From: Gammaproteobacteria bacterium
GTDB taxonomy: Bacteria > Pseudomonadota > Gammaproteobacteria > Pseudomonadales > Pseudomonadaceae
NCBI GenBank assembly: GCA_018826895.1
Contig: JAHJYA010000004.1
Coordinates: 47,442 to 111,441, forward strand
Length of the DNA: 64,000 nucleotides
Direction of reading: 5' to 3'
A program made the position numbers and the translations under genes. The notes below the pieces were generated by a model. It was not told the origin of the DNA and searched no databases. It saw only the letters and a list, made by a program, of their open reading frames with translations. Below, piece after piece: positions 1 to 64,000 of the stretch; position 1 is the stretch's first letter; each line of letters opens with the position of its first letter.

Positions 1-665
1 ATGCCTTCCAGACGCCCATCGACGGCATGCAGATGATCGAGCAACTGACCAATCGCCCGCGCCACCGGGTCCGGCATGTCCTGGCCAACGCCGTAAGCGT
101 CGAACCCCAGTTTGCTGGCCATGGCCTGACGCCGCTCGGCCTGCTCGTCATTCAGCGGCACGATAATGCGCGCCGGGATACCGACCGCCGTGGCGCCCGC
201 CGGCACAGCCTTGGTCACCACGGCATTGGAGCCAATCTTCGCACCAGCACCCACCGTGAAAGGCCCCAGCACCTTGGCACCAGCGCCGACCACCACCCCA
301 TCTTCCAGCGTCGGGTGGCGCTTACCCGCATCCCAGCTCGTTCCGCCCAGGGTTACCCCTTGATAGAGGGTGACGTCATCGCCGATCTCGGCGGTTTCCC
401 CGATGACGATGCCCATGCCGTGGTCGATGAAAAAGCGTCGACCGATACGCGCGCCCGGATGAATCTCGATACCGGTCATCCAGCGTGCAAAGTTCGACAC
501 CACTCGCGCCAGCCACTTCCACTCGCGCTGCCACAACGCGTGCGCCGCCCGGTGCAGCCAGACGGCATGTAGACCGGGATAGCAGGTCACCACCTCGAGC
601 GTGTTGCGCGCCGCCGGGTCACGATGAAATACACTTCGCACGTCTTCACGCATTTGTTCAAACAT
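1..665 (-). CDS. cysE: Serine O-acetyltransferase CysE (3' end cut by window edge)
   Basis: Transfers acetyl from acetyl-CoA to L-serine, the first step of cysteine synthesis in the cytosol. Translating the minus strand from the ATG at 665 gives [20 protein letters not shown], then a left-handed beta-helix hexapeptide region with [20 protein letters not shown] and [20 protein letters not shown], all hallmarks of short bacterial CysE. About 220 codons are present and the C-terminus lies beyond base 1. The start overlaps the last 8 bp of trmJ, so the two are probably cotranscribed and translationally coupled. In other bacteria iscR often follows, but that region is outside the window. Identification is secure. 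Confidence 0.96.
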
Positions 666-1437
666 CGCCCTGCCCCCGCTTGTGATGCTTGCCCTGCGCC
701 GCTTTCAAGGTTTCCGTCAGCACGCCACGCAGGATATTCATTTCCAGTCTACTGATGCCTGCACGGCCATACAGGCGCCGTAGCCGACTCATCAGATGAC
801 GTGGCTTGGCCGGGTCGAGAAAGCCGATCTCAACCAGCGTCGCCTCCAGGTGTGCATAGTAGGATTCCAGCTCATCCGCCGTAGCCGGCTGGCTATTGAG
901 CTCGGTCGTACCCTCTACCTTGGCCATCTTGCTCGGCAAACCTTCGGCCGCCAGCCAGGCCATGCGTACTTCATAACAAAGCACCTGGACCGCCGCTGCC
1001 AGATTCAGCGAGCTGAACGTCGGATCGGACGGGATGTGCACATGGTACTGACAGCGCTGTAGCTCTTCATTGGTCAGCCCCGCGTACTCACGGCCGAAGA
1101 CCATCGCGACCTCACCACCGATTGCCGCCTGCTCACAGGCAGCGCTACCGCACTCGCGCGGATCGAGCATCGGCCAGGGAATACGACGATCCCGCGCACT
1201 GGTGCCAACGACCAGGTTGCAGCCCACCAAGGCCTCCTCCAGCGTCGCAACGACCAGCGCAGAATCAAGGATATCGGTGGCGCCAGACGCCCGCGCATTG
1301 GCTTCGTCGCTAGGAAAGTCGATTGGATCGACCAGGACCAGGCGCGACAGCCCCATGTTTTTCATGGCGCGCGCGGCCCCCCCGATATTGCCGGGATGGC
1401 TGGTGTTGACCAGAACCACTCGAATGTTCTGCAGCAA
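658..1437 (-). CDS. trmJ: tRNA (cytidine/uridine-2'-O-)-methyltransferase TrmJ
   Basis: SPOUT-class methyltransferase that 2'-O-methylates nucleotide 32 in the tRNA anticodon loop using SAM. The 259-residue product starts [20 protein letters not shown] and has the SPOUT knot signatures [13 protein letters not shown] (about residues 113-125) and [19 protein letters not shown] (about 133-151). Length is normal for the family. It runs divergently from suhB with about 410 bp between them, and its stop overlaps the cysE start. Confidence 0.95.
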
Positions 1438-1531
1438 AACAGGCGCTCACATGTCTGGCGAAGGGGCGTCAAATCTTACAGAAGCACCGGGACCAATGCC
1501 ATGCAACGCGCAGACACCTCTTCATCTGCCG

Positions 1532-1798
1532 AGGGTCTGTTGCCGCTTCGTTCGCAGCCGCGCCGGAGCCAGTTTTAGCGCGAGGCAAGGCACGAGATGC
1601 GAAGTTTAGCGGGCTAAATGAGCCATCGAGAAACGCTGCATCGCGCTAAAACTGGCCCGACCCTACGGGTTGCGCGCCAAATCTCGCCATGCGTTGTTGG
1701 AGGACTTGGCAAGGGAACAACCATTACCTGCGCCCTCCGCCTAGCCTGGCGAGATTTTGCGCGGCAACGCGGCTCGCGACGAAACGGCAACAGACCCT
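1532..1798. repeat. Inverted-repeat-bounded MITE/REP-like element, 267 bp
   Basis: The left end (1532-1562, starting AGGGTCTGTTGCCG) and the right end (1768-1798) are inverted copies matching at 26 of 31 positions. A second inverted pair lies inside: GCCAGTTTTAGCGCGA near 1569-1584 against TCGCGCTAAAACTGGC near 1633-1650. A third pairs GCGCCAAATCTCGCC (near 1675) with GGCGAGATTTTGCGC (near 1749). No convincing ORF is inside. The nested arrangement suggests a non-autonomous mobile element or REP-type repeat cluster in the trmJ-suhB gap. The right terminus is about 50 bp from the suhB start, so it may affect the suhB promoter. Confidence 0.6.
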
Positions 1799-1849
1799 AT
1801 TTTTTCTGCTAACATGGCCGGCTTTCTTTAACGACCCAGGTGAACATCC

Positions 1850-2665
1850 ATGCAGCCCATGCTGAATATCGCGCTGCGCGCAGCCCGTAGCGCCGGTGAA
1901 ATGATCTTCCGCTCGATCGAACGCTTGGACGTCATCTCGGTCGACGAGAAAGATGCCAAAGACTACGTGACCGAAATCGACCGCTCGGCCGAGCAGTTGA
2001 TCATCCAGGCGCTGCGCAAGGCCTACCCGACCCACGGTTTCCTGGGCGAGGAAGGCGGTCTGATCCCCGGCAGCGGCGAAGGCGCCGACTACCTGTGGAT
2101 CATCGACCCACTGGATGGCACCACCAACTTCGTACGCGGTGTACCGCACTTCGCTGTGAGCCTGGCGTGCAAATACCGTGGTCGCCTGGAGCATGCCGTG
2201 GTCATCGACCCAGTGCGCCAGGAAGAATTCACCGCCAGCCGCGGCCGTGGCGCCGCCCTCAATGGTCGCCGCCTGCGCGTCAGCCCGCGCAAGAGCCTGG
2301 AAGGCGCCCTGCTGGGCACCGGCTTCCCGTTCCGCGACAGCCAATTGGACAACCTGGACAACTACCTGAACATGTTCCGCAGCCTGGTTGGTCAGACCGC
2401 CGGCGTGCGCCGCGCCGGCGCTGCGAGCCTGGACCTGGCCTACGTTGCTGCCGGGCGCTTCGATGCGTTCTGGGAGTTCGGCCTGTCGGAGTGGGACATG
2501 GCTGCAGGCGCACTACTGATTCAGGAAGCAGGCGGCCTGGTCAGCGACTTCAGCGGCGGCCACGAATTCCTCGAGAAAGGCCAGATCGTTGCCGGCAACA
2601 CCAAGTGCTTCAAAGCCGTACTCACAGCGATCCAGCCGCACCTGTCGGCTTCGCTGAAGCGCTAA
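1850..2665 (+). CDS. suhB: Inositol-1-monophosphatase family protein SuhB
   Basis: Mg-dependent phosphatase acting on inositol monophosphates; in enterobacteria SuhB also joins the rRNA antitermination complex. The 271-residue product has the metal-binding motifs GEEGG (about 66-70) and WIIDPLDGTTNF (about 83-94), and SEWDMAAGALLIQEAGG (about 213-229). An AGGTGA ribosome site lies about 8 bp before the ATG. It is monocistronic and followed at once by a rho-independent terminator. Confidence 0.95.
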   Translation: MQPMLNIALRAARSAGEMIFRSIERLDVISVDEKDAKDYVTEIDRSAEQLIIQALRKAYPTHGFLGEEGGLIPGSGEGADYLWIIDPLDGTTNFVRGVPHFAVSLACKYRGRLEHAVVIDPVRQEEFTASRGRGAALNGRRLRVSPRKSLEGALLGTGFPFRDSQLDNLDNYLNMFRSLVGQTAGVRRAGAASLDLAYVAAGRFDAFWEFGLSEWDMAAGALLIQEAGGLVSDFSGGHEFLEKGQIVAGNTKCFKAVLTAIQPHLSASLKR

Positions 2666-2676
2666 CCCGCAAGTAG

Positions 2677-2702
2677 AAAACCGGCACTAAGCCGGTTTTT
2701 TT
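2677..2702 (+). terminator. Rho-independent terminator of suhB
   Basis: AAAACCGGC and GCCGGTTTT form a stem around ACTAA, followed by a T run, 11 bp after the suhB stop. Confidence 0.85.
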
Positions 2703-2711
2703 ACGCCCATG

Positions 2712-2739
2712 AAAAAGGCGCCCACTAAGGCGCCTTCTT
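2712..2739 (-). terminator. Rho-independent terminator of the glycine-zipper gene
   Basis: AAGGCGCC and GGCGCCTT flank CACTAA. Read on the minus strand the stem is followed by TTTTTC, 17 bp beyond the stop of the glycine-zipper gene. Confidence 0.75.
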
Positions 2740-2755
2740 CATATCTGTCTAATGC

Positions 2756-3286
2756 TTATTGCGTGGCCAACACCAGCTTGCCGTCTTCGACCGGAATACG
2801 GCTGCCCGGGTCTTTTTCCATACGGACCTGGCCGACCTTGCCGTCAAGCTCGTATTTGACGTTGTAACCCACCAGCTTTTCACTGGTATCAGTCACAGTG
2901 CTGCAGCGAGTTTCGGTGGTGGTGTAGGTATCACCTGCCTGCATGTTGCCCTGCACCTGATTACCGGCATAACCACCGCCGACAGCGCCTGCGACCGTAG
3001 CAATCTTCTTGCCGGTACCGCCGCCTACCTGATTACCGAGCAAGCCACCAACCACTGCACCAATGGCGGTACCCGCAATACGGTGCTGATCCTGCACGGG
3101 CTTCTGGCGCGTTACCGCGACGTCCTTGCACACCTCACGGGGTGTACGGATGGTTTCGTTGATCGGCTCCACCGCAAGCACCTCGGCGTAATCCGGACCA
3201 CCCACCAGGCTGTAAGTGGCAACAGCACCACCGGCGGTTACACCGACAGCACCCAGTACCGCACCCACCAGCAAAGACTTGTTCAT
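2756..3286 (-). CDS. Glycine-zipper 2TM domain envelope protein
   Basis: A 176-residue protein with an N-terminal hydrophobic segment (about residues 4-28, GAVLGAVGVTAGGAVATY) and a glycine-zipper segment (about 70-110: AGTAIGAVVGGLLGNQVGGG and IATVAGAVGGGYAGNQV) typical of the Rickettsia 17-kDa antigen/SlyB-like 2TM family. The C-terminal ~60 residues look like a small soluble beta domain. No lipobox cysteine is seen, so it is more likely inner-membrane-anchored or secreted than a lipoprotein. AGGAG lies 6 bp before the ATG. Precise role unknown; relatives affect outer-membrane integrity. Confidence 0.85.
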   Translation of the reverse strand: MNKSLLVGAVLGAVGVTAGGAVATYSLVGGPDYAEVLAVEPINETIRTPREVCKDVAVTRQKPVQDQHRIAGTAIGAVVGGLLGNQVGGGTGKKIATVAGAVGGGYAGNQVQGNMQAGDTYTTTETRCSTVTDTSEKLVGYNVKYELDGKVGQVRMEKDPGSRIPVEDGKLVLATQ

Positions 3287-3404
3287 AGCTAACTCCTGAC
3301 TCTCTTTTATCGGCTTTTCGCCTTATACCCAGCCTTGGACAGGGTTAAGGCGCTGCAAGTTCAGCCAGACGTGAATTTGCCTGAACCTGCAGAGCCAAAA
3401 GCAC

Positions 3405-4310
3405 TCAGGGCCGCTCGTCGACTTCTTCTGTCGCCACCGGCGGAATCAGGTCATCGACACTCAGGTTCAGCCAGATCAGCACCACGTTGGCGATATACAC
3501 CGACGAGTAGGTACCAGCGAACACACCAATGAACAACGCAAAGGAGAAACCGAACAGGTTATCGCCGGCAAACATCAGCAGCGCACCAATCGCCAACAGC
3601 GTGGAGATAGAGGTGGCCAGGGTGCGCAGCAGGGTCTGGGTGGTCGAGATGTTGATGTTCTCGATCAGCGTCGCCTTGCGCAGCACGCGGAAGTTCTCAC
3701 GTACGCGGTCGAAGACCACGATGGTGTCGTTCAGCGAGTAGCCGATGATCGCCAGCAGCGCAGCCAGCACTGTCAGGTCGAAGGTGATCTGGAACAACGC
3801 CAGTACACCCAGCGTGACGATGACGTCATGCACCAGCGAGACGATGGCACCCAGCGCGAACTTCCACTGAAAGCGGAAGGCCAGGTACAGCATGATGCCG
3901 CCCAGAGCCAGCAGCATGCCGAGGCCGCCCTGGTCACGCAGCTCTTCACCGACTTGCGGGCCGACGAACTCGACTTTCTTCACCTGCAGCTGATCACCAC
4001 CCTGCTGCAACACGGCCGCGACCTTGTTGCCCAGCTCAGGATCATCGCCCTGCATGCGCACCACCACATCGGTAGTCGCACCGAAGCTCTGCACGATGGC
4101 ATCGCCAAAGCCACCTTCGGCCAGTTGTGCGCGCACTTTGCCCAGGTCTGCAGGCTGCTCATAGCCCAGCTCGATCTGCGTACCGCCAGTAAAGTCGAGG
4201 CCGAAATTCAGGCCCTTGAACGCGACGGCAGCAATGGCCACCAGCGTCAGGACCACGGTCATGGCGAACGCAAGATTGCGCACGCCCATGAAATTGATCG
4301 TACGGTTCAT
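3405..4310 (-). CDS. secF: Protein translocase subunit SecF
   Basis: Inner-membrane subunit of SecDF-YajC, which uses the proton gradient to pull preproteins across the membrane after SecA-driven insertion. The 301-residue protein has one N-terminal membrane segment (about 13-33), the FGLDFTGGTQIELGY motif (about 36-50), a periplasmic domain and five C-terminal membrane segments including GYSLNDTIVVFDRVREN. It lies 9 bp after secD in the queA-tgt-yajC-secD-secF operon. Confidence 0.97.
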   Translation of the reverse strand: MNRTINFMGVRNLAFAMTVVLTLVAIAAVAFKGLNFGLDFTGGTQIELGYEQPADLGKVRAQLAEGGFGDAIVQSFGATTDVVVRMQGDDPELGNKVAAVLQQGGDQLQVKKVEFVGPQVGEELRDQGGLGMLLALGGIMLYLAFRFQWKFALGAIVSLVHDVIVTLGVLALFQITFDLTVLAALLAIIGYSLNDTIVVFDRVRENFRVLRKATLIENINISTTQTLLRTLATSISTLLAIGALLMFAGDNLFGFSFALFIGVFAGTYSSVYIANVVLIWLNLSVDDLIPPVATEEVDERP

Positions 4311-4319
4311 GTCAGCCCC

Positions 4320-6188
4320 TTAAATCCACAACTTCTTGAAGTCACGGCCGCCGTAGATCAGGTTGACCATGGCACGCGTCACCAGAATCGCGGTGAACAT
4401 TGATGTCAGGATGCCCAGCGACAGTGTCACAGCAAAGCCCTTGACCGGCCCGGTGCCCATGGCGAACAGAATGCCGCCGACCAGCAGTGTGGTCAGGTTG
4501 GCGTCGATAATCGCCGAGAACGCCCGGTCAAAGCCCTCATGGATCGCGCGCTGCACCGACAACCCATTGGCAATTTCCTCACGAATCCGCGAGAAGATCA
4601 GCACGTTGGCGTCCACCGCCATACCCATGGTCAGCACGATACCGGCGATACCCGGTAGGGTCAGGGTCGCACTCAGCAGCGACATCAACGCCAGCAGCAT
4701 GACCATGTTCAGCGCCAGAGCCACCGTTGCCAGCACACCGAAGAAACGGTAGATGGCAATGATGAACAGCGACACGAACAGCATGCCCCACAACGAAGCA
4801 CTGACACCCTTGGTGATGTTGTCAGCGCCCAGGCTCGGGCCGATGGTACGTTCTTCGGCGAAGTACATCGGCGCAGCCAGGCCACCAGCACGCAGCAGCA
4901 GAGCCAGTTCACTCGACTCGCCCGGACCATTCAGGCCGGTAATACGGAACTGGCTGCCGAGCGGCGACTGGATGGTTGCCAGGCTGATGATGCGCTTCTC
5001 TTCGGTGAACACCGGCACCGCTACTTCCTGCTCGACGCCATCGACCAGCTCACGCGTGTAACGCGTGCTTGGCTTCTGCTCGATGAAGATCACCGCCATG
5101 CTGCGCCCGACGTTATTGCGGGTGGCGCGGTTCATCAGGTCGCCGCCATGGCCATCGAGACGAATATTGACCTGCGGCCGGCCATTCTCATCGAAACTGG
5201 CCTGGGCATCGGTCACCTGGTCACCAGTGATGATCAGCTCACGCTCAAGCTGCGCCGGCGGGCGACCCTCTTCACGAAACTCGAAAGCCTCGGTCGAGGC
5301 ACGCGAAGCATCCGGGCCTGCGGCCAGACGGAACTCCAGGTTGGCGGTCTTGCCGAGAATACGCTTGGCTTCAGCGGTATCCTGTACACCCGGCAGCTCG
5401 ACGACGATACGGTTGGCGCCCTGGCGCTGGACCAGCGGCTCGGCCACGCCCAGCTCGTTGACCCGGTTGCGTACTGTGGTGAGGTTCTGGCGGATCGAGT
5501 ATTCGCGAATCTCTGCCAGCTTGGCCTGGGTCAGAGCCAGACGCAGAACCTGCTGACCACCGCGCTCGGCAGCGGTCATTTCGAAATCGGTGAAGTCTTT
5601 GCGGATCAGGCTCTGCGCCTTCTCCAGACTATCGGCGTCGACAAAGCCGAGCTGAATCGCGCCATTGAGTTCAGGCAGGCTGCGGTAGCGCACACGCTCC
5701 TTGCGCAGCAGGCTCTTGACCTCGCCTTCGTAAACCTTACGACGAGCTTCGAGGGCTTTCTCCATGTCGACTTCCAGCAGGAAGTGCACACCACCGGAGA
5801 GATCCAGACCCAGCTTCATCGGGCTGGCACCAATGCTGCGCAACCAGTCAGGCGTGGTCTGCGCCAGGTTCAGCGCGACAACGTAATCGTCGCCCAACGC
5901 TTTGCGCACCACATCCTTGGCCGGCAACTGGTCTTCGGCATTGGTCAGGCGCAACAGGCCACCGCGGCCCGCTTCAGCCACTTCCTGACCTTTGACCTCG
6001 ATACCGGCTTCGCTCAGCGCACGGCTCGCGCGCGCCAGATCGGCCTGTTCGATCAGCTTGGCGCTGCTGGTGCCGCTGATCTGGATTGCCGGATCATCCG
6101 GATAGAGGTTAGGCGCTGAATAAATGAAGCCGATCGCCAGCACAGCCAGGATCAGCAGGTATTTCCAGAGTGGGAATCTATTGAGCAT
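4320..6188 (-). CDS. secD: Protein translocase subunit SecD
   Basis: Large RND-like partner of SecF. The 622-residue protein opens with a membrane anchor (about 8-25), then the P1 periplasmic domain with LGLDLSGGVHFLLEVD (about 126-141), and ends with membrane helices containing GMAVDANVLIFSRIREE, the conserved TM4 region whose acidic residue is linked to proton transport. Length is normal for Pseudomonas SecD. It sits between yajC (62 bp upstream) and secF. Confidence 0.97.
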   Translation of the reverse strand: MLNRFPLWKYLLILAVLAIGFIYSAPNLYPDDPAIQISGTSSAKLIEQADLARASRALSEAGIEVKGQEVAEAGRGGLLRLTNAEDQLPAKDVVRKALGDDYVVALNLAQTTPDWLRSIGASPMKLGLDLSGGVHFLLEVDMEKALEARRKVYEGEVKSLLRKERVRYRSLPELNGAIQLGFVDADSLEKAQSLIRKDFTDFEMTAAERGGQQVLRLALTQAKLAEIREYSIRQNLTTVRNRVNELGVAEPLVQRQGANRIVVELPGVQDTAEAKRILGKTANLEFRLAAGPDASRASTEAFEFREEGRPPAQLERELIITGDQVTDAQASFDENGRPQVNIRLDGHGGDLMNRATRNNVGRSMAVIFIEQKPSTRYTRELVDGVEQEVAVPVFTEEKRIISLATIQSPLGSQFRITGLNGPGESSELALLLRAGGLAAPMYFAEERTIGPSLGADNITKGVSASLWGMLFVSLFIIAIYRFFGVLATVALALNMVMLLALMSLLSATLTLPGIAGIVLTMGMAVDANVLIFSRIREEIANGLSVQRAIHEGFDRAFSAIIDANLTTLLVGGILFAMGTGPVKGFAVTLSLGILTSMFTAILVTRAMVNLIYGGRDFKKLWI

Positions 6189-6250
6189 GACGCCGCCCGT
6201 TATGACGCGGGGCGCCTGAAGCGCCCCGTCGAATGGTGAAAGTGTGCAGC

Positions 6251-6583
6251 TTAGATAGCTTTCAGCGTGCCTTTGGGCAGGGTCGCCGCGATGGCTACTT
6301 TCTGGATCTTCAGCTCGACGGTCTCGGACACTTCGATCACAACAAAGTCATCAGTAACCTTGTTGACCTTGCCGGCGATACCGCCGCTGGTCACCACTTC
6401 GTCACCCTTTTGCAGGTTGCCGAGCAGGTTCTTGTGCTCTTTGGCGCGCTTGGCCTGGGGACGCCAGATCATCAGGTAGAAGATGACCAGGAAGCCGAGC
6501 AGGAAAACCCACTCAAAACCGGAACCAGCCGGGCCGGCCGGAACAGCGCCATCAGCGTATGCAGCAGGGATCAAAAAGTTCAT
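6251..6583 (-). CDS. yajC: Preprotein translocase subunit YajC
   Basis: Small accessory subunit of SecDF. The 110-residue protein has one membrane segment (about residues 24-43, FEWVFLLGFLVIFYLMIW), then the family motif RPQAKRAKEHKNLL and a small beta-rich cytosolic domain with GDEVVTSGGIAGKVNKV. It is in its usual place between tgt and secD. Confidence 0.95.
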   Translation of the reverse strand: MNFLIPAAYADGAVPAGPAGSGFEWVFLLGFLVIFYLMIWRPQAKRAKEHKNLLGNLQKGDEVVTSGGIAGKVNKVTDDFVVIEVSETVELKIQKVAIAATLPKGTLKAI

Positions 6584-6625
6584 GTAGCACTCCTGTAAAA
6601 AGGGGGATCAGAAAAAGGTCTGTCA

Positions 6626-8805
<2,180 letters not shown>

Positions 8806-8879
8806 GATGGCTATAAGGGGTCATTCAGCAAGGGTGCAAGAGCTTACCGGAAATGCTGCACGCTGACCACGCAAGTGGA

Positions 8880-8908
8880 TTGACCAACCTCAATACCATC
8901 CCTATACT
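8880..8908 (+). promoter_or_regulatory. Sigma-70 promoter of tRNA-Leu
   Basis: TTGACC (8880-8885) and TATACT (8903-8908) are separated by exactly 17 bp, 13 bp before the tRNA 5' end. This is the cleanest sigma-70 promoter in the window. Confidence 0.8.
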
Positions 8909-8921
8909 GCGCCGCCATTGT

Positions 8922-9006
8922 GCCCCGGTGGCGGAACCGGTAGACGCGGCGGATTCAAAATCCGTTTTCGAAAGAAGTGGGAGTTCGAGTCTCCCCCGGG
9001 GCACCA
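8922..9006 (+). tRNA. tRNA-Leu (anticodon CAA)
   Basis: An 85-nt class II tRNA with acceptor arms GCCCCGG and CCGGGGC, encoded A-CCA end, a long variable arm (TTTTCGAAAGAAG region) and T-loop GTTCGAGTC. The anticodon stem GCGGA/TCCGT closes loop TTCAAAA, giving anticodon CAA, which reads UUG. The prophage is not inserted here, although tRNA genes are common phage targets. Confidence 0.95.
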
Positions 9007-9315
9007 TTCTCATCAGCCAGGCTGGCATCCACGCCAGCGGCTAGCAGACAACCCTCGAGTTGTCGCAAACCTCTCCGAAACAACCCATATCAGCCATGCT
9101 ACAGCGCGGCCTGGCAGGGGTTGGCATTTGCCTTTGAGTTGGCGTAGAGTTCGGCCAACTGTGTTTGCATGGGTCGCCGTGAATCGTGACCTGGTGCAGT
9201 AGATCTTCAGATCCGCTACATCCCGCTCGACTTCTATTACTCCTTGCAACCAGTTTCAGCCCTCCGTTATTCGGATGGAGGCTGTCATTAACTCAAGTTC
9301 CAAGGAAATTCAGAC
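9007..9315 (+). promoter_or_regulatory. Intergenic leader of the cold-shock gene
   Basis: No credible ORF is seen in this 309-bp stretch. A stable hairpin at 9257-9284 (arms CAGCCCTCCG and CGGATGGAGGCTG around TTATT) lies 31 bp before the csp start codon and may belong to a structured cold-shock 5' UTR. I could not assign the promoter with confidence. Confidence 0.35.
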
Positions 9316-9528
9316 ATGTCGAATCGTCAGAGCGGTACCGTCAAGTGGTTTAACGACGAAAAAGGTTTTGGTTTTATCACGCCTGAAAGCGGTCCGGATC
9401 TGTTCGTGCACTTCCGCGCGATCCAAGGCAACGGCTTCAAGAGCCTGAAAGAAGGCCAGAAAGTCAGCTTTATCGCGGTGCAAGGGCAAAAAGGCATGCA
9501 GGCTGACGAAGTGCAAATCCAGGAGTAA
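9316..9528 (+). CDS. CspA-family cold-shock protein
   Basis: A 70-residue single OB-fold RNA/DNA-binding protein. RNP1 (KGFGFITP, about 17-24) and RNP2 (DLFVHF, about 29-34) are both present. RNP2 is followed by RAIQGNG in place of the common SAI. Acts as a nucleic-acid chaperone in the cytosol. AAGGAA lies 10 bp before the ATG. Monocistronic with its own terminator. Several csp paralogues are usual in Pseudomonas, so no specific symbol is given. Confidence 0.95.
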
Positions 9529-9541
9529 TCCTGCCGCACTG

Positions 9542-9574
9542 AAAACCCCTGATGGTGACATCAGGGGTTTTTTT
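9542..9574 (+). terminator. Rho-independent terminator of csp
   Basis: AAACCCCTGATG and CATCAGGGGTTT pair around GTGA and are followed by a T tract. Strong hairpin just after the csp stop. Confidence 0.9.
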
Positions 9575-9629
9575 ATGCCCCGACCCGGCTACCCTGTGAG
9601 CCCGCCGCAACTGCCATACGAGCCTGACC

Positions 9630-10127
9630 ATGTCCAACCACTTGCTGAGCCCGCAGGGCAACTACCCCGCCGCCGGCCTGATCCGCCGCCTTGCTGCCCT
9701 GTTCTATGACTTTTTACTCTGCGTGGCCCTGGTCATGGTCGTCACCCTGATCTACCAACAGGGCGTGCTGCGCCTGATTTATGGTGGCGAGACGCTAATG
9801 GCCATGTCCCAGGCCGGCCAACTGGACCGTGACCCGATCCTGGCCAGCCTTGTATTACTGAGCCTGTTCGCCTTCTTCGCCAAGTTCTGGACCCACAATG
9901 GCCAGACCCTTGGTATGCAGGCCTGGGGCCTGCGCGTGCAGAACGCCGACGGTCGCGCGCTCGATCTCTGGCAGGCGCTGCTGCGCTTCGTCGTGGCGAT
10001 CGGCTCCTGGCTGTTCGTGGGCCTCGGCTTTCTCTGGATTCTCTGGGACAAGCAGAAGCGCAGCTGGCACGACATATACTCCGACAGCTGCATCGTGCAA
10101 CTGCCAAAGAACGCACACAAGAAATAA
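9630..10127 (+). CDS. RDD family integral membrane protein
   Basis: 165 residues, three hydrophobic segments (about 27-49, 75-92 and 118-138), and the family's signature Arg-Asp-Asp region appearing as RRLAALFYDFLL near residues 19-30. The C-terminal block WDKQKRSWHDIYSDS is typical of RDD proteins. Function unknown; some members are linked to ion exchange. Convergent with lptG, separated by a bidirectional terminator. Confidence 0.88.
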   Translation: MSNHLLSPQGNYPAAGLIRRLAALFYDFLLCVALVMVVTLIYQQGVLRLIYGGETLMAMSQAGQLDRDPILASLVLLSLFAFFAKFWTHNGQTLGMQAWGLRVQNADGRALDLWQALLRFVVAIGSWLFVGLGFLWILWDKQKRSWHDIYSDSCIVQLPKNAHKK

Positions 10128-10134
10128 CAGGCAT

Positions 10135-10161
10135 GAAAAAGCCGGCAAAAGCCGGCTTTTC
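10135..10161. terminator. Bidirectional terminator between the RDD gene and lptG
   Basis: AAAAGCCGGC-AAAA-GCCGGCTTTT is a near-perfect palindrome with A and T tracts on both sides, between two convergent genes. Confidence 0.85.
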
Positions 10162-10178
10162 AGTACCGCCACTGCGCC

Positions 10179-11240
10179 CTATCCGGCTCGACGCAACAGC
10201 CAGGCACCGGCCAGCGCGCAAAGCGCAGCCGGCAGCAGCACGGCGACCAGAGGCGAGAAGCCGAACACCAGGCTCGACGGCCCCAGCAGATCCTGAGCGA
10301 TACGGAACACGAAGCCCACCAGCACCCCGGTAAACACGCGCTGGCCCAGGGTGACCGAACGCAGCGGGCCGAAGATGAAGGAAATCGCCATCACCACCAG
10401 GGCTGCGGTCACCACCGGCTGCAGGATCTTGGTCCAGAATGCCAGCCAGTACTGCCCGTTGTTCAACCCCTGCTCGCTCAGGTACTGGATGTAACGCCAC
10501 AGCCCGGTAATCGACAGCGCCTCAGGCTCCAGCACCACGGTGCCGAGCAACTGCGGCTCGAGTTCGATATCCCAGCGCTCGGTCGGCAACTTGACCACCT
10601 CACTGCTGCGCTCGCCAAAACGCGTGGTGGCGACATCTTCGAGCTGCCAATGATCACCCTGAAACTGCGCGCGCCGGGCGAAGCTGGCCGACTGCATGCG
10701 GCGCTCCTCGTCGAACTGATAGCGCGTCACCCCAAACAGCACGCCATCCGGCTGCACGGCGTTGATGTGCACGAACTCCTGCCCCTGACGGTGCCACAGA
10801 CCACGCTTGGCACTTTGCGCTTCGCCGCTACCCTGAGCCATGGAGCGATTCGCCTGGGCGACGTTCTCGCTCCAGGGCGCCAGGTACTCACCAATCAGCA
10901 CCCCGACCAGCATCAGGACCAACATCGGCCTCATCACCGCCCAGACGATACGCGAGATGGACACCCCCGCCGCGCGCATGATGGTCAGCTCACTATTGCT
11001 CGCCAGAGTGCCGAGGCCGATCAGGCAGCCAATCAGCGCAGCCATGGGCAGCATTTCATAGACCCGGCGCGGCAGCGTCAGCAGCACATACCAGGCGGCG
11101 TCGAGCAGCCCATAGCTGCCCTCCACATCCCCCAACTCATCAATGAATGCAAACAACAGGGCCAGGCCGACAATCACGCCGAGCACACCGAGAATGGCGA
11201 AGAACACCTGCGTACCGATATAACGATCCAACTTAACCAC
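10179..11240 (-). CDS. lptG: LPS export ABC transporter permease LptG
   Basis: Inner-membrane half of the LptB2FG transporter that extracts LPS and passes it to the LptA bridge. Chosen start is the GTG at 11240, giving MVKLDRYIGTQVFFAILGVL as in other pseudomonads. It has AGGAGAT 5 bp upstream and overlaps the lptF stop by 8 bp. An upstream in-frame ATG at 11261 adds seven unconserved residues. The product (353 aa) has membrane segments near the N-terminus (about 10-30, 55-75, 95-115) and C-terminus around a periplasmic beta-jellyroll. Confidence 0.95.
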   Translation of the reverse strand: MVKLDRYIGTQVFFAILGVLGVIVGLALLFAFIDELGDVEGSYGLLDAAWYVLLTLPRRVYEMLPMAALIGCLIGLGTLASNSELTIMRAAGVSISRIVWAVMRPMLVLMLVGVLIGEYLAPWSENVAQANRSMAQGSGEAQSAKRGLWHRQGQEFVHINAVQPDGVLFGVTRYQFDEERRMQSASFARRAQFQGDHWQLEDVATTRFGERSSEVVKLPTERWDIELEPQLLGTVVLEPEALSITGLWRYIQYLSEQGLNNGQYWLAFWTKILQPVVTAALVVMAISFIFGPLRSVTLGQRVFTGVLVGFVFRIAQDLLGPSSLVFGFSPLVAVLLPAALCALAGAWLLRRAG

Positions 11241-12354
11241 GGGCCATCTCCTGTCCCACACGGCGACTCGCCCACTTCAGGCGCAAGGGTTCCCAATACA
11301 GCAGCAACAGGCCAATCGCCAGGAAGATGCCATGCACCCACCAGAGCCCCAGGGCCGGCGGAATGCGGCCTTTATCCAGGGCGCCGCGGGCAGCGATCAG
11401 CAACGCCAGGTAAGCCATGTACAGCAAAATGGCCGGCAGCAATTTAAGGAAGCGGCCCTGGCGCGGATTGACCCGCGACAGCGGCACCGCCATCAGCGTC
11501 ACGATAAACACCAGCAACGGCAACGACAGACGCCACTGCAACTCAGACTGATGCCGCAGGCTATCGCTGCCGATCAGCTGGGAAGTTGGAATCGCCTCGC
11601 GCTCGCTGATGTCAGCGTTAACCGAAGGCTTGGGTAACAACACGCCATAGGTGTCGTACTGAATCGAGCGGTAATCGGCCTGACCGGGGTTGCCGTCATA
11701 GCGGTAACCGTTTTCCAGAATCAGGTAACGGCTGCCGTCGGCTTGAATCTCCTGACGCCCGCGCTCGGCTACCAGTACGCTGATACCGCGCTCCTTGTCG
11801 CCAGCACGCGACAGGCGCTTGTCGGAAATAAAGATGCCGCCCAGCTCGCTGCGGTCTTCGCTAAGCGACTGGGTATAGGTGACACGCGAGCCGTCCTTCA
11901 TTGACTGAAAACGCCCTGGCACCAGGGTGTCGAATTCGGTCAGCGCGTCCTGCTCGTTGAGGATCCGCGCGACCTGGGCAACGCCCTGGGGCGCCAGCCC
12001 CATGCTCAGCCAAGCGACCAACAAGGCCACGATCAGCGCGGGCGAGAGGCTGTAGAGCATCAACCGCTGCTGGCTCATGCCGGTGGCCGAGAGCACGGTC
12101 ATCTCGCTGTCCAGGTAGAGCCGGCCGTAAGCCAAGAGGATGCCGAGAAACAGCCCCAGCGGCAGGATCAGCTGCAAGAAGCCGGGCATGCGAAAGCCCA
12201 TGATCAGAAACAGCACACCCGGATCGAGTACGCCCTGGGCAGCCTGCGCCAGGTATTTGATGAAACGACCACTCATGATGATCACCAACAACACGGCGGT
12301 CACCGCGCTGAGGGTCCACAGCACTTCTCGGGACAAATAACGGAAGACGATCAA
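11233..12354 (-). CDS. lptF: LPS export ABC transporter permease LptF
   Basis: Partner of LptG, same six-helix plus jellyroll design. The family N-terminus IVFRYLSREVL follows a TTG at 12354 with GGAG 8 bp upstream. The GTG at 12363 would add MSG and has no well-spaced ribosome site, so TTG is preferred (373 aa). Its promoter must lie in 12364-12460, directly against the prophage left end. In related genomes lptF faces pepA, so the phage has split the shared upstream region of an essential gene. Confidence 0.95.
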   Translation of the reverse strand: MIVFRYLSREVLWTLSAVTAVLLVIIMSGRFIKYLAQAAQGVLDPGVLFLIMGFRMPGFLQLILPLGLFLGILLAYGRLYLDSEMTVLSATGMSQQRLMLYSLSPALIVALLVAWLSMGLAPQGVAQVARILNEQDALTEFDTLVPGRFQSMKDGSRVTYTQSLSEDRSELGGIFISDKRLSRAGDKERGISVLVAERGRQEIQADGSRYLILENGYRYDGNPGQADYRSIQYDTYGVLLPKPSVNADISEREAIPTSQLIGSDSLRHQSELQWRLSLPLLVFIVTLMAVPLSRVNPRQGRFLKLLPAILLYMAYLALLIAARGALDKGRIPPALGLWWVHGIFLAIGLLLLYWEPLRLKWASRRVGQEMARG

Positions 12355-12558
12355 ACCAGACACTCCAGGGTTGTCAGGCTCAGGCGGCTATGCTCAAACT
12401 AGCCGCACTGCTTGCCGGTTCGTGCAACAACGAACCATTGAAAAAATAGCCGCCATTATCCTGCGATTAGCTCGGCGTGTCACTGAGCGCTAACACCCCG
12501 GCCCACGTAGACCATAAGACTCGGGCAGACGTTCAAAAGCGCCCATCTACGCCAGCCG

Positions 12559-12578
12559 TGGTACAGAAATTGGTACAA
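12559..12578 (+). repeat. Left copy of the TGGTACA(G)AAATTGGTACAA repeat
   Basis: Nearly identical to 58580-58598, which lies in the last codons of the integrase gene; one base is inserted here. Each copy itself holds two TGGTACA half-units. Either an attachment core or paired integrase arm-binding sites. Confidence 0.4.
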
Positions 12579-12601
12579 GCCAACGGCGCCACGGTAACGC
12601 A

Positions 12602-12646
12602 AAAAGGCCCGGTGCCCAGGGAATCCCCTACGGCACCGGGCCTTTT
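12602..12646 (-). terminator. Terminator at the left end of the prophage late operon
   Basis: AAGGCCCGGTGCC and GGCACCGGGCCTT make a 13-bp perfect stem, with A/T tracts on both sides. On the minus strand it closes the phage operon before lptF. Confidence 0.85.
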
Positions 12647-12660
12647 ACGTCAGTTGCTGA

Positions 12661-12837
12661 TCACATCTCCTGCGCCCAATGCTGCGCCGCCTTTTCAAAC
12701 CCCACCCACTTGCCGGCACCATCCAGGCCGCGCTCGGCTACCAGACGCGCCGCTATCGCTTGCGCGTCTACTTCGCCCTTGGCCATGGCCAGCAGCAGCT
12801 CTGTGGGCAGCGGTTGCAGGTGTTCGTGCAAATTCAT
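12661..12837 (-). CDS. Small conserved phage protein with GKWVGF motif
   Basis: 58 residues from the ATG at 12837, which has AAGGAG 7 bp upstream. The longer frame upstream has no such site. The sequence MNLHEHLQPLPTELLLAMAK leads to GLDGAGKWVGFEKAAQ, a pattern I associate with short proteins in Pseudomonas phages and plasmids. No function known. Last gene of the leftward operon. Confidence 0.65.
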   Translation of the reverse strand: MNLHEHLQPLPTELLLAMAKGEVDAQAIAARLVAERGLDGAGKWVGFEKAAQHWAQEM

Positions 12838-12903
12838 TTGGGTGCTCCTTGATGGTTTCCGTTGGCAGCAGTAACGCTCTGGTGCCAACGCATAGCAAGC
12901 GAA

Positions 12904-13707
12904 TCAGACACCATCAAACAGCCCGCCCAAGGCAGCCGGCTCCCAGTTCATAATCACCAACTCGCCCGTGGTTTCGGCTGTGCCGCTGCGCTGGTTCGTG
13001 CAGCTGTAGCGTATGTCCAGCTGCTCGAAGTGGAACCCCTCAAATGCGCGGCGGATATCGGGGTGATCATTGATGCTGACCATCACCTTGCCTTTGCAGC
13101 GCCGCATAAAGTCGGCCATGCGCTCGTAGTTCTCGTAAGGGAAATCGACGCCATAGCCCGCGGTCTGCCAGTACGGCGGGTCCATGTAATGGAAAGTGTG
13201 GGCGCGGTCGTAGCGCTCAGCACACTCAAGCCACGGCAGATTCTCGACGTATACGCCGGCCAGGCGCTGCCAGGCAGCAGACAGGTTCTCCTCGATGCGC
13301 ATGATGTTCGGCGCCGGCCCTGTGGTCGCAGTACCGAACGTCTGCCCACTGACCTTGCCACCAAAGGCGTGGTGCTGCAGGTAGAAGAAGCGAGCGGCGC
13401 GCTGAATATCGGTGAGGGTTTCCGTTCGGGTGAGCTTCTGCCACTCGAACAACTGCCGACTGGACAGCGCCCACTTGAACTGCCGCACGAACTCTTCGAC
13501 GTGGTTCTGCACCACCCGGTACAGAGACACCAGGTCGCCGTTGATATCGTTCAGCACCTCCACGGGCGCCGGCTGGGGCCGCATAAAGAACAGGGCGGCA
13601 CCACCGGCAAAGACTTCGACGTAGCATTCATGGGGTGGAAAAAGCGGGATGAGACGATCTGCCAGGCGACGTTTGCCGCCCAGCCAGGGGATTACTGGTA
13701 GGGTCAT
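12904..13707 (-). CDS. DNA adenine methylase, Dam/D12 class
   Basis: N6-adenine methyltransferase of 267 residues. The SAM motif appears as PWLGGKRRLADRLIPLFP (about 6-23) with YVEVFAGGAALFF (about 29-41), and the catalytic motif is DPPY (in HYMDPPYW, about 174-181). The ATG at 13707 has AAGG 7 bp upstream and fits the family start (MTLPVIPWLGGK). The 269-codon frame begins with a TTG. As a lone methylase it probably shields phage DNA from host restriction or adjusts packaging or expression. Confidence 0.9.
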   Translation of the reverse strand: MTLPVIPWLGGKRRLADRLIPLFPPHECYVEVFAGGAALFFMRPQPAPVEVLNDINGDLVSLYRVVQNHVEEFVRQFKWALSSRQLFEWQKLTRTETLTDIQRAARFFYLQHHAFGGKVSGQTFGTATTGPAPNIMRIEENLSAAWQRLAGVYVENLPWLECAERYDRAHTFHYMDPPYWQTAGYGVDFPYENYERMADFMRRCKGKVMVSINDHPDIRRAFEGFHFEQLDIRYSCTNQRSGTAETTGELVIMNWEPAALGGLFDGV

Positions 13708-13775
13708 TTGCAAGCCTTTACTGTATGGATAGACAGGTGTTAGCCTGCCCGCGCTTCGTGCACGAGGCGGGGGCC

Positions 13776-14039
13776 ATGGCTGGGCTTGCAGGAGTAGTCT
13801 GCGGTCTGGCGTCCGTTCAGGGTGTTAGCGCACCCTGGGCGGTCGCCCTCTTCTTTGAAGCACCGCACGGGAATTGCTCCCGCGCGGGTAGATTTTTCGA
13901 CGAGGCCGACTATCGCGAGGCCATGGGTATAGCAGCCGGTACCGAGATTGACGAACAGTCAGTGAAAGCGGCGCAGGACGACGCGGGTCGTTTGAACGAG
14001 GGGGAGTGGATGGAAGTAACCCATTCCGAGGACGCATGA
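13776..14039 (+). CDS. Hypothetical phage protein
   Basis: 87 residues from the ATG at 13776, which follows a GGCGGGGG run. An in-frame ATG at 13725 would give 104 residues without a clear ribosome site. The C-terminal half is acidic and probably folded (FFDEADYREAMGIAAGTEID). Not recognised. It overlaps the next gene as ATGA, so the two probably form a short plus-strand pair inside the minus-strand late region. Confidence 0.5.
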   Translation: MAGLAGVVCGLASVQGVSAPWAVALFFEAPHGNCSRAGRFFDEADYREAMGIAAGTEIDEQSVKAAQDDAGRLNEGEWMEVTHSEDA

Positions 14040-14245
14040 AGCCGGATGCCTCAAACCACAACCCAGACCCGCGCTACCTGCGCGGGTTGATCGAGCAGGC
14101 TGGGCTGACGCAGCGCCAAGCCGCCCAGCTCGTTGGTATCAGCGATAGGGTCATACGCTATTACCTGAGCGAAGAGACCAGCGACAGCTATCGAGCTGCT
14201 CCCTACCCAGTCCAGTTCGCGCTGGAGTGCCTGGCGACTAACTAG
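14036..14245 (+). CDS. Small XRE-type helix-turn-helix protein
   Basis: 69 residues with a helix-turn-helix at about 16-45 (LIEQAGLTQRQAAQLVGISD, then RVIRYYLSEE). DNA-binding regulator or Cro-like. ATGA overlap with the gene before it, and a 4-bp end overlap with convergent Rz. It may control lysis or lysogeny-specific expression at this end of the phage. Confidence 0.7.
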   Translation: MKPDASNHNPDPRYLRGLIEQAGLTQRQAAQLVGISDRVIRYYLSEETSDSYRAAPYPVQFALECLATN

Positions 14246-14772
14246 CCGCCCTTCGCCACCCCGTCATACGCCCGCTCGCACGCAGTGCCCGCTATTCCGC
14301 GCTCGTCGGCGACACCAGCATAGAGTCCAGCAGCCGCGCCAACCCGGCTGAGCACGTCGGCACGCATTCGGGCGGCGGCTTCGGCTGCCTGGCCGAGCTG
14401 GGCAGTGATGGCGTTGCCGGCTTCTCGGGCACGTAGCTCTGCGGCGGCAAGGCGCTGCTGCAGGCGCTCAATAGCAGTGCCAGCAGCATCGGCATCATTG
14501 CGCGCGGCTGCGGTTTGTTGTTGTGCATCGGTCTCTACCTCATCGATCAGCGCCAGGCGCCGTTTGGTTTCTTGCAGGGCGGCGATGGCGCCTTGGCGGT
14601 CGCGCTCGGCAATCTCTTTTTTGTAGTCGGCCAGCGCTGCTCGAGCAGTTGCGGCAGCGGCCTGGGCGCCGCTCACGCGGATCTCCTGCACCCCACCGAC
14701 CACCAACGCCAGCAGCAGGCCGGCGGCGGCTGCCCAGGCCCAGGCGGGCAGCAGCTTGAGCCAGGCAACCAT
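14242..14772 (-). CDS. Rz-like inner-membrane spanin (i-spanin)
   Basis: 176 residues: an N-terminal membrane anchor (about 4-27, WLKLLPAWAWAAAAGLLLAL) followed by a long Ala/Arg/Glu-rich coiled coil across the periplasm. Spanins join inner and outer membranes at the last step of lysis. The ATG at 14772 shares its A with the endolysin stop (TGATG). It carries an embedded Rz1 frame, the standard lambda arrangement. Confidence 0.85.
   Translation of the reverse strand: MVAWLKLLPAWAWAAAAGLLLALVVGGVQEIRVSGAQAAAATARAALADYKKEIAERDRQGAIAALQETKRRLALIDEVETDAQQQTAAARNDADAAGTAIERLQQRLAAAELRAREAGNAITAQLGQAAEAAARMRADVLSRVGAAAGLYAGVADERGIAGTACERAYDGVAKGG
14292..14528 (-). CDS. Rz1-like outer-membrane spanin, embedded in Rz
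   Basis: 78-residue frame lying wholly inside Rz in a different frame. It has a lipoprotein signal with lipobox LLSAC (about 18-22; Cys becomes the lipidated residue) and a proline-rich mature part (ALPPQSYVPEKPATPSLP). Both are defining features of o-spanins. The exact start is uncertain because MHNN and MMPM are both possible. Confidence 0.8.
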   Translation of the reverse strand: MHNNKPQPRAMMPMLLALLLSACSSALPPQSYVPEKPATPSLPSSARQPKPPPECVPTCSAGLARLLDSMLVSPTSAE

Positions 14773-15209
14773 CACGGCACGTCCTTGTAGAAGATGTGGC
14801 GGCCAATCTTGCGCGTGCGCGTTGCTCGAGCAGTCCAGGCAGGGGCCTTCTTCAGGGTTGTCGAGTAGTAGTGTGTGGCTTCGCCGGTCGGGTCGGGCTC
14901 ATGCGTGTCGATCACAGCGATGGCCGCCTCTCGGCACTGCATGAACTGCGCAGCCGGAATCTGCTTTTCTCCGCGCAGGTAGGCGCTGTTCGGGTCGTTC
15001 TTGTTCCAGCAGCTGAACTGCCAGGGCGCCTTGCACACGCCGGCATACCCCTCACCCCACCAGTCGAGCTTGCCGTCGTTGTGCAGGTCCATTTCCACGC
15101 GGTTGCGGATGCACCAGCCCACGGCGATCTGCCCGGCACGGCCTTCGCCGCGGGCCTCACCCCAGATTGTGCGGGCGAGCACGTCGATATCTTGTTCACG
15201 CTGAGTCAT
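14772..15209 (-). CDS. SleB-type cell wall hydrolase, phage endolysin
   Basis: 145 residues, Hydrolase_2/SleB family: LARTIWGEARGEGRAGQIAV (about 11-30) with the catalytic-type Glu in WGEARGE, then WQFSCWNKNDPNS and ATHYY. Such enzymes cut the peptidoglycan glycan strand. The ATG at 15209 has GGAG 6 bp upstream. No signal peptide, so release probably depends on the holins near 38.4-39.1 kb. Followed by Rz/Rz1. Confidence 0.88.
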   Translation of the reverse strand: MTQREQDIDVLARTIWGEARGEGRAGQIAVGWCIRNRVEMDLHNDGKLDWWGEGYAGVCKAPWQFSCWNKNDPNSAYLRGEKQIPAAQFMQCREAAIAVIDTHEPDPTGEATHYYSTTLKKAPAWTARATRTRKIGRHIFYKDVP

Positions 15210-15224
15210 GTTTTCTCCGGGCAC

Positions 15225-15247
15225 AAAAAAGCCCGCGCGCGGCGGGC
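15225..15247 (-). terminator. Terminator-type hairpin just upstream of the endolysin
   Basis: Read on the minus strand, GCCCGC and GCGGGC pair and are followed by six T. It lies 16 bp before the endolysin start, so late transcripts must pass it, which fits Q-type antitermination. Confidence 0.7.
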
Positions 15248-15299
15248 TGTTGGGTTGTGGTCTATCCTGCTGGTTCAGACACCCAGCAAGGAGAGCGAA

Positions 15300-15569
15300 A
15301 TGGGACTGGAACTAGATCGTAAAGTTGGGCAGTCGGTGCGTATCCTCTTTGATGAAGACATGACCGACAGGGAACTACGACAGCTGATCCGCTACGGGAT
15401 CACGGTCACCCTCACCGATGTAAGCAGCGGCTGTTCTAGAGCCAGAGTACTGTTCGAGGCGCCCGAGGCGGCCAGGATTCTGCGCACTGAGCTACTGAAC
15501 CGGCCGCGCGAAGCGGATCACTCACAAAACAGTGACCGGCGCGCCGACACACCAATAGACGCAACGTGA
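15300..15569 (+). CDS. CsrA/RsmA-superfamily RNA-binding regulator, RsmF/RsmN-like
   Basis: 89 residues from the ATG at 15300 with AAGGAG upstream. The pattern LDRKVGQSVRI, then a helical insert (TDRELRQLIRYG), then ITVTLTDV, RARVLFEAPEAARILRTEL matches CsrA strands interrupted by an extra helix, as in Pseudomonas RsmF/RsmN. The RNA-binding Arg of CsrA family members is kept (ILRTEL). About 20 disordered residues follow. It may alter host Rsm signalling or mRNA use in the lysogen. It forms a plus-strand island with the acyltransferase, inside minus-strand late genes. Confidence 0.65.
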   Translation: MGLELDRKVGQSVRILFDEDMTDRELRQLIRYGITVTLTDVSSGCSRARVLFEAPEAARILRTELLNRPREADHSQNSDRRADTPIDAT

Positions 15570-15614
15570 ACCAGCCGGCAGCAGCTGCTGTGGGAATGAC
15601 GCTATGGTGGGCAG

Positions 15615-16601
15615 ATGAAATATCAGCCAAGCCTAGACGGGCTCCGCGCAGTTGCCACCCTCTTAGTCCTGCTGTTTCATGCCAAGGTGCCAGGTATGTC
15701 GGCAGGCTTTGTGGGCGTGGACATCTTCTTTGTCCTATCAGGCTTCTTGATCACACGGCTTCTGATCGCAGAGCACGAGCGCACCGGCGCCATCGACTAC
15801 ATGGACTTCACCGCCCGCCGTCTGCGTAGGCTGTACCCGGCGATGATTCTGTTCCTACTTGTTTATCTCGCCGTCGCGCCATTCGCTTGGCCTGATATAC
15901 CAACCGAGAGGCATCAATGGGATGCCTTTATAGCTGGCTTCTACATGGGCGACTACGCCATCGCCACCGGCCGACCAACAGCGGTAATAGGCCACCTATG
16001 GTCCCTCGGGGTTGAGGAAAAGTTTTACCTGCTCTGGCCGTTCACCGTGGCAATGGCATTGCGCCTACGCCGCAGCCACGCTCAGCTGCTGATCGCCGCA
16101 ATGTTCGTCGGCATCACCCTGTGGCGGGCGTACAACGTCGAAACCCTTGATCGTTACTGGCACGTCTACTTCCGCTTTGACACCCATTGCAGCGGCCTGC
16201 TGCTGGGAGCGCTTGCGGCATTTACTAGCATCAGGCCGCGAGCTGCTTTTGGCTGGATCGGCCTAGTCGGGTTGCTGGTTGTCCTCGTAGTTTTTGAATG
16301 GCGAACTAAAGCATCGGCAGCAATCGGCATAAGCCTGGCTGAGGTATTCTCGCTGATGGTTGTCATGGCAAGCCCTTCATTCCTCGGCAGAGGCGTCCTG
16401 CCATGGCTTGGAAAGATGTCGTACGGCATCTACCTTTGGCATTACCTCTTTATCAAGTTCGGCCGAGAGCACGGCCTAAACTGGGCTGAAAATCTGATAT
16501 TTGCCGGAGTCGGCGGCATTGCGTGCGCGGCACTCAGCTACTACGCCGTAGAACAATGGCTAAAAGCGCCGCGCCGCACGCCTACTTCGAGTACAACTTG
16601 A
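15615..16601 (+). CDS. Acyltransferase 3 family membrane protein (likely O-antigen acetylase)
   Basis: 328 residues, about ten membrane helices, starting MKYQPSLDGLRAVATLLVLL, the conserved family start with a His downstream (LLFHAKVPG). FFVLSGFLITRLL (about 43-55) and RRLRRLYPAMI are also standard. Members transfer acyl groups to O-antigen or other envelope glycans. In a prophage next to tail-fibre genes this suggests seroconversion that blocks superinfection. Its 3' end overlaps the end of the convergent tail fibre by 20 bp. Confidence 0.88.
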   Translation: MKYQPSLDGLRAVATLLVLLFHAKVPGMSAGFVGVDIFFVLSGFLITRLLIAEHERTGAIDYMDFTARRLRRLYPAMILFLLVYLAVAPFAWPDIPTERHQWDAFIAGFYMGDYAIATGRPTAVIGHLWSLGVEEKFYLLWPFTVAMALRLRRSHAQLLIAAMFVGITLWRAYNVETLDRYWHVYFRFDTHCSGLLLGALAAFTSIRPRAAFGWIGLVGLLVVLVVFEWRTKASAAIGISLAEVFSLMVVMASPSFLGRGVLPWLGKMSYGIYLWHYLFIKFGREHGLNWAENLIFAGVGGIACAALSYYAVEQWLKAPRRTPTSSTT

Positions 16602-18612
16602 TATCAATGTCATCGACATAGAAGTCGTTGGCAGTGCCCGAGGTGCGCCCCCCTGCGTTGTAAAGCGCGTCGAGATTGCGGGTGCCCGAGGGGATATCCA
16701 CCGGAAATGATCGTGGGAGCCAAAACCAGGGGCCTGCCGCACCGCCGCCACCTTGCGTCCACGCGATAGGACCGTAATGTGTACTGATGGTTGCTGCCGC
16801 TGCAGTTAACATGCGTAATCCCATTGCGCCCGGGTCTTGATTACTATAAGCAGACTGCTTCCAGCGAATTTTTGCCCACATCGTCCCTGCGTCTAGGTCG
16901 GCGATGAGTGCTCCCTGCGCAACTAGGTCCAGTCGCTGACGGCTAACCGATTGCACAAAGCTGCCGCCTGTGAAGTAGTAGGCCCCGGCATACGGCAGGG
17001 GGCTGGCTTGCCGCACAGTCATCCCGCCAGATTCGACGGTCCAGCCGGTGGTATCGCCAGACTCGGCACCTGGGTTGGTGAGCGTTAGCGTGAGTACGTC
17101 AAGCTCGCCAGTCTCATAGCCCCCACTGAACAGCGTGTCGGCCACCTCCGAGCTAACCGAATTGTTCTGCACCAGCAGATTCGACACCTGTGCCCACGTG
17201 TACCCCATCCCGAAACCGGGAGCGACTACTGGTGGTCCGCCTACTACAAGCACCCCGGCAGGGGCCGTAAGGGTCCAGGGCAGCAGGCCCCAAAGCTGGC
17301 GGTTCATCTTGACCGAAAGGTTCGAGCCGAAATACTCCAACGTATAGTCGTTACGCACCCCACTCGGCGAAAGGTTGCTGCTCCACAGCGCAAGGAAGCC
17401 ATCAAAGTCGGCAACCCCGTATAACCCCTCGGTTGAGGTGAAGACATCTTTTGATACCGGGTGTACCGCCAAGTCCTCGACGTAGGTTGATGGCCCATCC
17501 CACTGGTTCAAGAGGTATTGGGGGTTGGTTGTCGAGTTGACAGACGCATTATTGGCCAGCCCGGTAACCATGCCGTCGATGTCAAATTCCTGAATGTAGC
17601 CGCTCAGTGTGGTTGTGTTGGCCCAAAGGGCATTGCGCGCAACCAGCAACTTACCGCTTCGCATAGCCAGTCCTTGAACGCGCCGCCCGATGTTCCAGTT
17701 GCGAAACTCATCACCCGTGACGTAATCGGACCCGCTCAGGTCAGTGGCTTGAATTAACTTCAAAAACGAATTGGTCTCAGTGGTCGAATACTGCCCGGAA
17801 AGCAGATACTCCGTACCGCCAATTGTCGCGAACTCAATCGCGCTTAGCCCGGGCAGAGAGCTGGCGCTGTAGGTGTGCGTTATCTCAGCCTCACCCGTGG
17901 CGAACGAGGTGTCTAGGTCCAGGCGCAGCAATGACAAGCTGTCATAGTCACCCGCCCAAACCTCCCCATTTGAACGACGAGCGAACGCCGCCACATGGCG
18001 ATGCGTCGTGGTGCCGAAACTGAACTGCCCGAGCACCGCGGCGTCGGATAAGCGCACTTTGAAAACCCGGCTCTCGGTGTCGTTCATGTGGACTGAAAAC
18101 AAAACCGTGTCACTGTCGAGAAACAACACCCCTTGCGGCTTTGCGATGTTGGCGCCTTCGCTGAGTATTGGTGAACGGAACTCATAGCGCCATCCTGGAC
18201 GCCCTATGATCTGCTGATTGGTGCCCGCGCCAATGGCAATCGCCCCGGCAATTGCTGAACGTGTATCGGGTACGTTCGCCAGCATGAGTCGCGGGCTCGC
18301 AGAACTGGTGTCATCAGTCAGGCCGACGATTATATCGCGAGCAGACCCAACGCGCGCCAGCGGGCTGCGCACGGACACCGCGAGGCTCAATGGCTGCGCG
18401 CTATTAATCCAAGCCGGTAGGTCCGTTGTCTGATATCGAGCACCATACCCGTCACCCTCAAAGCCGCCAGGTGTTACGTGCGGGCCGGCACCGCCGGAGC
18501 GCGTAAGAGCCAGCGTGTTTGTGGAGTCGAGCTCATCGTATGTGAGAGGGAACACCAAGCGATCAACTGGAGGCCGCGGGCGGCGCTGGGCAAAAATACC
18601 TGGAATGATCAT
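16582..18612 (-). CDS. Large phage tail fibre/spike protein
   Basis: 676 residues, beginning [19 protein letters not shown]. The middle (about 180-420) has repeats of the kind seen in beta-propellers (for example [35 protein letters not shown]). The last ~170 residues look like a beta-sandwich carbohydrate-binding region ([26 protein letters not shown]). Role inferred from position, last of the tail genes, and domain style. Start overlaps the end of the collagen-like fibre by 4 bp. Confidence 0.65.
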
Positions 18613-19757
18613 GCAGCCTCCAATCGGCCAAACAAAGACCAGGTATCAGCAGCATGGCGCAAGCACGTCGCTGCTGAGCCGGACCCGGCCAGGACATTCG
18701 TATCAGAAGAGGGGCGTGAAATCGTAAAACCTGCACCAGCGATAGTGACTGCGCCAGCTCCTCGCTGCAGGACATGAAACATCGGGAGAAGGTCATCTAC
18801 AGCCCAGCTCCCGCTGGACTCGGCACTTACAGTGAGCAACACCGGCGCCGAACTGGTGCAAACGATCATTCGGCCCGCATCAGCAGGTGTAATGGTCGAC
18901 GAAGTGCCGTCAACAACTCTGTAAGGTAAGCCCAGTAATGGATCACCTGAGGCGCCCTCAGGCCCGGCGGGCCCCTGCGCCCCTGCAGCGCCCTGGATAC
19001 CCTGTGCTCCCTGAACACCTTGCGGGCCTGCGGGTCCCTGCTCACCTTGTGGCCCCGTTTCTCCCTGTGGTCCGGTTTCGCCTTGCGGGCCAGCAGGCCC
19101 AGCGGGGCCTTGGATTGGCCCGGTGTTGTCCCATTCGGCACCGGTCCACACCCATAGGTCGCCGAGCACCAGGTAGGCGTCACCCACGTCAGCGCTCACC
19201 GGCAGCTCTGCAGAGCTCTCAAACGAACCGAGAATACCCAGCCCGGCGCCGGTTTCCCCTTGAGGGCCTGGATCGCCCTGTGCGCCGGCTGGCCCTGCGG
19301 GGCCTTGAGCCCCTGTCTCACCTGGCTCGCCCGCCGGCCCCTGCAACCCCTGGGCGCCTTGCGCACCAGCAGGACCTTGCGGGCCGGCAGGACCTTCGGG
19401 CCCTTCCGGGCCTTGGGGGCCAGCAGGACCTTGCGCACCAGTGCCCGCCTGCATATCTGTTAGGGCAGCCGCAGTAAGGCGCGCGGCAATTTTTGTCCCC
19501 GCGACCCATAGCCGGGCCTCGGTGCCATCCTGCTCACGCTCAACAGTCAGCACCCCGCCCACAGCACCGGCAACCTTCACAATCTCCCAAGCCACCTCGG
19601 CGCCTTCGGCCATCTCAACCAGGGTCAGCTCGTAATAGTCGCCACTCCCAAGCCCCACCAGGCGCGCGGCCTGTTCAGCCGGCACACTCAGCTCCGTGGC
19701 GCCGATGGCGGCCGGGGCTGTGAGGGCTGTTTCCCAGTTGTTGATGAATCGCTGCAT
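18609..19757 (-). CDS. Collagen-like phage tail fibre protein
   Basis: 382 residues from the ATG at 19757 (AAGGAG 6 bp upstream). The N-terminal ~105 residues ([20 protein letters not shown]) look like a phage attachment domain. Then two blocks of Gly-X-Y repeats rich in GPQGPAGAQ (about 107-170 and 219-266) are split by a short globular insert ([20 protein letters not shown]). A C-terminal head follows. Probably a trimeric, collagen-like fibre shaft. The DGR variable repeats are not in this gene. Confidence 0.8.
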
Positions 19758-19824
19758 GAGCTTCTCCTTTATTCCGGCACAGCCGGGCGCACCGCGTGGG
19801 CGGTGGGCTTCGATGAGGTGTGGT

Positions 19825-21534
19825 TTAAACGAATGTGACGGGCAGGCCACCCGTGTCATCGGTCACCAGCTCATGCGTGAGCGGGTGGTAGGCAACGCTG
19901 AAAAGGCTTGCGCCCTCGCCCCGGCCGAACTGCGCCGCATGCGGGTAAACCAGCGCCAGCTCGTACTGGCCGTTGCCAGTTTCTGGGGCCGGTCGGGGCT
20001 GCTGCCGGCTGAGAGACGCCCCGCCACTGACGGCGCTGTTGGCAAAAAACCGCACCCGCCGGTCGGCCGCCTCCCCGGTTACGCGAAACAGCAGTTCGGC
20101 CGTCAGCGAGTCCGCATCGGCCGGGGCGTTAGGCATTTTCTGCTGCAGGTTTAGCCGGGCGATGCCGGGCACCGAAAACGACGGTTGGCCGGTATCCCAA
20201 CTGTCGGGGAATGCGCCATCCACCGCCGCGCTGCCTGTGGGTGGGCCAGCGGCTTGGCCTGGGTTGAGAAACACTGGCCCGCTGCCCACAGCGAGCGTCC
20301 AGCCGCTGAGCCCCGCAAGCTGCGCGGGGTAGGGGTTAAAGCCAGCGCCCGAGGCAATGCTCACAGTGCGGGTCTGGTTTGCGCTGCGCGATTCTTCCAC
20401 CGACGCCACGGCCACTGCGGCGCCGTTGCGTAACAGCTCCACCTCTACCACCACGCGCTCGCTGACCGTGCGCTGCATCTCGGCATCTACCTGCGTGCTC
20501 CACTGCACATCCACAAAATCGGCGTCATAGGTTGCGCTGCCGCTTGATGAGCCCGTGGCGGTCAATTCAAACAGCGGGTAGCTGTAGGTCATCGCATAGC
20601 GGGTGTTGTAGCTGTATTCGATCAGCACATCGGCATCATCAAAAACCACCGCAAGCACGCGCCCGGTGCGGCCGGCGCTCAATGCACCGCTGCTGAATAG
20701 TGCAGCGTTGGGGCTGTTGCTGCCTGGCTCGGTATGCAGTGCACCGCTGATCGTTAGCACAGCGCTCCCGCCACCCTCGGGGAATTTCGCCTCCCCCGTA
20801 TCGGGTGAAATAGAGCCAACCGCATAAACCTGGCGACGCTCGAAGCTTAGCGGCAGGGTGTAATCCTGCGCCCACTCGCCGCGTACCGCCGCTTGGCTTT
20901 TGTGCACCGACAGGCTGCCGGTGAGCGCATCATCTGCCTCACCGATGCTGATGCGCAGATAACCCGTCACCAGCCCCCCGCCAACCGGCTGCATACGCAA
21001 CATCGCGGTGCTGCCGGTGCTGTTGATGGTCTCGAACGAGGCCTGCCGAAACGCGGTACCGGTCTGCTGTATGTCCGCCAGCGGTAGCACCAACTCCAGC
21101 GGCGGCGCAGGCGCCTCATCGAGGTACCCAAACGGCTGGCAGCTGAGCGTGACGCTGTAGGCCTGCCCGGCTCGCGGCTGCGGCAGGTTGGTGGGGCGGA
21201 TGACCCAGGGCGTGCCATTGCTGGCCCAGTAGATCCAGCCGCCAATGCTCTGGCCAAACAGGCTCCAGTCGCGCTGCAGCAGGTTGTAGTTTTGCCACAC
21301 GCGCCCCAGCGCGCGCTCGCTGGCCAAGGCCAGCTCACTCAGCGGCACCGGCGCAATGCCCGGCTTGCGCACCAGTTGCAGCACGCCGGCATCGAAGATC
21401 AGCCGGGGGTAGGCCCACGGCACACCATCCACAAAGCGGCGCTCGCGCAAAACCGAATCAAAGCGGATGAGGCCGTGCTCGGTGCAGCCGAACGCCTCCA
21501 CTTCATCCAGCGGGTGAAGCATGTCCTGAATCAT
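19825..21534 (-). CDS. Phage tail tip protein, unrecognised family
   Basis: 569 residues. Opens [20 protein letters not shown], then a probable beta-rich region ([18 protein letters not shown]) and several Ig-like stretches. Overlaps the preceding gene as ATGA and lies between the hub-like protein and the fibre genes, so a distal tail or baseplate part is likely. No precise family can be assigned by eye. Confidence 0.6.
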
Positions 21535-21989
21535 GGGGCGGGCTCCACCGGCTGAGCGAACTGCTGCACCACCTCGGCACTGTTGGCGTCGGCCTGGGTG
21601 ATGCTCTTGATGGCCTTGATGCGGAACGACAACAACCCATCGACCGACGTCACTGTCTGCTCGGGCCAGTATTCCCGCGCCGCATAGCTCTGCTCGATCA
21701 GCGGGCTGGCGATCCCGCCTGCGGTGCCTGCTGCGGCCGGGGCCTTGTAGTTGCCACGGCCCTTCTGCGCGGGCAGGCTGCCACGGCTGGTGGTGCGCGG
21801 CAGGGTACGGCGCTGGGTGGCCGGGCGCACCACGGCGTTGATGTCGTCAACCTGGCTCTGCCCGGTGCGGCGCTCCACCATGGCATCACCCAGGGCGCGG
21901 CGGCTGGCCTCGTTGGCCTGGCCAAGCCCGCGACGGGCCTTTTCGTTGGCGGCACCGATAGCGCGGCGCCGGTCTGCGTTGGTCGCCAT
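21531..21989 (-). CDS. Hypothetical tail-region protein
   Basis: 152 residues starting at the ATG that shares its A with the stop of the gene before (TGATG). The N-terminal half is Ala/Arg-rich and may be helical (NADRRRAIGAANEKARRGLG). The C-terminal half is short and beta-like (SVDGLLSFRIKAIKSITQAD). Not recognised; a tail assembly or linker role is inferred from position only. Confidence 0.6.
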   Translation of the reverse strand: MATNADRRRAIGAANEKARRGLGQANEASRRALGDAMVERRTGQSQVDDINAVVRPATQRRTLPRTTSRGSLPAQKGRGNYKAPAAAGTAGGIASPLIEQSYAAREYWPEQTVTSVDGLLSFRIKAIKSITQADANSAEVVQQFAQPVEPAP

Positions 21990-23782
21990 CAAGTCAGCTC
22001 CAGGGTGTCGTTCGGGATGGCCACGCGGTACGTCGCCTCTATATCCACCTCGAGCGGGTCACGCTCAGTGGCCAGGATCTCGTCGGCGGTAATCTGGAAG
22101 CGCCGCGGGAAGCCCTCACTGCTGCCATCGCCCACCGACCAGCTGCCCGAAAAGCCGTCCAGCTCATCGATGTACGTCTCGCCCTTGCCGCCAATCTGCG
22201 TGGGCAGGCTGTCGGCGATGGGGTCAGGCCCTGGCGGGTCGGGTTGCGGCTTCACGCTGTAGGCTGGCAGGGTCAGCGGGTCGCTCGCGGTACCGCCGCC
22301 ACGCATCAGCGCGATGCTCACGGTGCACATCGCGCTGCCGCCGAGCAGGTCCAGCCGCCAGGTCAGGCGGTTGATCTTGCCTTTGGCGTGCACGCCTTGG
22401 TCAGCGATGCGTGCGGTGTGCGGGAGGTCAATGCCATGCACCCAACCGGCCGGCACATCCCAGCTCACCGTGGTGCCGCGATGCTCGCTGATGATGGTCG
22501 TCACGCCGTGGCGCAGCACGGTACCCAGCGCCTGCTGGCGGCGGGGCTCGTCGCGCACGTCGGTGTGGCCGTTGCTGCCGTTGTCGATCGGCCGGCCAGG
22601 CGTCAAACCGCCACTGCCGCCCGGGATGCCGTTGTTACCACCGCCAGCGCTGGGCGCTGCCGTGTTCACGCCAAAGCCGGCGCTCTCCCAGGTTTCAGCC
22701 TGGGCGCTCTCGACCTCAAGCGCCACGCTGTCACGGGTTACCACCTCACCATCGGTGGCAACGGCAGCGTCTGCCACCACCGTCAGGGCGTAGCGCTCGG
22801 TTACCGTTTGCACCCAGCGCCGCGCGCCGGTAAAGCCGGCACCCAGCAGCAGGTCGGTGAAGTTGTTGTTCCAGCCCACAGGCGGGTCGCAGTAAATGCC
22901 TGATGGCGGCAGGCGGTACCAGCTAGCGCCACTCAACAGCGTTTGGCCGCTGTCGGCCAGTGCCGCGGTTACCATTTCTATGTTTGGCGTTTCAGTGGTG
23001 TCGCTGAACCATTCGCAAAACCCGCCCTCGCCGCCCAGGCCGCCGGTAAACGGGTGCTGCCAGTAGTAGCTCTTGTTGAGCTGCTGCAGGCGCGAGAACC
23101 GGTACTCGGCCTCGATCTCCACCTGGTTGGTCTCGCGCGTGTTATCGCTGAGCTGCACGTCGACGGTGTCGTACACCGTGGCGCCGGCCAAAAACTCATA
23201 GTCGGCCTGGCCCTTGGCGTACCAGCTGGTCACGCGCAGGGTGCCATCGGCGGCGCAATCGAGGGACGCCTGCACGCTCTGCATGCGCTCTTGCATGTAA
23301 TCCCAGTGGCTGCGCCCGGTGACGGGCTCGAACACATCCTCGGTCCACCAGGCGTTGGGCGTCAGGGCGTCGATTGCCGGCACGTCCAGCGCCTCGACTC
23401 GCTCTTGCAGGTTGTCGCTGCAGGCGCAGGTCAGCAGGCGGCTGGTACGGTTCCAGCTCGGCTCAATGATGCGGCCGGTGAAGAGGCGGCTTTCGCCATT
23501 CTGGTCGATGTAATCCGCCGTCACCTCACGCCCGCGCCAGGCGTTGGGCGTCACCGGGCCAGCGGGCAGGCACAGAGCAAACTCAGCCACACCGGCGGCG
23601 CCCTCCTCCCGGTCTACCGCCACCTCACCCACCAGCCGCGCGGTCCAGTCCTCACCATTCACGCGCACCCGCGCGCGCCACACAATCGCCTGCTCGCCGC
23701 CGACAACCACCGGCTGCGGCGCGTTGCCCGCCGTGCCGCCGTTGAGCGTTGCCCCGTTGATCGAGGCGCCGTTGATCAGCAT
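21989..23782 (-). CDS. Phage tail hub/baseplate-like protein
   Basis: 597 residues. The opening repeats (INGASINGATLNGG) precede a region with FTGRIIEPSWNRTSRLLTCA and LPAGPVTPNAWRGREVTADY, which looks like a beta-barrel tail hub. C-terminal TYRVAIPNDTLELT is beta-rich. Position after the tape measure and one small gene supports a tail-tip hub. Family assignment by eye is tentative. Confidence 0.6.
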   Translation of the reverse strand: MLINGASINGATLNGGTAGNAPQPVVVGGEQAIVWRARVRVNGEDWTARLVGEVAVDREEGAAGVAEFALCLPAGPVTPNAWRGREVTADYIDQNGESRLFTGRIIEPSWNRTSRLLTCACSDNLQERVEALDVPAIDALTPNAWWTEDVFEPVTGRSHWDYMQERMQSVQASLDCAADGTLRVTSWYAKGQADYEFLAGATVYDTVDVQLSDNTRETNQVEIEAEYRFSRLQQLNKSYYWQHPFTGGLGGEGGFCEWFSDTTETPNIEMVTAALADSGQTLLSGASWYRLPPSGIYCDPPVGWNNNFTDLLLGAGFTGARRWVQTVTERYALTVVADAAVATDGEVVTRDSVALEVESAQAETWESAGFGVNTAAPSAGGGNNGIPGGSGGLTPGRPIDNGSNGHTDVRDEPRRQQALGTVLRHGVTTIISEHRGTTVSWDVPAGWVHGIDLPHTARIADQGVHAKGKINRLTWRLDLLGGSAMCTVSIALMRGGGTASDPLTLPAYSVKPQPDPPGPDPIADSLPTQIGGKGETYIDELDGFSGSWSVGDGSSEGFPRRFQITADEILATERDPLEVDIEATYRVAIPNDTLELT

Positions 23783-23785
23783 GGG

Positions 23786-24295
23786 CTAGGCCTCCAACCA
23801 AGAAATTGACCAAGCATGGGTATTGGCCAAGTCGTTCTGGGTCTCGCTAGGTCTCTCGCAAAAAACCATAAAAACAGGGAGCCAACACACTCGATAGGCA
23901 ACCGCACCTGGCAAAGCAGCTAAGGTGGCCACCCCGTCCACCACTTCACAATCTGTACTCACCCAGATCCGGCCAACCTGGGCTAGACCCGTAGCTGGGT
24001 AATCCGGCCTGGGCAAGCCAGGTAGCTCGTACACCAGCCCGGCACCGTTAATTGACTGAATTTTTGTACTGCGCAACTCCAGCGGTTGGCTGTAATCCAA
24101 GCCATCCAGCCCGGGCGGTAACCAGCCGTCGCCGCTGATTGAACCCTGAAGCTTATTCCAGTGCTGCTGTTTAACCAGGGCACCGTCGCTCATGCGGGTC
24201 AGCACGCTACCGCCAGCTGGCTCCAAGGTTTCCAGCGCCGCACCGGCTAGCGCTACAACCTCCACACCACCGAGCATGATCCGCGGCTTGCTCAT
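23786..24295 (-). CDS. Phage tail protein, unrecognised family
   Basis: 169 residues, beginning MSKPRIMLGGVEVVALAGAA, a mostly beta protein with WLPPGLDGLDYSQPLELRST in the middle. Between tape measure and hub-like protein, the place of a distal tail protein. Direct family evidence is lacking. Confidence 0.6.
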   Translation of the reverse strand: MSKPRIMLGGVEVVALAGAALETLEPAGGSVLTRMSDGALVKQQHWNKLQGSISGDGWLPPGLDGLDYSQPLELRSTKIQSINGAGLVYELPGLPRPDYPATGLAQVGRIWVSTDCEVVDGVATLAALPGAVAYRVCWLPVFMVFCERPSETQNDLANTHAWSISWLEA

Positions 24296-24353
24296 ATATA
24301 AGGCTCCAGAAATAACGAAGCCCGCACAGGGCGGGCTTACATTGGTATGGGTG

Positions 24354-27353
24354 CTATCGCCTATGCGTGGCCCCGAACTTAATCCGCAAAAGCTTTAAGC
24401 CGGGGGCATCCTGCGGTGCCACAAACACCGGCACTTCGGCACCGCCGGCACCCTCCAATACAACGCGGCCCAGTTCTGGGAATACGGGGCCAGACAGGCG
24501 CTGCTGCAGCGCCGGGGCGAGAGGCGGAATGCTGGGCAACGTACGGCTAGCCGATACCAGCCCACCAGCCGCATATCCGCGCCTCCCAGCAGCCAATTGA
24601 GCACGCAACTCGCTGATGGTGTTGCGGAAACCATTGCGGCGAATGCGCTCGAGGAAGGACAACGCACCGGGCTCATTTACCACCTCTTTTGGCTGGACAT
24701 GCTCATCGGCATGCACAACACCTGCAGGTTGGTATTTACCGCCTGGGCCGGTCCAACCGCCTGCGGAGAACCCTGCCGCTTCCTGCGGCCCGCTGGCTAC
24801 TGGCCCGATGCTGATCGGCACTTGCAGCTTTTGCCGCAATGCCTGGGCAATACCATCGACCTCCTGCATCGCTGCACTAGCCGAGGCTGGGTCTACTCCC
24901 AGCTCAACATCTACGGGCGGCAGATTAGTAAAGTTGTTCTCACCATCCTGGCGAATACCCACCACCCTTACCTCGACTGGCACCGCATCGCCGAAGCTGT
25001 TGCCGTCTCGTACCCACCGGGGCGTGGCGTTAACCTCAACAGGCTCAGAAAAGCTACTGCCGTCCTGCACCCATTCCGGCTTAACCGGTACAGCAACCGG
25101 AGCAACAACACCGGCACCGGAACCGGCCTGGGGATCAATGATCGCTGAACTCTGAGGCGCATTAATACCCGCCCCCAGCGCACTGCTTGGCGCATCCACT
25201 GGCTCCAATCGTGGGGCGATAGAAACATCCAGCCCGATCATCTGCGCCCACTTGCGCAGCTTGTCCGCTTCCTTGGCCAACGCCTCATCGGAGATGCTTG
25301 GCGTAATGGTGAAGTTTTTCAGGTCCTCGAGCTCTTTCTTCCACTCGCGGGTCTTTTCTCGGGCGGCCTCAAAACTCTGTTCTGCCCTGTCTACATTGAT
25401 CTTGTCTGCTTCCTGCTCAATCGCTTGAATCGACCTGATCATTCCCTCAAAACCGTATGTGTTGTCACCAGCCTCGGCCAACTTCAACAGCATATCCAGG
25501 GCGGCCTGCGCATTGCGTTTGGCACCCTCAATGTCTCCGGTGCTCAACGCCTGCCGCGCTGCAACTTGCAAGCTCTGAGCGTTGTTGTAGCTAGCGGGCC
25601 CCGCGGCCCCTACGCTCAGCTTATCGAGCGCTTCCCTGTAGCGCTTCTCGGTTGCAAGTTGTTCGTTACGGGCCTTGCTGAGTGCGCTGCTTGCTTTGCG
25701 TTGCGCTGCAACCTGGTCATCCAGCGCGTTCTTGAATTTGACGGCAAGGTCTGCACTGATCTGGTTGAACTCAGCAGCATAGGCACGCTTGGCGGCCAGG
25801 GACTCCTCCTCCAGCTCACGCGACCGCGAAGCTGCAGCTTCCTCAGCAGCAATTACTGTATCTGCTGCCTCCTCACCACTGTCTGACCAGGCTTTAAAAC
25901 CATCGATCCAGAGCGAAAAACCGGTGAACAGACCCGTGAATTTCAGGCGATTACTGAAGAAATCTGCAAGCGCCCCACCGTCGCCATCAGCCGCCTTATC
26001 TAACGCGCCTGATAGCTCATCAAGGCGTTTGATGGCTGCGTCTGATGCACCGGTCAGAGTATCGATTGCACCTACAACCTTGTTGATGGCGTCGGTTTTA
26101 GTGTTGCGTGCGTCACCTACGGTGCTACGCATATTGTCTGCCATCTCCAACAGCCCATCAGCTTGCTTACTCAATGCCGAAACAAAACGCTCAGTGGTCA
26201 AATCGCCAGCGTTCGCCATCCGGATCAACTCGGCACGGCTCACACCAAGGCCCCTTGTCAAGGCATCGATCAGAGTCGGGGCGTTGCGCAGCATTGCGTT
26301 AAATGCATCCCCGCGGATGGTTCCAGTTTGCAGGCCCTGGCTAAGTTGGTTAATAACCGCTTCGGCCTGCTGCCCCTTAACGTTGCTGGTGACCAGCCCG
26401 GCAGATAATGCCGCCACCATGTCTGCCGTCATAGCGGCAGAGAAACCCATCTCCCGAAGAGGACGCACAGAACCCAGGAATAACTCTGAGGTTTGCGTCA
26501 GTGGAATACGCACACGCTTTGAGGTTTCCTCAAGCCGCGCAAGTGAGCGGTCGTACTCTTCCTGAGTTGCTAGCGCGCCCCGCATGCGATCTTCCATCGT
26601 CACAACGCCATCGGCGATATCGAAGAATGCAGTAGCGCCCCTCTCTATGCTGTATGCAGCAGCAACCACGGCGGCAAGCTTGGTGGCCATAGCCTGAATG
26701 CTGCCGCCCACCTGCTCGCTGCCAGTCTCCAGCTCGCGGATGGCCGCACGGGTCTGGTTTACCTGTGCCCGGTACTGGATCTCTGCCGTAATGCGTTCAC
26801 GGGCAGAAAGCCCAGCGGTCTGGGTCAAACGCCGATAATCACCATCCAAAGCCAACAACTGGGCCCGCAGATTACGCAACTGGGTTATGCCGAAACGGTC
26901 AACAGCCCCAGTAATAGCTGAATCAGCCCGGCCAGCCCCAACGGTGGCACCTAGCTGCTGTTGCAGGCGCTGTTGCTCGGCAGCCAAGTTGCGCACATCC
27001 ACACCGGCCGCTTTCAACTCAGCGCGTTGCTCGCGCACCTTGGTCTTCTGCCGCTCGAACTCCCGGGTGGTGCTGGCCAAGGTTCGCTGGGCCTGGGCAT
27101 AGGCGCGGTCTAACTCCCTGACCGGCTGCCCAGCTTGATCAACCGCCCGCTTGAGTTCATCTACACGGCGCCGCGCTTCAAAGTACGCGCTGCTGGCACC
27201 CTTTGCGCTCTCTTGCGCCTTCTGAAGGGCATCAATCTGGCGCATAGGCTTTTCCACCGCCTTGACCAACTCAACATATTCCTTGCGGAAGCCACTAATT
27301 TCCTTGGTAGCGGCACCGGTGTCCGCCGAAATCCGCAGTTCAACGTCAGCCAT
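24354..27353 (-). CDS. Tail length tape measure protein
   Basis: 999 residues. The N-terminal ~200 are coiled coil (AVEKPMRQIDALQKAQESAK). A tape-measure core follows at about 220-390 (RMRGALATQEEYDRSLARLE, VINQLSQGLQTGTIRGDAFN), then further helices and a flexible C-terminal part. It sets tail length during assembly and is ejected with the DNA. At about 1.5 angstrom per residue it would suit a tail of roughly 150 nm. Starts 4 bp after the GT frameshift product ends. Confidence 0.92.
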   Translation of the reverse strand: MADVELRISADTGAATKEISGFRKEYVELVKAVEKPMRQIDALQKAQESAKGASSAYFEARRRVDELKRAVDQAGQPVRELDRAYAQAQRTLASTTREFERQKTKVREQRAELKAAGVDVRNLAAEQQRLQQQLGATVGAGRADSAITGAVDRFGITQLRNLRAQLLALDGDYRRLTQTAGLSARERITAEIQYRAQVNQTRAAIRELETGSEQVGGSIQAMATKLAAVVAAAYSIERGATAFFDIADGVVTMEDRMRGALATQEEYDRSLARLEETSKRVRIPLTQTSELFLGSVRPLREMGFSAAMTADMVAALSAGLVTSNVKGQQAEAVINQLSQGLQTGTIRGDAFNAMLRNAPTLIDALTRGLGVSRAELIRMANAGDLTTERFVSALSKQADGLLEMADNMRSTVGDARNTKTDAINKVVGAIDTLTGASDAAIKRLDELSGALDKAADGDGGALADFFSNRLKFTGLFTGFSLWIDGFKAWSDSGEEAADTVIAAEEAAASRSRELEEESLAAKRAYAAEFNQISADLAVKFKNALDDQVAAQRKASSALSKARNEQLATEKRYREALDKLSVGAAGPASYNNAQSLQVAARQALSTGDIEGAKRNAQAALDMLLKLAEAGDNTYGFEGMIRSIQAIEQEADKINVDRAEQSFEAAREKTREWKKELEDLKNFTITPSISDEALAKEADKLRKWAQMIGLDVSIAPRLEPVDAPSSALGAGINAPQSSAIIDPQAGSGAGVVAPVAVPVKPEWVQDGSSFSEPVEVNATPRWVRDGNSFGDAVPVEVRVVGIRQDGENNFTNLPPVDVELGVDPASASAAMQEVDGIAQALRQKLQVPISIGPVASGPQEAAGFSAGGWTGPGGKYQPAGVVHADEHVQPKEVVNEPGALSFLERIRRNGFRNTISELRAQLAAGRRGYAAGGLVSASRTLPSIPPLAPALQQRLSGPVFPELGRVVLEGAGGAEVPVFVAPQDAPGLKLLRIKFGATHRR

Positions 27354-27356
27354 GAT

Positions 27357-27802
27357 TCACACCTTCAGACAGCGCAAAAACATGCGCCAGGGGTAGTGGA
27401 TTGCATTGGAGTGGCCAAGGCGCCCAAGCGCCGCCAAACATCGCTCCAGCTCTACTAAGGCTCGCTCTGGTGTGTCGCCAGCCTCACCAGAGCCGCAAAA
27501 AAATCCGGGTTCAGCTCCTTTGCCTTGGCCAGCAGCTTGCGTAGCTGGGTCGGGGGGAGCATCTCCAGCTCACTCACTGGCAACCGCACAAACAGCGCCA
27601 GGTCGCTCAGGCTCACCTCGCCCAGCAGCACCTGATCTAGCTGATAACGCGCTATCGTCTCAGCGTCGGCTTCTTCGGCCAGGCTAGTGGTGCCGATCAG
27701 AATCTTCCGGTACTCCACCGGCGTCAGCTCATAAACCAGAATCTGACGGGCAGCAGCGCCCGAGCCGACCGTTACGGGCTGGCTGGCTGCAAGATCACTC
27801 AT
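27357..27802 (-). CDS. Tail assembly chaperone GT, made by -1 frameshift
   Basis: If ribosomes slip back one base at the T7 tract (27497-27503), the product continues as CGSGEAGDTPERALVELERC then LAALGRLGHSNAIHYPWRMF and stops at 27357, three bases before the tape-measure ATG. The total is 148 residues. The extension is open, gene-like and ends exactly where lambda GT would. In lambda, gpG and gpGT load the tape measure for tube assembly. Confidence 0.75.
27455..27802 (-). CDS. Tail assembly chaperone G (zero-frame product)
   Basis: 115 residues, MSDLAASQPVTVGSGAAARQ then LPVSELEMLPPTQLRKLLAK. Size and place, between tail tube and tape measure, match gpG of lambda-type tails. Codons GAT TTT TTT GCG near the end contain the slip site for GT. 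Confidence 0.78.
   Translation of the reverse strand: MSDLAASQPVTVGSGAAARQILVYELTPVEYRKILIGTTSLAEEADAETIARYQLDQVLLGEVSLSDLALFVRLPVSELEMLPPTQLRKLLAKAKELNPDFFAALVRLATHQSEP
27497..27503 (-). promoter_or_regulatory. Programmed -1 ribosomal frameshift site (T7)
   Basis: On the coding strand GAT TTT TTT GCG contains the heptamer T TTT TTT, which fits X XXY YYZ with full re-pairing. It lies about 16 codons before the zero-frame stop, as expected for G/GT genes. Confidence 0.75.
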
Positions 27803-27818
27803 AGGTTTCTCCGGGCGA

Positions 27819-27842
27819 TAAAAAACCCGCCGAGGCGGGTCT
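27819..27842 (-). terminator. Terminator after the moron gene
   Basis: Minus strand: ACCCGC-CTCG-GCGGGT followed by TTTTT, between the DUF4124 gene stop (27851) and the chaperone start. It insulates the moron from the tail genes. Confidence 0.75.
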
Positions 27843-27850
27843 GGGAATCT

Positions 27851-28354
27851 TCAGTTGTGTATTGAGGTGAGCAGCTCATTGGTCAGGTAAAGCCGAACAC
27901 TTCCATATCCTTCACAGGCATTAAATACCCAATATTCAGTGACACCACTTGCCGTGGTGGTCTTCGAGACATCATCGGGAAACTGCCAGAGCTGATCACG
28001 CAGCAGGGCAGAACGCTGCATCCCTATTTTCAACCCAAGCTGCATAAAGCGAGCACGGCAGCTAGAGGCACGTAGCGTTTTTTGTTGAGCATTGAACTCA
28101 GCACGCTTGCGTTGTTCAGCTTCACTAATCTTCCGCTGGGCTTCGCGCTGCACCTTTGCTTCAGCAAGCTCGCGCTTAATTTTATCCAGGGGCGTCTCCG
28201 GATGCTGATACTGAATAACCTCAGCACCCGCCCCGCATTCGCTATCTGAAAAAACAACGCGACCAACGCCGTCTAAACACTTGAAAATCTTAGATGCAGA
28301 TGCTGGCATCGATAACAACGCAATAATAAACAATGGCATCAGAATTAAACGCAT
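27851..28354 (-). CDS. Secreted DUF4124-domain protein, phage moron
   Basis: 167 residues from the ATG at 28354, which has GGGAGGGG just upstream. A Sec signal peptide (MRLILMPLFIIALLSMPASA) precedes a DUF4124-like region (KIFKCLDGVGRVVFSDSECG, about 22-41), a helical segment (70-105) and a C-terminal domain with two Cys. DUF4124 proteins are chromosomal periplasmic proteins in gammaproteobacteria. It interrupts tail genes, has its own terminator, and so looks like a moron expressed in the lysogen. A weak promoter-like pair (TTTCGG, 17 bp, TAGAGT on the minus strand, about 28394-28422) lies upstream. Confidence 0.75.
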   Translation of the reverse strand: MRLILMPLFIIALLSMPASASKIFKCLDGVGRVVFSDSECGAGAEVIQYQHPETPLDKIKRELAEAKVQREAQRKISEAEQRKRAEFNAQQKTLRASSCRARFMQLGLKIGMQRSALLRDQLWQFPDDVSKTTTASGVTEYWVFNACEGYGSVRLYLTNELLTSIHN

Positions 28355-28442
28355 GGGTGCCCCTCCCGGTGGATATGGCAGGGACTCTAGCCGATCGAAG
28401 CAAACGCCGAAACCATACAAAGCCATCCCTGGCACTACTGCC

Positions 28443-29486
28443 CTACTGCAACAGCCGCTGTTTCTGCAGCTTGCCGTATGCGCTCTTCACGTCCGAGGTG
28501 GCGCGGGTATCCTCGCGTTTCACCTCGGCCACCATTGGCAGCCCCATGAAGTTTTCCACGCTGATCACGTCTCGGCCGGTGGTGGGGGCGAAGCTCACGC
28601 GGTAGTAGTGGGCATTGAACTTGCCCTTTTCGCCCACGGCGTTGGCGCCCTCGAACAGCAGGTACCAGTCTTCGCCCGAGCTGGTCAGGTACTCGATTTC
28701 ATCGAAGCGGGCGCACAGGTAGTTGACTTTCGCCACCGGGGGAGCCGGGGCAGTGACGGTGATGGTGAAGCTGTCGCCATCCTCAAACTCGGTACCGCCT
28801 GCGGTCAGGGTGAACTGCAGGCCACCCACGCTGTAGGCGGTACCCACGTCACCAACACCAGTAGCACCGGCCGGGCCCGTGACGCTGAATGCACCTGTCA
28901 GTGCGTTGGTAATGGTCACGGTATACGCGCCTGCCGCCACGGCACTGGTGGCGCTAAGCGTGCCTAGGGTGCCATTGCCCACGTTACCGCCATCTGCAAC
29001 TGCTGCGGCGCTGGTTGCTGCGGCTGCGACCAGTGCTGCTGCTAGGTCGCTCTCTTCCAGCACCATGATGCCGGCGCCGGTGATGCGCCAGTCGAGGTCT
29101 TCTTCGTAGTCACTGCCATCGAAGGTAACGGTGCGGATCTCCAGGGGCATTTTGTCCAGCGCCGTCGTTTGCCCGACGCCGAGAATCACGTCTTCGTCCT
29201 CGATCTCTTCGCTGGGCACTTCGTTAACAACGGCGGCCATGGCACGGGCCAGGTTACCGGAGGTGATCTCGGCCACTTCAAGGTCAAGAAAAAAGCGGTC
29301 AATGCGCGTAAAGCTGTCGTAGGTACCACCCAGCGGGTTGGTGGTATCCGGCTCGCGCAGTTCACTTTGCTCGATGCGCTCCTGCGCGGTACGGATGATG
29401 CCGACAAAGTCGGTTGGCATTCGGCCACCCGGTTTGCCAATACTGAAACGCCCGCCGATGAGTGCGGTTTCTTTAACTCGTGCCAT
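28443..29486 (-). CDS. Major tail tube protein with inserted Ig-like domain
   Basis: 347 residues. The outer parts (1-150 and 250-347) are a tail-tube-like fold (FTRIDRFFLDLEVAEITSGN, VNYLCARFDEIEYLTSSGED). Residues about 166-247 are a beta-rich insert (GNGTLGTLSATSAVAAGAYT ... GGTEFEDGDSFTITV). A very similar block lies in the head decoration protein. The insert may be displayed on the tail surface. Lambda gpV likewise carries an Ig-like domain, but at its end. Confidence 0.78.
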   Translation of the reverse strand: MARVKETALIGGRFSIGKPGGRMPTDFVGIIRTAQERIEQSELREPDTTNPLGGTYDSFTRIDRFFLDLEVAEITSGNLARAMAAVVNEVPSEEIEDEDVILGVGQTTALDKMPLEIRTVTFDGSDYEEDLDWRITGAGIMVLEESDLAAALVAAAATSAAAVADGGNVGNGTLGTLSATSAVAAGAYTVTITNALTGAFSVTGPAGATGVGDVGTAYSVGGLQFTLTAGGTEFEDGDSFTITVTAPAPPVAKVNYLCARFDEIEYLTSSGEDWYLLFEGANAVGEKGKFNAHYYRVSFAPTTGRDVISVENFMGLPMVAEVKREDTRATSDVKSAYGKLQKQRLLQ

Positions 29487-29494
29487 GAGGACTC

Positions 29495-29965
29495 CTAGTA
29501 GCCGAGGCGATCGACCACGGAAATAATGTGAACAGGGATCAGAACGGTGGTGGCATTCAAGCCTTCACCGGGCGGAAAAGGTTCAGGCGCACCCACGATC
29601 AGGTTGGGCGCGCCGTCGGGTAGCCATTCAGGGAAAACCCCATCAGTCGGGCAGAGGCAACTCAGCAAGTCGAGTTCAATGTCCTCGATGGGGGCTTCGT
29701 AGTCGTGCAGGTCAGCCTTGATGGCGGCGATGACGTGGAAGCCAGGACGCATCTTCAATGCGCCCCGACCAGACTCAGGGGGCAACGCCTTGGCCTTCTG
29801 CACCACCACCTGGCCGCTGGCTGAGACGTCGCCGTCCTTCACCACCTCATTGAACCAACCCGACTTGACGTTGCTGCCCACGTTGGTGAGGTAGCCGTTG
29901 GCGGTGCTGATGGTCTCGAGGCGCTTGACCAGCGCCTTGCGCACCTCGGTGAGGATGTTGGTCAT
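29495..29965 (-). CDS. Probable tail terminator/completion protein
   Basis: 156 residues, MTNILTEVRKALVKRLETIS then PGFHVIAAIKADLHDYEAPI, VLIPVHIISVVDRLGY. Position just before the tail tube and size fit gpU/gpZ-like connectors of siphoviruses. Four-bp overlap with the preceding gene. Confidence 0.6.
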   Translation of the reverse strand: MTNILTEVRKALVKRLETISTANGYLTNVGSNVKSGWFNEVVKDGDVSASGQVVVQKAKALPPESGRGALKMRPGFHVIAAIKADLHDYEAPIEDIELDLLSCLCPTDGVFPEWLPDGAPNLIVGAPEPFPPGEGLNATTVLIPVHIISVVDRLGY

Positions 29966-30285
29966 TTGGCCTCCATACAGGCCGCGGTGATCCAGTCGCC
30001 GTCGTCAACAACGACCTCATCCACAATGTAGCGTTTGCGGCCATGCCGCCATACGCCGCCCTTTTCAACCGACGCCAAGTCTCGTTTACGCCAGGTGATG
30101 CCAACCACACTGCCCAGGAACCGCCCACCAGCCCCGGCCATTGCCAGGGCGTGGTCAACCATTACCTCGATGCCGCGCGTTGGCGCCGCAGCGGCATCTT
30201 GGGCTTGGTAGGTTGCGCAGCCGTCACCCAGGGCGTGTTCGATGGCGTCATCCATGGCGCTTACCGCATCACCGAAGCCGGCCAT
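29962..30285 (-). CDS. Head-tail joining protein, FII-like
   Basis: 107 residues from the ATG at 30285, which directly follows the capsid stop. MAGFGDAVSAMDDAIEHALG, then GIEVMVDHALAMAG and VWRHGRKRYIVDEVVVDDGD match the size and place of lambda gpFII-type connectors. Assignment rests mainly on synteny. Confidence 0.6.
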   Translation of the reverse strand: MAGFGDAVSAMDDAIEHALGDGCATYQAQDAAAAPTRGIEVMVDHALAMAGAGGRFLGSVVGITWRKRDLASVEKGGVWRHGRKRYIVDEVVVDDGDWITAACMEAK

Positions 30286-30287
30286 GG

Positions 30288-31286
30288 TTAGATGGTCAGC
30301 TCGCGGACGGAGGCCGGGCGGGTGCACAGGTGCAGCGGGTTGGACTGCGCCTCCCCTTCCACGCCCTTGTCGTACTTCATCACTTCCAGTTTGGAGTAGT
30401 ACGGCATGCCCTCGGTGTTGACCGTTTCCATGTAGTCGGCCGGGGCGAATGCGCTGATGAACAATTCCGGCACGCCCATCGGCACTACGTGGGCGCGGTC
30501 ATCAGCTACAAAGGGCATGTTGCCGATCTTGCCCTTGTAGCGCTCCCAGGTGATGCCGCCGAACTCGAACGGCAGGCGGCGATCACCCATCAACTGCGAA
30601 GCACGCTCCCAGCCCAGGTAGGCCTCGCGCACATTTTTCTGGGCGATAAATTTCGCCCAGTAGACCTTGCCGCAATACGCATGGGCGCCCGTGCTGGTGA
30701 CGGTGCCAAGCGCATCTTCCTGTGCATCCAGCACTTCGACGCACTTAGCGGCAACGTCAGTATCGGGGTTATCCAGCTCCATGCTGAACACCTTGGGGCG
30801 GGCCATACCGAAACGCTGGAAGATGTCGAACAACACGCTTTGGCCATCCGCATCGACCACCTTGCCCTTGATAGCGCCGATGCGCTGAAACTCATGGGTA
30901 AGGTCGAGCTGGCGACGCGCCTTCTCAACACGCTTTGCCACGTAGGCCTGTACCTGCATCAGCTCGGTCACGCTGCCGACCGCGCGAATGCCCTGGATTT
31001 CGTCCGCCAGGATCTGGAAGGTTTCCGGCAGGTGTACGGTGTTGAACGGGATGAGGTTGCGCTTGTTGCCGGTCACGACCTGGCCGGTGCTTCCGCGGGG
31101 CGCGGCCTTAACCAGCGCCAGGGTCATGCCGTCCTTTTCGATCTGCACGGTGGTGCCGGATACGCCCTGCTCTTCAAACAAGCCTGCAGCAGCAATCTGC
31201 CCCGGCAGTACGTGGTCTTCGTTGATGACGGTGAGCAGCGCGGCAACGCCGAACGCCTCGTCTTGGAAAATGCTGATTTCGGCCAT
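30288..31286 (-). CDS. Major capsid protein, lambda gpE type
   Basis: 332 residues; lambda gpE is 341. It starts MAEISIFQDEAFGVAALLTV and contains SGTTVQIEKDGMTLALVKAA and FGGITWERYKG, typical of the capsid family of lambda and related phages (HK97 fold). Follows the decoration protein. GGAG precedes the start and a terminator-like hairpin lies upstream. Confidence 0.9.
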   Translation of the reverse strand: MAEISIFQDEAFGVAALLTVINEDHVLPGQIAAAGLFEEQGVSGTTVQIEKDGMTLALVKAAPRGSTGQVVTGNKRNLIPFNTVHLPETFQILADEIQGIRAVGSVTELMQVQAYVAKRVEKARRQLDLTHEFQRIGAIKGKVVDADGQSVLFDIFQRFGMARPKVFSMELDNPDTDVAAKCVEVLDAQEDALGTVTSTGAHAYCGKVYWAKFIAQKNVREAYLGWERASQLMGDRRLPFEFGGITWERYKGKIGNMPFVADDRAHVVPMGVPELFISAFAPADYMETVNTEGMPYYSKLEVMKYDKGVEGEAQSNPLHLCTRPASVRELTI

Positions 31287-31306
31287 GGTGGGCTCCTAGA
31301 AATGCG

Positions 31307-31328
31307 AAACCCCGCAGGTGCGGGGCTT
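31307..31328 (-). terminator. Terminator-like hairpin before the capsid gene
   Basis: CCCCGC-AGGT-GCGGGG forms a stem; on the minus strand it is followed by TTTCGCATTT. Weak T tract, 21 bp before the capsid start. It may attenuate transcription or stabilise the capsid mRNA 5' end. Confidence 0.45.
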
Positions 31329-31362
31329 GGGGTAAAAAGGGGTTGCCGGGTGGCAGCGGGGG

Positions 31363-31998
31363 TTAAGGCCGGATGACGATGCCTTTGCTGAGCAGGTCGG
31401 TGCGGCCGGCGGCATCGAGGCCAGTGAGCAGGCGCTCAATCACCTCGGCGTCTCGCACCACGCCCACGGCGCGCACGTCGTTCAGGGTGGCGTCCACCGA
31501 GGCGTACAGTATGCCGCTGGCGGCACGGCGGCCATCGTCGGTGCCGTCATCGTCGTAAGCGGTGTATTCGCCCAGGTTGGCCAGCAGGGCCAGGGAGAAG
31601 CCATCGCCTTCAGCGAAATCGGTCGAGCCGTCGCCGAGGGTGAAGGTCAGCCCACCGCCGGTGAATGGCTGGCCAACAGTGCCTTGGCCGACGACTGCGC
31701 CAGTGGGGTCTACCACCTCGAACGCGCCACCGTTGGCAGCGGCCTCGGTGATGGTGACGATGTAGGCGCCGGTGATGGCCGCGCTGGTGACGGTCACAGA
31801 GCCAATGGTGCCGTTGCCGGTGTTGCCGGCATCAGCGGTGGGGGTCAGTGCGTTGGCAGCGGTGATCTGCGCGATCAGCGTGCCAGCTGCGAGTACGCCA
31901 GAGCCGGCGGCAATGACCACCTCCTCGCGGCTGCGGGTGCCGTTGGCCTCCGAAAGGAGGAACTCACCGGTGTACACGCCTTCGGTTTTGATGGTCAT
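31363..31998 (-). CDS. Head decoration protein (gpD-like) with Ig-like insert
   Basis: 211 residues, about twice lambda gpD (110). The flanks (1-55 MTIKTEGVYTGEFLLSEANG; 139-211) are decoration-protein-like. Residues about 57-138 hold the same beta-rich block as in the tail tube (GNGTIGSVTVTSAAITGAYI ... GSTDFAEGDGFSLAL). ATGA overlap with the protease gene. Confidence 0.78.
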   Translation of the reverse strand: MTIKTEGVYTGEFLLSEANGTRSREEVVIAAGSGVLAAGTLIAQITAANALTPTADAGNTGNGTIGSVTVTSAAITGAYIVTITEAAANGGAFEVVDPTGAVVGQGTVGQPFTGGGLTFTLGDGSTDFAEGDGFSLALLANLGEYTAYDDDGTDDGRRAASGILYASVDATLNDVRAVGVVRDAEVIERLLTGLDAAGRTDLLSKGIVIRP

Positions 31999-33206
31999 GC
32001 TTGTTTTCCTCCTTTCGAGGCTTGGGTGTTACGGCGCCGCGCGTAGACCTCGCTCGGCGCCGGGGGTTGGTGTGCGTTGGCCTGGGGGCCATCGTCGAGC
32101 GGCGGGAGGTTGCTGATCTCCACCTTGCCGCTGCTGGCCGCGAGTTTGTCGAACAGCTTCGCCCGGGCCTGGTCACCGCTGTAGCCAGCCTCGATGAGGC
32201 CCTGCGCGTCATCCGGCAACTTGGCCACCAGGCAGGCGGCGCGTACCTCTTTGGCGCGGGTGAAGTGCGCCTGCACGGCATCGCTGCTGGCCAGGGCGCT
32301 TGCACGGATGAGGTATGGCAGGCAGTTGCTCAGGCCGGCCTGCTCGCAGTCGGCGGCCAGCTTGGCGGCCAGCTCGGTGGCGGCCGGGGCGGTGGGTTCG
32401 GGATCGGGTTCCGGGGTTGGGACCGGGCCAGGTTCAGGGGCGGGCTCTGGCGGTTGCTCGACCTCGCCCACCAGGCGCAACGCTGCCTCGGGCACGTTGC
32501 GGTAGCGGTTGAGGATCTTGCCCAGCGCCGCGTTGTTCACCAGCGGCGCGACCTCACCGAATACCTCGTCGACGAAGCCGTGGGTCTTGGCCTCGCTGGC
32601 GGTGAGCCAGGTGGTGTCGTTGATCATGCGGCGCAGTTCGGCGTCTTCGATGTTCAACGCGCGGTGCTGGTAGCTGGCAACGATGCCTTCGGAGGCTTTG
32701 TCCATCATGTCGGCCATTTTGCGCAGCTCTTCGCTGTCGCCTGCCATGAACGTCCAGGGGTTGTGGATCATGAACATGGCATTGTCGGCCATGCGAACCT
32801 TGTGAGCGCCACACACGGCCACGCTACCGGCGCTGAAGCACGCACCGTCAATCTGCCCGGTGCAGCGTTCGCCTAAGGCGCGCAGCGTGTTGTGGATGGC
32901 GACACCGTCGAAGAGATCGCCACCAACGGTGTCGAAGTGCACCAAGACTTCCGAAACGCCATCGTCGACTTCTTTCAGGTCACGGATGAAGTCGCCCGAG
33001 GTCACGCCCCAGAAGCCGATCTCGCCGTAGATGTAGACCTCGATCGGCTTGCCGGCCTCCTCGCCAGCGGCATGGATGCTGTACCAGTGTTCGGCGTTCA
33101 GGTCGGGCGCGCCTTCAAGGTTGAGCATGCGCGGCTGGGCAAAGGTGTTGATGCCCAGGCCGCCCAGCATTACCGCCAGCGCCAGGCGGTTGGTCATCTT
33201 CTTCAT
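31995..33206 (-). CDS. Head maturation protease, ClpP-like
   Basis: 403 residues. The ClpP/S14-type protease domain spans about 55-235: YIYGEIGFWGVTSGDFIRDL, HFDTVGGDLFDGVAIHNTLR, then the nucleophile region DGACFSAGSVAV and the His region NAMFMIHNPWTFMAG. The C-terminal ~170 residues, after a Pro/Glu linker, probably act as a scaffold like lambda gpNu3. Overlaps the portal gene by 4 bp. Confidence 0.88.
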   Translation of the reverse strand: MKKMTNRLALAVMLGGLGINTFAQPRMLNLEGAPDLNAEHWYSIHAAGEEAGKPIEVYIYGEIGFWGVTSGDFIRDLKEVDDGVSEVLVHFDTVGGDLFDGVAIHNTLRALGERCTGQIDGACFSAGSVAVCGAHKVRMADNAMFMIHNPWTFMAGDSEELRKMADMMDKASEGIVASYQHRALNIEDAELRRMINDTTWLTASEAKTHGFVDEVFGEVAPLVNNAALGKILNRYRNVPEAALRLVGEVEQPPEPAPEPGPVPTPEPDPEPTAPAATELAAKLAADCEQAGLSNCLPYLIRASALASSDAVQAHFTRAKEVRAACLVAKLPDDAQGLIEAGYSGDQARAKLFDKLAASSGKVEISNLPPLDDGPQANAHQPPAPSEVYARRRNTQASKGGKQA

Positions 33207-34663
33207 TTGGCTTCCTCTTTGTCATCAGCCATGAGGGCTGTGTCGGTGGTGTAGTCGAGCCCGAGCGCTTTGGCCCGGAGGTTGTCGTCGGCGTTTTCCT
33301 GATCGATCACTTCGGCGTCGTAGCCGTTGCGCAGCGCGTGTTCGCTGCGGCTGGCGAGGCCACCCCTGATCTCCAGCAACTTGCCTTGCACGTCTTGCAC
33401 GGGGTGCATGTAGGCCCAGCCCTGTGGCACCCAGCGCGTGCGCAGGTATTCGCGGCGCCGCTCGAAGTACTGCGGCAGCTGGATGGCCCCGGAGAGCCAT
33501 GCCGCATCGAGCCACGCGGCCCGCACTGGCCGGCACAGCTGGAACACGTACACGCCGAACTGCAGCTGCTCGATACGGCGGCGGAAGTCGTTCAGCAGCA
33601 CGCGCAAAACGCGGTCGCTGATGTCGGCCATGTCGCCGGTCAGCAGCTCGTAAGGCAGCTCAATGCCTGCAGCAGCCGCCATCAGCTGTTGCTTCATGAA
33701 GTCGACATAAGTGTCACCGGCAGCTGGCGGATCGGAGAACTTGACCTCCTCGCCCTCCATCAGCTCCTGCAGGGTGCCTGGCTCCATGGCCACCATCGGC
33801 ACGCCGTCCGTATCGACGGTGAACGGCTGCCCCGTTACCGGATCAAGGGCGGGCGGCCCTTCGCCACGGGGCTTGGTGATGAAGCCGGCAAAGAGGTTGG
33901 CCACCTCTTGGCGAAACAGCACCGCATCGTCGTAGTTGTCGAGGGACTTAAGCCGCAGCAGCACCGGCGCCAGGCGCGGTATGCCACGTAGCTGGCCACC
34001 CTCCAACGGCTCAAAGATGTGCAGCACCTCGCTGGCCGGGATGCGGTTGAGCGTGTTGTAACTGGTGCCCAGGGCACGCGCATCGCCGGGGTGGTTCTTC
34101 CACATCCAGTACGCAACGCGCCGGCCGAGCTGGTCGAACTCAATGCCCGCGCGCACCACGTTGCCGCGCCGGGTGACGAAGTTGCGATCCAGCGGCACGA
34201 ACTCCGGGGGCAGTACCTGCAACTGCAACGGTACCGCCAGGCCATCCTCGGCACGGCGGTAGCGCAGCCGCACAAAGCATTCGCCGCTCTCCTCAACCAT
34301 GCGAGCAATAAGGCTCTGCTGGCCGTAGAAGTCAGTCAGGTTGTCAGCGTCCGACTCGTCCGCCCAATCAGTCCAGAGCTGGTTGATGGCGCTGCGCAGG
34401 GCGGGGTCTGTGACCTGAGCCCGGGGTGTGATGCCAGTGCCGATCAGGCTGCTGACCCGCTTGGAGATCCCGCTTGCGGCCCAGGGGTTGTTGCGCACCG
34501 CTGCCTTGGAGCGTTTACGTAGGGTGGGCAGCGCCGGTATGGCCACGGTGTTGAGCGCGGCATCCGGTGCATCCCAACTCTGCGCGCGGCGACCGTGGCC
34601 GGCGCCTTCGTAGCTGTTGAGCATTTGCAGCCGGCGCGGGTTGGCGCGGATTCGATAGCCCAT
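33203..34663 (-). CDS. Portal protein, lambda gpB type
   Basis: 486 residues, MGYRIRANPRRLQMLNSYEG, with WAASGISKRVSSLIGTGITP (about 60-79), CFVRLRYRRAEDGLAVPLQL and RTRWVPQGWAYMHPVQDVQG, all typical of lambda-family portals. The dodecamer forms the DNA channel at one capsid vertex. Starts within 1 bp of the gpW stop. Confidence 0.92.
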   Translation of the reverse strand: MGYRIRANPRRLQMLNSYEGAGHGRRAQSWDAPDAALNTVAIPALPTLRKRSKAAVRNNPWAASGISKRVSSLIGTGITPRAQVTDPALRSAINQLWTDWADESDADNLTDFYGQQSLIARMVEESGECFVRLRYRRAEDGLAVPLQLQVLPPEFVPLDRNFVTRRGNVVRAGIEFDQLGRRVAYWMWKNHPGDARALGTSYNTLNRIPASEVLHIFEPLEGGQLRGIPRLAPVLLRLKSLDNYDDAVLFRQEVANLFAGFITKPRGEGPPALDPVTGQPFTVDTDGVPMVAMEPGTLQELMEGEEVKFSDPPAAGDTYVDFMKQQLMAAAAGIELPYELLTGDMADISDRVLRVLLNDFRRRIEQLQFGVYVFQLCRPVRAAWLDAAWLSGAIQLPQYFERRREYLRTRWVPQGWAYMHPVQDVQGKLLEIRGGLASRSEHALRNGYDAEVIDQENADDNLRAKALGLDYTTDTALMADDKEEAK

Positions 34664-34881
34664 TACGCCCCCTTGCCACGACTGTAGAGCCGCACTTGGC
34701 GGGGTTTACCTGCACGCGCTTCGCGGTCGGCATCAGTTGCGTACTGCGACTCAAGCATGCGCAGGCTGGCGAGCGCGGCGCGGTCCAGCCGACGATCACC
34801 CTTGCTGATGCTCTGCCCCGTTTCGAGGATTTCCTTGATCGACGCCCGGACTTCATCCAGGCGCTGTTGTGCGCTTGCCAT
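34663..34881 (-). CDS. gpW-like head-tail joining protein
   Basis: 72 residues; lambda gpW is 68. MASAQQRLDEVRASIKEILE, then DRAALASLRMLESQYATDAD and a basic tail. Small helical connector between terminase and portal genes, exactly as in lambda. Confidence 0.85.
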   Translation of the reverse strand: MASAQQRLDEVRASIKEILETGQSISKGDRRLDRAALASLRMLESQYATDADREARAGKPRQVRLYSRGKGA

Positions 34882-34895
34882 GGGGCGCCCTCTCT

Positions 34896-36863
34896 TTATC
34901 GTTTCAGGTAGGCGCTGCGGGATACACGGCGCGCGGGTTGTGGTGGGGCGGGCTTGCTGGGCGTTGCTGTGACGGGCTGTTGAGGCTGCTCAGGTGCGCT
35001 CGACTGAGTACTGGGCGCGGGCTGGGCAAACAGGCTGCCCTGGCTTACGGCACCACGCAGCTTGCTCCACTCGGCTTCGTGGTACCGATGCAGCCCTAGG
35101 AACTGGGCAGCGGCCTGGTTGTAAACCAGCAGGTCGAGCACTTCGTTGCGCTCGGCTTTGCCCTTCACCCAAACGGTGCGCTTGTAGCCCTTCACGTAGA
35201 CGGTGATCTTGCGTTCGGCCACGGCCTGCTCGTAGAACTCGTCGGGCAGGTCATTGGAGAAGTGCAGCGCACCAGGGCCATCCGCGAACGGGTAGCGGTT
35301 GTAGATCCAGTCCTTTGCGGTGTCGGTACCGATGATCCACAGCTCGGCGCCGTGCTTCTCGGTCTGGCCGTTGTGCTTCACGTCGACTTTCGAGGGGCGC
35401 TGGGCCAGCACCGGCCGGCCTGGCTTGCTCGCACCCTTGACGGCGATCACGTTGCGCCAGCGGCGTAGCCGGGTGAACTTGTAGACCTCGTCGGTGTGGT
35501 GACCACCGGAGTCGATGGCCGTGGCGCAGATCGCCATTTCAACGCCAGAGGCGTGCCGATATCGGCGCTTCAATTGTTCATCCAGCGCCTGCCAGGTGCG
35601 CTCATCTGCGGGATCGCCAGGCACAACTTGGAAGTCGACCACCCAACGCTCGAGGCCTTCGCCCCAACCGATCACCAGCATTTCCAGGCGGTTGTGCTGT
35701 ACGTCAACTGCGGCGGTGAGGATCAGCGCACCAGGCGGAACAGTGCCCAGCCGGTAGTCCTCAGCGCGGGCCTTCAGCTCGGTGGCCTTGGTCATCGCTT
35801 GCGCGGAATCCCACACCAACGCCAGGCGGGTGTTGTAGAACACCTGCATCGGCTCGTTGTCGCCACGGTCTGCGGCCAGCTTGGCCTTGTCGTACTGCTT
35901 GGCCAGGCTCTGCCATGACAACCAGCCCAGCGGCGAATAGAGCGCGTTGAGGTGGAAGCCCACCGTTTCGCCATCGCCCTGGGCCGTGGCGCGCCATTCG
36001 CCGGCCAGCAGCATGGCCGTCTTGTGGTGCTCCTCGATCAGTGCACCGCAGACTTCGTTGCTGCAGAGGTAGTCAACCCGCTTGTAGTCATCGGTCCACT
36101 TGAGGTTGGCCCACTCAAGCACCTGGTGTTGCCCACAGTGCGGGCACGGCACGAAGTAGCGGCGCTTGTCGCTGCTTTCGTACAGGTCATCAATGCGCGA
36201 GGCGCCCTTGATCGTCGGCGAGCTGGAGAAGTAGAACTTTGCCTTACGGCCGAACGTGGTACCGCGTGCCTCGGCCAGCTCAATGGGGTCGCCTTCGCTG
36301 TCGACGTCGACGTCCCAGCGGTCGATCTCATCGCCATACACATAGCGTGCGGAAAGCTCTGCCAGGTTGGCGGCCGAGCCAGCGGTGGTGCAGTAGAGCG
36401 TGCCCCCCTCGAACTCTTTGGTGTCCAGGGTGTTGCGCGCGTCACGCGAGCGCGGCTTGGCAACTCGATCTTTGAGTTCCGGCACCGCCTTGATGGTTTT
36501 ATCGATCCGGCTGGAGACGCGGCGGGCCAGCTTCTCGCTGGGCAGCAACGCCAGGATGTTGGCCGGCGCCATGTGGATGTTGCCGCCGATCCAGTTCAGT
36601 GCGATCTGCGTCTTCATCATCTGCGAGGCGACCATGGTCACCACGCGCTTGCAGGGGTGTATCGGCGACAGGCAGCGCATTGGCTCGCGAGCGAATGGCG
36701 TGCGGTCGGTGTGGTACTTACCGGGCTCTGCGGCGCCGGTGTCTTTCGGGATGCGCTGATAATCGTCAGCCCACTGATCAATCCACAGCTCGGGGTCGAG
36801 CTCCAGACCTCGGTGGTATGCCGCACGGTACGTGGCGGCACCGTCGGCATAGGGGTGTTGCAT
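34896..36863 (-). CDS. Terminase large subunit, GpA type
   Basis: 655 residues; lambda gpA is 641. ATPase region VTMVASQMMKTQIALNWIGG (Walker-A-like, about 76-95) with YVYGDEIDRWD (Walker B, about 174-184). A four-Cys zinc site (CPHCGQ and CSNEVCG, about 231-265) and nuclease region LTAAVDVQHNRLEMLVIGWG follow. It cuts concatemers and packages DNA. The C-terminal tail is Pro/Gln-rich. GpA type implies cos packaging. Confidence 0.95.
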   Translation of the reverse strand: MQHPYADGAATYRAAYHRGLELDPELWIDQWADDYQRIPKDTGAAEPGKYHTDRTPFAREPMRCLSPIHPCKRVVTMVASQMMKTQIALNWIGGNIHMAPANILALLPSEKLARRVSSRIDKTIKAVPELKDRVAKPRSRDARNTLDTKEFEGGTLYCTTAGSAANLAELSARYVYGDEIDRWDVDVDSEGDPIELAEARGTTFGRKAKFYFSSSPTIKGASRIDDLYESSDKRRYFVPCPHCGQHQVLEWANLKWTDDYKRVDYLCSNEVCGALIEEHHKTAMLLAGEWRATAQGDGETVGFHLNALYSPLGWLSWQSLAKQYDKAKLAADRGDNEPMQVFYNTRLALVWDSAQAMTKATELKARAEDYRLGTVPPGALILTAAVDVQHNRLEMLVIGWGEGLERWVVDFQVVPGDPADERTWQALDEQLKRRYRHASGVEMAICATAIDSGGHHTDEVYKFTRLRRWRNVIAVKGASKPGRPVLAQRPSKVDVKHNGQTEKHGAELWIIGTDTAKDWIYNRYPFADGPGALHFSNDLPDEFYEQAVAERKITVYVKGYKRTVWVKGKAERNEVLDLLVYNQAAAQFLGLHRYHEAEWSKLRGAVSQGSLFAQPAPSTQSSAPEQPQQPVTATPSKPAPPQPARRVSRSAYLKR

Positions 36864-36865
36864 GG

Positions 36866-37441
36866 CTAGTTTTGCTCCTTCGCCCCCTGTTCAAGCTCGG
36901 CGTCCAGCTGCACCAGGCTGGCGGCATCGGCTAAGACGCCCCGCAGCAGCTCGGTGAGCTTGCGCTCCATTTCCCAGGTGTCGGTGATGGCGATCAGCTC
37001 GCCGGCAATCTTTGGCGGCAAGCCCAGGATCAGGTCGCGCAGCGTTCGCGCGGTGTTGAAAGCGGCGGTGTCGACTGCCTTGCGGTCGACCAGCTGGCCG
37101 CGCCCCTTGAGGAACTCGTCCTCAGCCAGCAGCGCCAGGTAGGTTTCACGATGCGCCCGGGCCTTCTGATAGTTATCCCCACCGCTGGCAAGGGGTGGGG
37201 ATGACGGCGCCAAGGGGGTAACGAGGGCGTGCACACCTTTATCGGCTCGCTCCCGCTGGTGGCGATCTGCAACAGCGGCCTTGCTTGGGTCGGCAGTCTC
37301 ACCGAGCAGCGCCAACGTGGCCTCAACCTCTACGTGGCCCTTTTCGTTCAGCACCAGCCGCCCTTGTCCGGCCAGCTTGGAGACATAGGGCCTCGACCAA
37401 CCCTGACTGTCTGCGAACTCTGACTTCTTCATGACCGTCAT
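36866..37441 (-). CDS. Terminase small subunit, Nu1-like
   Basis: 191 residues from the ATG at 37441 with AGGTGA 5 bp upstream. The N-terminal helix-turn-helix KSEFADSQGWSRPYVSKLAG (about 5-24) would bind DNA at cos, and the rest is helical with GQLVDRKAVDTAAFNTARTL. Two bp before the large subunit. Confidence 0.85.
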   Translation of the reverse strand: MTVMKKSEFADSQGWSRPYVSKLAGQGRLVLNEKGHVEVEATLALLGETADPSKAAVADRHQRERADKGVHALVTPLAPSSPPLASGGDNYQKARAHRETYLALLAEDEFLKGRGQLVDRKAVDTAAFNTARTLRDLILGLPPKIAGELIAITDTWEMERKLTELLRGVLADAASLVQLDAELEQGAKEQN

Positions 37442-37592
37442 GAATTCACCTGTTAACCAGAAACACACCTGGGATTAACCAAATTAACCCCTGTTAACTA
37501 ACCTCCAGGCCCAGCCACTACCGCGAGAGCGGGGCTCGAATTACCCTTGGCGACCTCGCCACCCTAGGGGCCCCGGCATGTCAGCAGGCAGC
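37442..37592. other. Candidate cos/terminase-binding region
   Basis: Four TTAAC units occur within about 55 bp (near 37450-37502): TGTTAACC, GATTAACC, AATTAACC and TGTTAACT. They lie directly upstream of the terminase small subunit, where lambda has cosB repeats. The cut site itself is not identifiable by eye. Confidence 0.4.
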
Positions 37593-38393
37593 TCATCGAC
37601 GTCGAGTCGCCAGGGCTTGCGCGATGGCCAGCTCGAACTGCACCGGCAGCTGATCTTTAGCGATACGTTCCGAGACACCGAAGAAGTCGAAGGCCCTGCT
37701 GTAGGTCGGCTGCTTCACAAACACCAACGCCATGCGGATGCTGTTACGGCTGCCCTTGCCGCGGCTAAGCCGCTCGGCAATACCAATTGGTCGGCGGCCT
37801 TTGCGAATGACGAAGTAACGCGTGTTGCCCTTACGGGTCGAACGATCACTGTCCGTTGCATTCGCCTTGTATCCCTCTTCACCGAAGAGACGGGCGCCCG
37901 ATAGGATCTTATTCAGCCGCCCACGCCCAAGGTTGCCGTACTGATCTAACGGCTGATCATCACCAGGGACTGCGTATCGCCCGCTATCCAGAGCGCCGAC
38001 GCGCGCCAACAGCTTCTCGAAGCCTTTCTCGCTTCGGGCACGACCAAATACCTGCGGTGTTAGCCATGATGATGCCGCTCGCCCTTTGCCCCATGCGCCT
38101 TCGCGCCCCACCAGGCCACCGCTGGCGGTAGCGCTACGACCGTCCTTGATCCACACACTCGCTTCCATGCGCTGCTTGGTTGCGGGCTGGATAAACAACG
38201 AATTCAACGTGGCCCGTGTCGGGCGATCGAAGACGCTGGACATCTCATCGACCAGCCCTTTCTCCACCTCTTGAGCAGTACGCGTGAGCGTCAGGGCTGC
38301 AGCAAAAGGCAGCTGCTCACGCTCAAGGTAGGTGAGGCTCTGAAGCCTTTCCCGTTGCCCTGTGAACGTGACAGTGAACGCGCCACCGCTCAT
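37593..38393 (-). CDS. Phage protein between holin and terminase, possibly minor tail Z-like
   Basis: 266 residues from the ATG at 38393, which overlaps the holin stop as ATGA. FAAALTLTRTAQEVEKGLVD and EMSSVFDRPTRATLNSLF resemble minor-tail Z-type proteins. A basic C-terminal region follows (GKGSRNSIRMALVFVKQPTY). The placement upstream of terminase is unusual for a tail protein, so function stays open. Confidence 0.55.
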   Translation of the reverse strand: MSGGAFTVTFTGQRERLQSLTYLEREQLPFAAALTLTRTAQEVEKGLVDEMSSVFDRPTRATLNSLFIQPATKQRMEASVWIKDGRSATASGGLVGREGAWGKGRAASSWLTPQVFGRARSEKGFEKLLARVGALDSGRYAVPGDDQPLDQYGNLGRGRLNKILSGARLFGEEGYKANATDSDRSTRKGNTRYFVIRKGRRPIGIAERLSRGKGSRNSIRMALVFVKQPTYSRAFDFFGVSERIAKDQLPVQFELAIAQALATRRR

Positions 38394-38713
38394 TCCCGAC
38401 CAGCCCTGCGCCGTTCCCCACCCGACCACGCCACCGCCTCAGGCCGCAGTACGCCGGCCATGTTCCCGCCAGCACGGACCACCGCCCAGGCGAACACCAC
38501 CAGCAGCATCACCAGTGGCCAGGCCTGTACTGGCAGGCGCAGCGTGCCCATCAGAATGTGGATCACCGTCACCCCGGCGCAGCCCATCACCAACGTGGCC
38601 AGGCACGACATGCCCCGGCGGAAGCGCGCGTCTCCTCGGTTGTACGTGAACAACCGAACGAAAATCACAGCGCACAGCAGCAGCGTGAGTTTGGTGAGCA
38701 GGACACTAGCCAT
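38390..38713 (-). CDS. Putative three-helix phage holin
   Basis: 107 residues with three hydrophobic segments (about 3-20, 35-53 and 62-82) and a charged, Arg-rich tail. Size, topology and position beside another holin-like gene fit Phage_holin_3-type proteins. Such proteins form the inner-membrane lesion for endolysin release. Confidence 0.65.
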   Translation of the reverse strand: MASVLLTKLTLLLCAVIFVRLFTYNRGDARFRRGMSCLATLVMGCAGVTVIHILMGTLRLPVQAWPLVMLLVVFAWAVVRAGGNMAGVLRPEAVAWSGGERRRAGRE

Positions 38714-39074
38714 CGATCCCCCCAGGGCCGTCCGGCTGAGCCGGGCCTGACCGTCGCTTGAGCGCCGCGAGGCTTACCGTCACCACCAGCACCGAACTGG
38801 CGAACGCTGCAGGGCCTGGGTATGCAAAAGGTCGCGCACCCCAGAACTGCATATCCACAATCGCCGGTGCAAACAGGTAGCCCATCACGAACGACACGAT
38901 GAAGAACAGAGCGCGCTGCCATACAGGTAGCTCACGCGTGGTCGTGAAATAGATCAGCGCCCCCAGCAACGCGCCCACAGCCGCATGGCCATCGACGCCC
39001 ACCATCACGCCGGCAACCCCTGCACCCGCGGCGCCGGCAGCCACAACGCCAACCGTGCTAGCTGGGTCGCTCAT
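38706..39074 (-). CDS. Putative phage holin
   Basis: 122 residues from the ATG at 39074 (GGGAGG 7 bp upstream): MSDPASTVGVVAAGAAGAGV then AAVGALLGALIYFTTTRELP and FFIVSFVMGYLFAPAIVDMQ. Three to four membrane segments, style of the putative phage holin family in Pseudomonas phages. Overlaps the next holin-like gene by 8 bp. The longer frame to 39227 has no matching ribosome site. Confidence 0.65.
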   Translation of the reverse strand: MSDPASTVGVVAAGAAGAGVAGVMVGVDGHAAVGALLGALIYFTTTRELPVWQRALFFIVSFVMGYLFAPAIVDMQFWGARPFAYPGPAAFASSVLVVTVSLAALKRRSGPAQPDGPGGIDG

Positions 39075-39164
39075 CGTCGTACCTCCCAGGCGGCCAGAGG
39101 CCAGAAGAAAACGCCCGCGCGCCACGGGCAACAGCCATCGCCACCGAAGTAGCGCCGGCCAGAA

Positions 39165-39190
39165 AAGACAAAGCCCCGCATGGCGGGGCT
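39165..39190 (-). terminator. Terminator between the Q-like gene and the lysis/head operon
   Basis: AGCCCCGC-ATG-GCGGGGCT is a perfect 8-bp stem; on the minus strand TTTGTCTTTTC follows. It is where lambda has tR', the site relieved by Q. The 280 bp from 39075 to 39357 hold no other convincing gene. Confidence 0.7.
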
Positions 39191-39357
39191 CTGAATCCCG
39201 AGTGGGCTCTCGGGCGTTGTGCGACACAGCACGTCGCTTTGTTGTTCGGTAGGCATACCTATCGAATCGTGGTGACTTTTTACCCCCTGAGTGACAAACC
39301 GAAAAGCCCCCAATAACGGTACAACTCCACGTGGGCTAGCCGGGGCGCTGGCAGGCT

Positions 39358-39969
39358 CTACGGCACCGAGTCACCAGACGAACGGTTAGCAGCGCCGCCA
39401 CGCGCAGCAACCCGTCGAGCCTTATGCGCAGCGATAGCTCCCTTGCCGCCCTGCACCTCCTCGAACTCTTTGCCACGCGAGCGATGTGCCGCACCCGCCT
39501 GCTGAGTGGCCTTCTTGCGGACCCGCTCGCCGTCTCGCCGCGCCTCCTTGCGCATCGTCGCCAGCTTCTGCTGCCGGCCCACCAGCCCGTCCTGCAGCCG
39601 CACATGCAGCAGATCAACCTGGCGGTAGTACGCCCGGCGCCCTGCATCACCCCGGCCCAGCTCCAACACGTCAACCTGCTCGGCGATGGTCAACCTCGGC
39701 TCATTGCGGTAGCGCATCCCAGCCAGGCGCACCAACACTGCGCCGCCGGTCTGCTCAGCCATGGCATGCAACACCTGGGTCACCTCGGCGGCTGCGTAAT
39801 CCGGTCCCGCACCTGCCAGCAGAATCTTGGCCCCGTACACCCCGCCACGCGGCGCGCAGCCGGCAAACTCGACGATGGTGCCCATAGCACTTGGCAAGCC
39901 GCCACCTGGGCCGTTCTGGGCTACCTGCTCGCCCCAATGCCTCAACAGCATCTCGATAGTCTCGATCAT
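39358..39969 (-). CDS. Q-like late antiterminator (putative)
   Basis: 203 residues from the ATG at 39969. MIETIEMLLRHWGEQVAQNG is similar in style to lambdoid Q starts. RLTIAEQVDVLELGRGDAGR then AYYRQVDLLHVRLQDGL looks like a helix-turn-helix. A lysine/arginine-rich tail of ~60 residues follows. It sits after replication and before a terminator and the lysis/head genes, the position of Q. Homology is weak by eye. Confidence 0.5.
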   Translation of the reverse strand: MIETIEMLLRHWGEQVAQNGPGGGLPSAMGTIVEFAGCAPRGGVYGAKILLAGAGPDYAAAEVTQVLHAMAEQTGGAVLVRLAGMRYRNEPRLTIAEQVDVLELGRGDAGRRAYYRQVDLLHVRLQDGLVGRQQKLATMRKEARRDGERVRKKATQQAGAAHRSRGKEFEEVQGGKGAIAAHKARRVAARGGAANRSSGDSVP

Positions 39970-40080
39970 TGCCCCACCCCCGCGCCAAAAACCCAAGCCA
40001 ACACAAAAACCGCCAACCCTACACACACCCAACACACAAAAACCCCAATAAAAACAATTCTTTCAAAGACTCTGTGTAGG

Positions 40081-40264
40081 GTGTGTAAGGTGTGTAAGGG
40101 TTTTGAAGCCTCGCGTAGAGAAATAACGCTGCTGTTCCAATGGGCAACCGGAGTACTACAAGGCGATATTTTTTCACGCACACGCGTGCGCACGCGCGTA
40201 AACCTTACACACCTTACACACTCAGCCAGAGGCCCCGTATTTACTGGGCTAGCGCTGTGTAAGG
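40081..40264. repeat. Iteron inverted repeat with Z-prone tract, candidate replication origin
   Basis: GTGTGTAAGGTGTGTAAGG (40081-40099) recurs as an exact inverted copy at 40203-40221. Each arm is two tandem TGTGTAAGG units, with a fifth unit at 40256-40264. Between the arms, 40175-40200 is 26 bp of perfectly alternating pyrimidine-purine, prone to Z-DNA. The whole 350-bp gap (39970-40318) has no gene and adjoins the primase-helicase. Confidence 0.55.
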
Positions 40265-40318
40265 TTGGCGAAACAAGGCTACACACCGTCAACACACCCA
40301 ACACACCTATGGGCGCAC

Positions 40319-43096
40319 TCATGCCGCCATCCCCTTAACGTGGTCCCACGTCCCCACCGCCCAGCCAGCGATCCTCGCCCGCTCGCGCCACTCTTCAACG
40401 TGCCGCCCCAGGTCGGCCGCAGACATGGATGGTGGCAGGAAGGAGCCCTCATCCCTCGGCATCATAAAGGCCGCAAACCGCCGCCCATGCCCCTCCATCC
40501 AAGGGATCGCCCGCGTCTTGTCCACGCCCAGCGTCTCGATAAACAGGCTGAACTTCGTCTGGCTCATCCGGTGCTCACCATTGCGCTGGCACCACTCCAA
40601 AAACATCGCATACAGGTCCGAGCTCAAACACCCGCCCCACAACCCGTTGCCCAGCTCACCCAACCGCCAGAGGTTGGCAAACGTCTGCCAGGGCGCGCGG
40701 CTCAACGCCACCAGGCGCTGGCGAGCCGGCGTAACAGGTGGCTTGGTCTGCATATCGAAGTCGCCCAAGTCCAGGGCCAGCAGCCAGGCGTACAACGCCT
40801 CAACGCCGCCGTTGGCCAGCTCATGCTTGATCGCCTGCTGCCGCGCGGCCGGCAGCTTCTCCTCCGGCCACATCACCAAAAACCGCCGGTCACTGTCGCT
40901 GATCGGCCACGGCACAATCTCGTTCGAGAGGAACACCGCATTCATGTGGCTGGCCTCCTCCCACCCGTTCACGAACTTGCTCTCGATGCGCACCGTCTGC
41001 CCGGTGATCAGCTGCTTAATCTTCCCCACCTGGTTGTACTTCTGGTCGCGGCTCACAACCTCCTCAAACACCGCCCACAGCTTGCCGCTCTGCCAGGCGT
41101 TAAAGCTGCCTTCGAGCTGCGTCTGGCCGACCGTCGCCGAGTACTGCCCGTACAGCAAACCCAACGCCACCGAAAACAGCAGGCTCTTACCCGAGCCCTC
41201 AGTGGTCGAGTGCATCAGCACGGCCGTGTCCATTTTTGCGCCGCTGTGCTGCAGCGGGTAAGCCAACCAGCGGCACAGCCACTCGTTCGCATCTGCCGCG
41301 TGGTTGCACAGAAAGCTGATCAACCACACCAGGTTCGCGCACTTCGCATCGTCGCGCACAGGCGTCAGCGGCAGGCCCTCAAAGGTGTTGATGTACACCT
41401 CAGGGTCATGACGCATGCACGGGTCGAACACAATGTGGTTCATGTCCACCACGCGCCGGTCCGGGCTGTTCAGCCACAGGCTGTACGCATCACCCAGGGC
41501 CATTTTCACTGCGCCCTCGGCCACGCGCCGTTTCTTCGCGTAGTCCCACACATCCTTCGTGCCATCGATGTACACATAGCGCGTCAGCATCGGCATCTTG
41601 ATATCGCCCACCGCCTTGCCCGCCAGGGCCTGCGCACGCTCGATATCCTTCGCCCATTCCTCGCTGACCGTCTTCTTGCGTTTCGGGTCCGTAACGCTGT
41701 CCCACTCTTTGAACAGGTCCTTACCCACCAGCGCCACAAAGGCTGCCTTCTTGATGCGCTTGCCGTTGTCCAGGTCCCACGCCTGCGTTGTGCCCACAAT
41801 CAGCGCGTAGCGCCGGAGCAGGCCCTGGATATGGAAACCACCCCCCGCCCCCCCAGTTGTGGTGCTGCCGGCCGGCGCGGCACTATCTCCATCGGTTGGG
41901 GCGGGGGGAAGGTCGCCCGGCTCATTGGCCGCGCTGCTGGCGTCTGTACCAGGCGCAGCCGGCTCACCCGCAGTGCGGTTCGCCTTGGGTGGTATGCCGC
42001 CCGCCTTCTTGCGCTGGCTGGCATGGTCAATGCCCAGCGCCTTCGCCGCGGCCTTGGTCGCCGCTTTCTGGTCGCCGTCATGCTCGAGCAGGCAGAACAC
42101 GTCGAAGGCATCATTCATGTGTCCGTTGGCCAGCGGGTCAGCGCCGTGGTGCGAGTACACCTTGCCCTCGGTCACCGTCACGCCCGCCAAACCCGTCGAG
42201 CTGCCCGGGTACAGCCACTTCTTGCCGCGCCGCTTGTAACCGTGCGCCGCCAGCAGCTGCTCCACGTCATGGGCATCGTTATAGGCACCCACCACATCGG
42301 TGCTGCCGCTCGGCCCAGTGGGTGCCGGCCGGCTCGGCTTCGCCTTGGGCGCTGGGCGCTCTTTCGGCGCCGGGCCCCATTCGCAGGCGCCCTGCCCCAG
42401 CGGCTTGAAGATCTCCCAGTTGTTCCAAATGGTCAGCAGCTCTTTAGGCAGCTCAGGCAAACCATCCGCCGAGGGCGGCGTGCGCCAGAAGTACGGCTTG
42501 CCCGTGTCCGGGTGGATCGACGGCGGCAATACGTCCTGCACCAACCCGCCGCGCAGCTCGAACACCGTCACCGGCGCAAATTCCTTCTGCCGCTCACGCA
42601 TCGTCGCGGTGAGCTCGGCATTGCCTGTCTCCTCGGCCTGCTTCAACGCTGCCGTGGCCAGCTTGTACTTGCTGCCGTCCGGATCCAGCGGGTTAGGCCA
42701 TGTCAACTTGTGCGCCTTCAGCTCCACGCCCTCTGGCACACGGAAAATCAGGCGGAAGCGCGCCGGGTTGCCAACTACTGTCGGGTACACCGCCGCCAGG
42801 TCATCGAGGTGCAGGTCCAGCACATTGAGCAGTACGTGGCGGGTGTACTCCACGTGGTCGACGTCCAGCGAGCAAACACGGCTAGGCCCGTGCACCACGC
42901 CCATGTTGTGGTGAGGGTGCTTAGTCCAGAACGCCTCGGCTTTGTCCGCCTCGGTAAAGTAGCCGCCCGGCTTGTTCCAGCCGTTGCCCTTTGGGGCTTT
43001 CTGGCCTGGCTCAATCTTCACCAGGGCCATGCCAAACACTTCGATATAGCGCCGCGCCCAGGCGGCGATGCTTGCAGGAGTTTTCGGAGCGCTCAT
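40319..43096 (-). CDS. Primase-polymerase / DUF5906 SF3-type helicase
   Basis: 925 residues. The N-terminal region (about 1-130) is Prim-Pol-like (IEPGQKAPKGNGWNKPGGYF, VCSLDVDHVEYTRHVLLNVL). A linker rich in Pro/Ala follows (about 240-420). The C-terminal DUF5906-type ATPase has Walker A in HSTTEGSGKSLLFSVALGLL (about 645-664) and Walker-B-like LWAVFEEVVSRD. It would start and unwind phage DNA. Adjacent iterons make it the probable initiator. Overlaps the next small gene by 4 bp. Confidence 0.88.
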   Translation of the reverse strand: MSAPKTPASIAAWARRYIEVFGMALVKIEPGQKAPKGNGWNKPGGYFTEADKAEAFWTKHPHHNMGVVHGPSRVCSLDVDHVEYTRHVLLNVLDLHLDDLAAVYPTVVGNPARFRLIFRVPEGVELKAHKLTWPNPLDPDGSKYKLATAALKQAEETGNAELTATMRERQKEFAPVTVFELRGGLVQDVLPPSIHPDTGKPYFWRTPPSADGLPELPKELLTIWNNWEIFKPLGQGACEWGPAPKERPAPKAKPSRPAPTGPSGSTDVVGAYNDAHDVEQLLAAHGYKRRGKKWLYPGSSTGLAGVTVTEGKVYSHHGADPLANGHMNDAFDVFCLLEHDGDQKAATKAAAKALGIDHASQRKKAGGIPPKANRTAGEPAAPGTDASSAANEPGDLPPAPTDGDSAAPAGSTTTGGAGGGFHIQGLLRRYALIVGTTQAWDLDNGKRIKKAAFVALVGKDLFKEWDSVTDPKRKKTVSEEWAKDIERAQALAGKAVGDIKMPMLTRYVYIDGTKDVWDYAKKRRVAEGAVKMALGDAYSLWLNSPDRRVVDMNHIVFDPCMRHDPEVYINTFEGLPLTPVRDDAKCANLVWLISFLCNHAADANEWLCRWLAYPLQHSGAKMDTAVLMHSTTEGSGKSLLFSVALGLLYGQYSATVGQTQLEGSFNAWQSGKLWAVFEEVVSRDQKYNQVGKIKQLITGQTVRIESKFVNGWEEASHMNAVFLSNEIVPWPISDSDRRFLVMWPEEKLPAARQQAIKHELANGGVEALYAWLLALDLGDFDMQTKPPVTPARQRLVALSRAPWQTFANLWRLGELGNGLWGGCLSSDLYAMFLEWCQRNGEHRMSQTKFSLFIETLGVDKTRAIPWMEGHGRRFAAFMMPRDEGSFLPPSMSAADLGRHVEEWRERARIAGWAVGTWDHVKGMAA

Positions 43097-43233
43097 TCTT
43101 CTTCCTCGCGCTCAAGATCCCGCTGCTGCTCCCACTCGCACATGCTCACATGCTCGAACCAGGCGTCCTCGTCGCTAAACTCATGGCGCTCACAGTGCGG
43201 GCATTCTGCGTAGAAGATACTTTCCTCATCCAT
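43093..43233 (-). CDS. Small acidic zinc-finger-like protein
   Basis: 46 residues from the ATG at 43233 with GGAGGGGG upstream: CPHCERHEF then WFEHVSMCEWEQQ forms a Cys-Cys...His-Cys site. Acidic tail. ATGA-type overlap with the primase-helicase start. The longer upstream frame is poorly supported. Confidence 0.6.
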   Translation of the reverse strand: MDEESIFYAECPHCERHEFSDEDAWFEHVSMCEWEQQRDLEREEEE

Positions 43234-43483
43234 TGCAGCCCCCTCCGGCACAGGATTTACGAAGTTCCTGAGCATCAAACTCAACCCTTGTGGCGACGCA
43301 GGTTCCAAAGGCGCAACCGTGGTCGTGGCAGGTGGTTTTGTTGCAAACAGAGCGAAAGCCGTTACCGCCACACATGTCGCAGTTTTGGCCGGTATGTTCA
43401 GGACAGCGGTAAATCTCGCCCGGAACGCCGTAGCGCTGACGCCCCGACATACCGGTACCGGCGTCTGGTACTTGCTTGCTCAC
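43226..43483 (-). CDS. Small Cys-rich phage protein
   Basis: 85 residues from a GTG at 43483 that overlaps the previous stop as GTGA, with GGAGG 8 bp upstream; ATG at 43498 is an alternative. Contains CDMCGGNGF, a DnaJ-like CxxCxGxG motif, plus several more Cys and His (SVCNKTTCHDHGCAFGTCV). Zinc binding is likely. Function unknown. Confidence 0.55.
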   Translation of the reverse strand: MSKQVPDAGTGMSGRQRYGVPGEIYRCPEHTGQNCDMCGGNGFRSVCNKTTCHDHGCAFGTCVATRVEFDAQELRKSCAGGGCNG

Positions 43484-43635
43484 AACGCCGCCCTCCATTC
43501 GCTGGCGGCCTGCCAATAGACCTGGAGAGCAACCTTGATCCCTAGCCAATCGCGCATCGCGTGCAGTTCACGGAGGCGGCAAGCGGCTCGATTCACTTTG
43601 GCGCGCAGATGGGCACGCAGGGCTGGCCGGTTCAT
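43480..43635 (-). CDS. Small basic helical phage protein
   Basis: 51 residues from the ATG at 43635 (ATGA overlap with the TraR-like gene): MNRPALRAHLRAKVNRAACR, ending ASEWRAAL. Strongly helical and basic. Not recognised. Part of a tightly overlapping leftward operon. Confidence 0.55.
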   Translation of the reverse strand: MNRPALRAHLRAKVNRAACRLRELHAMRDWLGIKVALQVYWQAASEWRAAL

Positions 43636-43835
43636 CGCCGCACCTCCATCAACCCCTGGCAATCCACGCAAAAACGACAACCCGGCACTGCAATGCGCCG
43701 CGCTTCGGGAATATCATCACCACAGCTGTCGCACTCGGTTGCGCTCTCACCCTGGTAAATCACACGGTTGTCGATAGCCTGCTGCAGGCGGTCTGCCTGA
43801 GCCTGCTCAGCCATTTGCAGAATGTGCTCATCCAT
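43632..43835 (-). CDS. TraR/DksA-family C4 zinc-finger protein
   Basis: 67 residues from the ATG at 43835: helical MDEHILQMAEQAQADRLQQA then the zinc finger CDSCGDDIP and RFCVDCQ. Phage TraR-like proteins bind the RNA polymerase secondary channel and imitate DksA/ppGpp. Overlaps the CII-like gene end and the next gene start. Confidence 0.85.
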   Translation of the reverse strand: MDEHILQMAEQAQADRLQQAIDNRVIYQGESATECDSCGDDIPEARRIAVPGCRFCVDCQGLMEVRR

Positions 43836-44316
43836 CCTGGCGACCCTCCATAGCCTGCTCGGCACCGGCGATGATGCCCAGGATCTTGCGGATCGCCTCG
43901 TGGCCGTGGTGCTTGAGCGTCGCCACCTCGTGGCCCTCCCAGCGGCTATCGGAAACGCCGTCGTGCAAGCTGTCCACGAAATCGCTCTGGCGGCGCAGCA
44001 GCTTGGCCAACGCCTTCAAGCTGTCGTTGGTCGCCGCCACCGCCACCGGCTTAAACCACACCGCCCCCGCTGGGCGCATCAGCGCATCCAGCAGGCGAGG
44101 GTCTTGCGTAGCGCTGATGATCTCCTCGAGTTCATCCGGCGTCGGCCAGCGGCCCTCAAAATCAAACTTCAGCTTCTTTTGCAGCGTGTCCAGGTCCATG
44201 CCCAAATCCAGGGCCAGGCTGGTGATGCCGCCGTGATAGTCGCGGCCAGCGCGGTACAACGCGCGGCGCAAATTGAGTACCGGACCCGCGTCCGGCAGTA
44301 GATCAACTCGGCTCAT
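43828..44316 (-). CDS. Phage regulatory protein, CII/CP76 family
   Basis: 162 residues from the ATG at 44316 with GGGGG upstream: NLRRALYRAGRDYHGGITSL, ALDLGMDLDTLQKKLKFDFE is the helix-turn-helix-like part, then RWPTPDELEEIISATQDPRL. Typical of CII-type regulators beside Cro in Pseudomonas phages. The longer frame to 44466 covers the hairpin cluster and is unlikely. Confidence 0.75.
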   Translation of the reverse strand: MSRVDLLPDAGPVLNLRRALYRAGRDYHGGITSLALDLGMDLDTLQKKLKFDFEGRWPTPDELEEIISATQDPRLLDALMRPAGAVWFKPVAVAATNDSLKALAKLLRRQSDFVDSLHDGVSDSRWEGHEVATLKHHGHEAIRKILGIIAGAEQAMEGRQDG

Positions 44317-44378
44317 AAAACCCCCATGCCAGCCCCAGGCGGGGCTGGCTGCGTGCTGTGCATTTACCAAACGGGCCG

Positions 44379-44624
44379 TGTGAGAGCCGCCCCGTCCGGG
44401 CCCAACCGCGCCAGGGGTGAGAGACCCGAGCGCGGCGTACAACCGTAAGCCGCTGTTTAACGACATAGCCAGAACATCAGGGAAACCCTACTATTCCAAC
44501 CGCGGCCCTCGATGCTCCCCCACAGTGCTGTGTCGGCATCGAGCGTCGTGCGCCAGTCGAAGTGTGAGAGCTTCGCCTGGCACGGCGCGGGCAACCGCGC
44601 CACCCGCCGAACCGCGTGTGAGAG
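44379..44624 (-). promoter_or_regulatory. Cluster of four hairpins with CUCUCACA loops, leader of the CII gene
   Basis: Between Cro and CII (357 bp without a gene) the minus-strand RNA has four hairpins whose loops read CUCUCACA or close: at 44617-44624 (stem CCGCG/CGCGG), 44563-44570 (CGAAG/CTTCG), 44416-44423 (GGG/CCC, loop CUCUCACC) and 44379-44386 (longer, imperfect). Stem sequences differ but the loop is kept, a sign of selection on RNA structure. A GC hairpin at 44642-44663 just after cro may be a terminator. Confidence 0.55.
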
Positions 44625-44673
44625 CGCGGCTTGGCACACCACCGGCCCTTTCGGGGGCCGGCACCTTTACAGG

Positions 44674-44934
44674 CTAAGCTGCCGTAGCAACTGGCCTGCT
44701 CAATTCGGTCTCAGGCACCCCGAAGTGCTGCAAGACCTCCATCAAAGACACACGGCCTTCGCTCTCGCGGGCCAACGCACGCAGTAAACGAAAGCGTGGC
44801 TCCTTGCGGGCGTACAGCACGTGCACCTTCATGTAGCCGATGGTCACGCCACAACGCTGCGCGTAGGCCTCAAGCGGATTACCGGTTGGCTCACGGGGCT
44901 TATCGATGTTGCGTATGTAGTCTGCAAGCTTCAT
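44674..44934 (-). CDS. Cro-like repressor (YdaS-type)
   Basis: 86 residues: MKLADYIRNIDKPREPTGNP, LEAYAQRCGVTIGYMKVHVL is the helix-turn-helix (about 21-50), with a C-terminal VSLMEVLQHFGVPETEL. Divergent from the CI-like gene with about 97 bp carrying operators between. First gene of the leftward lytic operon. Confidence 0.8.
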   Translation of the reverse strand: MKLADYIRNIDKPREPTGNPLEAYAQRCGVTIGYMKVHVLYARKEPRFRLLRALARESEGRVSLMEVLQHFGVPETELSRPVATAA

Positions 44935-44957
44935 TCAGGTCACCTCGGTCGACATAA

Positions 44958-45039
44958 TTACCGAACGGGTAACGAATGGCAATACCAATCGGCGAATTTA
45001 CCCAGCGGGTAATTAATGGCCCAATTACCGAATGAATAA
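44958..45039. promoter_or_regulatory. Three operator-like palindromes between cro and cI
   Basis: TTACCGAACGGGTAA (44958-44972) and TTACCCAGCGGGTAA (44998-45012) are inverted repeats TTACC-N5-GGTAA. A half-degenerate third, TTACCGAATGAATAA, spans 45025-45039 and covers the CI start codon at 45032. Spacing is 40 and 27 bp. The cI ATG has no clear ribosome site, so its mRNA could be leaderless as in lambda pRM. Confidence 0.75.
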
Positions 45040-45727
45040 ATACCCCAGCATCCCCGACATCAGGCACGCCAACCTGCGCAGAATCATGCAGGAGCGTGAA
45101 ATCACGCCCGCCGAACTCAGCCGCATACTTAATAAGTCACCCGGCCAGGTAGGCCAGTTCGCAGGCCCTACACGCCACAAAGGTATAGGCGACGATCCAG
45201 CCAGAGAAATTGAAGAGCTTCTCGGCCTGTCCCCCTACGAGCTGGATAACCCCGGTAGCCTTCTGGCCAAGCCAGGCGCCGTGGGTGAAGAGCCAGGCGC
45301 CTACTTCACCGACGCCACATTCCAGGCATACACCAGAGGCAAGATACCCGTTGTAGGTGTCACAGCGGCAGGAGCTGCAATGGAAGTCATTGACCTTTAC
45401 CAGCCCGGAGTGGCTGACGAATGGATAGACGCCCCAAAAAACTACACCCCTGGCTCCTTCATCCTGCGGCTCACCGGCTTCTCTATGCAGCCACGGTTCT
45501 GGAGTGAGGACAGGGTACTAATAGAGCCAGCGCTGGAGTGGAACCCAGGCGACTATGTATTCGCCAAGCGCCCAGCAAGCGGGGACGGGACCTTTAAGAA
45601 GCTGGTCGAAGAAGACGGCCGTCTATTCCTCTACGCCCTCAACCCTGAGTTCTCTCCCAGGTACATAGAGCTGACGCCCGACTGGCAAATAGTCGGCAAG
45701 GCCACCTTCAGGCTGGATAAACTCTAA
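45032..45727 (+). CDS. CI-like repressor with S24 (LexA-type) domain
   Basis: 231 residues. The N-terminal helix-turn-helix at about 14-45 (MQEREITPAELSRILNKSPG) is followed by a linker, cleavage region near VGVTAAGAAMEV, catalytic Ser in LTGFSMQPRFWSEDRV and Lys in GDYVFAKRPASGDGTFKKLV. Keeps the prophage silent and is cleaved under RecA/SOS. It heads the rightward operon that runs to int. Confidence 0.92.
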   Translation: MNKYPSIPDIRHANLRRIMQEREITPAELSRILNKSPGQVGQFAGPTRHKGIGDDPAREIEELLGLSPYELDNPGSLLAKPGAVGEEPGAYFTDATFQAYTRGKIPVVGVTAAGAAMEVIDLYQPGVADEWIDAPKNYTPGSFILRLTGFSMQPRFWSEDRVLIEPALEWNPGDYVFAKRPASGDGTFKKLVEEDGRLFLYALNPEFSPRYIELTPDWQIVGKATFRLDKL

Positions 45728-45745
45728 ATAAATACCCATAAGGTA

Positions 45746-45772
45746 TTTACAGCATTACCCGACAGCTATAGA
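45746..45772 (+). promoter_or_regulatory. Candidate rightward promoter after cI
   Basis: TTTACA (45746-45751), 15 bp, TATAGA (45767-45772). Spacing is short. ATTACCC between the elements resembles an operator half-site, so it may be CI- or Cro-controlled. A small palindrome AAATACC/GGTATTT lies at 45730-45748. Confidence 0.45.
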
Positions 45773-45809
45773 TTGATCGCGTACCCACTCTCACATCGGA
45801 GTACGCGAC

Positions 45810-45989
45810 ATGCATCAGACACAGCACACAACCCCCTGCCAGGTGCACGCGCACCCGGCACTGCAACCCCAACTGATTTTCGAGGTGCGCCGCCTGGCGC
45901 GTGACGCCGGCTGCCAGTACGTCAGCCGTGCCCACCGCCGCGCCAATGCTGCGTCCGCCCCCAGCCCGTTCGGAGGTGACGCAGCATGA
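45810..45989 (+). CDS. Small hypothetical phage protein
   Basis: 59 residues with GGAG 8 bp before the ATG: MHQTQHTTPCQVHAHPALQP, then LARDAGCQYVSRAHRRANAA. Overlaps the next gene as ATGA. A CTCTCACA leader motif lies at 45788-45795. Not recognised. Confidence 0.55.
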   Translation: MHQTQHTTPCQVHAHPALQPQLIFEVRRLARDAGCQYVSRAHRRANAASAPSPFGGDAA

Positions 45990-46282
45990 GCCGCGACCAC
46001 ATCACCATCGCCTGGCACCACTTCCTACTTGCACTTGAACACTCGCTGCGCGAGACGCGTACAGCGCTCTACGACTTCTCTGTCGAGTCCAACCGCTACC
46101 ACGCCTTGGGCATTCTCACGGGCGCCATGAATCTGGAAGCGATCGACTTCAAGCAGTACGAACGCCTGGCCGAACTGGTGAACAACGCCGCCGCCCTGCG
46201 CCGCGAAGAGCTGATCGGCAAGATGCCCCTGCACAGCCACCGTGCCCTGCTCGTACTCGCCAAAGGGGAGCGCGCAGCATGA
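45986..46282 (+). CDS. Hypothetical phage protein
   Basis: 98 residues, mostly helical: MSRDHITIAWHHFLLALEHS, ALGILTGAMNLEAIDFKQYE, LAELVNNAAALRREELI. Overlapped at both ends by neighbours (ATGA). No family recognised. Confidence 0.65.
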   Translation: MSRDHITIAWHHFLLALEHSLRETRTALYDFSVESNRYHALGILTGAMNLEAIDFKQYERLAELVNNAAALRREELIGKMPLHSHRALLVLAKGERAA

Positions 46283-46821
46283 CCTACGCACTCACAGCAG
46301 AATCTAACCTCACCCTCGGCCACGCCCTACGTGGGGACGCCACCGCTGCCACCCTCTACCTTGAGCACCCCGCACAGCTTGTACGCGTAGAGCTGGACTT
46401 CGAGCACGAGGCCGACAAGCTGGCTGTCCGCATCAACATGGAGCATTGCCGCGACACCATGCGCCTGCAGGCCGGCGACCCCGCCAACGCCCAGCACCTG
46501 CGCGAGCAGATCGAGGCCATCGCCAACGGCACGGCAGATACCGCCGCCACGGGCGCCATTGGGGCCAGCCAGGCCAAGGCCAGCGAGCCGTTTGCCCTGG
46601 GCGATCAGGACGAGTCGAGCATCCGCACCGTTGTGCGCCACGGCGGCACGCGGCACCTGTACTGCAACGCGACGGTAACCGTGCACACCTCGGCACTCAG
46701 CCAACGACTAGACGCCCTGGTCAGCACGCGCGCCGGTACCGAGCACCTGCACGCCGGCACCCCCGGCGAGCTGTACGTGGTGCTCGCCCAGCATATCGAA
46801 GCCGCCCTCAACGCAGCCTGA
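46279..46821 (+). CDS. Hypothetical phage protein
   Basis: 180 residues. N-terminal beta-like part (VRVELDFEHEADKLAVRINM), a middle Ala/Gly linker (near 90-105), and a C-terminal part with THTSALSQRLDALV-like helices. Not recognised. Frame and ATGA overlap support it as real. Confidence 0.65.
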   Translation: MTYALTAESNLTLGHALRGDATAATLYLEHPAQLVRVELDFEHEADKLAVRINMEHCRDTMRLQAGDPANAQHLREQIEAIANGTADTAATGAIGASQAKASEPFALGDQDESSIRTVVRHGGTRHLYCNATVTVHTSALSQRLDALVSTRAGTEHLHAGTPGELYVVLAQHIEAALNAA

Positions 46822-46832
46822 GGCCCGCCACC

Positions 46833-47123
46833 ATGAACCGCACCGTCAAACAGGCTGCCCAGGTCCTGGGCACCACCGAAGCCGCGCTACGCCACCACCT
46901 GCGCACCACGCATGCGCTCAACCGCGACGGCACCCTGGCGGCGCGCCACATCGGCGGCGGCAAGCTGCTCATGGACCCGCGCGTCACACAGCTTTTGCGC
47001 CCCAACCGCGCGCCCATCACCAAGCACTACGCCGTGCTGATGGTCACCGAGGCCGGCATCGACTGGCTGGCCAACCAACTGGGCATCGCCATCACCCACG
47101 TACCCAGCAAGGAAAGCGCATGA
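46833..47123 (+). CDS. Helix-turn-helix protein, possibly antirepressor-related
   Basis: 96 residues from the ATG at 46833. MNRTVKQAAQVLGTTEAALR, HHLRTTHALNRDGTLAARHI gives a helix-turn-helix. AVLMVTEAGIDWLANQLGI resembles the end of KilA-C antirepressor domains. Function inferred from these weak likenesses. Confidence 0.6.
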   Translation: MNRTVKQAAQVLGTTEAALRHHLRTTHALNRDGTLAARHIGGGKLLMDPRVTQLLRPNRAPITKHYAVLMVTEAGIDWLANQLGIAITHVPSKESA

Positions 47124-47497
47124 ACAAGCCCAACCCCATCACCGCCGCCATCGGCGTGGTCAAGCTGGCCCACATGCACCACAGCAACCCCACAGCGGTC
47201 GACGCCGCCACCGTGCGCGACGCCGCAGCCGAGTGCATCCAGCGCCTGAGCGCCCTACCGGCCGAAGCACTGGAGCTGGCCGCGCTCTATGCCGCCCTGC
47301 TGGCCGTCACCCCGGCGGGCTGGCTGCCCTACGTCACCCTCACCGGCATCACCGCGCGCCCTTTCGGCACGGTAATCACCGACGAGGCCGGGAACATCGC
47401 CATGACCGCCACCGGGCAGAGCACCGAAAGCCTCACCGCATTCATCGCCCAAAAGCTCAGCCGCCCCATGGCGGGGTGCGGGGAGGCCACTCAGTGA
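47120..47497 (+). CDS. Hypothetical phage protein
   Basis: 125 residues: helical AATVRDAAAECIQRLSALPA, then a beta-like part FGTVITDEAGNIAMTATGQS. Overlaps its neighbours at both ends. Not recognised. Confidence 0.62.
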   Translation: MNKPNPITAAIGVVKLAHMHHSNPTAVDAATVRDAAAECIQRLSALPAEALELAALYAALLAVTPAGWLPYVTLTGITARPFGTVITDEAGNIAMTATGQSTESLTAFIAQKLSRPMAGCGEATQ

Positions 47498-47730
47498 CAA
47501 CGCTCGAACTGCTCCAAGAGCGCTGGAAGGCCAACAGCCTCCCGCTCACCACCGTGCGCGAGCAGTACTTCGCCCACATCAAAACGGACAAACGCCTGCG
47601 CGCCCTCATCCGCGCGCAGGAGGTAAAGCTGCCCACCTTCAAACACTCCAACTCGCGGCTGGCGCCGCTTTATGTGCGCCTTTCCGACTTGGCCGAGTAC
47701 CTGGACACCTGCGCCGCGGCTGCCGCGTAA
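47494..47730 (+). CDS. PrtN-family (pyocin activator) regulator
   Basis: 78 residues from a GTG at 47494 that overlaps the previous stop as GTGA, with GGAGG 7 bp upstream. LELLQERWKANSLPLTTVRE, QYFAHI, LRALIRAQEVKLPTFKH, then APLYVRLSDLAEYLDTC match the layout of PrtN, the SOS-induced pyocin activator of P. aeruginosa. Here it probably acts within the phage. Confidence 0.72.
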   Translation: MTTLELLQERWKANSLPLTTVREQYFAHIKTDKRLRALIRAQEVKLPTFKHSNSRLAPLYVRLSDLAEYLDTCAAAAA

Positions 47731-47853
47731 AGCAGCCAACCAACACGGAGGATTGGCAGCCATGTAACAGAACCAGCAAACCTCAGCCCATCAGAAGCGC
47801 CCCCAAAGGGGCGCTTCACCGGACTCTCACCCGAACCACATGAGACACAGCAC

Positions 47854-48195
47854 ATGAGCAAACGCCCCTTCATGGACACCCTGCGCGAGATCGAGATGGG
47901 TGGCCTGCTGGACGAATTGACCGACGCCCAGCACAACCTCATCGACCTGATACGCCTTACCAACAAGGCCGGCGCACTGACCATCACCCTCAACTACAAG
48001 CCCGAGGGTGCCGGCCAGATCACCGTCAAGGCCGAGGTGAAGGCCAAAGAGCCGAAGCTGCCGCGTGGTAGCTCCCTGTTCTTCCTCACCCCCGAGGGCA
48101 ACCTCAGCCGCCGCGACCCACGCCAGCAACAGATGGACTTGCGCCCTGTGGGCAACGAAGAAAACCCAGGCGAACTGCGCAAGGTCGCCGACTAA
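47854..48195 (+). CDS. Conserved hypothetical phage protein
   Basis: 113 residues: MSKRPFMDTLREIEMGGLLD, LIRLTNKAGALTITLNYKPE, then VKAEVKAKEPKLPRGSSLFF. Occurs next to DUF2303-type genes in several phages as I recall. A CTCTCACC leader motif is 23 bp upstream, with a GCGCCCCC/GGGGCGC hairpin around 47796. Function unknown. Confidence 0.7.
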   Translation: MSKRPFMDTLREIEMGGLLDELTDAQHNLIDLIRLTNKAGALTITLNYKPEGAGQITVKAEVKAKEPKLPRGSSLFFLTPEGNLSRRDPRQQQMDLRPVGNEENPGELRKVAD

Positions 48196-48228
48196 ACCTC
48201 TCTCACAACCGCTCACAGGAGCACCCCG

Positions 48229-49050
48229 ATGAAAGAAGCAATCGACCAGCTGGTCGCCCTCGCCCAGGGCCTCGGCAAACCCTTCAACATTGAGCAGATC
48301 AAGGCCCCGATGGCTTTGGTACCGCAAGGCCTCGACCTGCAAGTGCTCGAGCAGCACCTGCCTGCCCCCACTCGCACCAAGCAAAACCTGACGGTGCTGG
48401 ATGCAGCGACCTTTATCGAATACGTGAAGCGCTTCACCACCAACGCCACCGTAGTGTTCTGCAACGGCCCCAACGGCCGCACCTTCCGTGCAGTGTTCGA
48501 CTATCACCAGCCAGACCAGCCGGCCTGGGGCTCGCACTCTGCCTCCTACGCCTGCCCGCTCACCGTCGAGTGGGGCAACTGGAAGGCCACAGACCGCAAG
48601 CGCCTAAGCCAGGCCGACTTCGCGGAGTTCATTGAGGACAACGTGAAGGACGTGGTGACCAACGAGCAGACCCCGGGCGCACCAAGCGCCGCCGACATGC
48701 TGGAGATCAGCCGCACTCTGCAGGCGCAGAAGAACATCACCTTCCGCCAGGGCACCCGCCTCGAAAACGGCCAGGTGCAGCTGACCTACAACGAGGAGAT
48801 CGACGGCCGCGCCGGTGAGGCTGGCCAGCTGCGCATCCCCGAGCAGTTCTACATCGGCGTGAAGCCTTTCATCGGTGGCGAAGCCTTCCTGGTTACCGCC
48901 CGCTTCCGCTACCGAATCGTCGAGGGCCGCCTGCAGGTTTGGTACGAACTGGTGCGCCCGGACAAGGTGCTCGAGGAAGCCTACGAGGCGGTACGCAAGA
49001 CCATCAGCGCCGGCATCGGCGAAGTACCGATGTACGAAGCAACTCTCTAA
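48229..49050 (+). CDS. DUF2303 (YfdQ-like) phage protein
   Basis: 273 residues: AIDQLVALAQGLGKPFNIEQ, ATFIEYVKRFTTNATVVFCN, FRAVFDYHQPDQPAWGSHSA, WGNWKATDRKRLSQADFAEF match DUF2303. Biochemical role unknown; linked by context to phage recombination or DNA metabolism genes. AGGAG precedes the ATG and a CTCTCACA motif lies at 48200-48207. Confidence 0.85.
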   Translation: MKEAIDQLVALAQGLGKPFNIEQIKAPMALVPQGLDLQVLEQHLPAPTRTKQNLTVLDAATFIEYVKRFTTNATVVFCNGPNGRTFRAVFDYHQPDQPAWGSHSASYACPLTVEWGNWKATDRKRLSQADFAEFIEDNVKDVVTNEQTPGAPSAADMLEISRTLQAQKNITFRQGTRLENGQVQLTYNEEIDGRAGEAGQLRIPEQFYIGVKPFIGGEAFLVTARFRYRIVEGRLQVWYELVRPDKVLEEAYEAVRKTISAGIGEVPMYEATL

Positions 49051-49060
49051 TACCCAACCA

Positions 49061-49098
49061 CCCGCCGCCGGGCTCTCACATCAACACCCGGCGGCGGG
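49061..49098 (+). promoter_or_regulatory. 12-bp hairpin with a CUCUCACA-containing loop
   Basis: CCCGCCGCCGGG (49061-49072) and CCCGGCGGCGGG (49087-49098) pair perfectly around a 14-nt loop that starts with CTCTCACA (49073-49080). Just after the DUF2303 stop and 20 bp before the next ATG. Not followed by a T tract, so not a standard terminator. Confidence 0.65.
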
Positions 49099-49118
49099 CC
49101 AACAACAGGACACAGCAC

Positions 49119-49904
49119 ATGACCATCACACTCACCACCGTAGCCATCATCGCCGCGGTCATCATCATCGCCCTACTCGGCCTGGCTTGGCTCGCCTGCA
49201 TGGGCGCAATGCGGGCACGCACCAACGGCTATGACCAGGGCTACAGCGACGCCAAGCGCAGCTACAGCACAGAAATCAGCCGCCTCGAGGAGCAAAGCAA
49301 CCGCGCTTCTGCCCGCCTGCACCAGGCCCAGCGCGACCGCGAAACCATCCTCCAAGACGCCGACCGCCGCCTGGCCACCTACGCCGGCCGCACATACCTC
49401 CACACAGACCTCGCCACCCTGCACCGCGCCGCAAAACAGCTAATCGCCGCCGGCACCACCTTTAACAACCTCAACCACTTGTGCGTCGTCAACCTCACCG
49501 ACCAAGCTCGCTTTGTGGTCGACGTCGCGGGCGAGCTGCAGCAGGTGATCAAACGCGTTGAGCCGCACTTCCAGGGCGCCAAGCCGGTACCCGCAACCGA
49601 AGCCGAGGCAGCAACCCTTGAAGCCGCCGCATGGGCCGACACCGGCGCCAACGGCAAAAGCTGGCTTGTATACGGCCCCGAGGGTTGCGGCAAAACCCGC
49701 GACGCCGGCGTCATCGCCCAAGCCCTGGGCCTCACAGAGATCGTTGATAACTGGCACCCCGGCCAGCCGGTACCGCGCACCAAGGCGCTTGTGCTCACCA
49801 ACGTGCCAGGCCCGCATGACGCCTTCAACCGCCGCGAGCTCAGCTACACCCAAGCCATGAGCCTCGTCGCCGCCAAGGGCACCGCGCAGGGGGATGCAGC
49901 ATGA
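49119..49904 (+). CDS. Membrane-anchored protein with P-loop
   Basis: 261 residues from the ATG at 49119. One N-terminal membrane helix (VAIIAAVIIIALLGLAWLAC, about 8-27), a coiled coil (about 45-75), and a Walker A motif VYGPEGCGKT (near 188-197) close to the C-terminus. Only about 65 residues follow the P-loop (LVLTNVPGPHDAFNRRELSY), so a full ATPase fold is doubtful. Function unknown. Confidence 0.65.
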   Translation: MTITLTTVAIIAAVIIIALLGLAWLACMGAMRARTNGYDQGYSDAKRSYSTEISRLEEQSNRASARLHQAQRDRETILQDADRRLATYAGRTYLHTDLATLHRAAKQLIAAGTTFNNLNHLCVVNLTDQARFVVDVAGELQQVIKRVEPHFQGAKPVPATEAEAATLEAAAWADTGANGKSWLVYGPEGCGKTRDAGVIAQALGLTEIVDNWHPGQPVPRTKALVLTNVPGPHDAFNRRELSYTQAMSLVAAKGTAQGDAA

Positions 49905-50980
49905 TCAACGCCACCCACTACGTGCTCGACCTCGAAACCATGGGCAACCGCCCGGGTGCCGCCATCGTCGCCATTGGCTGCGTCCGGGTAGACCACCTTG
50001 AGCTCTCCGGTCGTTTCTACCGCCGCGTTTCGCTCGAATCATCCCTGCAGGCCGGGCTCACTTGCGACCCCAGCACCATTTTATGGTGGCTTGGCCAAAG
50101 TGACGCCGCGCGCGCAGAAATCACCGCCCCCGGCGCAATGATGCTGAGCAGCGCCCTGCAGGACCTGGTTGCATTCATGGGCTGCAAACTCAATGGCCCA
50201 CCCGACCGCAACGCCTTGGTGTGGGGCAACGGCAGCAGCTTCGACAACGTCATCATCGGCAATGCCTTCGACGCGTGCGGCATCAAGCGCCCCTGGATGT
50301 TCTGGAATGACCGCGACCTGCGCACCCTGCTGGCCCTCTACCCAGCAGCCAAAACCACGCCATTCGAGGGCACCAAACACCACGCCATGTTCGATGCCGT
50401 GCACGAAGCCCAACAGCTGACCTACGCACTGCGTGAGCATCAGGAATTCACCAAGGGCTTCGTACCCGCAACCCTCGACGCCACCACCGAAAGCCCGGAC
50501 CTGCGCTCAGCCCTGGCCGAAGTTACTGAGTGCCTGCAGCTCGCCCTAACCGGCGGCCAAGTACCCGCCGCGCGCGCCGGCCGCGCACTGCTCACCTCCG
50601 GTGAGCTGCTCGGCATCAGCCAGCCAAACGAAACAGCCTTGGCAACACAACCCATGCCTGTCGAGCGGGACGAGCTTGGGCAGTGGACACACCCTGCCTG
50701 GCCTGATGACGGCGAAGAATGTGCCATACCCAAAGGCTGGTTCGCAGAACAAGGCCTCGAAGTATTCATCCTGGAGTTCGAAACCGACGCCCCCGAAGAA
50801 CTCGCAAACGCCTACTTCGAGCAGGGCAACCCCGACTTCAGCACCTGGGAACCAAGCACGCCGATTGGCAAAGGCTGGTTCGTCTTCTCAATCCACGACA
50901 CCGAAGACGGTCCCGTATGCGTCTGGGTGCGCCAGGTACAGCCCGACGAACAGGAGTGCACCAACCATGCCGCAATCTGA
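49901..50980 (+). CDS. DEDDh 3'-5' exonuclease-like protein
   Basis: 359 residues. YVLDLETMGNRPGAAIVAIG carries the first Asp/Glu pair (about 7-26), ALVWGNGSSFDNVIIGNAF the second Asp region, and HHAMFDAVHEAQQL the His...Asp (about 167-180). Family: Rv2179c-like 3'-5' exonucleases. The C-terminal ~130 residues (DELGQWTHPAWPDDGEECAI) are an extra domain. ATGA overlap with the gene before. Confidence 0.8.
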   Translation: MINATHYVLDLETMGNRPGAAIVAIGCVRVDHLELSGRFYRRVSLESSLQAGLTCDPSTILWWLGQSDAARAEITAPGAMMLSSALQDLVAFMGCKLNGPPDRNALVWGNGSSFDNVIIGNAFDACGIKRPWMFWNDRDLRTLLALYPAAKTTPFEGTKHHAMFDAVHEAQQLTYALREHQEFTKGFVPATLDATTESPDLRSALAEVTECLQLALTGGQVPAARAGRALLTSGELLGISQPNETALATQPMPVERDELGQWTHPAWPDDGEECAIPKGWFAEQGLEVFILEFETDAPEELANAYFEQGNPDFSTWEPSTPIGKGWFVFSIHDTEDGPVCVWVRQVQPDEQECTNHAAI

Positions 50981-51275
50981 AACCTGCCTGCGCCAGAAGC
51001 GCGCCACTCCCCTGCAAAACGTCATCGCCACCAGCGGTAACTCCTTCGTGTGCGTGGGCTACAACCACCCCGCTGACCGCTCAGTACCCGGCGACCGCTT
51101 CTGTCATTGCTGGAAGAACAGCGCTGTAGACGAGCACGGTCATTGGGATCGGCGCGACATCATTGACACCCTGTCAGTGATGGCTACCGCCCTGAGCATC
51201 GACGTGAATATTCAGGTCGCCGAAGGCATGACCGATGACGACATGAACCAAGCCGACCTGACGGTGACCCCATGA
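50967..51275 (+). CDS. Hypothetical phage protein
   Basis: 102 residues from the ATG at 50967, overlapping the exonuclease end by 14 bp: MPQSETCLRQKRATPLQNVI, NHPADRSVPGDRFCHCWKNS, then DIIDTLSVMATALSIDVNI. A few Cys and His may bind metal. Not recognised. Confidence 0.55.
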   Translation: MPQSETCLRQKRATPLQNVIATSGNSFVCVGYNHPADRSVPGDRFCHCWKNSAVDEHGHWDRRDIIDTLSVMATALSIDVNIQVAEGMTDDDMNQADLTVTP

Positions 51276-51973
51276 CCTGGATACTTACTAACTCCGCCCG
51301 CGCGTTCGACCTGCTCAACCCGCGCGCCGAAGACGTCACCACCACCGATATCGCCCACGCCCTGAGCCTGGTCTGCCGCTTCAACGGCCACTGCGCGCAC
51401 CACTACTCGGTAGCCCAGCACAGCCTGCTGGTCGCCTACATCATCGAGAAAGAGGGCGGCACGCCCGAGGAGCAACTGGCCGGGCTACTGCACGACGGCA
51501 CCGAGGCCTATATCAGCGACCTGACGCGCCCGCTCAAGCTGCTGCTCATTGAGGCCGCACGACAACGAGAAATCGCATGGCTTGAGATCGTTGCGCATTA
51601 CAGCAGCACAGCCAGCAACGTGATCAGCATCGGCGCAGCAGCCACGCGCATCCTCAGCACCTCAGAGCGGGAAGGGTTGAGCCTCCTGCTGGACGTCTAC
51701 CAGCAGATAGACGAACGCATCTGGCTGGCCATCGCCGAGCACTTCCACTTGGCAGCCGTACTGCCGGCATGCGTCAAGCACGCAGACATGATCGCCCTGG
51801 CCACTGAAAAGCGCGATCTCCTGCCCCAGCACCCTGCTGTGTGGGAATGCCTCGAAGGCTACGCCCCGCTGCCTCAGCGGATAGAGAAGTGCCCGCACGA
51901 GATCATCCGCCAACAGTTCCACGACCGGCTGCTGGGCCTACTTGCAACTACCAACCGCCGCCGCGCCGCCTAA
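51272..51973 (+). CDS. HD-domain phosphohydrolase
   Basis: 233 residues. FNGHCAHHYSVAQHSLLVAY (His of the first motif) and LLHDGTEAYISDLTRPLK give the HD metal site (about 35-55, 72-89), like YfbR-type nucleotidases. Probably acts on nucleotides to tune pools during infection. Overlaps the gene before and precedes the DGR targets. Confidence 0.8.
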   Translation: MTWILTNSARAFDLLNPRAEDVTTTDIAHALSLVCRFNGHCAHHYSVAQHSLLVAYIIEKEGGTPEEQLAGLLHDGTEAYISDLTRPLKLLLIEAARQREIAWLEIVAHYSSTASNVISIGAAATRILSTSEREGLSLLLDVYQQIDERIWLAIAEHFHLAAVLPACVKHADMIALATEKRDLLPQHPAVWECLEGYAPLPQRIEKCPHEIIRQQFHDRLLGLLATTNRRRAA

Positions 51974-51999
51974 CTCATTTCAAATTCGAGGACATCACA

Positions 52000-52611
52000 A
52001 TGAACACAATCGCCAAGAACAACCTCCCTGCCATCGGCAGCCCGCTCGCAGGCGGCTTCTATATGGGCCTGTACCTGCTCGACGGCCTGCTGCAGGCACT
52101 GATCCGCGCACCCGCCGCCACCGGCTTCAACGCACCGCAGCCATGGGGCGCACGCGGCACCAAGATCGAAGGTGCCGGCAGCTTCAATGATGGCCTGGCC
52201 AACACCCGTGCCATGGCAGAAGCCGGCTGTCCGCATGCCAACTGGGCGTTGGGCCTGTCGATTGACGGCCATCAGGATTGGTTCATCTCAGCCCGCGACG
52301 AAGCCGAGATCGTTTACCGCGTCTGCAAGCCTACCGACCAAGAGAACTGGTGCAGCTTCCGCGATGGCGACAACCCTAGCAGCGTTCCGGCCGGCTACCC
52401 GTACACAGCGCAGACCCCCTCGCAGAGCAGCATCGAGGCTTTCTGCCTGGGTGGCGAAGAAGCGCTTGAAGATCGCAGCTACTGGACCAGTACGCAGGAC
52501 GGCCCGGGCCTCGCGTGGATCCAGCACTTCGACGTTGGCAGCCAGATCAACGACGGCAAGGACAACGCCCGGCCCGCTTTCGCCGTCCGCAGAATCACCG
52601 TCACCCCTTAA
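52000..52611 (+). CDS. DGR target protein 1 (DUF1566-like variable protein)
   Basis: 203 residues. Start MNTIAKNNLPAIGSPLAGGF with GAGG 8 bp upstream. The C-terminal ~90 residues are DUF1566/C-type-lectin-like (RSYWTSTQDGPGLAWIQHFD, ending ARPAFAVRRITVTP) and carry VR1. Paralogue of the next target: both have PAIG...GG.Y.G, DGLANT and the same end. The variable residues lie in the putative ligand face. What it binds is unknown; it is far from the tail fibre genes. Confidence 0.88.
   Translation: MNTIAKNNLPAIGSPLAGGFYMGLYLLDGLLQALIRAPAATGFNAPQPWGARGTKIEGAGSFNDGLANTRAMAEAGCPHANWALGLSIDGHQDWFISARDEAEIVYRVCKPTDQENWCSFRDGDNPSSVPAGYPYTAQTPSQSSIEAFCLGGEEALEDRSYWTSTQDGPGLAWIQHFDVGSQINDGKDNARPAFAVRRITVTP
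52493..52596 (+). repeat. DGR variable repeat 1 (VR1)
   Basis: 104-bp gap-free copy of the template repeat at 53883-53986. By eye 11 differences: 10 at template adenines (changed to G 5, T 3, C 2), plus one C-to-A at the 3' IMH end (52593), shared with VR2. Confidence 0.92.
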
Positions 52612-52630
52612 CCACTTTCAGGCTTCACCG

Positions 52631-52649
52631 CCGCGCGCGTAGCGCGCGG
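52631..52649 (+). other. GC-rich hairpin after VR1
   Basis: CCGCGCGC-GTA-GCGCGCGG, 8-bp perfect stem, 34 bp after VR1. DGR targets of the BPP-1 kind carry a similar hairpin/cruciform needed for efficient retrohoming. Confidence 0.7.
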
Positions 52650-52676
52650 TCGGCTCCAAATTTTGAGGACATGACC

Positions 52677-53300
52677 ATGCAACAGATCACCCTGGAAGTC
52701 GGCAAAACAACCATCACCACCCAGAACGCCATGCTGGCGCGCCAAGTGCTCGAGCAGGAAACCGGCCTGTCGAGGGCTGTCGCCACGCTGATCCCCGGCG
52801 AACTGACCAGCACGCTGTGCCCGCCCGCCATCGGCCAGCACTGGCACGGCCAGGGCGGCACCTATGTCGGCGTGATGCGCGGCGTAAATGGCCAGGCGGA
52901 TTACCACCTGGTTGCACCGAAGCACGCGCAGATCGCTGAAATCACCTACGGCCCACGCGGTAAAAACATCGATGCCGCGAGCTGCGCACGTGACGGCCTG
53001 GCCAACACCGGTGCACTCCTCGCATCCGGTACTGAGCACCCCGCAGCGCAATGGGCGGCAGACCAAGAGGCAGAGGGCCACCGCGACTTTTACCTCCCAT
53101 CCCGCGCAGAGGCGTATCTCTGCTGGGCCAACATCCCCGAGCAGTTCGCCGACAAGGGCTGGTGGCTGACCAGTACGCAGCACGGCCCGGACAACGCCTG
53201 GTTCCAGTACTTCGACGGTGGCTTCCAGTACTACGACGGCAAGGTCAACGCCCGGCCCGCTTTCGCCGTCCGCAGAATCCTTATCCCTTCATCACTTTAA
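52677..53300 (+). CDS. DGR target protein 2 (DUF1566-like variable protein)
   Basis: 207 residues. The ATG at 52677 keeps the same GAGG-N8 spacing as target 1; an ATG at 52671 is too close. MQQITLEVGKTTITTQNAML, then GGTYVGVMRGVNGQADYHLV and DGLANTGALLASGTEH. The C-terminal lectin-like part (WWLTSTQHGPDNAWFQYFDG) ends ARPAFAVRRIL and carries VR2. Same intergenic layout as target 1, including the hairpin after it. Confidence 0.88.
   Translation: MQQITLEVGKTTITTQNAMLARQVLEQETGLSRAVATLIPGELTSTLCPPAIGQHWHGQGGTYVGVMRGVNGQADYHLVAPKHAQIAEITYGPRGKNIDAASCARDGLANTGALLASGTEHPAAQWAADQEAEGHRDFYLPSRAEAYLCWANIPEQFADKGWWLTSTQHGPDNAWFQYFDGGFQYYDGKVNARPAFAVRRILIPSSL
53176..53279 (+). repeat. DGR variable repeat 2 (VR2)
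   Basis: 104 bp, gap-free against the template repeat. By eye 13 differences: 11 at template adenines (T 7, G 3, C 1), one G-to-C at a third codon position (53198, Ala kept), and the shared C-to-A at the IMH end (53276). Confidence 0.92.
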
Positions 53301-53311
53301 GCCTTTAACCT

Positions 53312-53330
53312 CCGCGCGCGCAGCGCGCGG
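53312..53330 (+). other. GC-rich hairpin after VR2
   Basis: CCGCGCGC-GCA-GCGCGCGG, same 8-bp stem as after VR1, 32 bp after VR2. No such hairpin follows the template repeat. Confidence 0.7.
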
Positions 53331-53347
53331 TTAGCGAGTTTTCCAGC

Positions 53348-53710
53348 ATGGCCATAGCCCAACACCTGCCGATCTACAAACAAGCTGGCGCCCTCGCCAA
53401 GCTCGTGGCGGACCTTGTTAAAAACTGGCGGCGCGACTTCAAGCGCACCCTCGGTGACAAGGTACTCAACGAGTGCTTAGACGTATCGATCCTGATTTTT
53501 CGCGCCAACACCGCGAGCGGTCAGCAGCGAGTCGACTTCATTCAGCAAACCCTGGAACGCATCCAGATTGTTGAGCTGATGCTTCGCCTCGCCGCTGACC
53601 TGATGCTGGTTACCCCTGAGCAACACGGTACCGCCATCAAGATCACCGACGACATAGGCCGGCAGGCCACTGGGTGGAAAAGAAATGCCGCCGCATCGCC
53701 AGCTGTATGA
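53348..53710 (+). CDS. avd: DGR accessory variability determinant Avd
   Basis: 120 residues, almost all helical: MAIAQHLPIYKQAGALAKLV, WRRDFKRTLGDKVLNECLDV, RVDFIQQTLERIQIVELMLR. It fits Avd, a pentameric four-helix bundle that binds the DGR reverse transcriptase and template RNA. It sits between the targets and the template, the usual place. Confidence 0.88.
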   Translation: MAIAQHLPIYKQAGALAKLVADLVKNWRRDFKRTLGDKVLNECLDVSILIFRANTASGQQRVDFIQQTLERIQIVELMLRLAADLMLVTPEQHGTAIKITDDIGRQATGWKRNAAASPAV

Positions 53711-53882
53711 GCGCCACGGCCCTCATACCAGAGCGATATTGATTCTGGTCGTGCCGCTGGCTCACAAGGCCACCGCTATGCGCACCAGGGGAACCACCAG
53801 GCAACGGCCTGGCAGGCCTCGCGCAGTTTCGCCGCTGATCAGCCTCGGCCTTCGGCAGCGCGACGTAGATAGCACGACCTGG

Positions 53883-53986
53883 CGCAGAACGGCCCGAACA
53901 ACGCGTGGATCCAGAACTTCGACGATGGCAACCAGAACAACGACGACAAGGACAACGCCCGGCCCGCTTTCGCCGTCCGCAGCATC
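53883..53986 (+). repeat. DGR template repeat (TR)
   Basis: Adenine-rich template in the gap between avd and the reverse transcriptase (53711-54032). Read in the target frame it has eight AAC codons (for example in QNGPNNAWIQNFDDGNQ), the signature of adenine mutagenesis that allows many residues without stops. Ends AGCATC where the VRs have AGAATC. The rest of the gap is probably the spacer of the template RNA. Confidence 0.92.
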
Positions 53987-54032
53987 GAACGGTATTACAG
54001 GCGGCCATGCTGGTTTTTCTATTGAGCAACTC

Positions 54033-55103
54033 ATGCGGGCCTACTACGACTGCCGCCGCAGCAAGCGCGGCAGCCGCTCAGCCCTTGCATTCGAGTTCCA
54101 CCTGGAGCGCAACATCATGCAACTCCTAAGCGACCTGAACAGCGGCGCCTATCAGCCAGGCCCCTCGATCTGCTTCGTGGTCACACACCCGAAGCCGCGC
54201 GAAGTGTGGGCCGCTGATTTCCGCGACCGCATCGTGCACCACATGCTGTACAACCACATCGGCGCCCGCATAGAGCGCAGCTTTATCGCCGACTCCTGCG
54301 CCTGCATCGAAGGGCGCGGCACCCTGTACGCCGCCCAGCGCCTGGAGAAAAAAGTGCGCAGCATCACCCAGAACTGGAGCCAACCAGCGCACTACCTCAA
54401 GTGCGACTTGGCCAACTTCTTCGTCAGCATCGATAAGCACATACTCGCCCAGCAACTGACCACCCGCATACCCGAGGCCAACTGGCGAGCCCTGGCGCTG
54501 CTGATCCTCTGGCACGACCCGCGCGACAACTACCAGCTGCGCAGCTCACCGCGCCTGCTCAACCGAGTCCCGCAGCACAAGCGCCTGACCTGCCAGCCAG
54601 CGCACCTCGGCCTGCCGATCGGCAACCTCAGCAGTCAGTTCTTTGCCAACGTCTACCTGGATGCACTGGACCAGTTCGCCAAGCACACCCTGCAGGCCAA
54701 GCACTACATCCGATATGTGGATGACTTCGTGCTGCTGCACCAAAGCCCGCAACAGCTCAACACCTGGCACAAGCAGATCGAAGCATTCCTGGCCGACCGC
54801 CTGCACGCCCGCCTCAACACCAGCAAAACCATCCTGCAGCCAGTCAACCGCGGCGTGGACTTCGTAGGCCAGGTCATCAAACCCTGGCACCGCACCACCC
54901 GCCGAAAAACCGTTGCTCACGCCATCAAGCGCATCAGCTCAGTACCGCTTCCTGCGTTGCGTGAAACCGCCAACAGCTACTTCGGCCTGCTCACCCAAGC
55001 CACCCACAGCCACACCGACCGCCGCAAAGTGGCCAAGGCCATCCTGCTGCGCGGTAAAGCGGTGAATGCAGGGCTGACCAAGACGTATAAGGGGGCCTCA
55101 TGA
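54033..55103 (+). CDS. DGR reverse transcriptase
   Basis: 356 residues from the ATG at 54033. ATT codons upstream in frame could add IEQL, which may belong to the domain. RT motifs: KCDLANFFVSIDKHILAQQL (about 123-142), IGNLSSQFFANVYLDALD (about 196-213, with the DGR-type SQ), YIRYVDDFVLLH (about 225-236, catalytic YVDD), and VDFVGQVIK. Copies the template RNA with adenine errors for retrohoming into the VRs. No maturase or endonuclease domain is present. Confidence 0.93.
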   Translation: MRAYYDCRRSKRGSRSALAFEFHLERNIMQLLSDLNSGAYQPGPSICFVVTHPKPREVWAADFRDRIVHHMLYNHIGARIERSFIADSCACIEGRGTLYAAQRLEKKVRSITQNWSQPAHYLKCDLANFFVSIDKHILAQQLTTRIPEANWRALALLILWHDPRDNYQLRSSPRLLNRVPQHKRLTCQPAHLGLPIGNLSSQFFANVYLDALDQFAKHTLQAKHYIRYVDDFVLLHQSPQQLNTWHKQIEAFLADRLHARLNTSKTILQPVNRGVDFVGQVIKPWHRTTRRKTVAHAIKRISSVPLPALRETANSYFGLLTQATHSHTDRRKVAKAILLRGKAVNAGLTKTYKGAS

Positions 55104-55501
55104 CCCTGACCACCCCCGTAAGCACCTCAACCCTAACCGGCATCGCCCTGGCCCATGCCATTGGGCAGGCGATGAAGCTCCCCCTCGTGATCCTGCCAAG
55201 CGAATACGCTAGCGGACCGCGGCTGTTCATCAAAGACAGCTACGGACTACGAAGCTTTCGCCCTGATAAAGACCCATCTTTAGCCTGGTCGCTCTTCTGT
55301 CGTTATGGCCAGGAAGCGCGCCTCGAGCTGCAGTTCCACAACAATGCTGCCAGTTGCCTACAGGCCGGCATCCGCACCGGCCACACCGCCAACCGCATGC
55401 TCACCGCCGCGCTGCGCGCACTGGTGACGCACCTGCACGGCCAGGCAATCGAAATCCCCGCAGTACTGCTCGAACCGGAGCAGCAGGATGGTGCAGCATG
55501 A
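55100..55501 (+). CDS. Hypothetical phage protein (DUF2591-like)
   Basis: 133 residues: TGIALAHAIGQAMKLPLVIL, SLAWSLFCRYGQEARLELQF, then TAALRALVTHLHGQAIEIPA. The sandwich-like pattern resembles phage ABA-sandwich (DUF2591) proteins. ATGA overlaps with the reverse transcriptase and the methyltransferase. Function unknown. Confidence 0.62.
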   Translation: MTLTTPVSTSTLTGIALAHAIGQAMKLPLVILPSEYASGPRLFIKDSYGLRSFRPDKDPSLAWSLFCRYGQEARLELQFHNNAASCLQAGIRTGHTANRMLTAALRALVTHLHGQAIEIPAVLLEPEQQDGAA

Positions 55502-56619
55502 GCCGACTACTGATCCCAATCGGCTCAACGGCCCATCCGGTGGCGGAAATTCGTATCGGCGACTGCATCAGCGAGATGCAGAAACTTGAGGCCAACTCGG
55601 TTCACTGCTGCGTGACTAGCCCGCCCTACTACGGTCTCCGGGATTATGGCGTAGACGGCCAGATCGGTCTGGAAGAAACGCCGGCCGAGTTCATTGCCCG
55701 GCTGGTTGCGGTGTTCGAGGAAGTGCGCCGGGTGTTGCGCGATGACGGCACCGCCTGGGTGAACATGGGCGACAGCTATGCCAGCGGCGGTATGGGCGGC
55801 GGTGGCTCCTACATGGCCGAGCGCGGTGACGCCGCATGGCAAGGAAAAGGCAATGCTACTGGCTGGCGATCAGCCCCTGCAGGTCTCAAGAATAAAGACT
55901 TGATGGGCATGCCCTGGCGGTTGGCTTTTGCCCTACAGGACGCTGGCTGGTACCTGCGCCAGGACATCATCTGGAATAAGCAGAATCCTATGCCAGAGAG
56001 CGTGCGCGACCGCTGTACCAAGTCGCACGAATACATCTTCCTGCTCAGCAAAAAGCGCAAGTACTACTTCGACCAGCAGGCCATCCTCGAAACCTGCTCG
56101 CCTAACACCCACGCCCGACTTGCGCAGGATGTAGCTGCCCAAGTCGGCAGTGAGCGTGCCAATGGCGGGACCAAGACAAACGGCAATATGAAAGCAGTGG
56201 CCAGGAAGACCAATGGCGTTGGCTGGGGTCACGGTACCGACAAGGAAGAACGCAAACGGGGCCGGGTAAAGGACAACGATTCGATGGACTCGGCCCTAGC
56301 CATCATGCCGCTGGAGCGCAACAAGCGCAGCGTCTGGACGGTACCGACTCACAGCTTCAAGGGCGCCCACTTCGCCACCTTCCCACCTGACCTGATCCGG
56401 CCTTGCATCCTGGCAGGCTCACCCCGGGGCGGCATCGTGCTCGACCCGTTCGGCGGTGCATGCACCACGGGGCTGGTAGCAATGCAGGAAGGGCGAAGGG
56501 CGATCCTGACAGAACTGAATCCTGAATACGCTGCTCTTGGCCATCAACGACTTCTGGCCGCATGGCGCGATGGCGCAGCGCAGATGGACATCTTGCTTGA
56601 TGGGAGTACCGCAGCATGA
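55498..56619 (+). CDS. Site-specific DNA methyltransferase (N4/N6 type)
   Basis: 373 residues from the ATG at 55498. Catalytic motif IV TSPPYYGLRDYG (about 40-51) comes first and the SAM-binding LDPFGGACTTGLVAMQEGRR (about 317-336) late, the beta-class order. SPPY fits N4-cytosine or N6-adenine methylation. No restriction partner is near, so it is probably antirestriction. Second methylase of the prophage besides the Dam-type one. Confidence 0.88.
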   Translation: MSRLLIPIGSTAHPVAEIRIGDCISEMQKLEANSVHCCVTSPPYYGLRDYGVDGQIGLEETPAEFIARLVAVFEEVRRVLRDDGTAWVNMGDSYASGGMGGGGSYMAERGDAAWQGKGNATGWRSAPAGLKNKDLMGMPWRLAFALQDAGWYLRQDIIWNKQNPMPESVRDRCTKSHEYIFLLSKKRKYYFDQQAILETCSPNTHARLAQDVAAQVGSERANGGTKTNGNMKAVARKTNGVGWGHGTDKEERKRGRVKDNDSMDSALAIMPLERNKRSVWTVPTHSFKGAHFATFPPDLIRPCILAGSPRGGIVLDPFGGACTTGLVAMQEGRRAILTELNPEYAALGHQRLLAAWRDGAAQMDILLDGSTAA

Positions 56620-57083
56620 GCCGCCGCAAACCCAACAGCGCCCACGCCCGCATGGTGCGCTACGCACGCGCCATGCTGCGCACCAACCATATTGCAGTGC
56701 TCGACATCGAGGCCACCGAACTGCACACCATCATCAACTGGCAGAACGGCACGCTGATCAGCACCCAGTCGCGCCGCGCGCTGGTCGATTGCCTGTGTGA
56801 CATCCCCCACCAGTGGACGATCTACCTCGCCGCCCTGCACCGCGTAGCGCCTGGGGACACCTACATCAAAAGCGAGGAGCTGGCACTCGACGGCAACTAC
56901 ATGGCCGCCACCCTCGAGGACGTGATCGAACCCCGCGCCGAGGCACTGCGCGCCAGCTGCAACCCGGCGCACTTTATGGGCATGGCCTGGCTGGCCATCC
57001 CCTACGACGCAACCCTCACCGAAGCCCACGCCGCAACGCTGTTCGAGGCCTTCGGCGCCTGGCAGACAACGGAGGCCGCATGA
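56616..57083 (+). CDS. Hypothetical phage protein
   Basis: 155 residues: MSRRKPNSAHARMVRYARAM, HIAVLDIEATELHTIINWQN, YLAALHRVAPGDTYIKSEEL. Not recognised. ATGA overlaps at both ends show it is part of the same operon as the methyltransferase and the excisionase. Confidence 0.65.
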   Translation: MSRRKPNSAHARMVRYARAMLRTNHIAVLDIEATELHTIINWQNGTLISTQSRRALVDCLCDIPHQWTIYLAALHRVAPGDTYIKSEELALDGNYMAATLEDVIEPRAEALRASCNPAHFMGMAWLAIPYDATLTEAHAATLFEAFGAWQTTEAA

Positions 57084-57244
57084 CAGCCCTACGCCGCATC
57101 ACAACCCCCAACGGCGCACCGCTGCAGCACCTCAACCTGCCCAGCATCTGCGACCAGTGCAACCGCGCACGCTCACACGGCAACCACCAGCGCCGCTCAA
57201 AGCAGCGCCAGGCGGCGAAACAACGCGAGAGGGAGGCCCCATGA
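57080..57244 (+). CDS. Small phage protein with CxxC
   Basis: 54 residues from the ATG at 57080: MTALRRITTPNGAPLQHLNL, then CDQCNRAR and a basic tail. Overlaps its neighbours by 4 bp each. Too short for a functional call. Confidence 0.5.
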   Translation: MTALRRITTPNGAPLQHLNLPSICDQCNRARSHGNHQRRSKQRQAAKQREREAP

Positions 57245-57422
57245 ATACAGCCGAAATCCTGCCCTTTGAGCCCGACAAAGTGGAAGAGCGGGCGATGGCA
57301 GAGCACCTGCGCCTAACCTTTCGCGCCCTGCAAACACGCCGCCTAAAGGGCAAAATCCCCCACGGCGTGTGGAACAAGGTCAATGGCGACATCATTTACA
57401 GCAAGAGAAGGTACGACGAATG

Positions 57423-60190
<2,768 letters not shown>

Positions 60191-60300
60191 CAGCGAGCTA
60201 CAAGCGGCGCACGGACCTGAAAACCCGCGCGTCGCTTTTGCGCTTTTACTTGCGGCCTGAAGCTTGCGGCTTGCAGCTTTAAGCCTGAGACTTCTCCCCC
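60191..60300. repeat. Short GCTTGC-rich intergenic repeat
   Basis: Between pepA and holC, CTTGCGGCCTGAAGCTTGCGG then CTTGCAGCTTTAAG is a run of near-repeat GCTTGCNGC units, of the kind often found between Pseudomonas genes. No function assigned. Confidence 0.4.
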
Positions 60301-60720
60301 ATGTCCCGAATCGAATTTTACGTGTTGCCCTCCGCAACCTCTGCCGAGCGCCTGCGCGCCGCGTGTCAGTTGGCGATGAAAGCCTGGCGCGCTGGGCTGC
60401 CGGTGTTTTTGCGCGGCGAAGATGCAGCGCAGTGCAGCGAACTGGATGCCTTGCTGTGGGCCTTCAAGGCCGAAGCTTTCGTGCCCCACGCCCTGCATCA
60501 GGATGACCCCAGTGCACCGGTGGTGATTGGCCTGGACCAGCCACCCGAAGTGGCCCAGGGCGTGCTGATCAACCTCAGCGACCAGCTGTCGGCGCATATC
60601 GCGCAGTTCAGCCGGGTCATCGAGATCGTCAACCAGGCCCCGGAACGGCTGGCCGCGTGCCGTGAGAACTTCCGCCGTTACCGCCAGCAAGGCTATGACC
60701 CCCAACGAGTTGAACTCTGA
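60301..60720 (+). CDS. holC: DNA polymerase III subunit chi
   Basis: 139 residues: MSRIEFYVLPSATSAERLRA, CQLAMKAWRAGLPVFLRGED, FVPHALHQDDPSAPVVIGLD match HolC. It links the clamp loader to SSB. Follows pepA, as usual in this genus. Confidence 0.94.
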   Translation: MSRIEFYVLPSATSAERLRAACQLAMKAWRAGLPVFLRGEDAAQCSELDALLWAFKAEAFVPHALHQDDPSAPVVIGLDQPPEVAQGVLINLSDQLSAHIAQFSRVIEIVNQAPERLAACRENFRRYRQQGYDPQRVEL

Positions 60721-60727
60721 AAGAACC

Positions 60728-61123
60728 ATGGACACCCCCAAACCTGCACACCCACCCGTCCAGTTGTTGAACGACCTGGAGTCGATCCGCGAACTGCTCG
60801 GCGAGCAAAACGACGAACCGCCACTGCTGCTCGATAGCCTCGACCCGGATAGCATCCCGCTGCTCTCGGATATCGTCACGCCCGCGATTCCAGCCACTGT
60901 GGCGAGCGAACCCGCGCCGGTCAACCTGACCGAAAGCCTGCGCAGCACGGTACAACGCAGCATCAGCCGCGACAGCGAACTCAACCGCCTGGACAGCGAA
61001 TTACGCGCCGCCGCGCAGTTGATCCTGCAGGACGTGATCGACGACTTCGTGCCGCAGATCGAGGCAGAACTCAAACGCCGCCTGGACGCCCGCCTCAGCC
61101 GCCTGTTGCCGCCGCGCAAGTAA
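60728..61123 (+). CDS. Conserved hypothetical protein downstream of holC
   Basis: 131 residues from the ATG at 60728; an upstream ATG at 60698 ([12 protein letters not shown]) overlaps holC. Acidic N-terminal half with [20 protein letters not shown], then a helical basic half ([34 protein letters not shown]). Conserved at this position in pseudomonads as I recall. Function unknown. Confidence 0.75.
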
Positions 61124-61214
61124 TGGGCTGGGAGCACCGCACGCGCCAAACACCTGCAGGCGCCGACAAACCTCGACTGTCTTTGCCGGCCTTATGGCTG
61201 GCGGCGCAAGGCGC

Positions 61215-61220
61215 TATACT
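61215..61220 (+). promoter_or_regulatory. Candidate -10 element for valS
   Basis: TATACT 43 bp before the valS start; the -35 (TTATGG, 17 bp upstream) is poor. Confidence 0.4.
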
Positions 61221-61262
61221 TGCCGGCTTTTCCGTCTAGCCGTCATAAGGGTCCCGCCGCGC

Positions 61263-64000
61263 ATGGACAAGACCTACCAGCCGCACGCCATTGAAACCGC
61301 CCTGTACCAGAACTGGGAGGCGAACAACTATTTCGCCCCGCAGGGTGCAGGCGAGCCCTACACCATCATGATCCCGCCGCCGAACGTCACCGGCAGCCTG
61401 CACATGGGCCACGGCTTCAACAACTCGATCATGGATGCGCTGATCCGTTTCCGCCGTATGCAGGGCCGCAATACCCTGTGGCAGCCGGGCACCGACCACG
61501 CCGGTATCGCCACCCAGATGGTGGTAGAGCGCCAGCTGGCTGCAGACGGCATTGGCCGTCACGACCTGGGCCGCGAGAAATTCCTGGAGAAAGTCTGGGA
61601 GTGGAAGGAGCAGTCCGGCGGCACCATCACCCGGCAGATTCGTCGCCTGGGCAGCTCGGTGGACTGGTCGCGCGAACGTTTCACCATGGACGACGGCCTG
61701 TCCGAGTCGGTGAAAGAAGCCTTCGTACGCCTGCATAAAGACGGTCTGATCTACCGCGGCAAGCGCCTGGTCAACTGGGACACCAAGTTCCACACCGCTA
61801 TTTCCGACCTCGAAGTGGAAAACCACGACGAGAAAGGCAGCCTGTGGAACCTGCGCTACCCGCTGGCCGACGGCAACACCACCGCCGACGGCAAGGATTA
61901 CCTGATCGTCGCCACCACCCGCCCGGAAACCATGCTCGGCGACAGCGCCGTGGCCGTGCACCCGGAAGACGAGCGCTATAAAGCCCTGATCGGCACCTTC
62001 GTCGAGCTGCCGCTGGTTGGCCGCCGTATCCCGATCATCGCCGACGATTACTGCGACCCCGAGTTCGGCACCGGCTGCGTGAAGATCACCCCAGCCCACG
62101 ACTTCAACGACTATGAAGTCGGCAAGCGCCACAACCTGCCGCTGCTGAACATCTTCGACAAGAACGCCGCCGTGCTCACCCAGGTCCAGGCGTTCAATGT
62201 CGATGGCAGCGTCAACAGCCAGATCGACTGCAGCCTGCCGGCCGAATACGCCGGCCTGGATCGTTTTGAGGCGCGTAAACAGATCGTTGCTGCGTTTGAA
62301 GCTGCCGGCCTCTTGGAAAGCATCGACGCCCACGCCCTGAAAGTGCCGAAAGGCGACCGCTCCGGCACCATCATCGAGCCGTGGCTGACCGACCAGTGGT
62401 ACGTCAGCACCAAGCCGCTGGCGGAAAAAGCCATCGCCGTGGTCGAGAGCGGTGAAATCCAGTTTGTGCCCAAGCAGTACGAAAACATGTACTTCAGCTG
62501 GATGCGCGACATCCAGGACTGGTGCATCAGCCGTCAGCTCTGGTGGGGCCACCGTATTCCGGCCTGGTACGACGATGCCGGCAACGTCTATGTCGGCCGC
62601 GACGAGGCGGAAGTACGCGCCACGCACAACCTCGGCGACGCCAACCTGCGTCAGGACGAGGACGTGCTGGACACCTGGTTCAGCTCCGGCCTGTGGACCT
62701 TCTCCACCCTCGGCTGGCCGCAGCAAACTGAAGAACTGAAGACCTTCCACCCCACGGATGTGCTGGTCACCGGCTTCGATATCATCTTCTTCTGGGTCGC
62801 CCGGATGATCATGCTGTCGACCCACCTGACCGGGCAGATCCCGTTCAAGACCGTGTACGTGCACGGCCTGGTACGCGATGGCCAGGGGCAGAAGATGTCC
62901 AAGTCCAAGGGCAACGTGCTCGACCCGCTGGATATCGTCGATGGCATCAGCCTGGATGAGCTGCTGGAAAAACGCACCAGCGGCATGATGCAGCCCAAGC
63001 TCGCCGAGAAGATCGCCAAGCAGACCCGCGCCGAGTTTCCTGAAGGCATCGCTGCCTACGGCACCGACGCCCTGCGCTTTACCAACCTGGCGCTGGCCTC
63101 CACCGGTCGTGACATCAAGTTCGACATGGGCCGCGTTGAGGGTTACCGCAACTTCTGCAACAAGATCTGGAACGCCGCCAACTTCGTGCTGGAAAACACC
63201 GACGGCCAGGACACGGGCGTCAACGGTGAGCCGGTCGAACTGTCCTCGGTGGACCGCTGGATCATCTCCGCTCTGCAGCGCACCGAGGCCGACGTCACCC
63301 GTCACCTCGACGCCTTCCGCTTCGACCTGGCCGCGCAGACGCTGTACGAGTTTATCTGGGACGAGTACTGCGCCTGGTACCTGGAACTGGTCAAGCCGGT
63401 GCTGTGGGACGAGAACGCGCCGATCGAGCGTCAGCGCGGCACCCGCCGTACGCTGATTCGCGTGCTGGAAGTGGCATTGCGTCTGGCCCACCCGTTTATG
63501 CCGTTTATCACCGAAGAAATCTGGCAGCGCATCAAGGCGCAGGCTGGCGTCAGTGGTGAAACCATCATGCTGCAGGCCTGGCCGGTGGCCAACGAGAGCC
63601 GCATCGATGCCGCTGCCGAAGGCGATATCGAGTGGGTCAAGCAGCTGATGCTCGGCCTGCGGCAGATCCGTGGCGAGATGAAAATCTCCATGGCCAAGCG
63701 CATCGATATCATCCTACAGAACGCCAGCGCGGAAGATCTGCGCCGCCTGGCCGACAACGCGCCGCTGCTCAACAAGCTGGCCAAGCTGGAATCGGTACGC
63801 GTGTTGGAAGCTGGCGAAGAAGCGCCGATGTCTGCCACTACGCTGGTTGGCGATATGCAGGTGCTGGTGCCGATGGCCGGGCTGATCGACAAGGACGCCG
63901 AACTGGCGCGCCTGGACAAGGAGATCGCCCGCCTGAGCGGTGAAGTGCAGCGCGTCGGCGGCAAGCTGAGCAACGAAGGTTTCGTCGCCAAGGCCCCGGC
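61263..64000 (+). CDS. valS: Valine-tRNA ligase (3' end cut by window edge)
   Basis: About 912 codons, close to the full ~945. [20 protein letters not shown], class I signatures HMGHG (in [12 protein letters not shown], about 45-56) and KMSKSKGN (about 543-550), with an editing domain between. The C-terminal coiled coil ([18 protein letters not shown]) runs off the window. Charges tRNA-Val. ATG at 61263. Confidence 0.97.

What the first reader, a model, noticed from the sequence alone, without database searches (positions are those of the whole stretch)
52000..55103. Complete prophage-borne diversity-generating retroelement with two target genes
Order: target 1 (VR1), target 2 (VR2), avd, TR, reverse transcriptase. 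VR and TR are each 104 bp and align without gaps. All parts are open and look active. A single TR serving two adjacent paralogous targets would let one element diversify two binding proteins.
Basis: partly seen in the sequence, partly recalled or inferred. Interest (0 to 1): 0.95.

Follow-up and report, generated by a model that had tools for sequence, protein, structure and literature searches.

The report
Two-target diversifying retroelement with flipped RNA
A virus integrated in what is probably a Pseudomonas genome carries a complete gene-diversifying element whose single template is predicted to be copied with errors into two neighbouring genes, and its conserved structured RNA lies on the opposite side of the template from the textbook case, which likely points to a different way of starting the copying.

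Summary
In detail: 52000-55103 holds a complete diversity-generating retroelement (DGR). VR1 differs from TR at 11 of 104 positions (10 at TR adenines), VR2 at 13 (11 at adenines). In relative L009 the TR is identical, while VR1 differs at 14 of 29 TR-A sites and 0 of 75 others. The two-target layout is common: 129 of 137 TR-bearing sequences have both. DGRs with two VRs, one in Pseudomonas fluorescens, are already in print (PMC3521204, passages).

Of 27 loci picked only by RT-15, 27 carry this avd and RT and 26 a TR with VRs. In BPP-1 the structured RNA lies 3' of TR. Here the 150 nt after TR show no conserved structure, and RT translation most likely starts inside TR. In annotated relatives the cassette sits in the integrase/early module, not among tail genes.

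I read it as a new architectural variant of a known kind. Priming, activity and the targets' ligands are untested.

The parts
52000..52611 (+). Target 1 gene (203 aa), VR at its 3' end; C-type-lectin-like (Lcl_C / DUF1566) C-terminus
   Evidence: ORF; Lcl_C E 0.0016, below the curated cut-off; phrog_4245 E 4e-25; Lcl_C in 30 of 32 members of alignment A2, best 1e-12; profile A2 hits solved structure HbP1 at 1e-10
52493..52596 (+). VR1
   Evidence: 11 of 104 mismatches to TR, 10 at TR adenines
52631..52649 (+). 8-bp GC inverted repeat, 34 nt after VR1
   Evidence: absent after TR in the window
52677..53300 (+). Target 2 gene (207 aa), VR at its 3' end
   Evidence: ORF; phrog_4245 E 9e-26; Lcl_C only E 0.061 for the window protein, but 30 of 34 members of alignment A3 match, best 3e-11
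53176..53279 (+). VR2
   Evidence: 13 of 104 mismatches to TR, 11 at TR adenines
53312..53330 (+). 8-bp GC inverted repeat, 32 nt after VR2
53348..53710 (+). avd (120 aa)
   Evidence: phrog_3206 'Avd protein of DGR' E 7e-25; Pfam bAvd E 1.6e-8 (35.4 of 40 bits); NCBIfam Avd E 3e-11 (43 of 80 bits)
53694..53884 (+). RT-15 RNA (RF03018): structured RNA filling the avd-TR gap; likely the 5' part of the template RNA
   Evidence: 172.3 bits against a gathering score of 82, model positions 1-192; covariation z -11.2, 31 of 45 pairs with compensatory changes
53883..53986 (+). TR (template repeat); its 3' part also codes, in another frame, for the likely RT N-terminus
53925..55103 (+). Reverse transcriptase; likely start ATG 53925 inside TR (392 aa); YVDD and LGLPIGNLSS motifs read in the translation
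   Evidence: phrog_1423 E 1e-110; PF00078 57.7 bits against 29.6; 8ub7 E 1.6e-37; start
12567..58598 (.). Likely extent of the prophage, by a 12-bp direct repeat (AAATTGGTACAA) at both ends
   Evidence: head, portal, terminase, tape-measure, primase, repressor and integrase genes inside

Best explanation
This is a complete diversity-generating retroelement in a prophage, in which one template repeat is predicted to be reverse-transcribed with errors at adenines and pasted into two adjacent paralogous genes, and in which the conserved structured RNA (RT-15) lies 5' of the template. Shown by sequence: the parts, the adenine bias of both VRs, VR turnover with an unchanged TR among relatives, the linkage of RT-15 to this element, the covarying fold of RT-15, and the lack of a comparable conserved fold in the 150 nt after TR. 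Inferred: (1) RT-15 and TR form one template RNA, and RT-15 recruits the RT-Avd complex, as the 3' spacer does in BPP-1; (2) cDNA synthesis starts at the TR 3' end with that end brought back to the 5' RNA, an order like msr-msd-RT of retrons; (3) RT translation begins at an ATG inside TR, so one RNA is both template and message; (4) the cDNA replaces VR1 or VR2, guided by the shared 3' end and helped by the hairpins behind each VR; (5) the targets are small soluble C-type-lectin-like proteins made from the early, integrase-side operon, so they more likely bind a variable ligand inside the lysogen or the newly infected cell (a host or rival-phage protein) than a cell-surface receptor. Step 5 is the weakest (about 0.35); the DGR assignment is about 0.97, steps 1 and 3 about 0.7, step 2 about 0.4.
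For: Adenine bias in the window. L009: TR 0/104 different, VR1 14/29 TR-A sites against 0/75 others, VR2 17/29 against 1/75; L080 and L082: TR 0/104 different while the RT is 24% diverged. L028 against L125: 19 differences over 3229 bp, all in VR2 at TR-A sites. RT, Avd and target families. RT-15: 172 bits; in 13 of 13 small loci scanned, its end within 6 nt of the TR start; in 3 of 3 phages, 2 more and L201. Over the cut-off in 27 of 398 Pseudomonadaceae genomes and 0 of 14 controls; all 27 fetched loci over the cut-off carry this avd and RT, 26 of 27 carry TR with VRs; the three sub-cut-off loci carry neither. Fold: RT-15 z -11.2; TR 0.3; after TR 0.5; two RT stretches 0.1 and -0.1; avd 0.2. 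BPP-1: TR 0 nt from avd, 144 nt before brt, Rfam Phage_DGR RNA in that spacer. Start in TR: 106 of 136 sequences have no ATG/GTG/TTG between TR end and the conserved RT block; 40 of these also have an RT-frame stop inside TR, and all 40 have an ATG in TR. Early position.
Against: No experiment, and no time series for this window. Thirty of 136 sequences do have a canonical start between TR and the RT block, and 4 of 136 have no ATG in TR; no good ribosome site was seen before the TR ATG in the window (by eye). No covarying pairing between RT-15 and TR or the stretch after it was found, so step 2 lacks direct support. A perfect stem of 7 bp or more follows only 36 of 130 VR1 and 86 of 135 VR2 (background 82 of 2900). 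Fourteen of 128 target-2 and 5 of 129 target-1 proteins have a hydrophobic 19-residue stretch above 1.6, and no signal-peptide predictor was run. The relative L010 shows 9/75 and 10/75 non-A changes in its VRs, with a TR 10% different. Structure prediction never finished.
Confidence: 0.85

Rival explanations
1. An ordinary BPP-1-type DGR: the recruiting and priming RNA is a 3' spacer as in BPP-1, only hidden inside the start of the RT gene; RT-15 is an accessory.
For: BPP-1 works with a 3' spacer (PMC12875486, passages seen; layout). Seven of nine other phage DGRs fetched have 135-320 nt between TR and RT homology.
Against: The 150 nt after TR show no conserved fold (z 0.5, 0 pairs) and synonymous sites there are no more constrained than in the rest of the RT gene. 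Only about 25 nt separate TR from RT homology in the window. Rfam Phage_DGR (RF03022) does not match the window stretch even at E 10.
Confidence: 0.12
2. RT-15 is a cis-regulator (leader or attenuator) that controls RT translation and is not part of the template machinery.
For: It lies directly before the likely RT start; Rfam types it only as 'Gene; sRNA' and gives no function.
Against: It abuts TR, starts inside the end of avd, and is more conserved than avd or RT (8% against 22% and 24% different in L080). A leader would not explain the missing 3' spacer.
Confidence: 0.18
3. The targets are tropism determinants (virion receptor-binding proteins), as Mtd is in BPP-1.
For: Most viral targets of DGR clades 1, 4 and 6 are tail proteins (PMC8144416, passages seen); the targets have a C-type-lectin-like C-terminus, as Mtd does (Mtd fold recalled).
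Against: In the window the cassette is on the opposite strand from the head and tail genes, next to the integrase. In Haboob, Magia and Cruim01 it is with integrase, RecT/Bet or exonuclease and repressor, away from tail genes. In 112 loci with at least 4 kb after TR, five integrase queries hit 50 and five tail queries none (few queries, diverse phages).
Confidence: 0.2
4. VR1, VR2 and TR are only old duplicates that drifted; the element is dead.
For: No direct activity data.
Against: Adenine bias in the window and in relatives; open RT, avd and targets.
Confidence: 0.03

Closest known systems
Two-VR DGR of Pseudomonas fluorescens WH6 and other multi-VR DGRs (PMC3521204, passages seen)
   Same: One TR, two paralogous targets in a pseudomonad; [quoted passage not shown]
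   Different: The passages seen mention no structured RNA 5' of TR. That WH6 belongs to the same lineage is likely but was not tested.
BPP-1 DGR (NC_005357)
   Same: VR-avd-TR-RT order, adenine-specific VR changes, Avd, RT, GC hairpin behind VR (PMC3240598, passages seen).
   Different: BPP-1: one target, a tail protein; TR abuts avd; 144-nt spacer with Phage_DGR RNA (RF03022) 3' of TR. Here: two targets outside the tail region, 172 nt with RT-15 5' of TR, no 3' spacer.
Phages LPPA56, Haboob, phPA-G, Cruim01, SC_8_H2H8_2017, Magia, QDWS
   Same: RT 63-75% identical; RT-15 found in the six of these seven that were scanned; Magia annotates two 'lectin fold' proteins as possible DGR targets, Cruim01 annotates RT-15 beside the RT.
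   Different: Nothing essential: these are members of the same lineage. Their records do not join RT-15, TR and targets into one element. SC_8_H2H8_2017 was not scanned for RT-15.
[quoted passage not shown]
   Same: One TR, two targets, both with a C-type lectin domain.
   Different: There one VR is near the 5' end of its gene and the targets are different protein types; here both are small paralogues with 3' VRs.
Retrons (recalled; one passage of PMC8867640 seen)
   Same: Order structured RNA, template, RT.
   Different: No VR, no adenine mutagenesis, no Avd in retrons; the RT model scores far below the retron cut-off.

Membership tests
Diversity-generating retroelement | TR/VR pair with substitutions concentrated at TR adenines | tested here: met
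   10 of 11 and 11 of 13 mismatches; pooled over relatives 3835 of 4082 in 294 pairs, but those pairs had been kept only if at least 60% of mismatches were at A
Diversity-generating retroelement | RT of DGR type | tested here: met
   8ub7 at 1.6e-37, far ahead of group II and other retron-type RTs; same length as BPP-1 brt; that 8ub7 is bRT is recalled; no RT tree was built
Diversity-generating retroelement | Avd accessory protein | tested here: met
   phrog_3206 Avd E 7e-25; Pfam and NCBIfam Avd models match below their curated cut-offs
Diversity-generating retroelement | Shared 3' end of TR and VR with a small fixed difference (IMH against IMH*) | tested here: met
   GC-rich identical 3' end, with the same C/A difference in both VRs
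Diversity-generating retroelement | Hairpin behind VR and not behind TR | tested here: met
   8-bp stems after VR1 and VR2, none after TR in the window; in the family 36 of 130 VR1, 86 of 135 VR2, 2 of 136 TR
Diversity-generating retroelement | Mutagenic retrohoming observed in cells | not testable with these tools
   -
RT-15 RNA family (RF03018) | Covariance-model score over the gathering cut-off | tested here: met
   172.3 against 82 bits, full length
BPP-1-type DGR RNA (RF03022 Phage_DGR, 3' of TR) | Match to RF03022 between TR and RT | tested here: not met
   no match at E up to 10, while BPP-1 itself matches with 104.7 bits
Retron | Retron RT and msr/msd RNA | tested here: not met
   retron St85 RT model 50.7 of 235 bits; no retron RNA family in the window stretch 30000-64000
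Group II intron RT | RT/maturase model over its cut-off | tested here: not met
   82.3 of 300 bits
C-type-lectin-fold variable proteins (target fold) | C-type lectin fold carrying the VR | tested here: inconclusive
   Lcl_C below cut-off for the window's own proteins but found in 30 of 32 and 30 of 34 aligned relatives; structure prediction failed

The most novel reading that the evidence does not exclude
The orphan RNA family RT-15 is the 5' half of a DGR template RNA. In this lineage of temperate phages the template RNA is built the other way round from BPP-1: the structured recruiting and priming part comes first, the template second, and the RT gene begins inside the template, a retron-like order. 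This machine diversifies two or three early, non-virion binding proteins, an intracellular repertoire rather than a tropism switch.
Probability: 0.4. Interest if true: 0.8.

Novelty: new variant of a known kind. Interest (0 to 1): 0.55.

Why it matters
DGR mechanics have been worked out on BPP-1 with its 3' spacer RNA. A lineage with the structured RNA on the other side of TR, no 3' spacer and the RT start inside the template would show that the priming arrangement is not fixed, would give a likely function to an Rfam family whose description names none, and could bridge DGRs and retrons. The targets lie in the early operon of temperate phages and are kept as a pair in most relatives, which makes a long-open question testable: what do phages diversify when it is not the tail?

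Tried and rejected
Hidden 3' spacer RNA in the RT gene: tested by synonymous-site conservation and by alignment folding with column-shuffled controls; no support. Long-range tether between RT-15 and TR or the stretch after it: no covarying helix; complementary but invariant stretches exist and say nothing. Third target in the window: third targets of relatives hit only targets 1 and 2 and TR in the window. Other RTs in the genome: only this one at the RVT_1 model. RF03022 in 398 Pseudomonadaceae genomes: none, but nothing rang in the controls either, so this is not proof of absence. Papers naming RT-15: none in the library; 'diversity-generating retroelement' with 'Rfam' listed four papers, seen as a listing only; the paper recalled as the source of the RT-N families is not held. 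So no fold search was made.

Dropped rows: 8 of 145 sequences gave no TR/VR pair (L038, L050, L064, L070, L071, L072, L105, L113); several are truncated or only partly matching. L104 has TR and VRs but no RT anchor and was left out. Targets were sorted by distance from TR only; L020 and L067 show that some 'third' VRs are neighbours of the pair. L118 against L120 shows two VR differences, neither at a TR adenine. L028 may be an assembly chimera of two prophages (L125, L145) of one genome, so one search is a snapshot, not a time series.
Full report
1. The observation. TR 53883-53986 matches VR1 52493-52596 (11 of 104 mismatches, 10 at TR adenines, p 7e-6) and VR2 53176-53279 (13, 11 at adenines, p 8e-6) without gaps. 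Beyond the adenines there is one C/A difference shared by both VRs near the 3' end, as expected of an IMH/IMH* pair (recalled), and one further change in VR2. An 8-bp GC inverted repeat follows each VR by 34 and 32 nt and does not follow TR; in BPP-1 such a hairpin helps target recognition (PMC3240598, passages seen). No further copy lies elsewhere in the genome, which is 88% complete in 136 contigs.

2. The proteins. The RT matches PHROG and Pfam RT families; among solved structures the best match by far is a 328-residue RT (8ub7), the length of BPP-1 brt. Avd is recognised by phrog_3206 (E 7e-25); Pfam and NCBIfam Avd models match below their cut-offs. The targets, 203 and 207 aa, match the end of phrog_4245. 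Lcl_C is weak in the window proteins (E 0.0016 and 0.061, below cut-off) but found in 30 of 32 members of alignment A2 (mostly target 1, six target 2) and 30 of 34 of A3 (target 2). Profiles of both hit HbP1 (8q4e) at 1e-10 and 9e-10. By hydropathy the window's targets have no membrane stretch (maxima 1.28 and 1.10); 5 of 129 target-1 and 14 of 128 target-2 relatives exceed 1.6. A signal-peptide predictor was not available.

3. Relatives. RT searches gave 64 genome loci and the best 80 of 212 viral loci. Of these 144 plus the window, 137 show TR/VR pairs under my filter (length 50 or more, at least 60% of mismatches at A). By distance classes, 129 of 137 have both targets, 25 of them with a third VR further upstream. 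Target 1 and target 2 are separate stable lineages: the best hit in another locus is of the same class for 119 of 129 and 122 of 127.

4. Signs of activity. Nine relatives were compared region by region. L009: TR identical; VR1 differs at 14 of 29 TR-A sites and 0 of 75 others, VR2 at 17 of 29 and 1 of 75, while the rest of the targets differ by 10%. L080 and L082: TR identical although the RT is 24% different. L010, with a TR 10% different, shows 9 and 10 of 75 non-A changes, so the purity fades with distance. L028 against L125: 19 differences over 3229 bp, all in VR2 at TR-A sites; L028 against L145: 13 in VR1 at TR-A sites and 8 elsewhere; L028 may be a chimeric contig. Of 130 VR1, 118 are distinct; of 135 VR2, 125; identical pairs share 99.8-100% identical flanks. 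So the lineage diversifies both VRs; for the window this is inferred.

5. The RNA. Rfam RT-15 (RF03018) covers 53694-53884, full length, 172.3 bits against 82. It begins in the last codons of avd and ends at the first bases of TR. It was found in 13 of 13 small loci scanned, its end 0-6 nt from the TR start, in LPPA56, Haboob and Magia, Cruim01 and phPA-G and QDWS. To test the link the other way round, RT-15 was searched without the RT: over the cut-off in 27 of 398 Pseudomonadaceae genomes and 0 of 14 controls. All 27 fetched loci over the cut-off carry this avd and RT and 26 carry a TR with VRs beginning at the RNA's end; the exception, L172, is a cut contig. Three sub-cut-off loci have none of it. 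Some of these genomes also gave loci to the RT search, so the sets overlap. In samples of the phylum and class RT-15 is rare (3 of 398 and 1 of 369, own genome included), and the one new locus, L192, again carries avd, RT and all-A TR/VR pairs.

6. Fold. On 39 diverse sequences (of 136) RNAalifold gives RT-15 45 pairs, 31 with compensatory changes, z -11.2 against column shuffles; TR, the 150 nt after TR, two RT stretches and an avd stretch give z between -0.1 and 0.5. The alignment tool agrees: 29 of 49 pairs with changes on both sides. Synonymous sites just after TR are not unusually conserved. No covarying tether links RT-15 to TR.

7. The mirror image. In BPP-1 TR touches avd and 144 nt separate it from brt; Rfam Phage_DGR RNA sits in that spacer. 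PMC12875486 (passages seen) states that this spacer recruits bRT-Avd and primes cDNA from an internal adenine. Seven of nine other phage DGRs fetched have the same layout: 135-320 nt between TR and RT homology and, in the six with an annotated avd, 8-34 nt between avd and TR. BalMu-1 has another Rfam RNA, RT-14, in its 3' spacer. In the window 172 nt lie before TR and about 25 nt between TR and RT homology; QDWS is alike (162 and 9). Bacteroides phage F2 has 128 and 39 nt and no Rfam match, so the flipped layout is not confined to RT-15 carriers.

8. The RT start. Eight RT residues upstream of the window's ATG 54032 are conserved as protein with free synonymous codons (leucine in 124 of 125 with six codons), so translation starts earlier. 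In 106 of 136 sequences no ATG, GTG or TTG lies between TR and that block; in 40 of these an RT-frame stop inside TR leaves only TR, and all 40 have an ATG there (22 distinct TR ends). Overall 132 of 136 have an ATG in TR. Thirty of 136 have a possible start after TR, mostly TTG. A TR overlapping an RT end is known as a class (PMC3521204, passages seen). Non-canonical starts are not excluded.

9. Place in the phage. Head, portal, terminase, tape-measure and primase genes lie on the minus strand at 24-43 kb; repressor, exonuclease, phosphatase, DGR, methyltransferase and integrase on the plus strand at 45-58.6 kb. A 12-bp repeat at 12567 and 58587 may mark the ends. The flanking host genes look like lptF and pepA (recalled, by eye). 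In Haboob, Magia and Cruim01 the cassette is also in the integrase-recombination-repressor module, away from tail genes. Hence the reading that the targets are not virion receptors, which is inference.

10. Known or new. Two-target and TR-overlapping DGRs are in print, one two-VR case in P. fluorescens (PMC3521204; PMC10743442 gives about 13% of DGRs with two targets; passages seen). Not found in my searches (one open library, main source paper not held): the assignment of RT-15 to the DGR template RNA. The Cruim01 record lists RT-15 beside its RT, so the neighbourhood has been seen by annotators. I file it as a new variant of a known kind.

Noticed in passing
L189 (Medea1) 6767-8586; L191 (Aurca01) 6204-8023; L156 (Cruim01): Two phages keep both targets, with VRs differing from Cruim01's TR only or almost only at adenines (Aurca01 14 of 14 and 16 of 16; Medea1 18 of 18 and 12 of 14), but show no avd or RT in the fetched stretches (no RT-15 in Medea1; Aurca01 not scanned). 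After target 2 comes an unrelated gene, HNH/NUMOD4-like by eye in Medea1. Neither record is among the nine with an RT of at least 60% identity. Aurca01 is 99.9% identical to Cruim01 over 6.2 kb on one side. Recent loss, or diversification in trans by a co-resident DGR phage.
   Followed up: partly
L198 2292-2435: Rfam RT-14 RNA (RF02921) sits in the 3' spacer between TR and RT of the Bacillus phage BalMu-1 DGR: a second RT-N family that is likely a DGR RNA.
   Followed up: no
L200 (Bacteroides phage F2) 2226-2461: A 128-nt gap between avd and TR and only 39 nt from TR to RT homology: the same flipped layout without an Rfam match.
   Followed up: no
25 of 137 TR-bearing sequences; also Cruim01 (L156): A third VR, in most cases 3-8 kb upstream on the same strand in another small target paralogue.
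   Followed up: partly
window 12567-12578 and 58587-58598: A 12-bp direct repeat that may be the attachment core; the second copy lies in the 3' end of the integrase gene.
   Followed up: partly
L125 and L145: Two prophages with the same IMG genome number carry nearly the same cassette with different VR1 and VR2, all 32 VR differences at TR adenines.
   Followed up: partly
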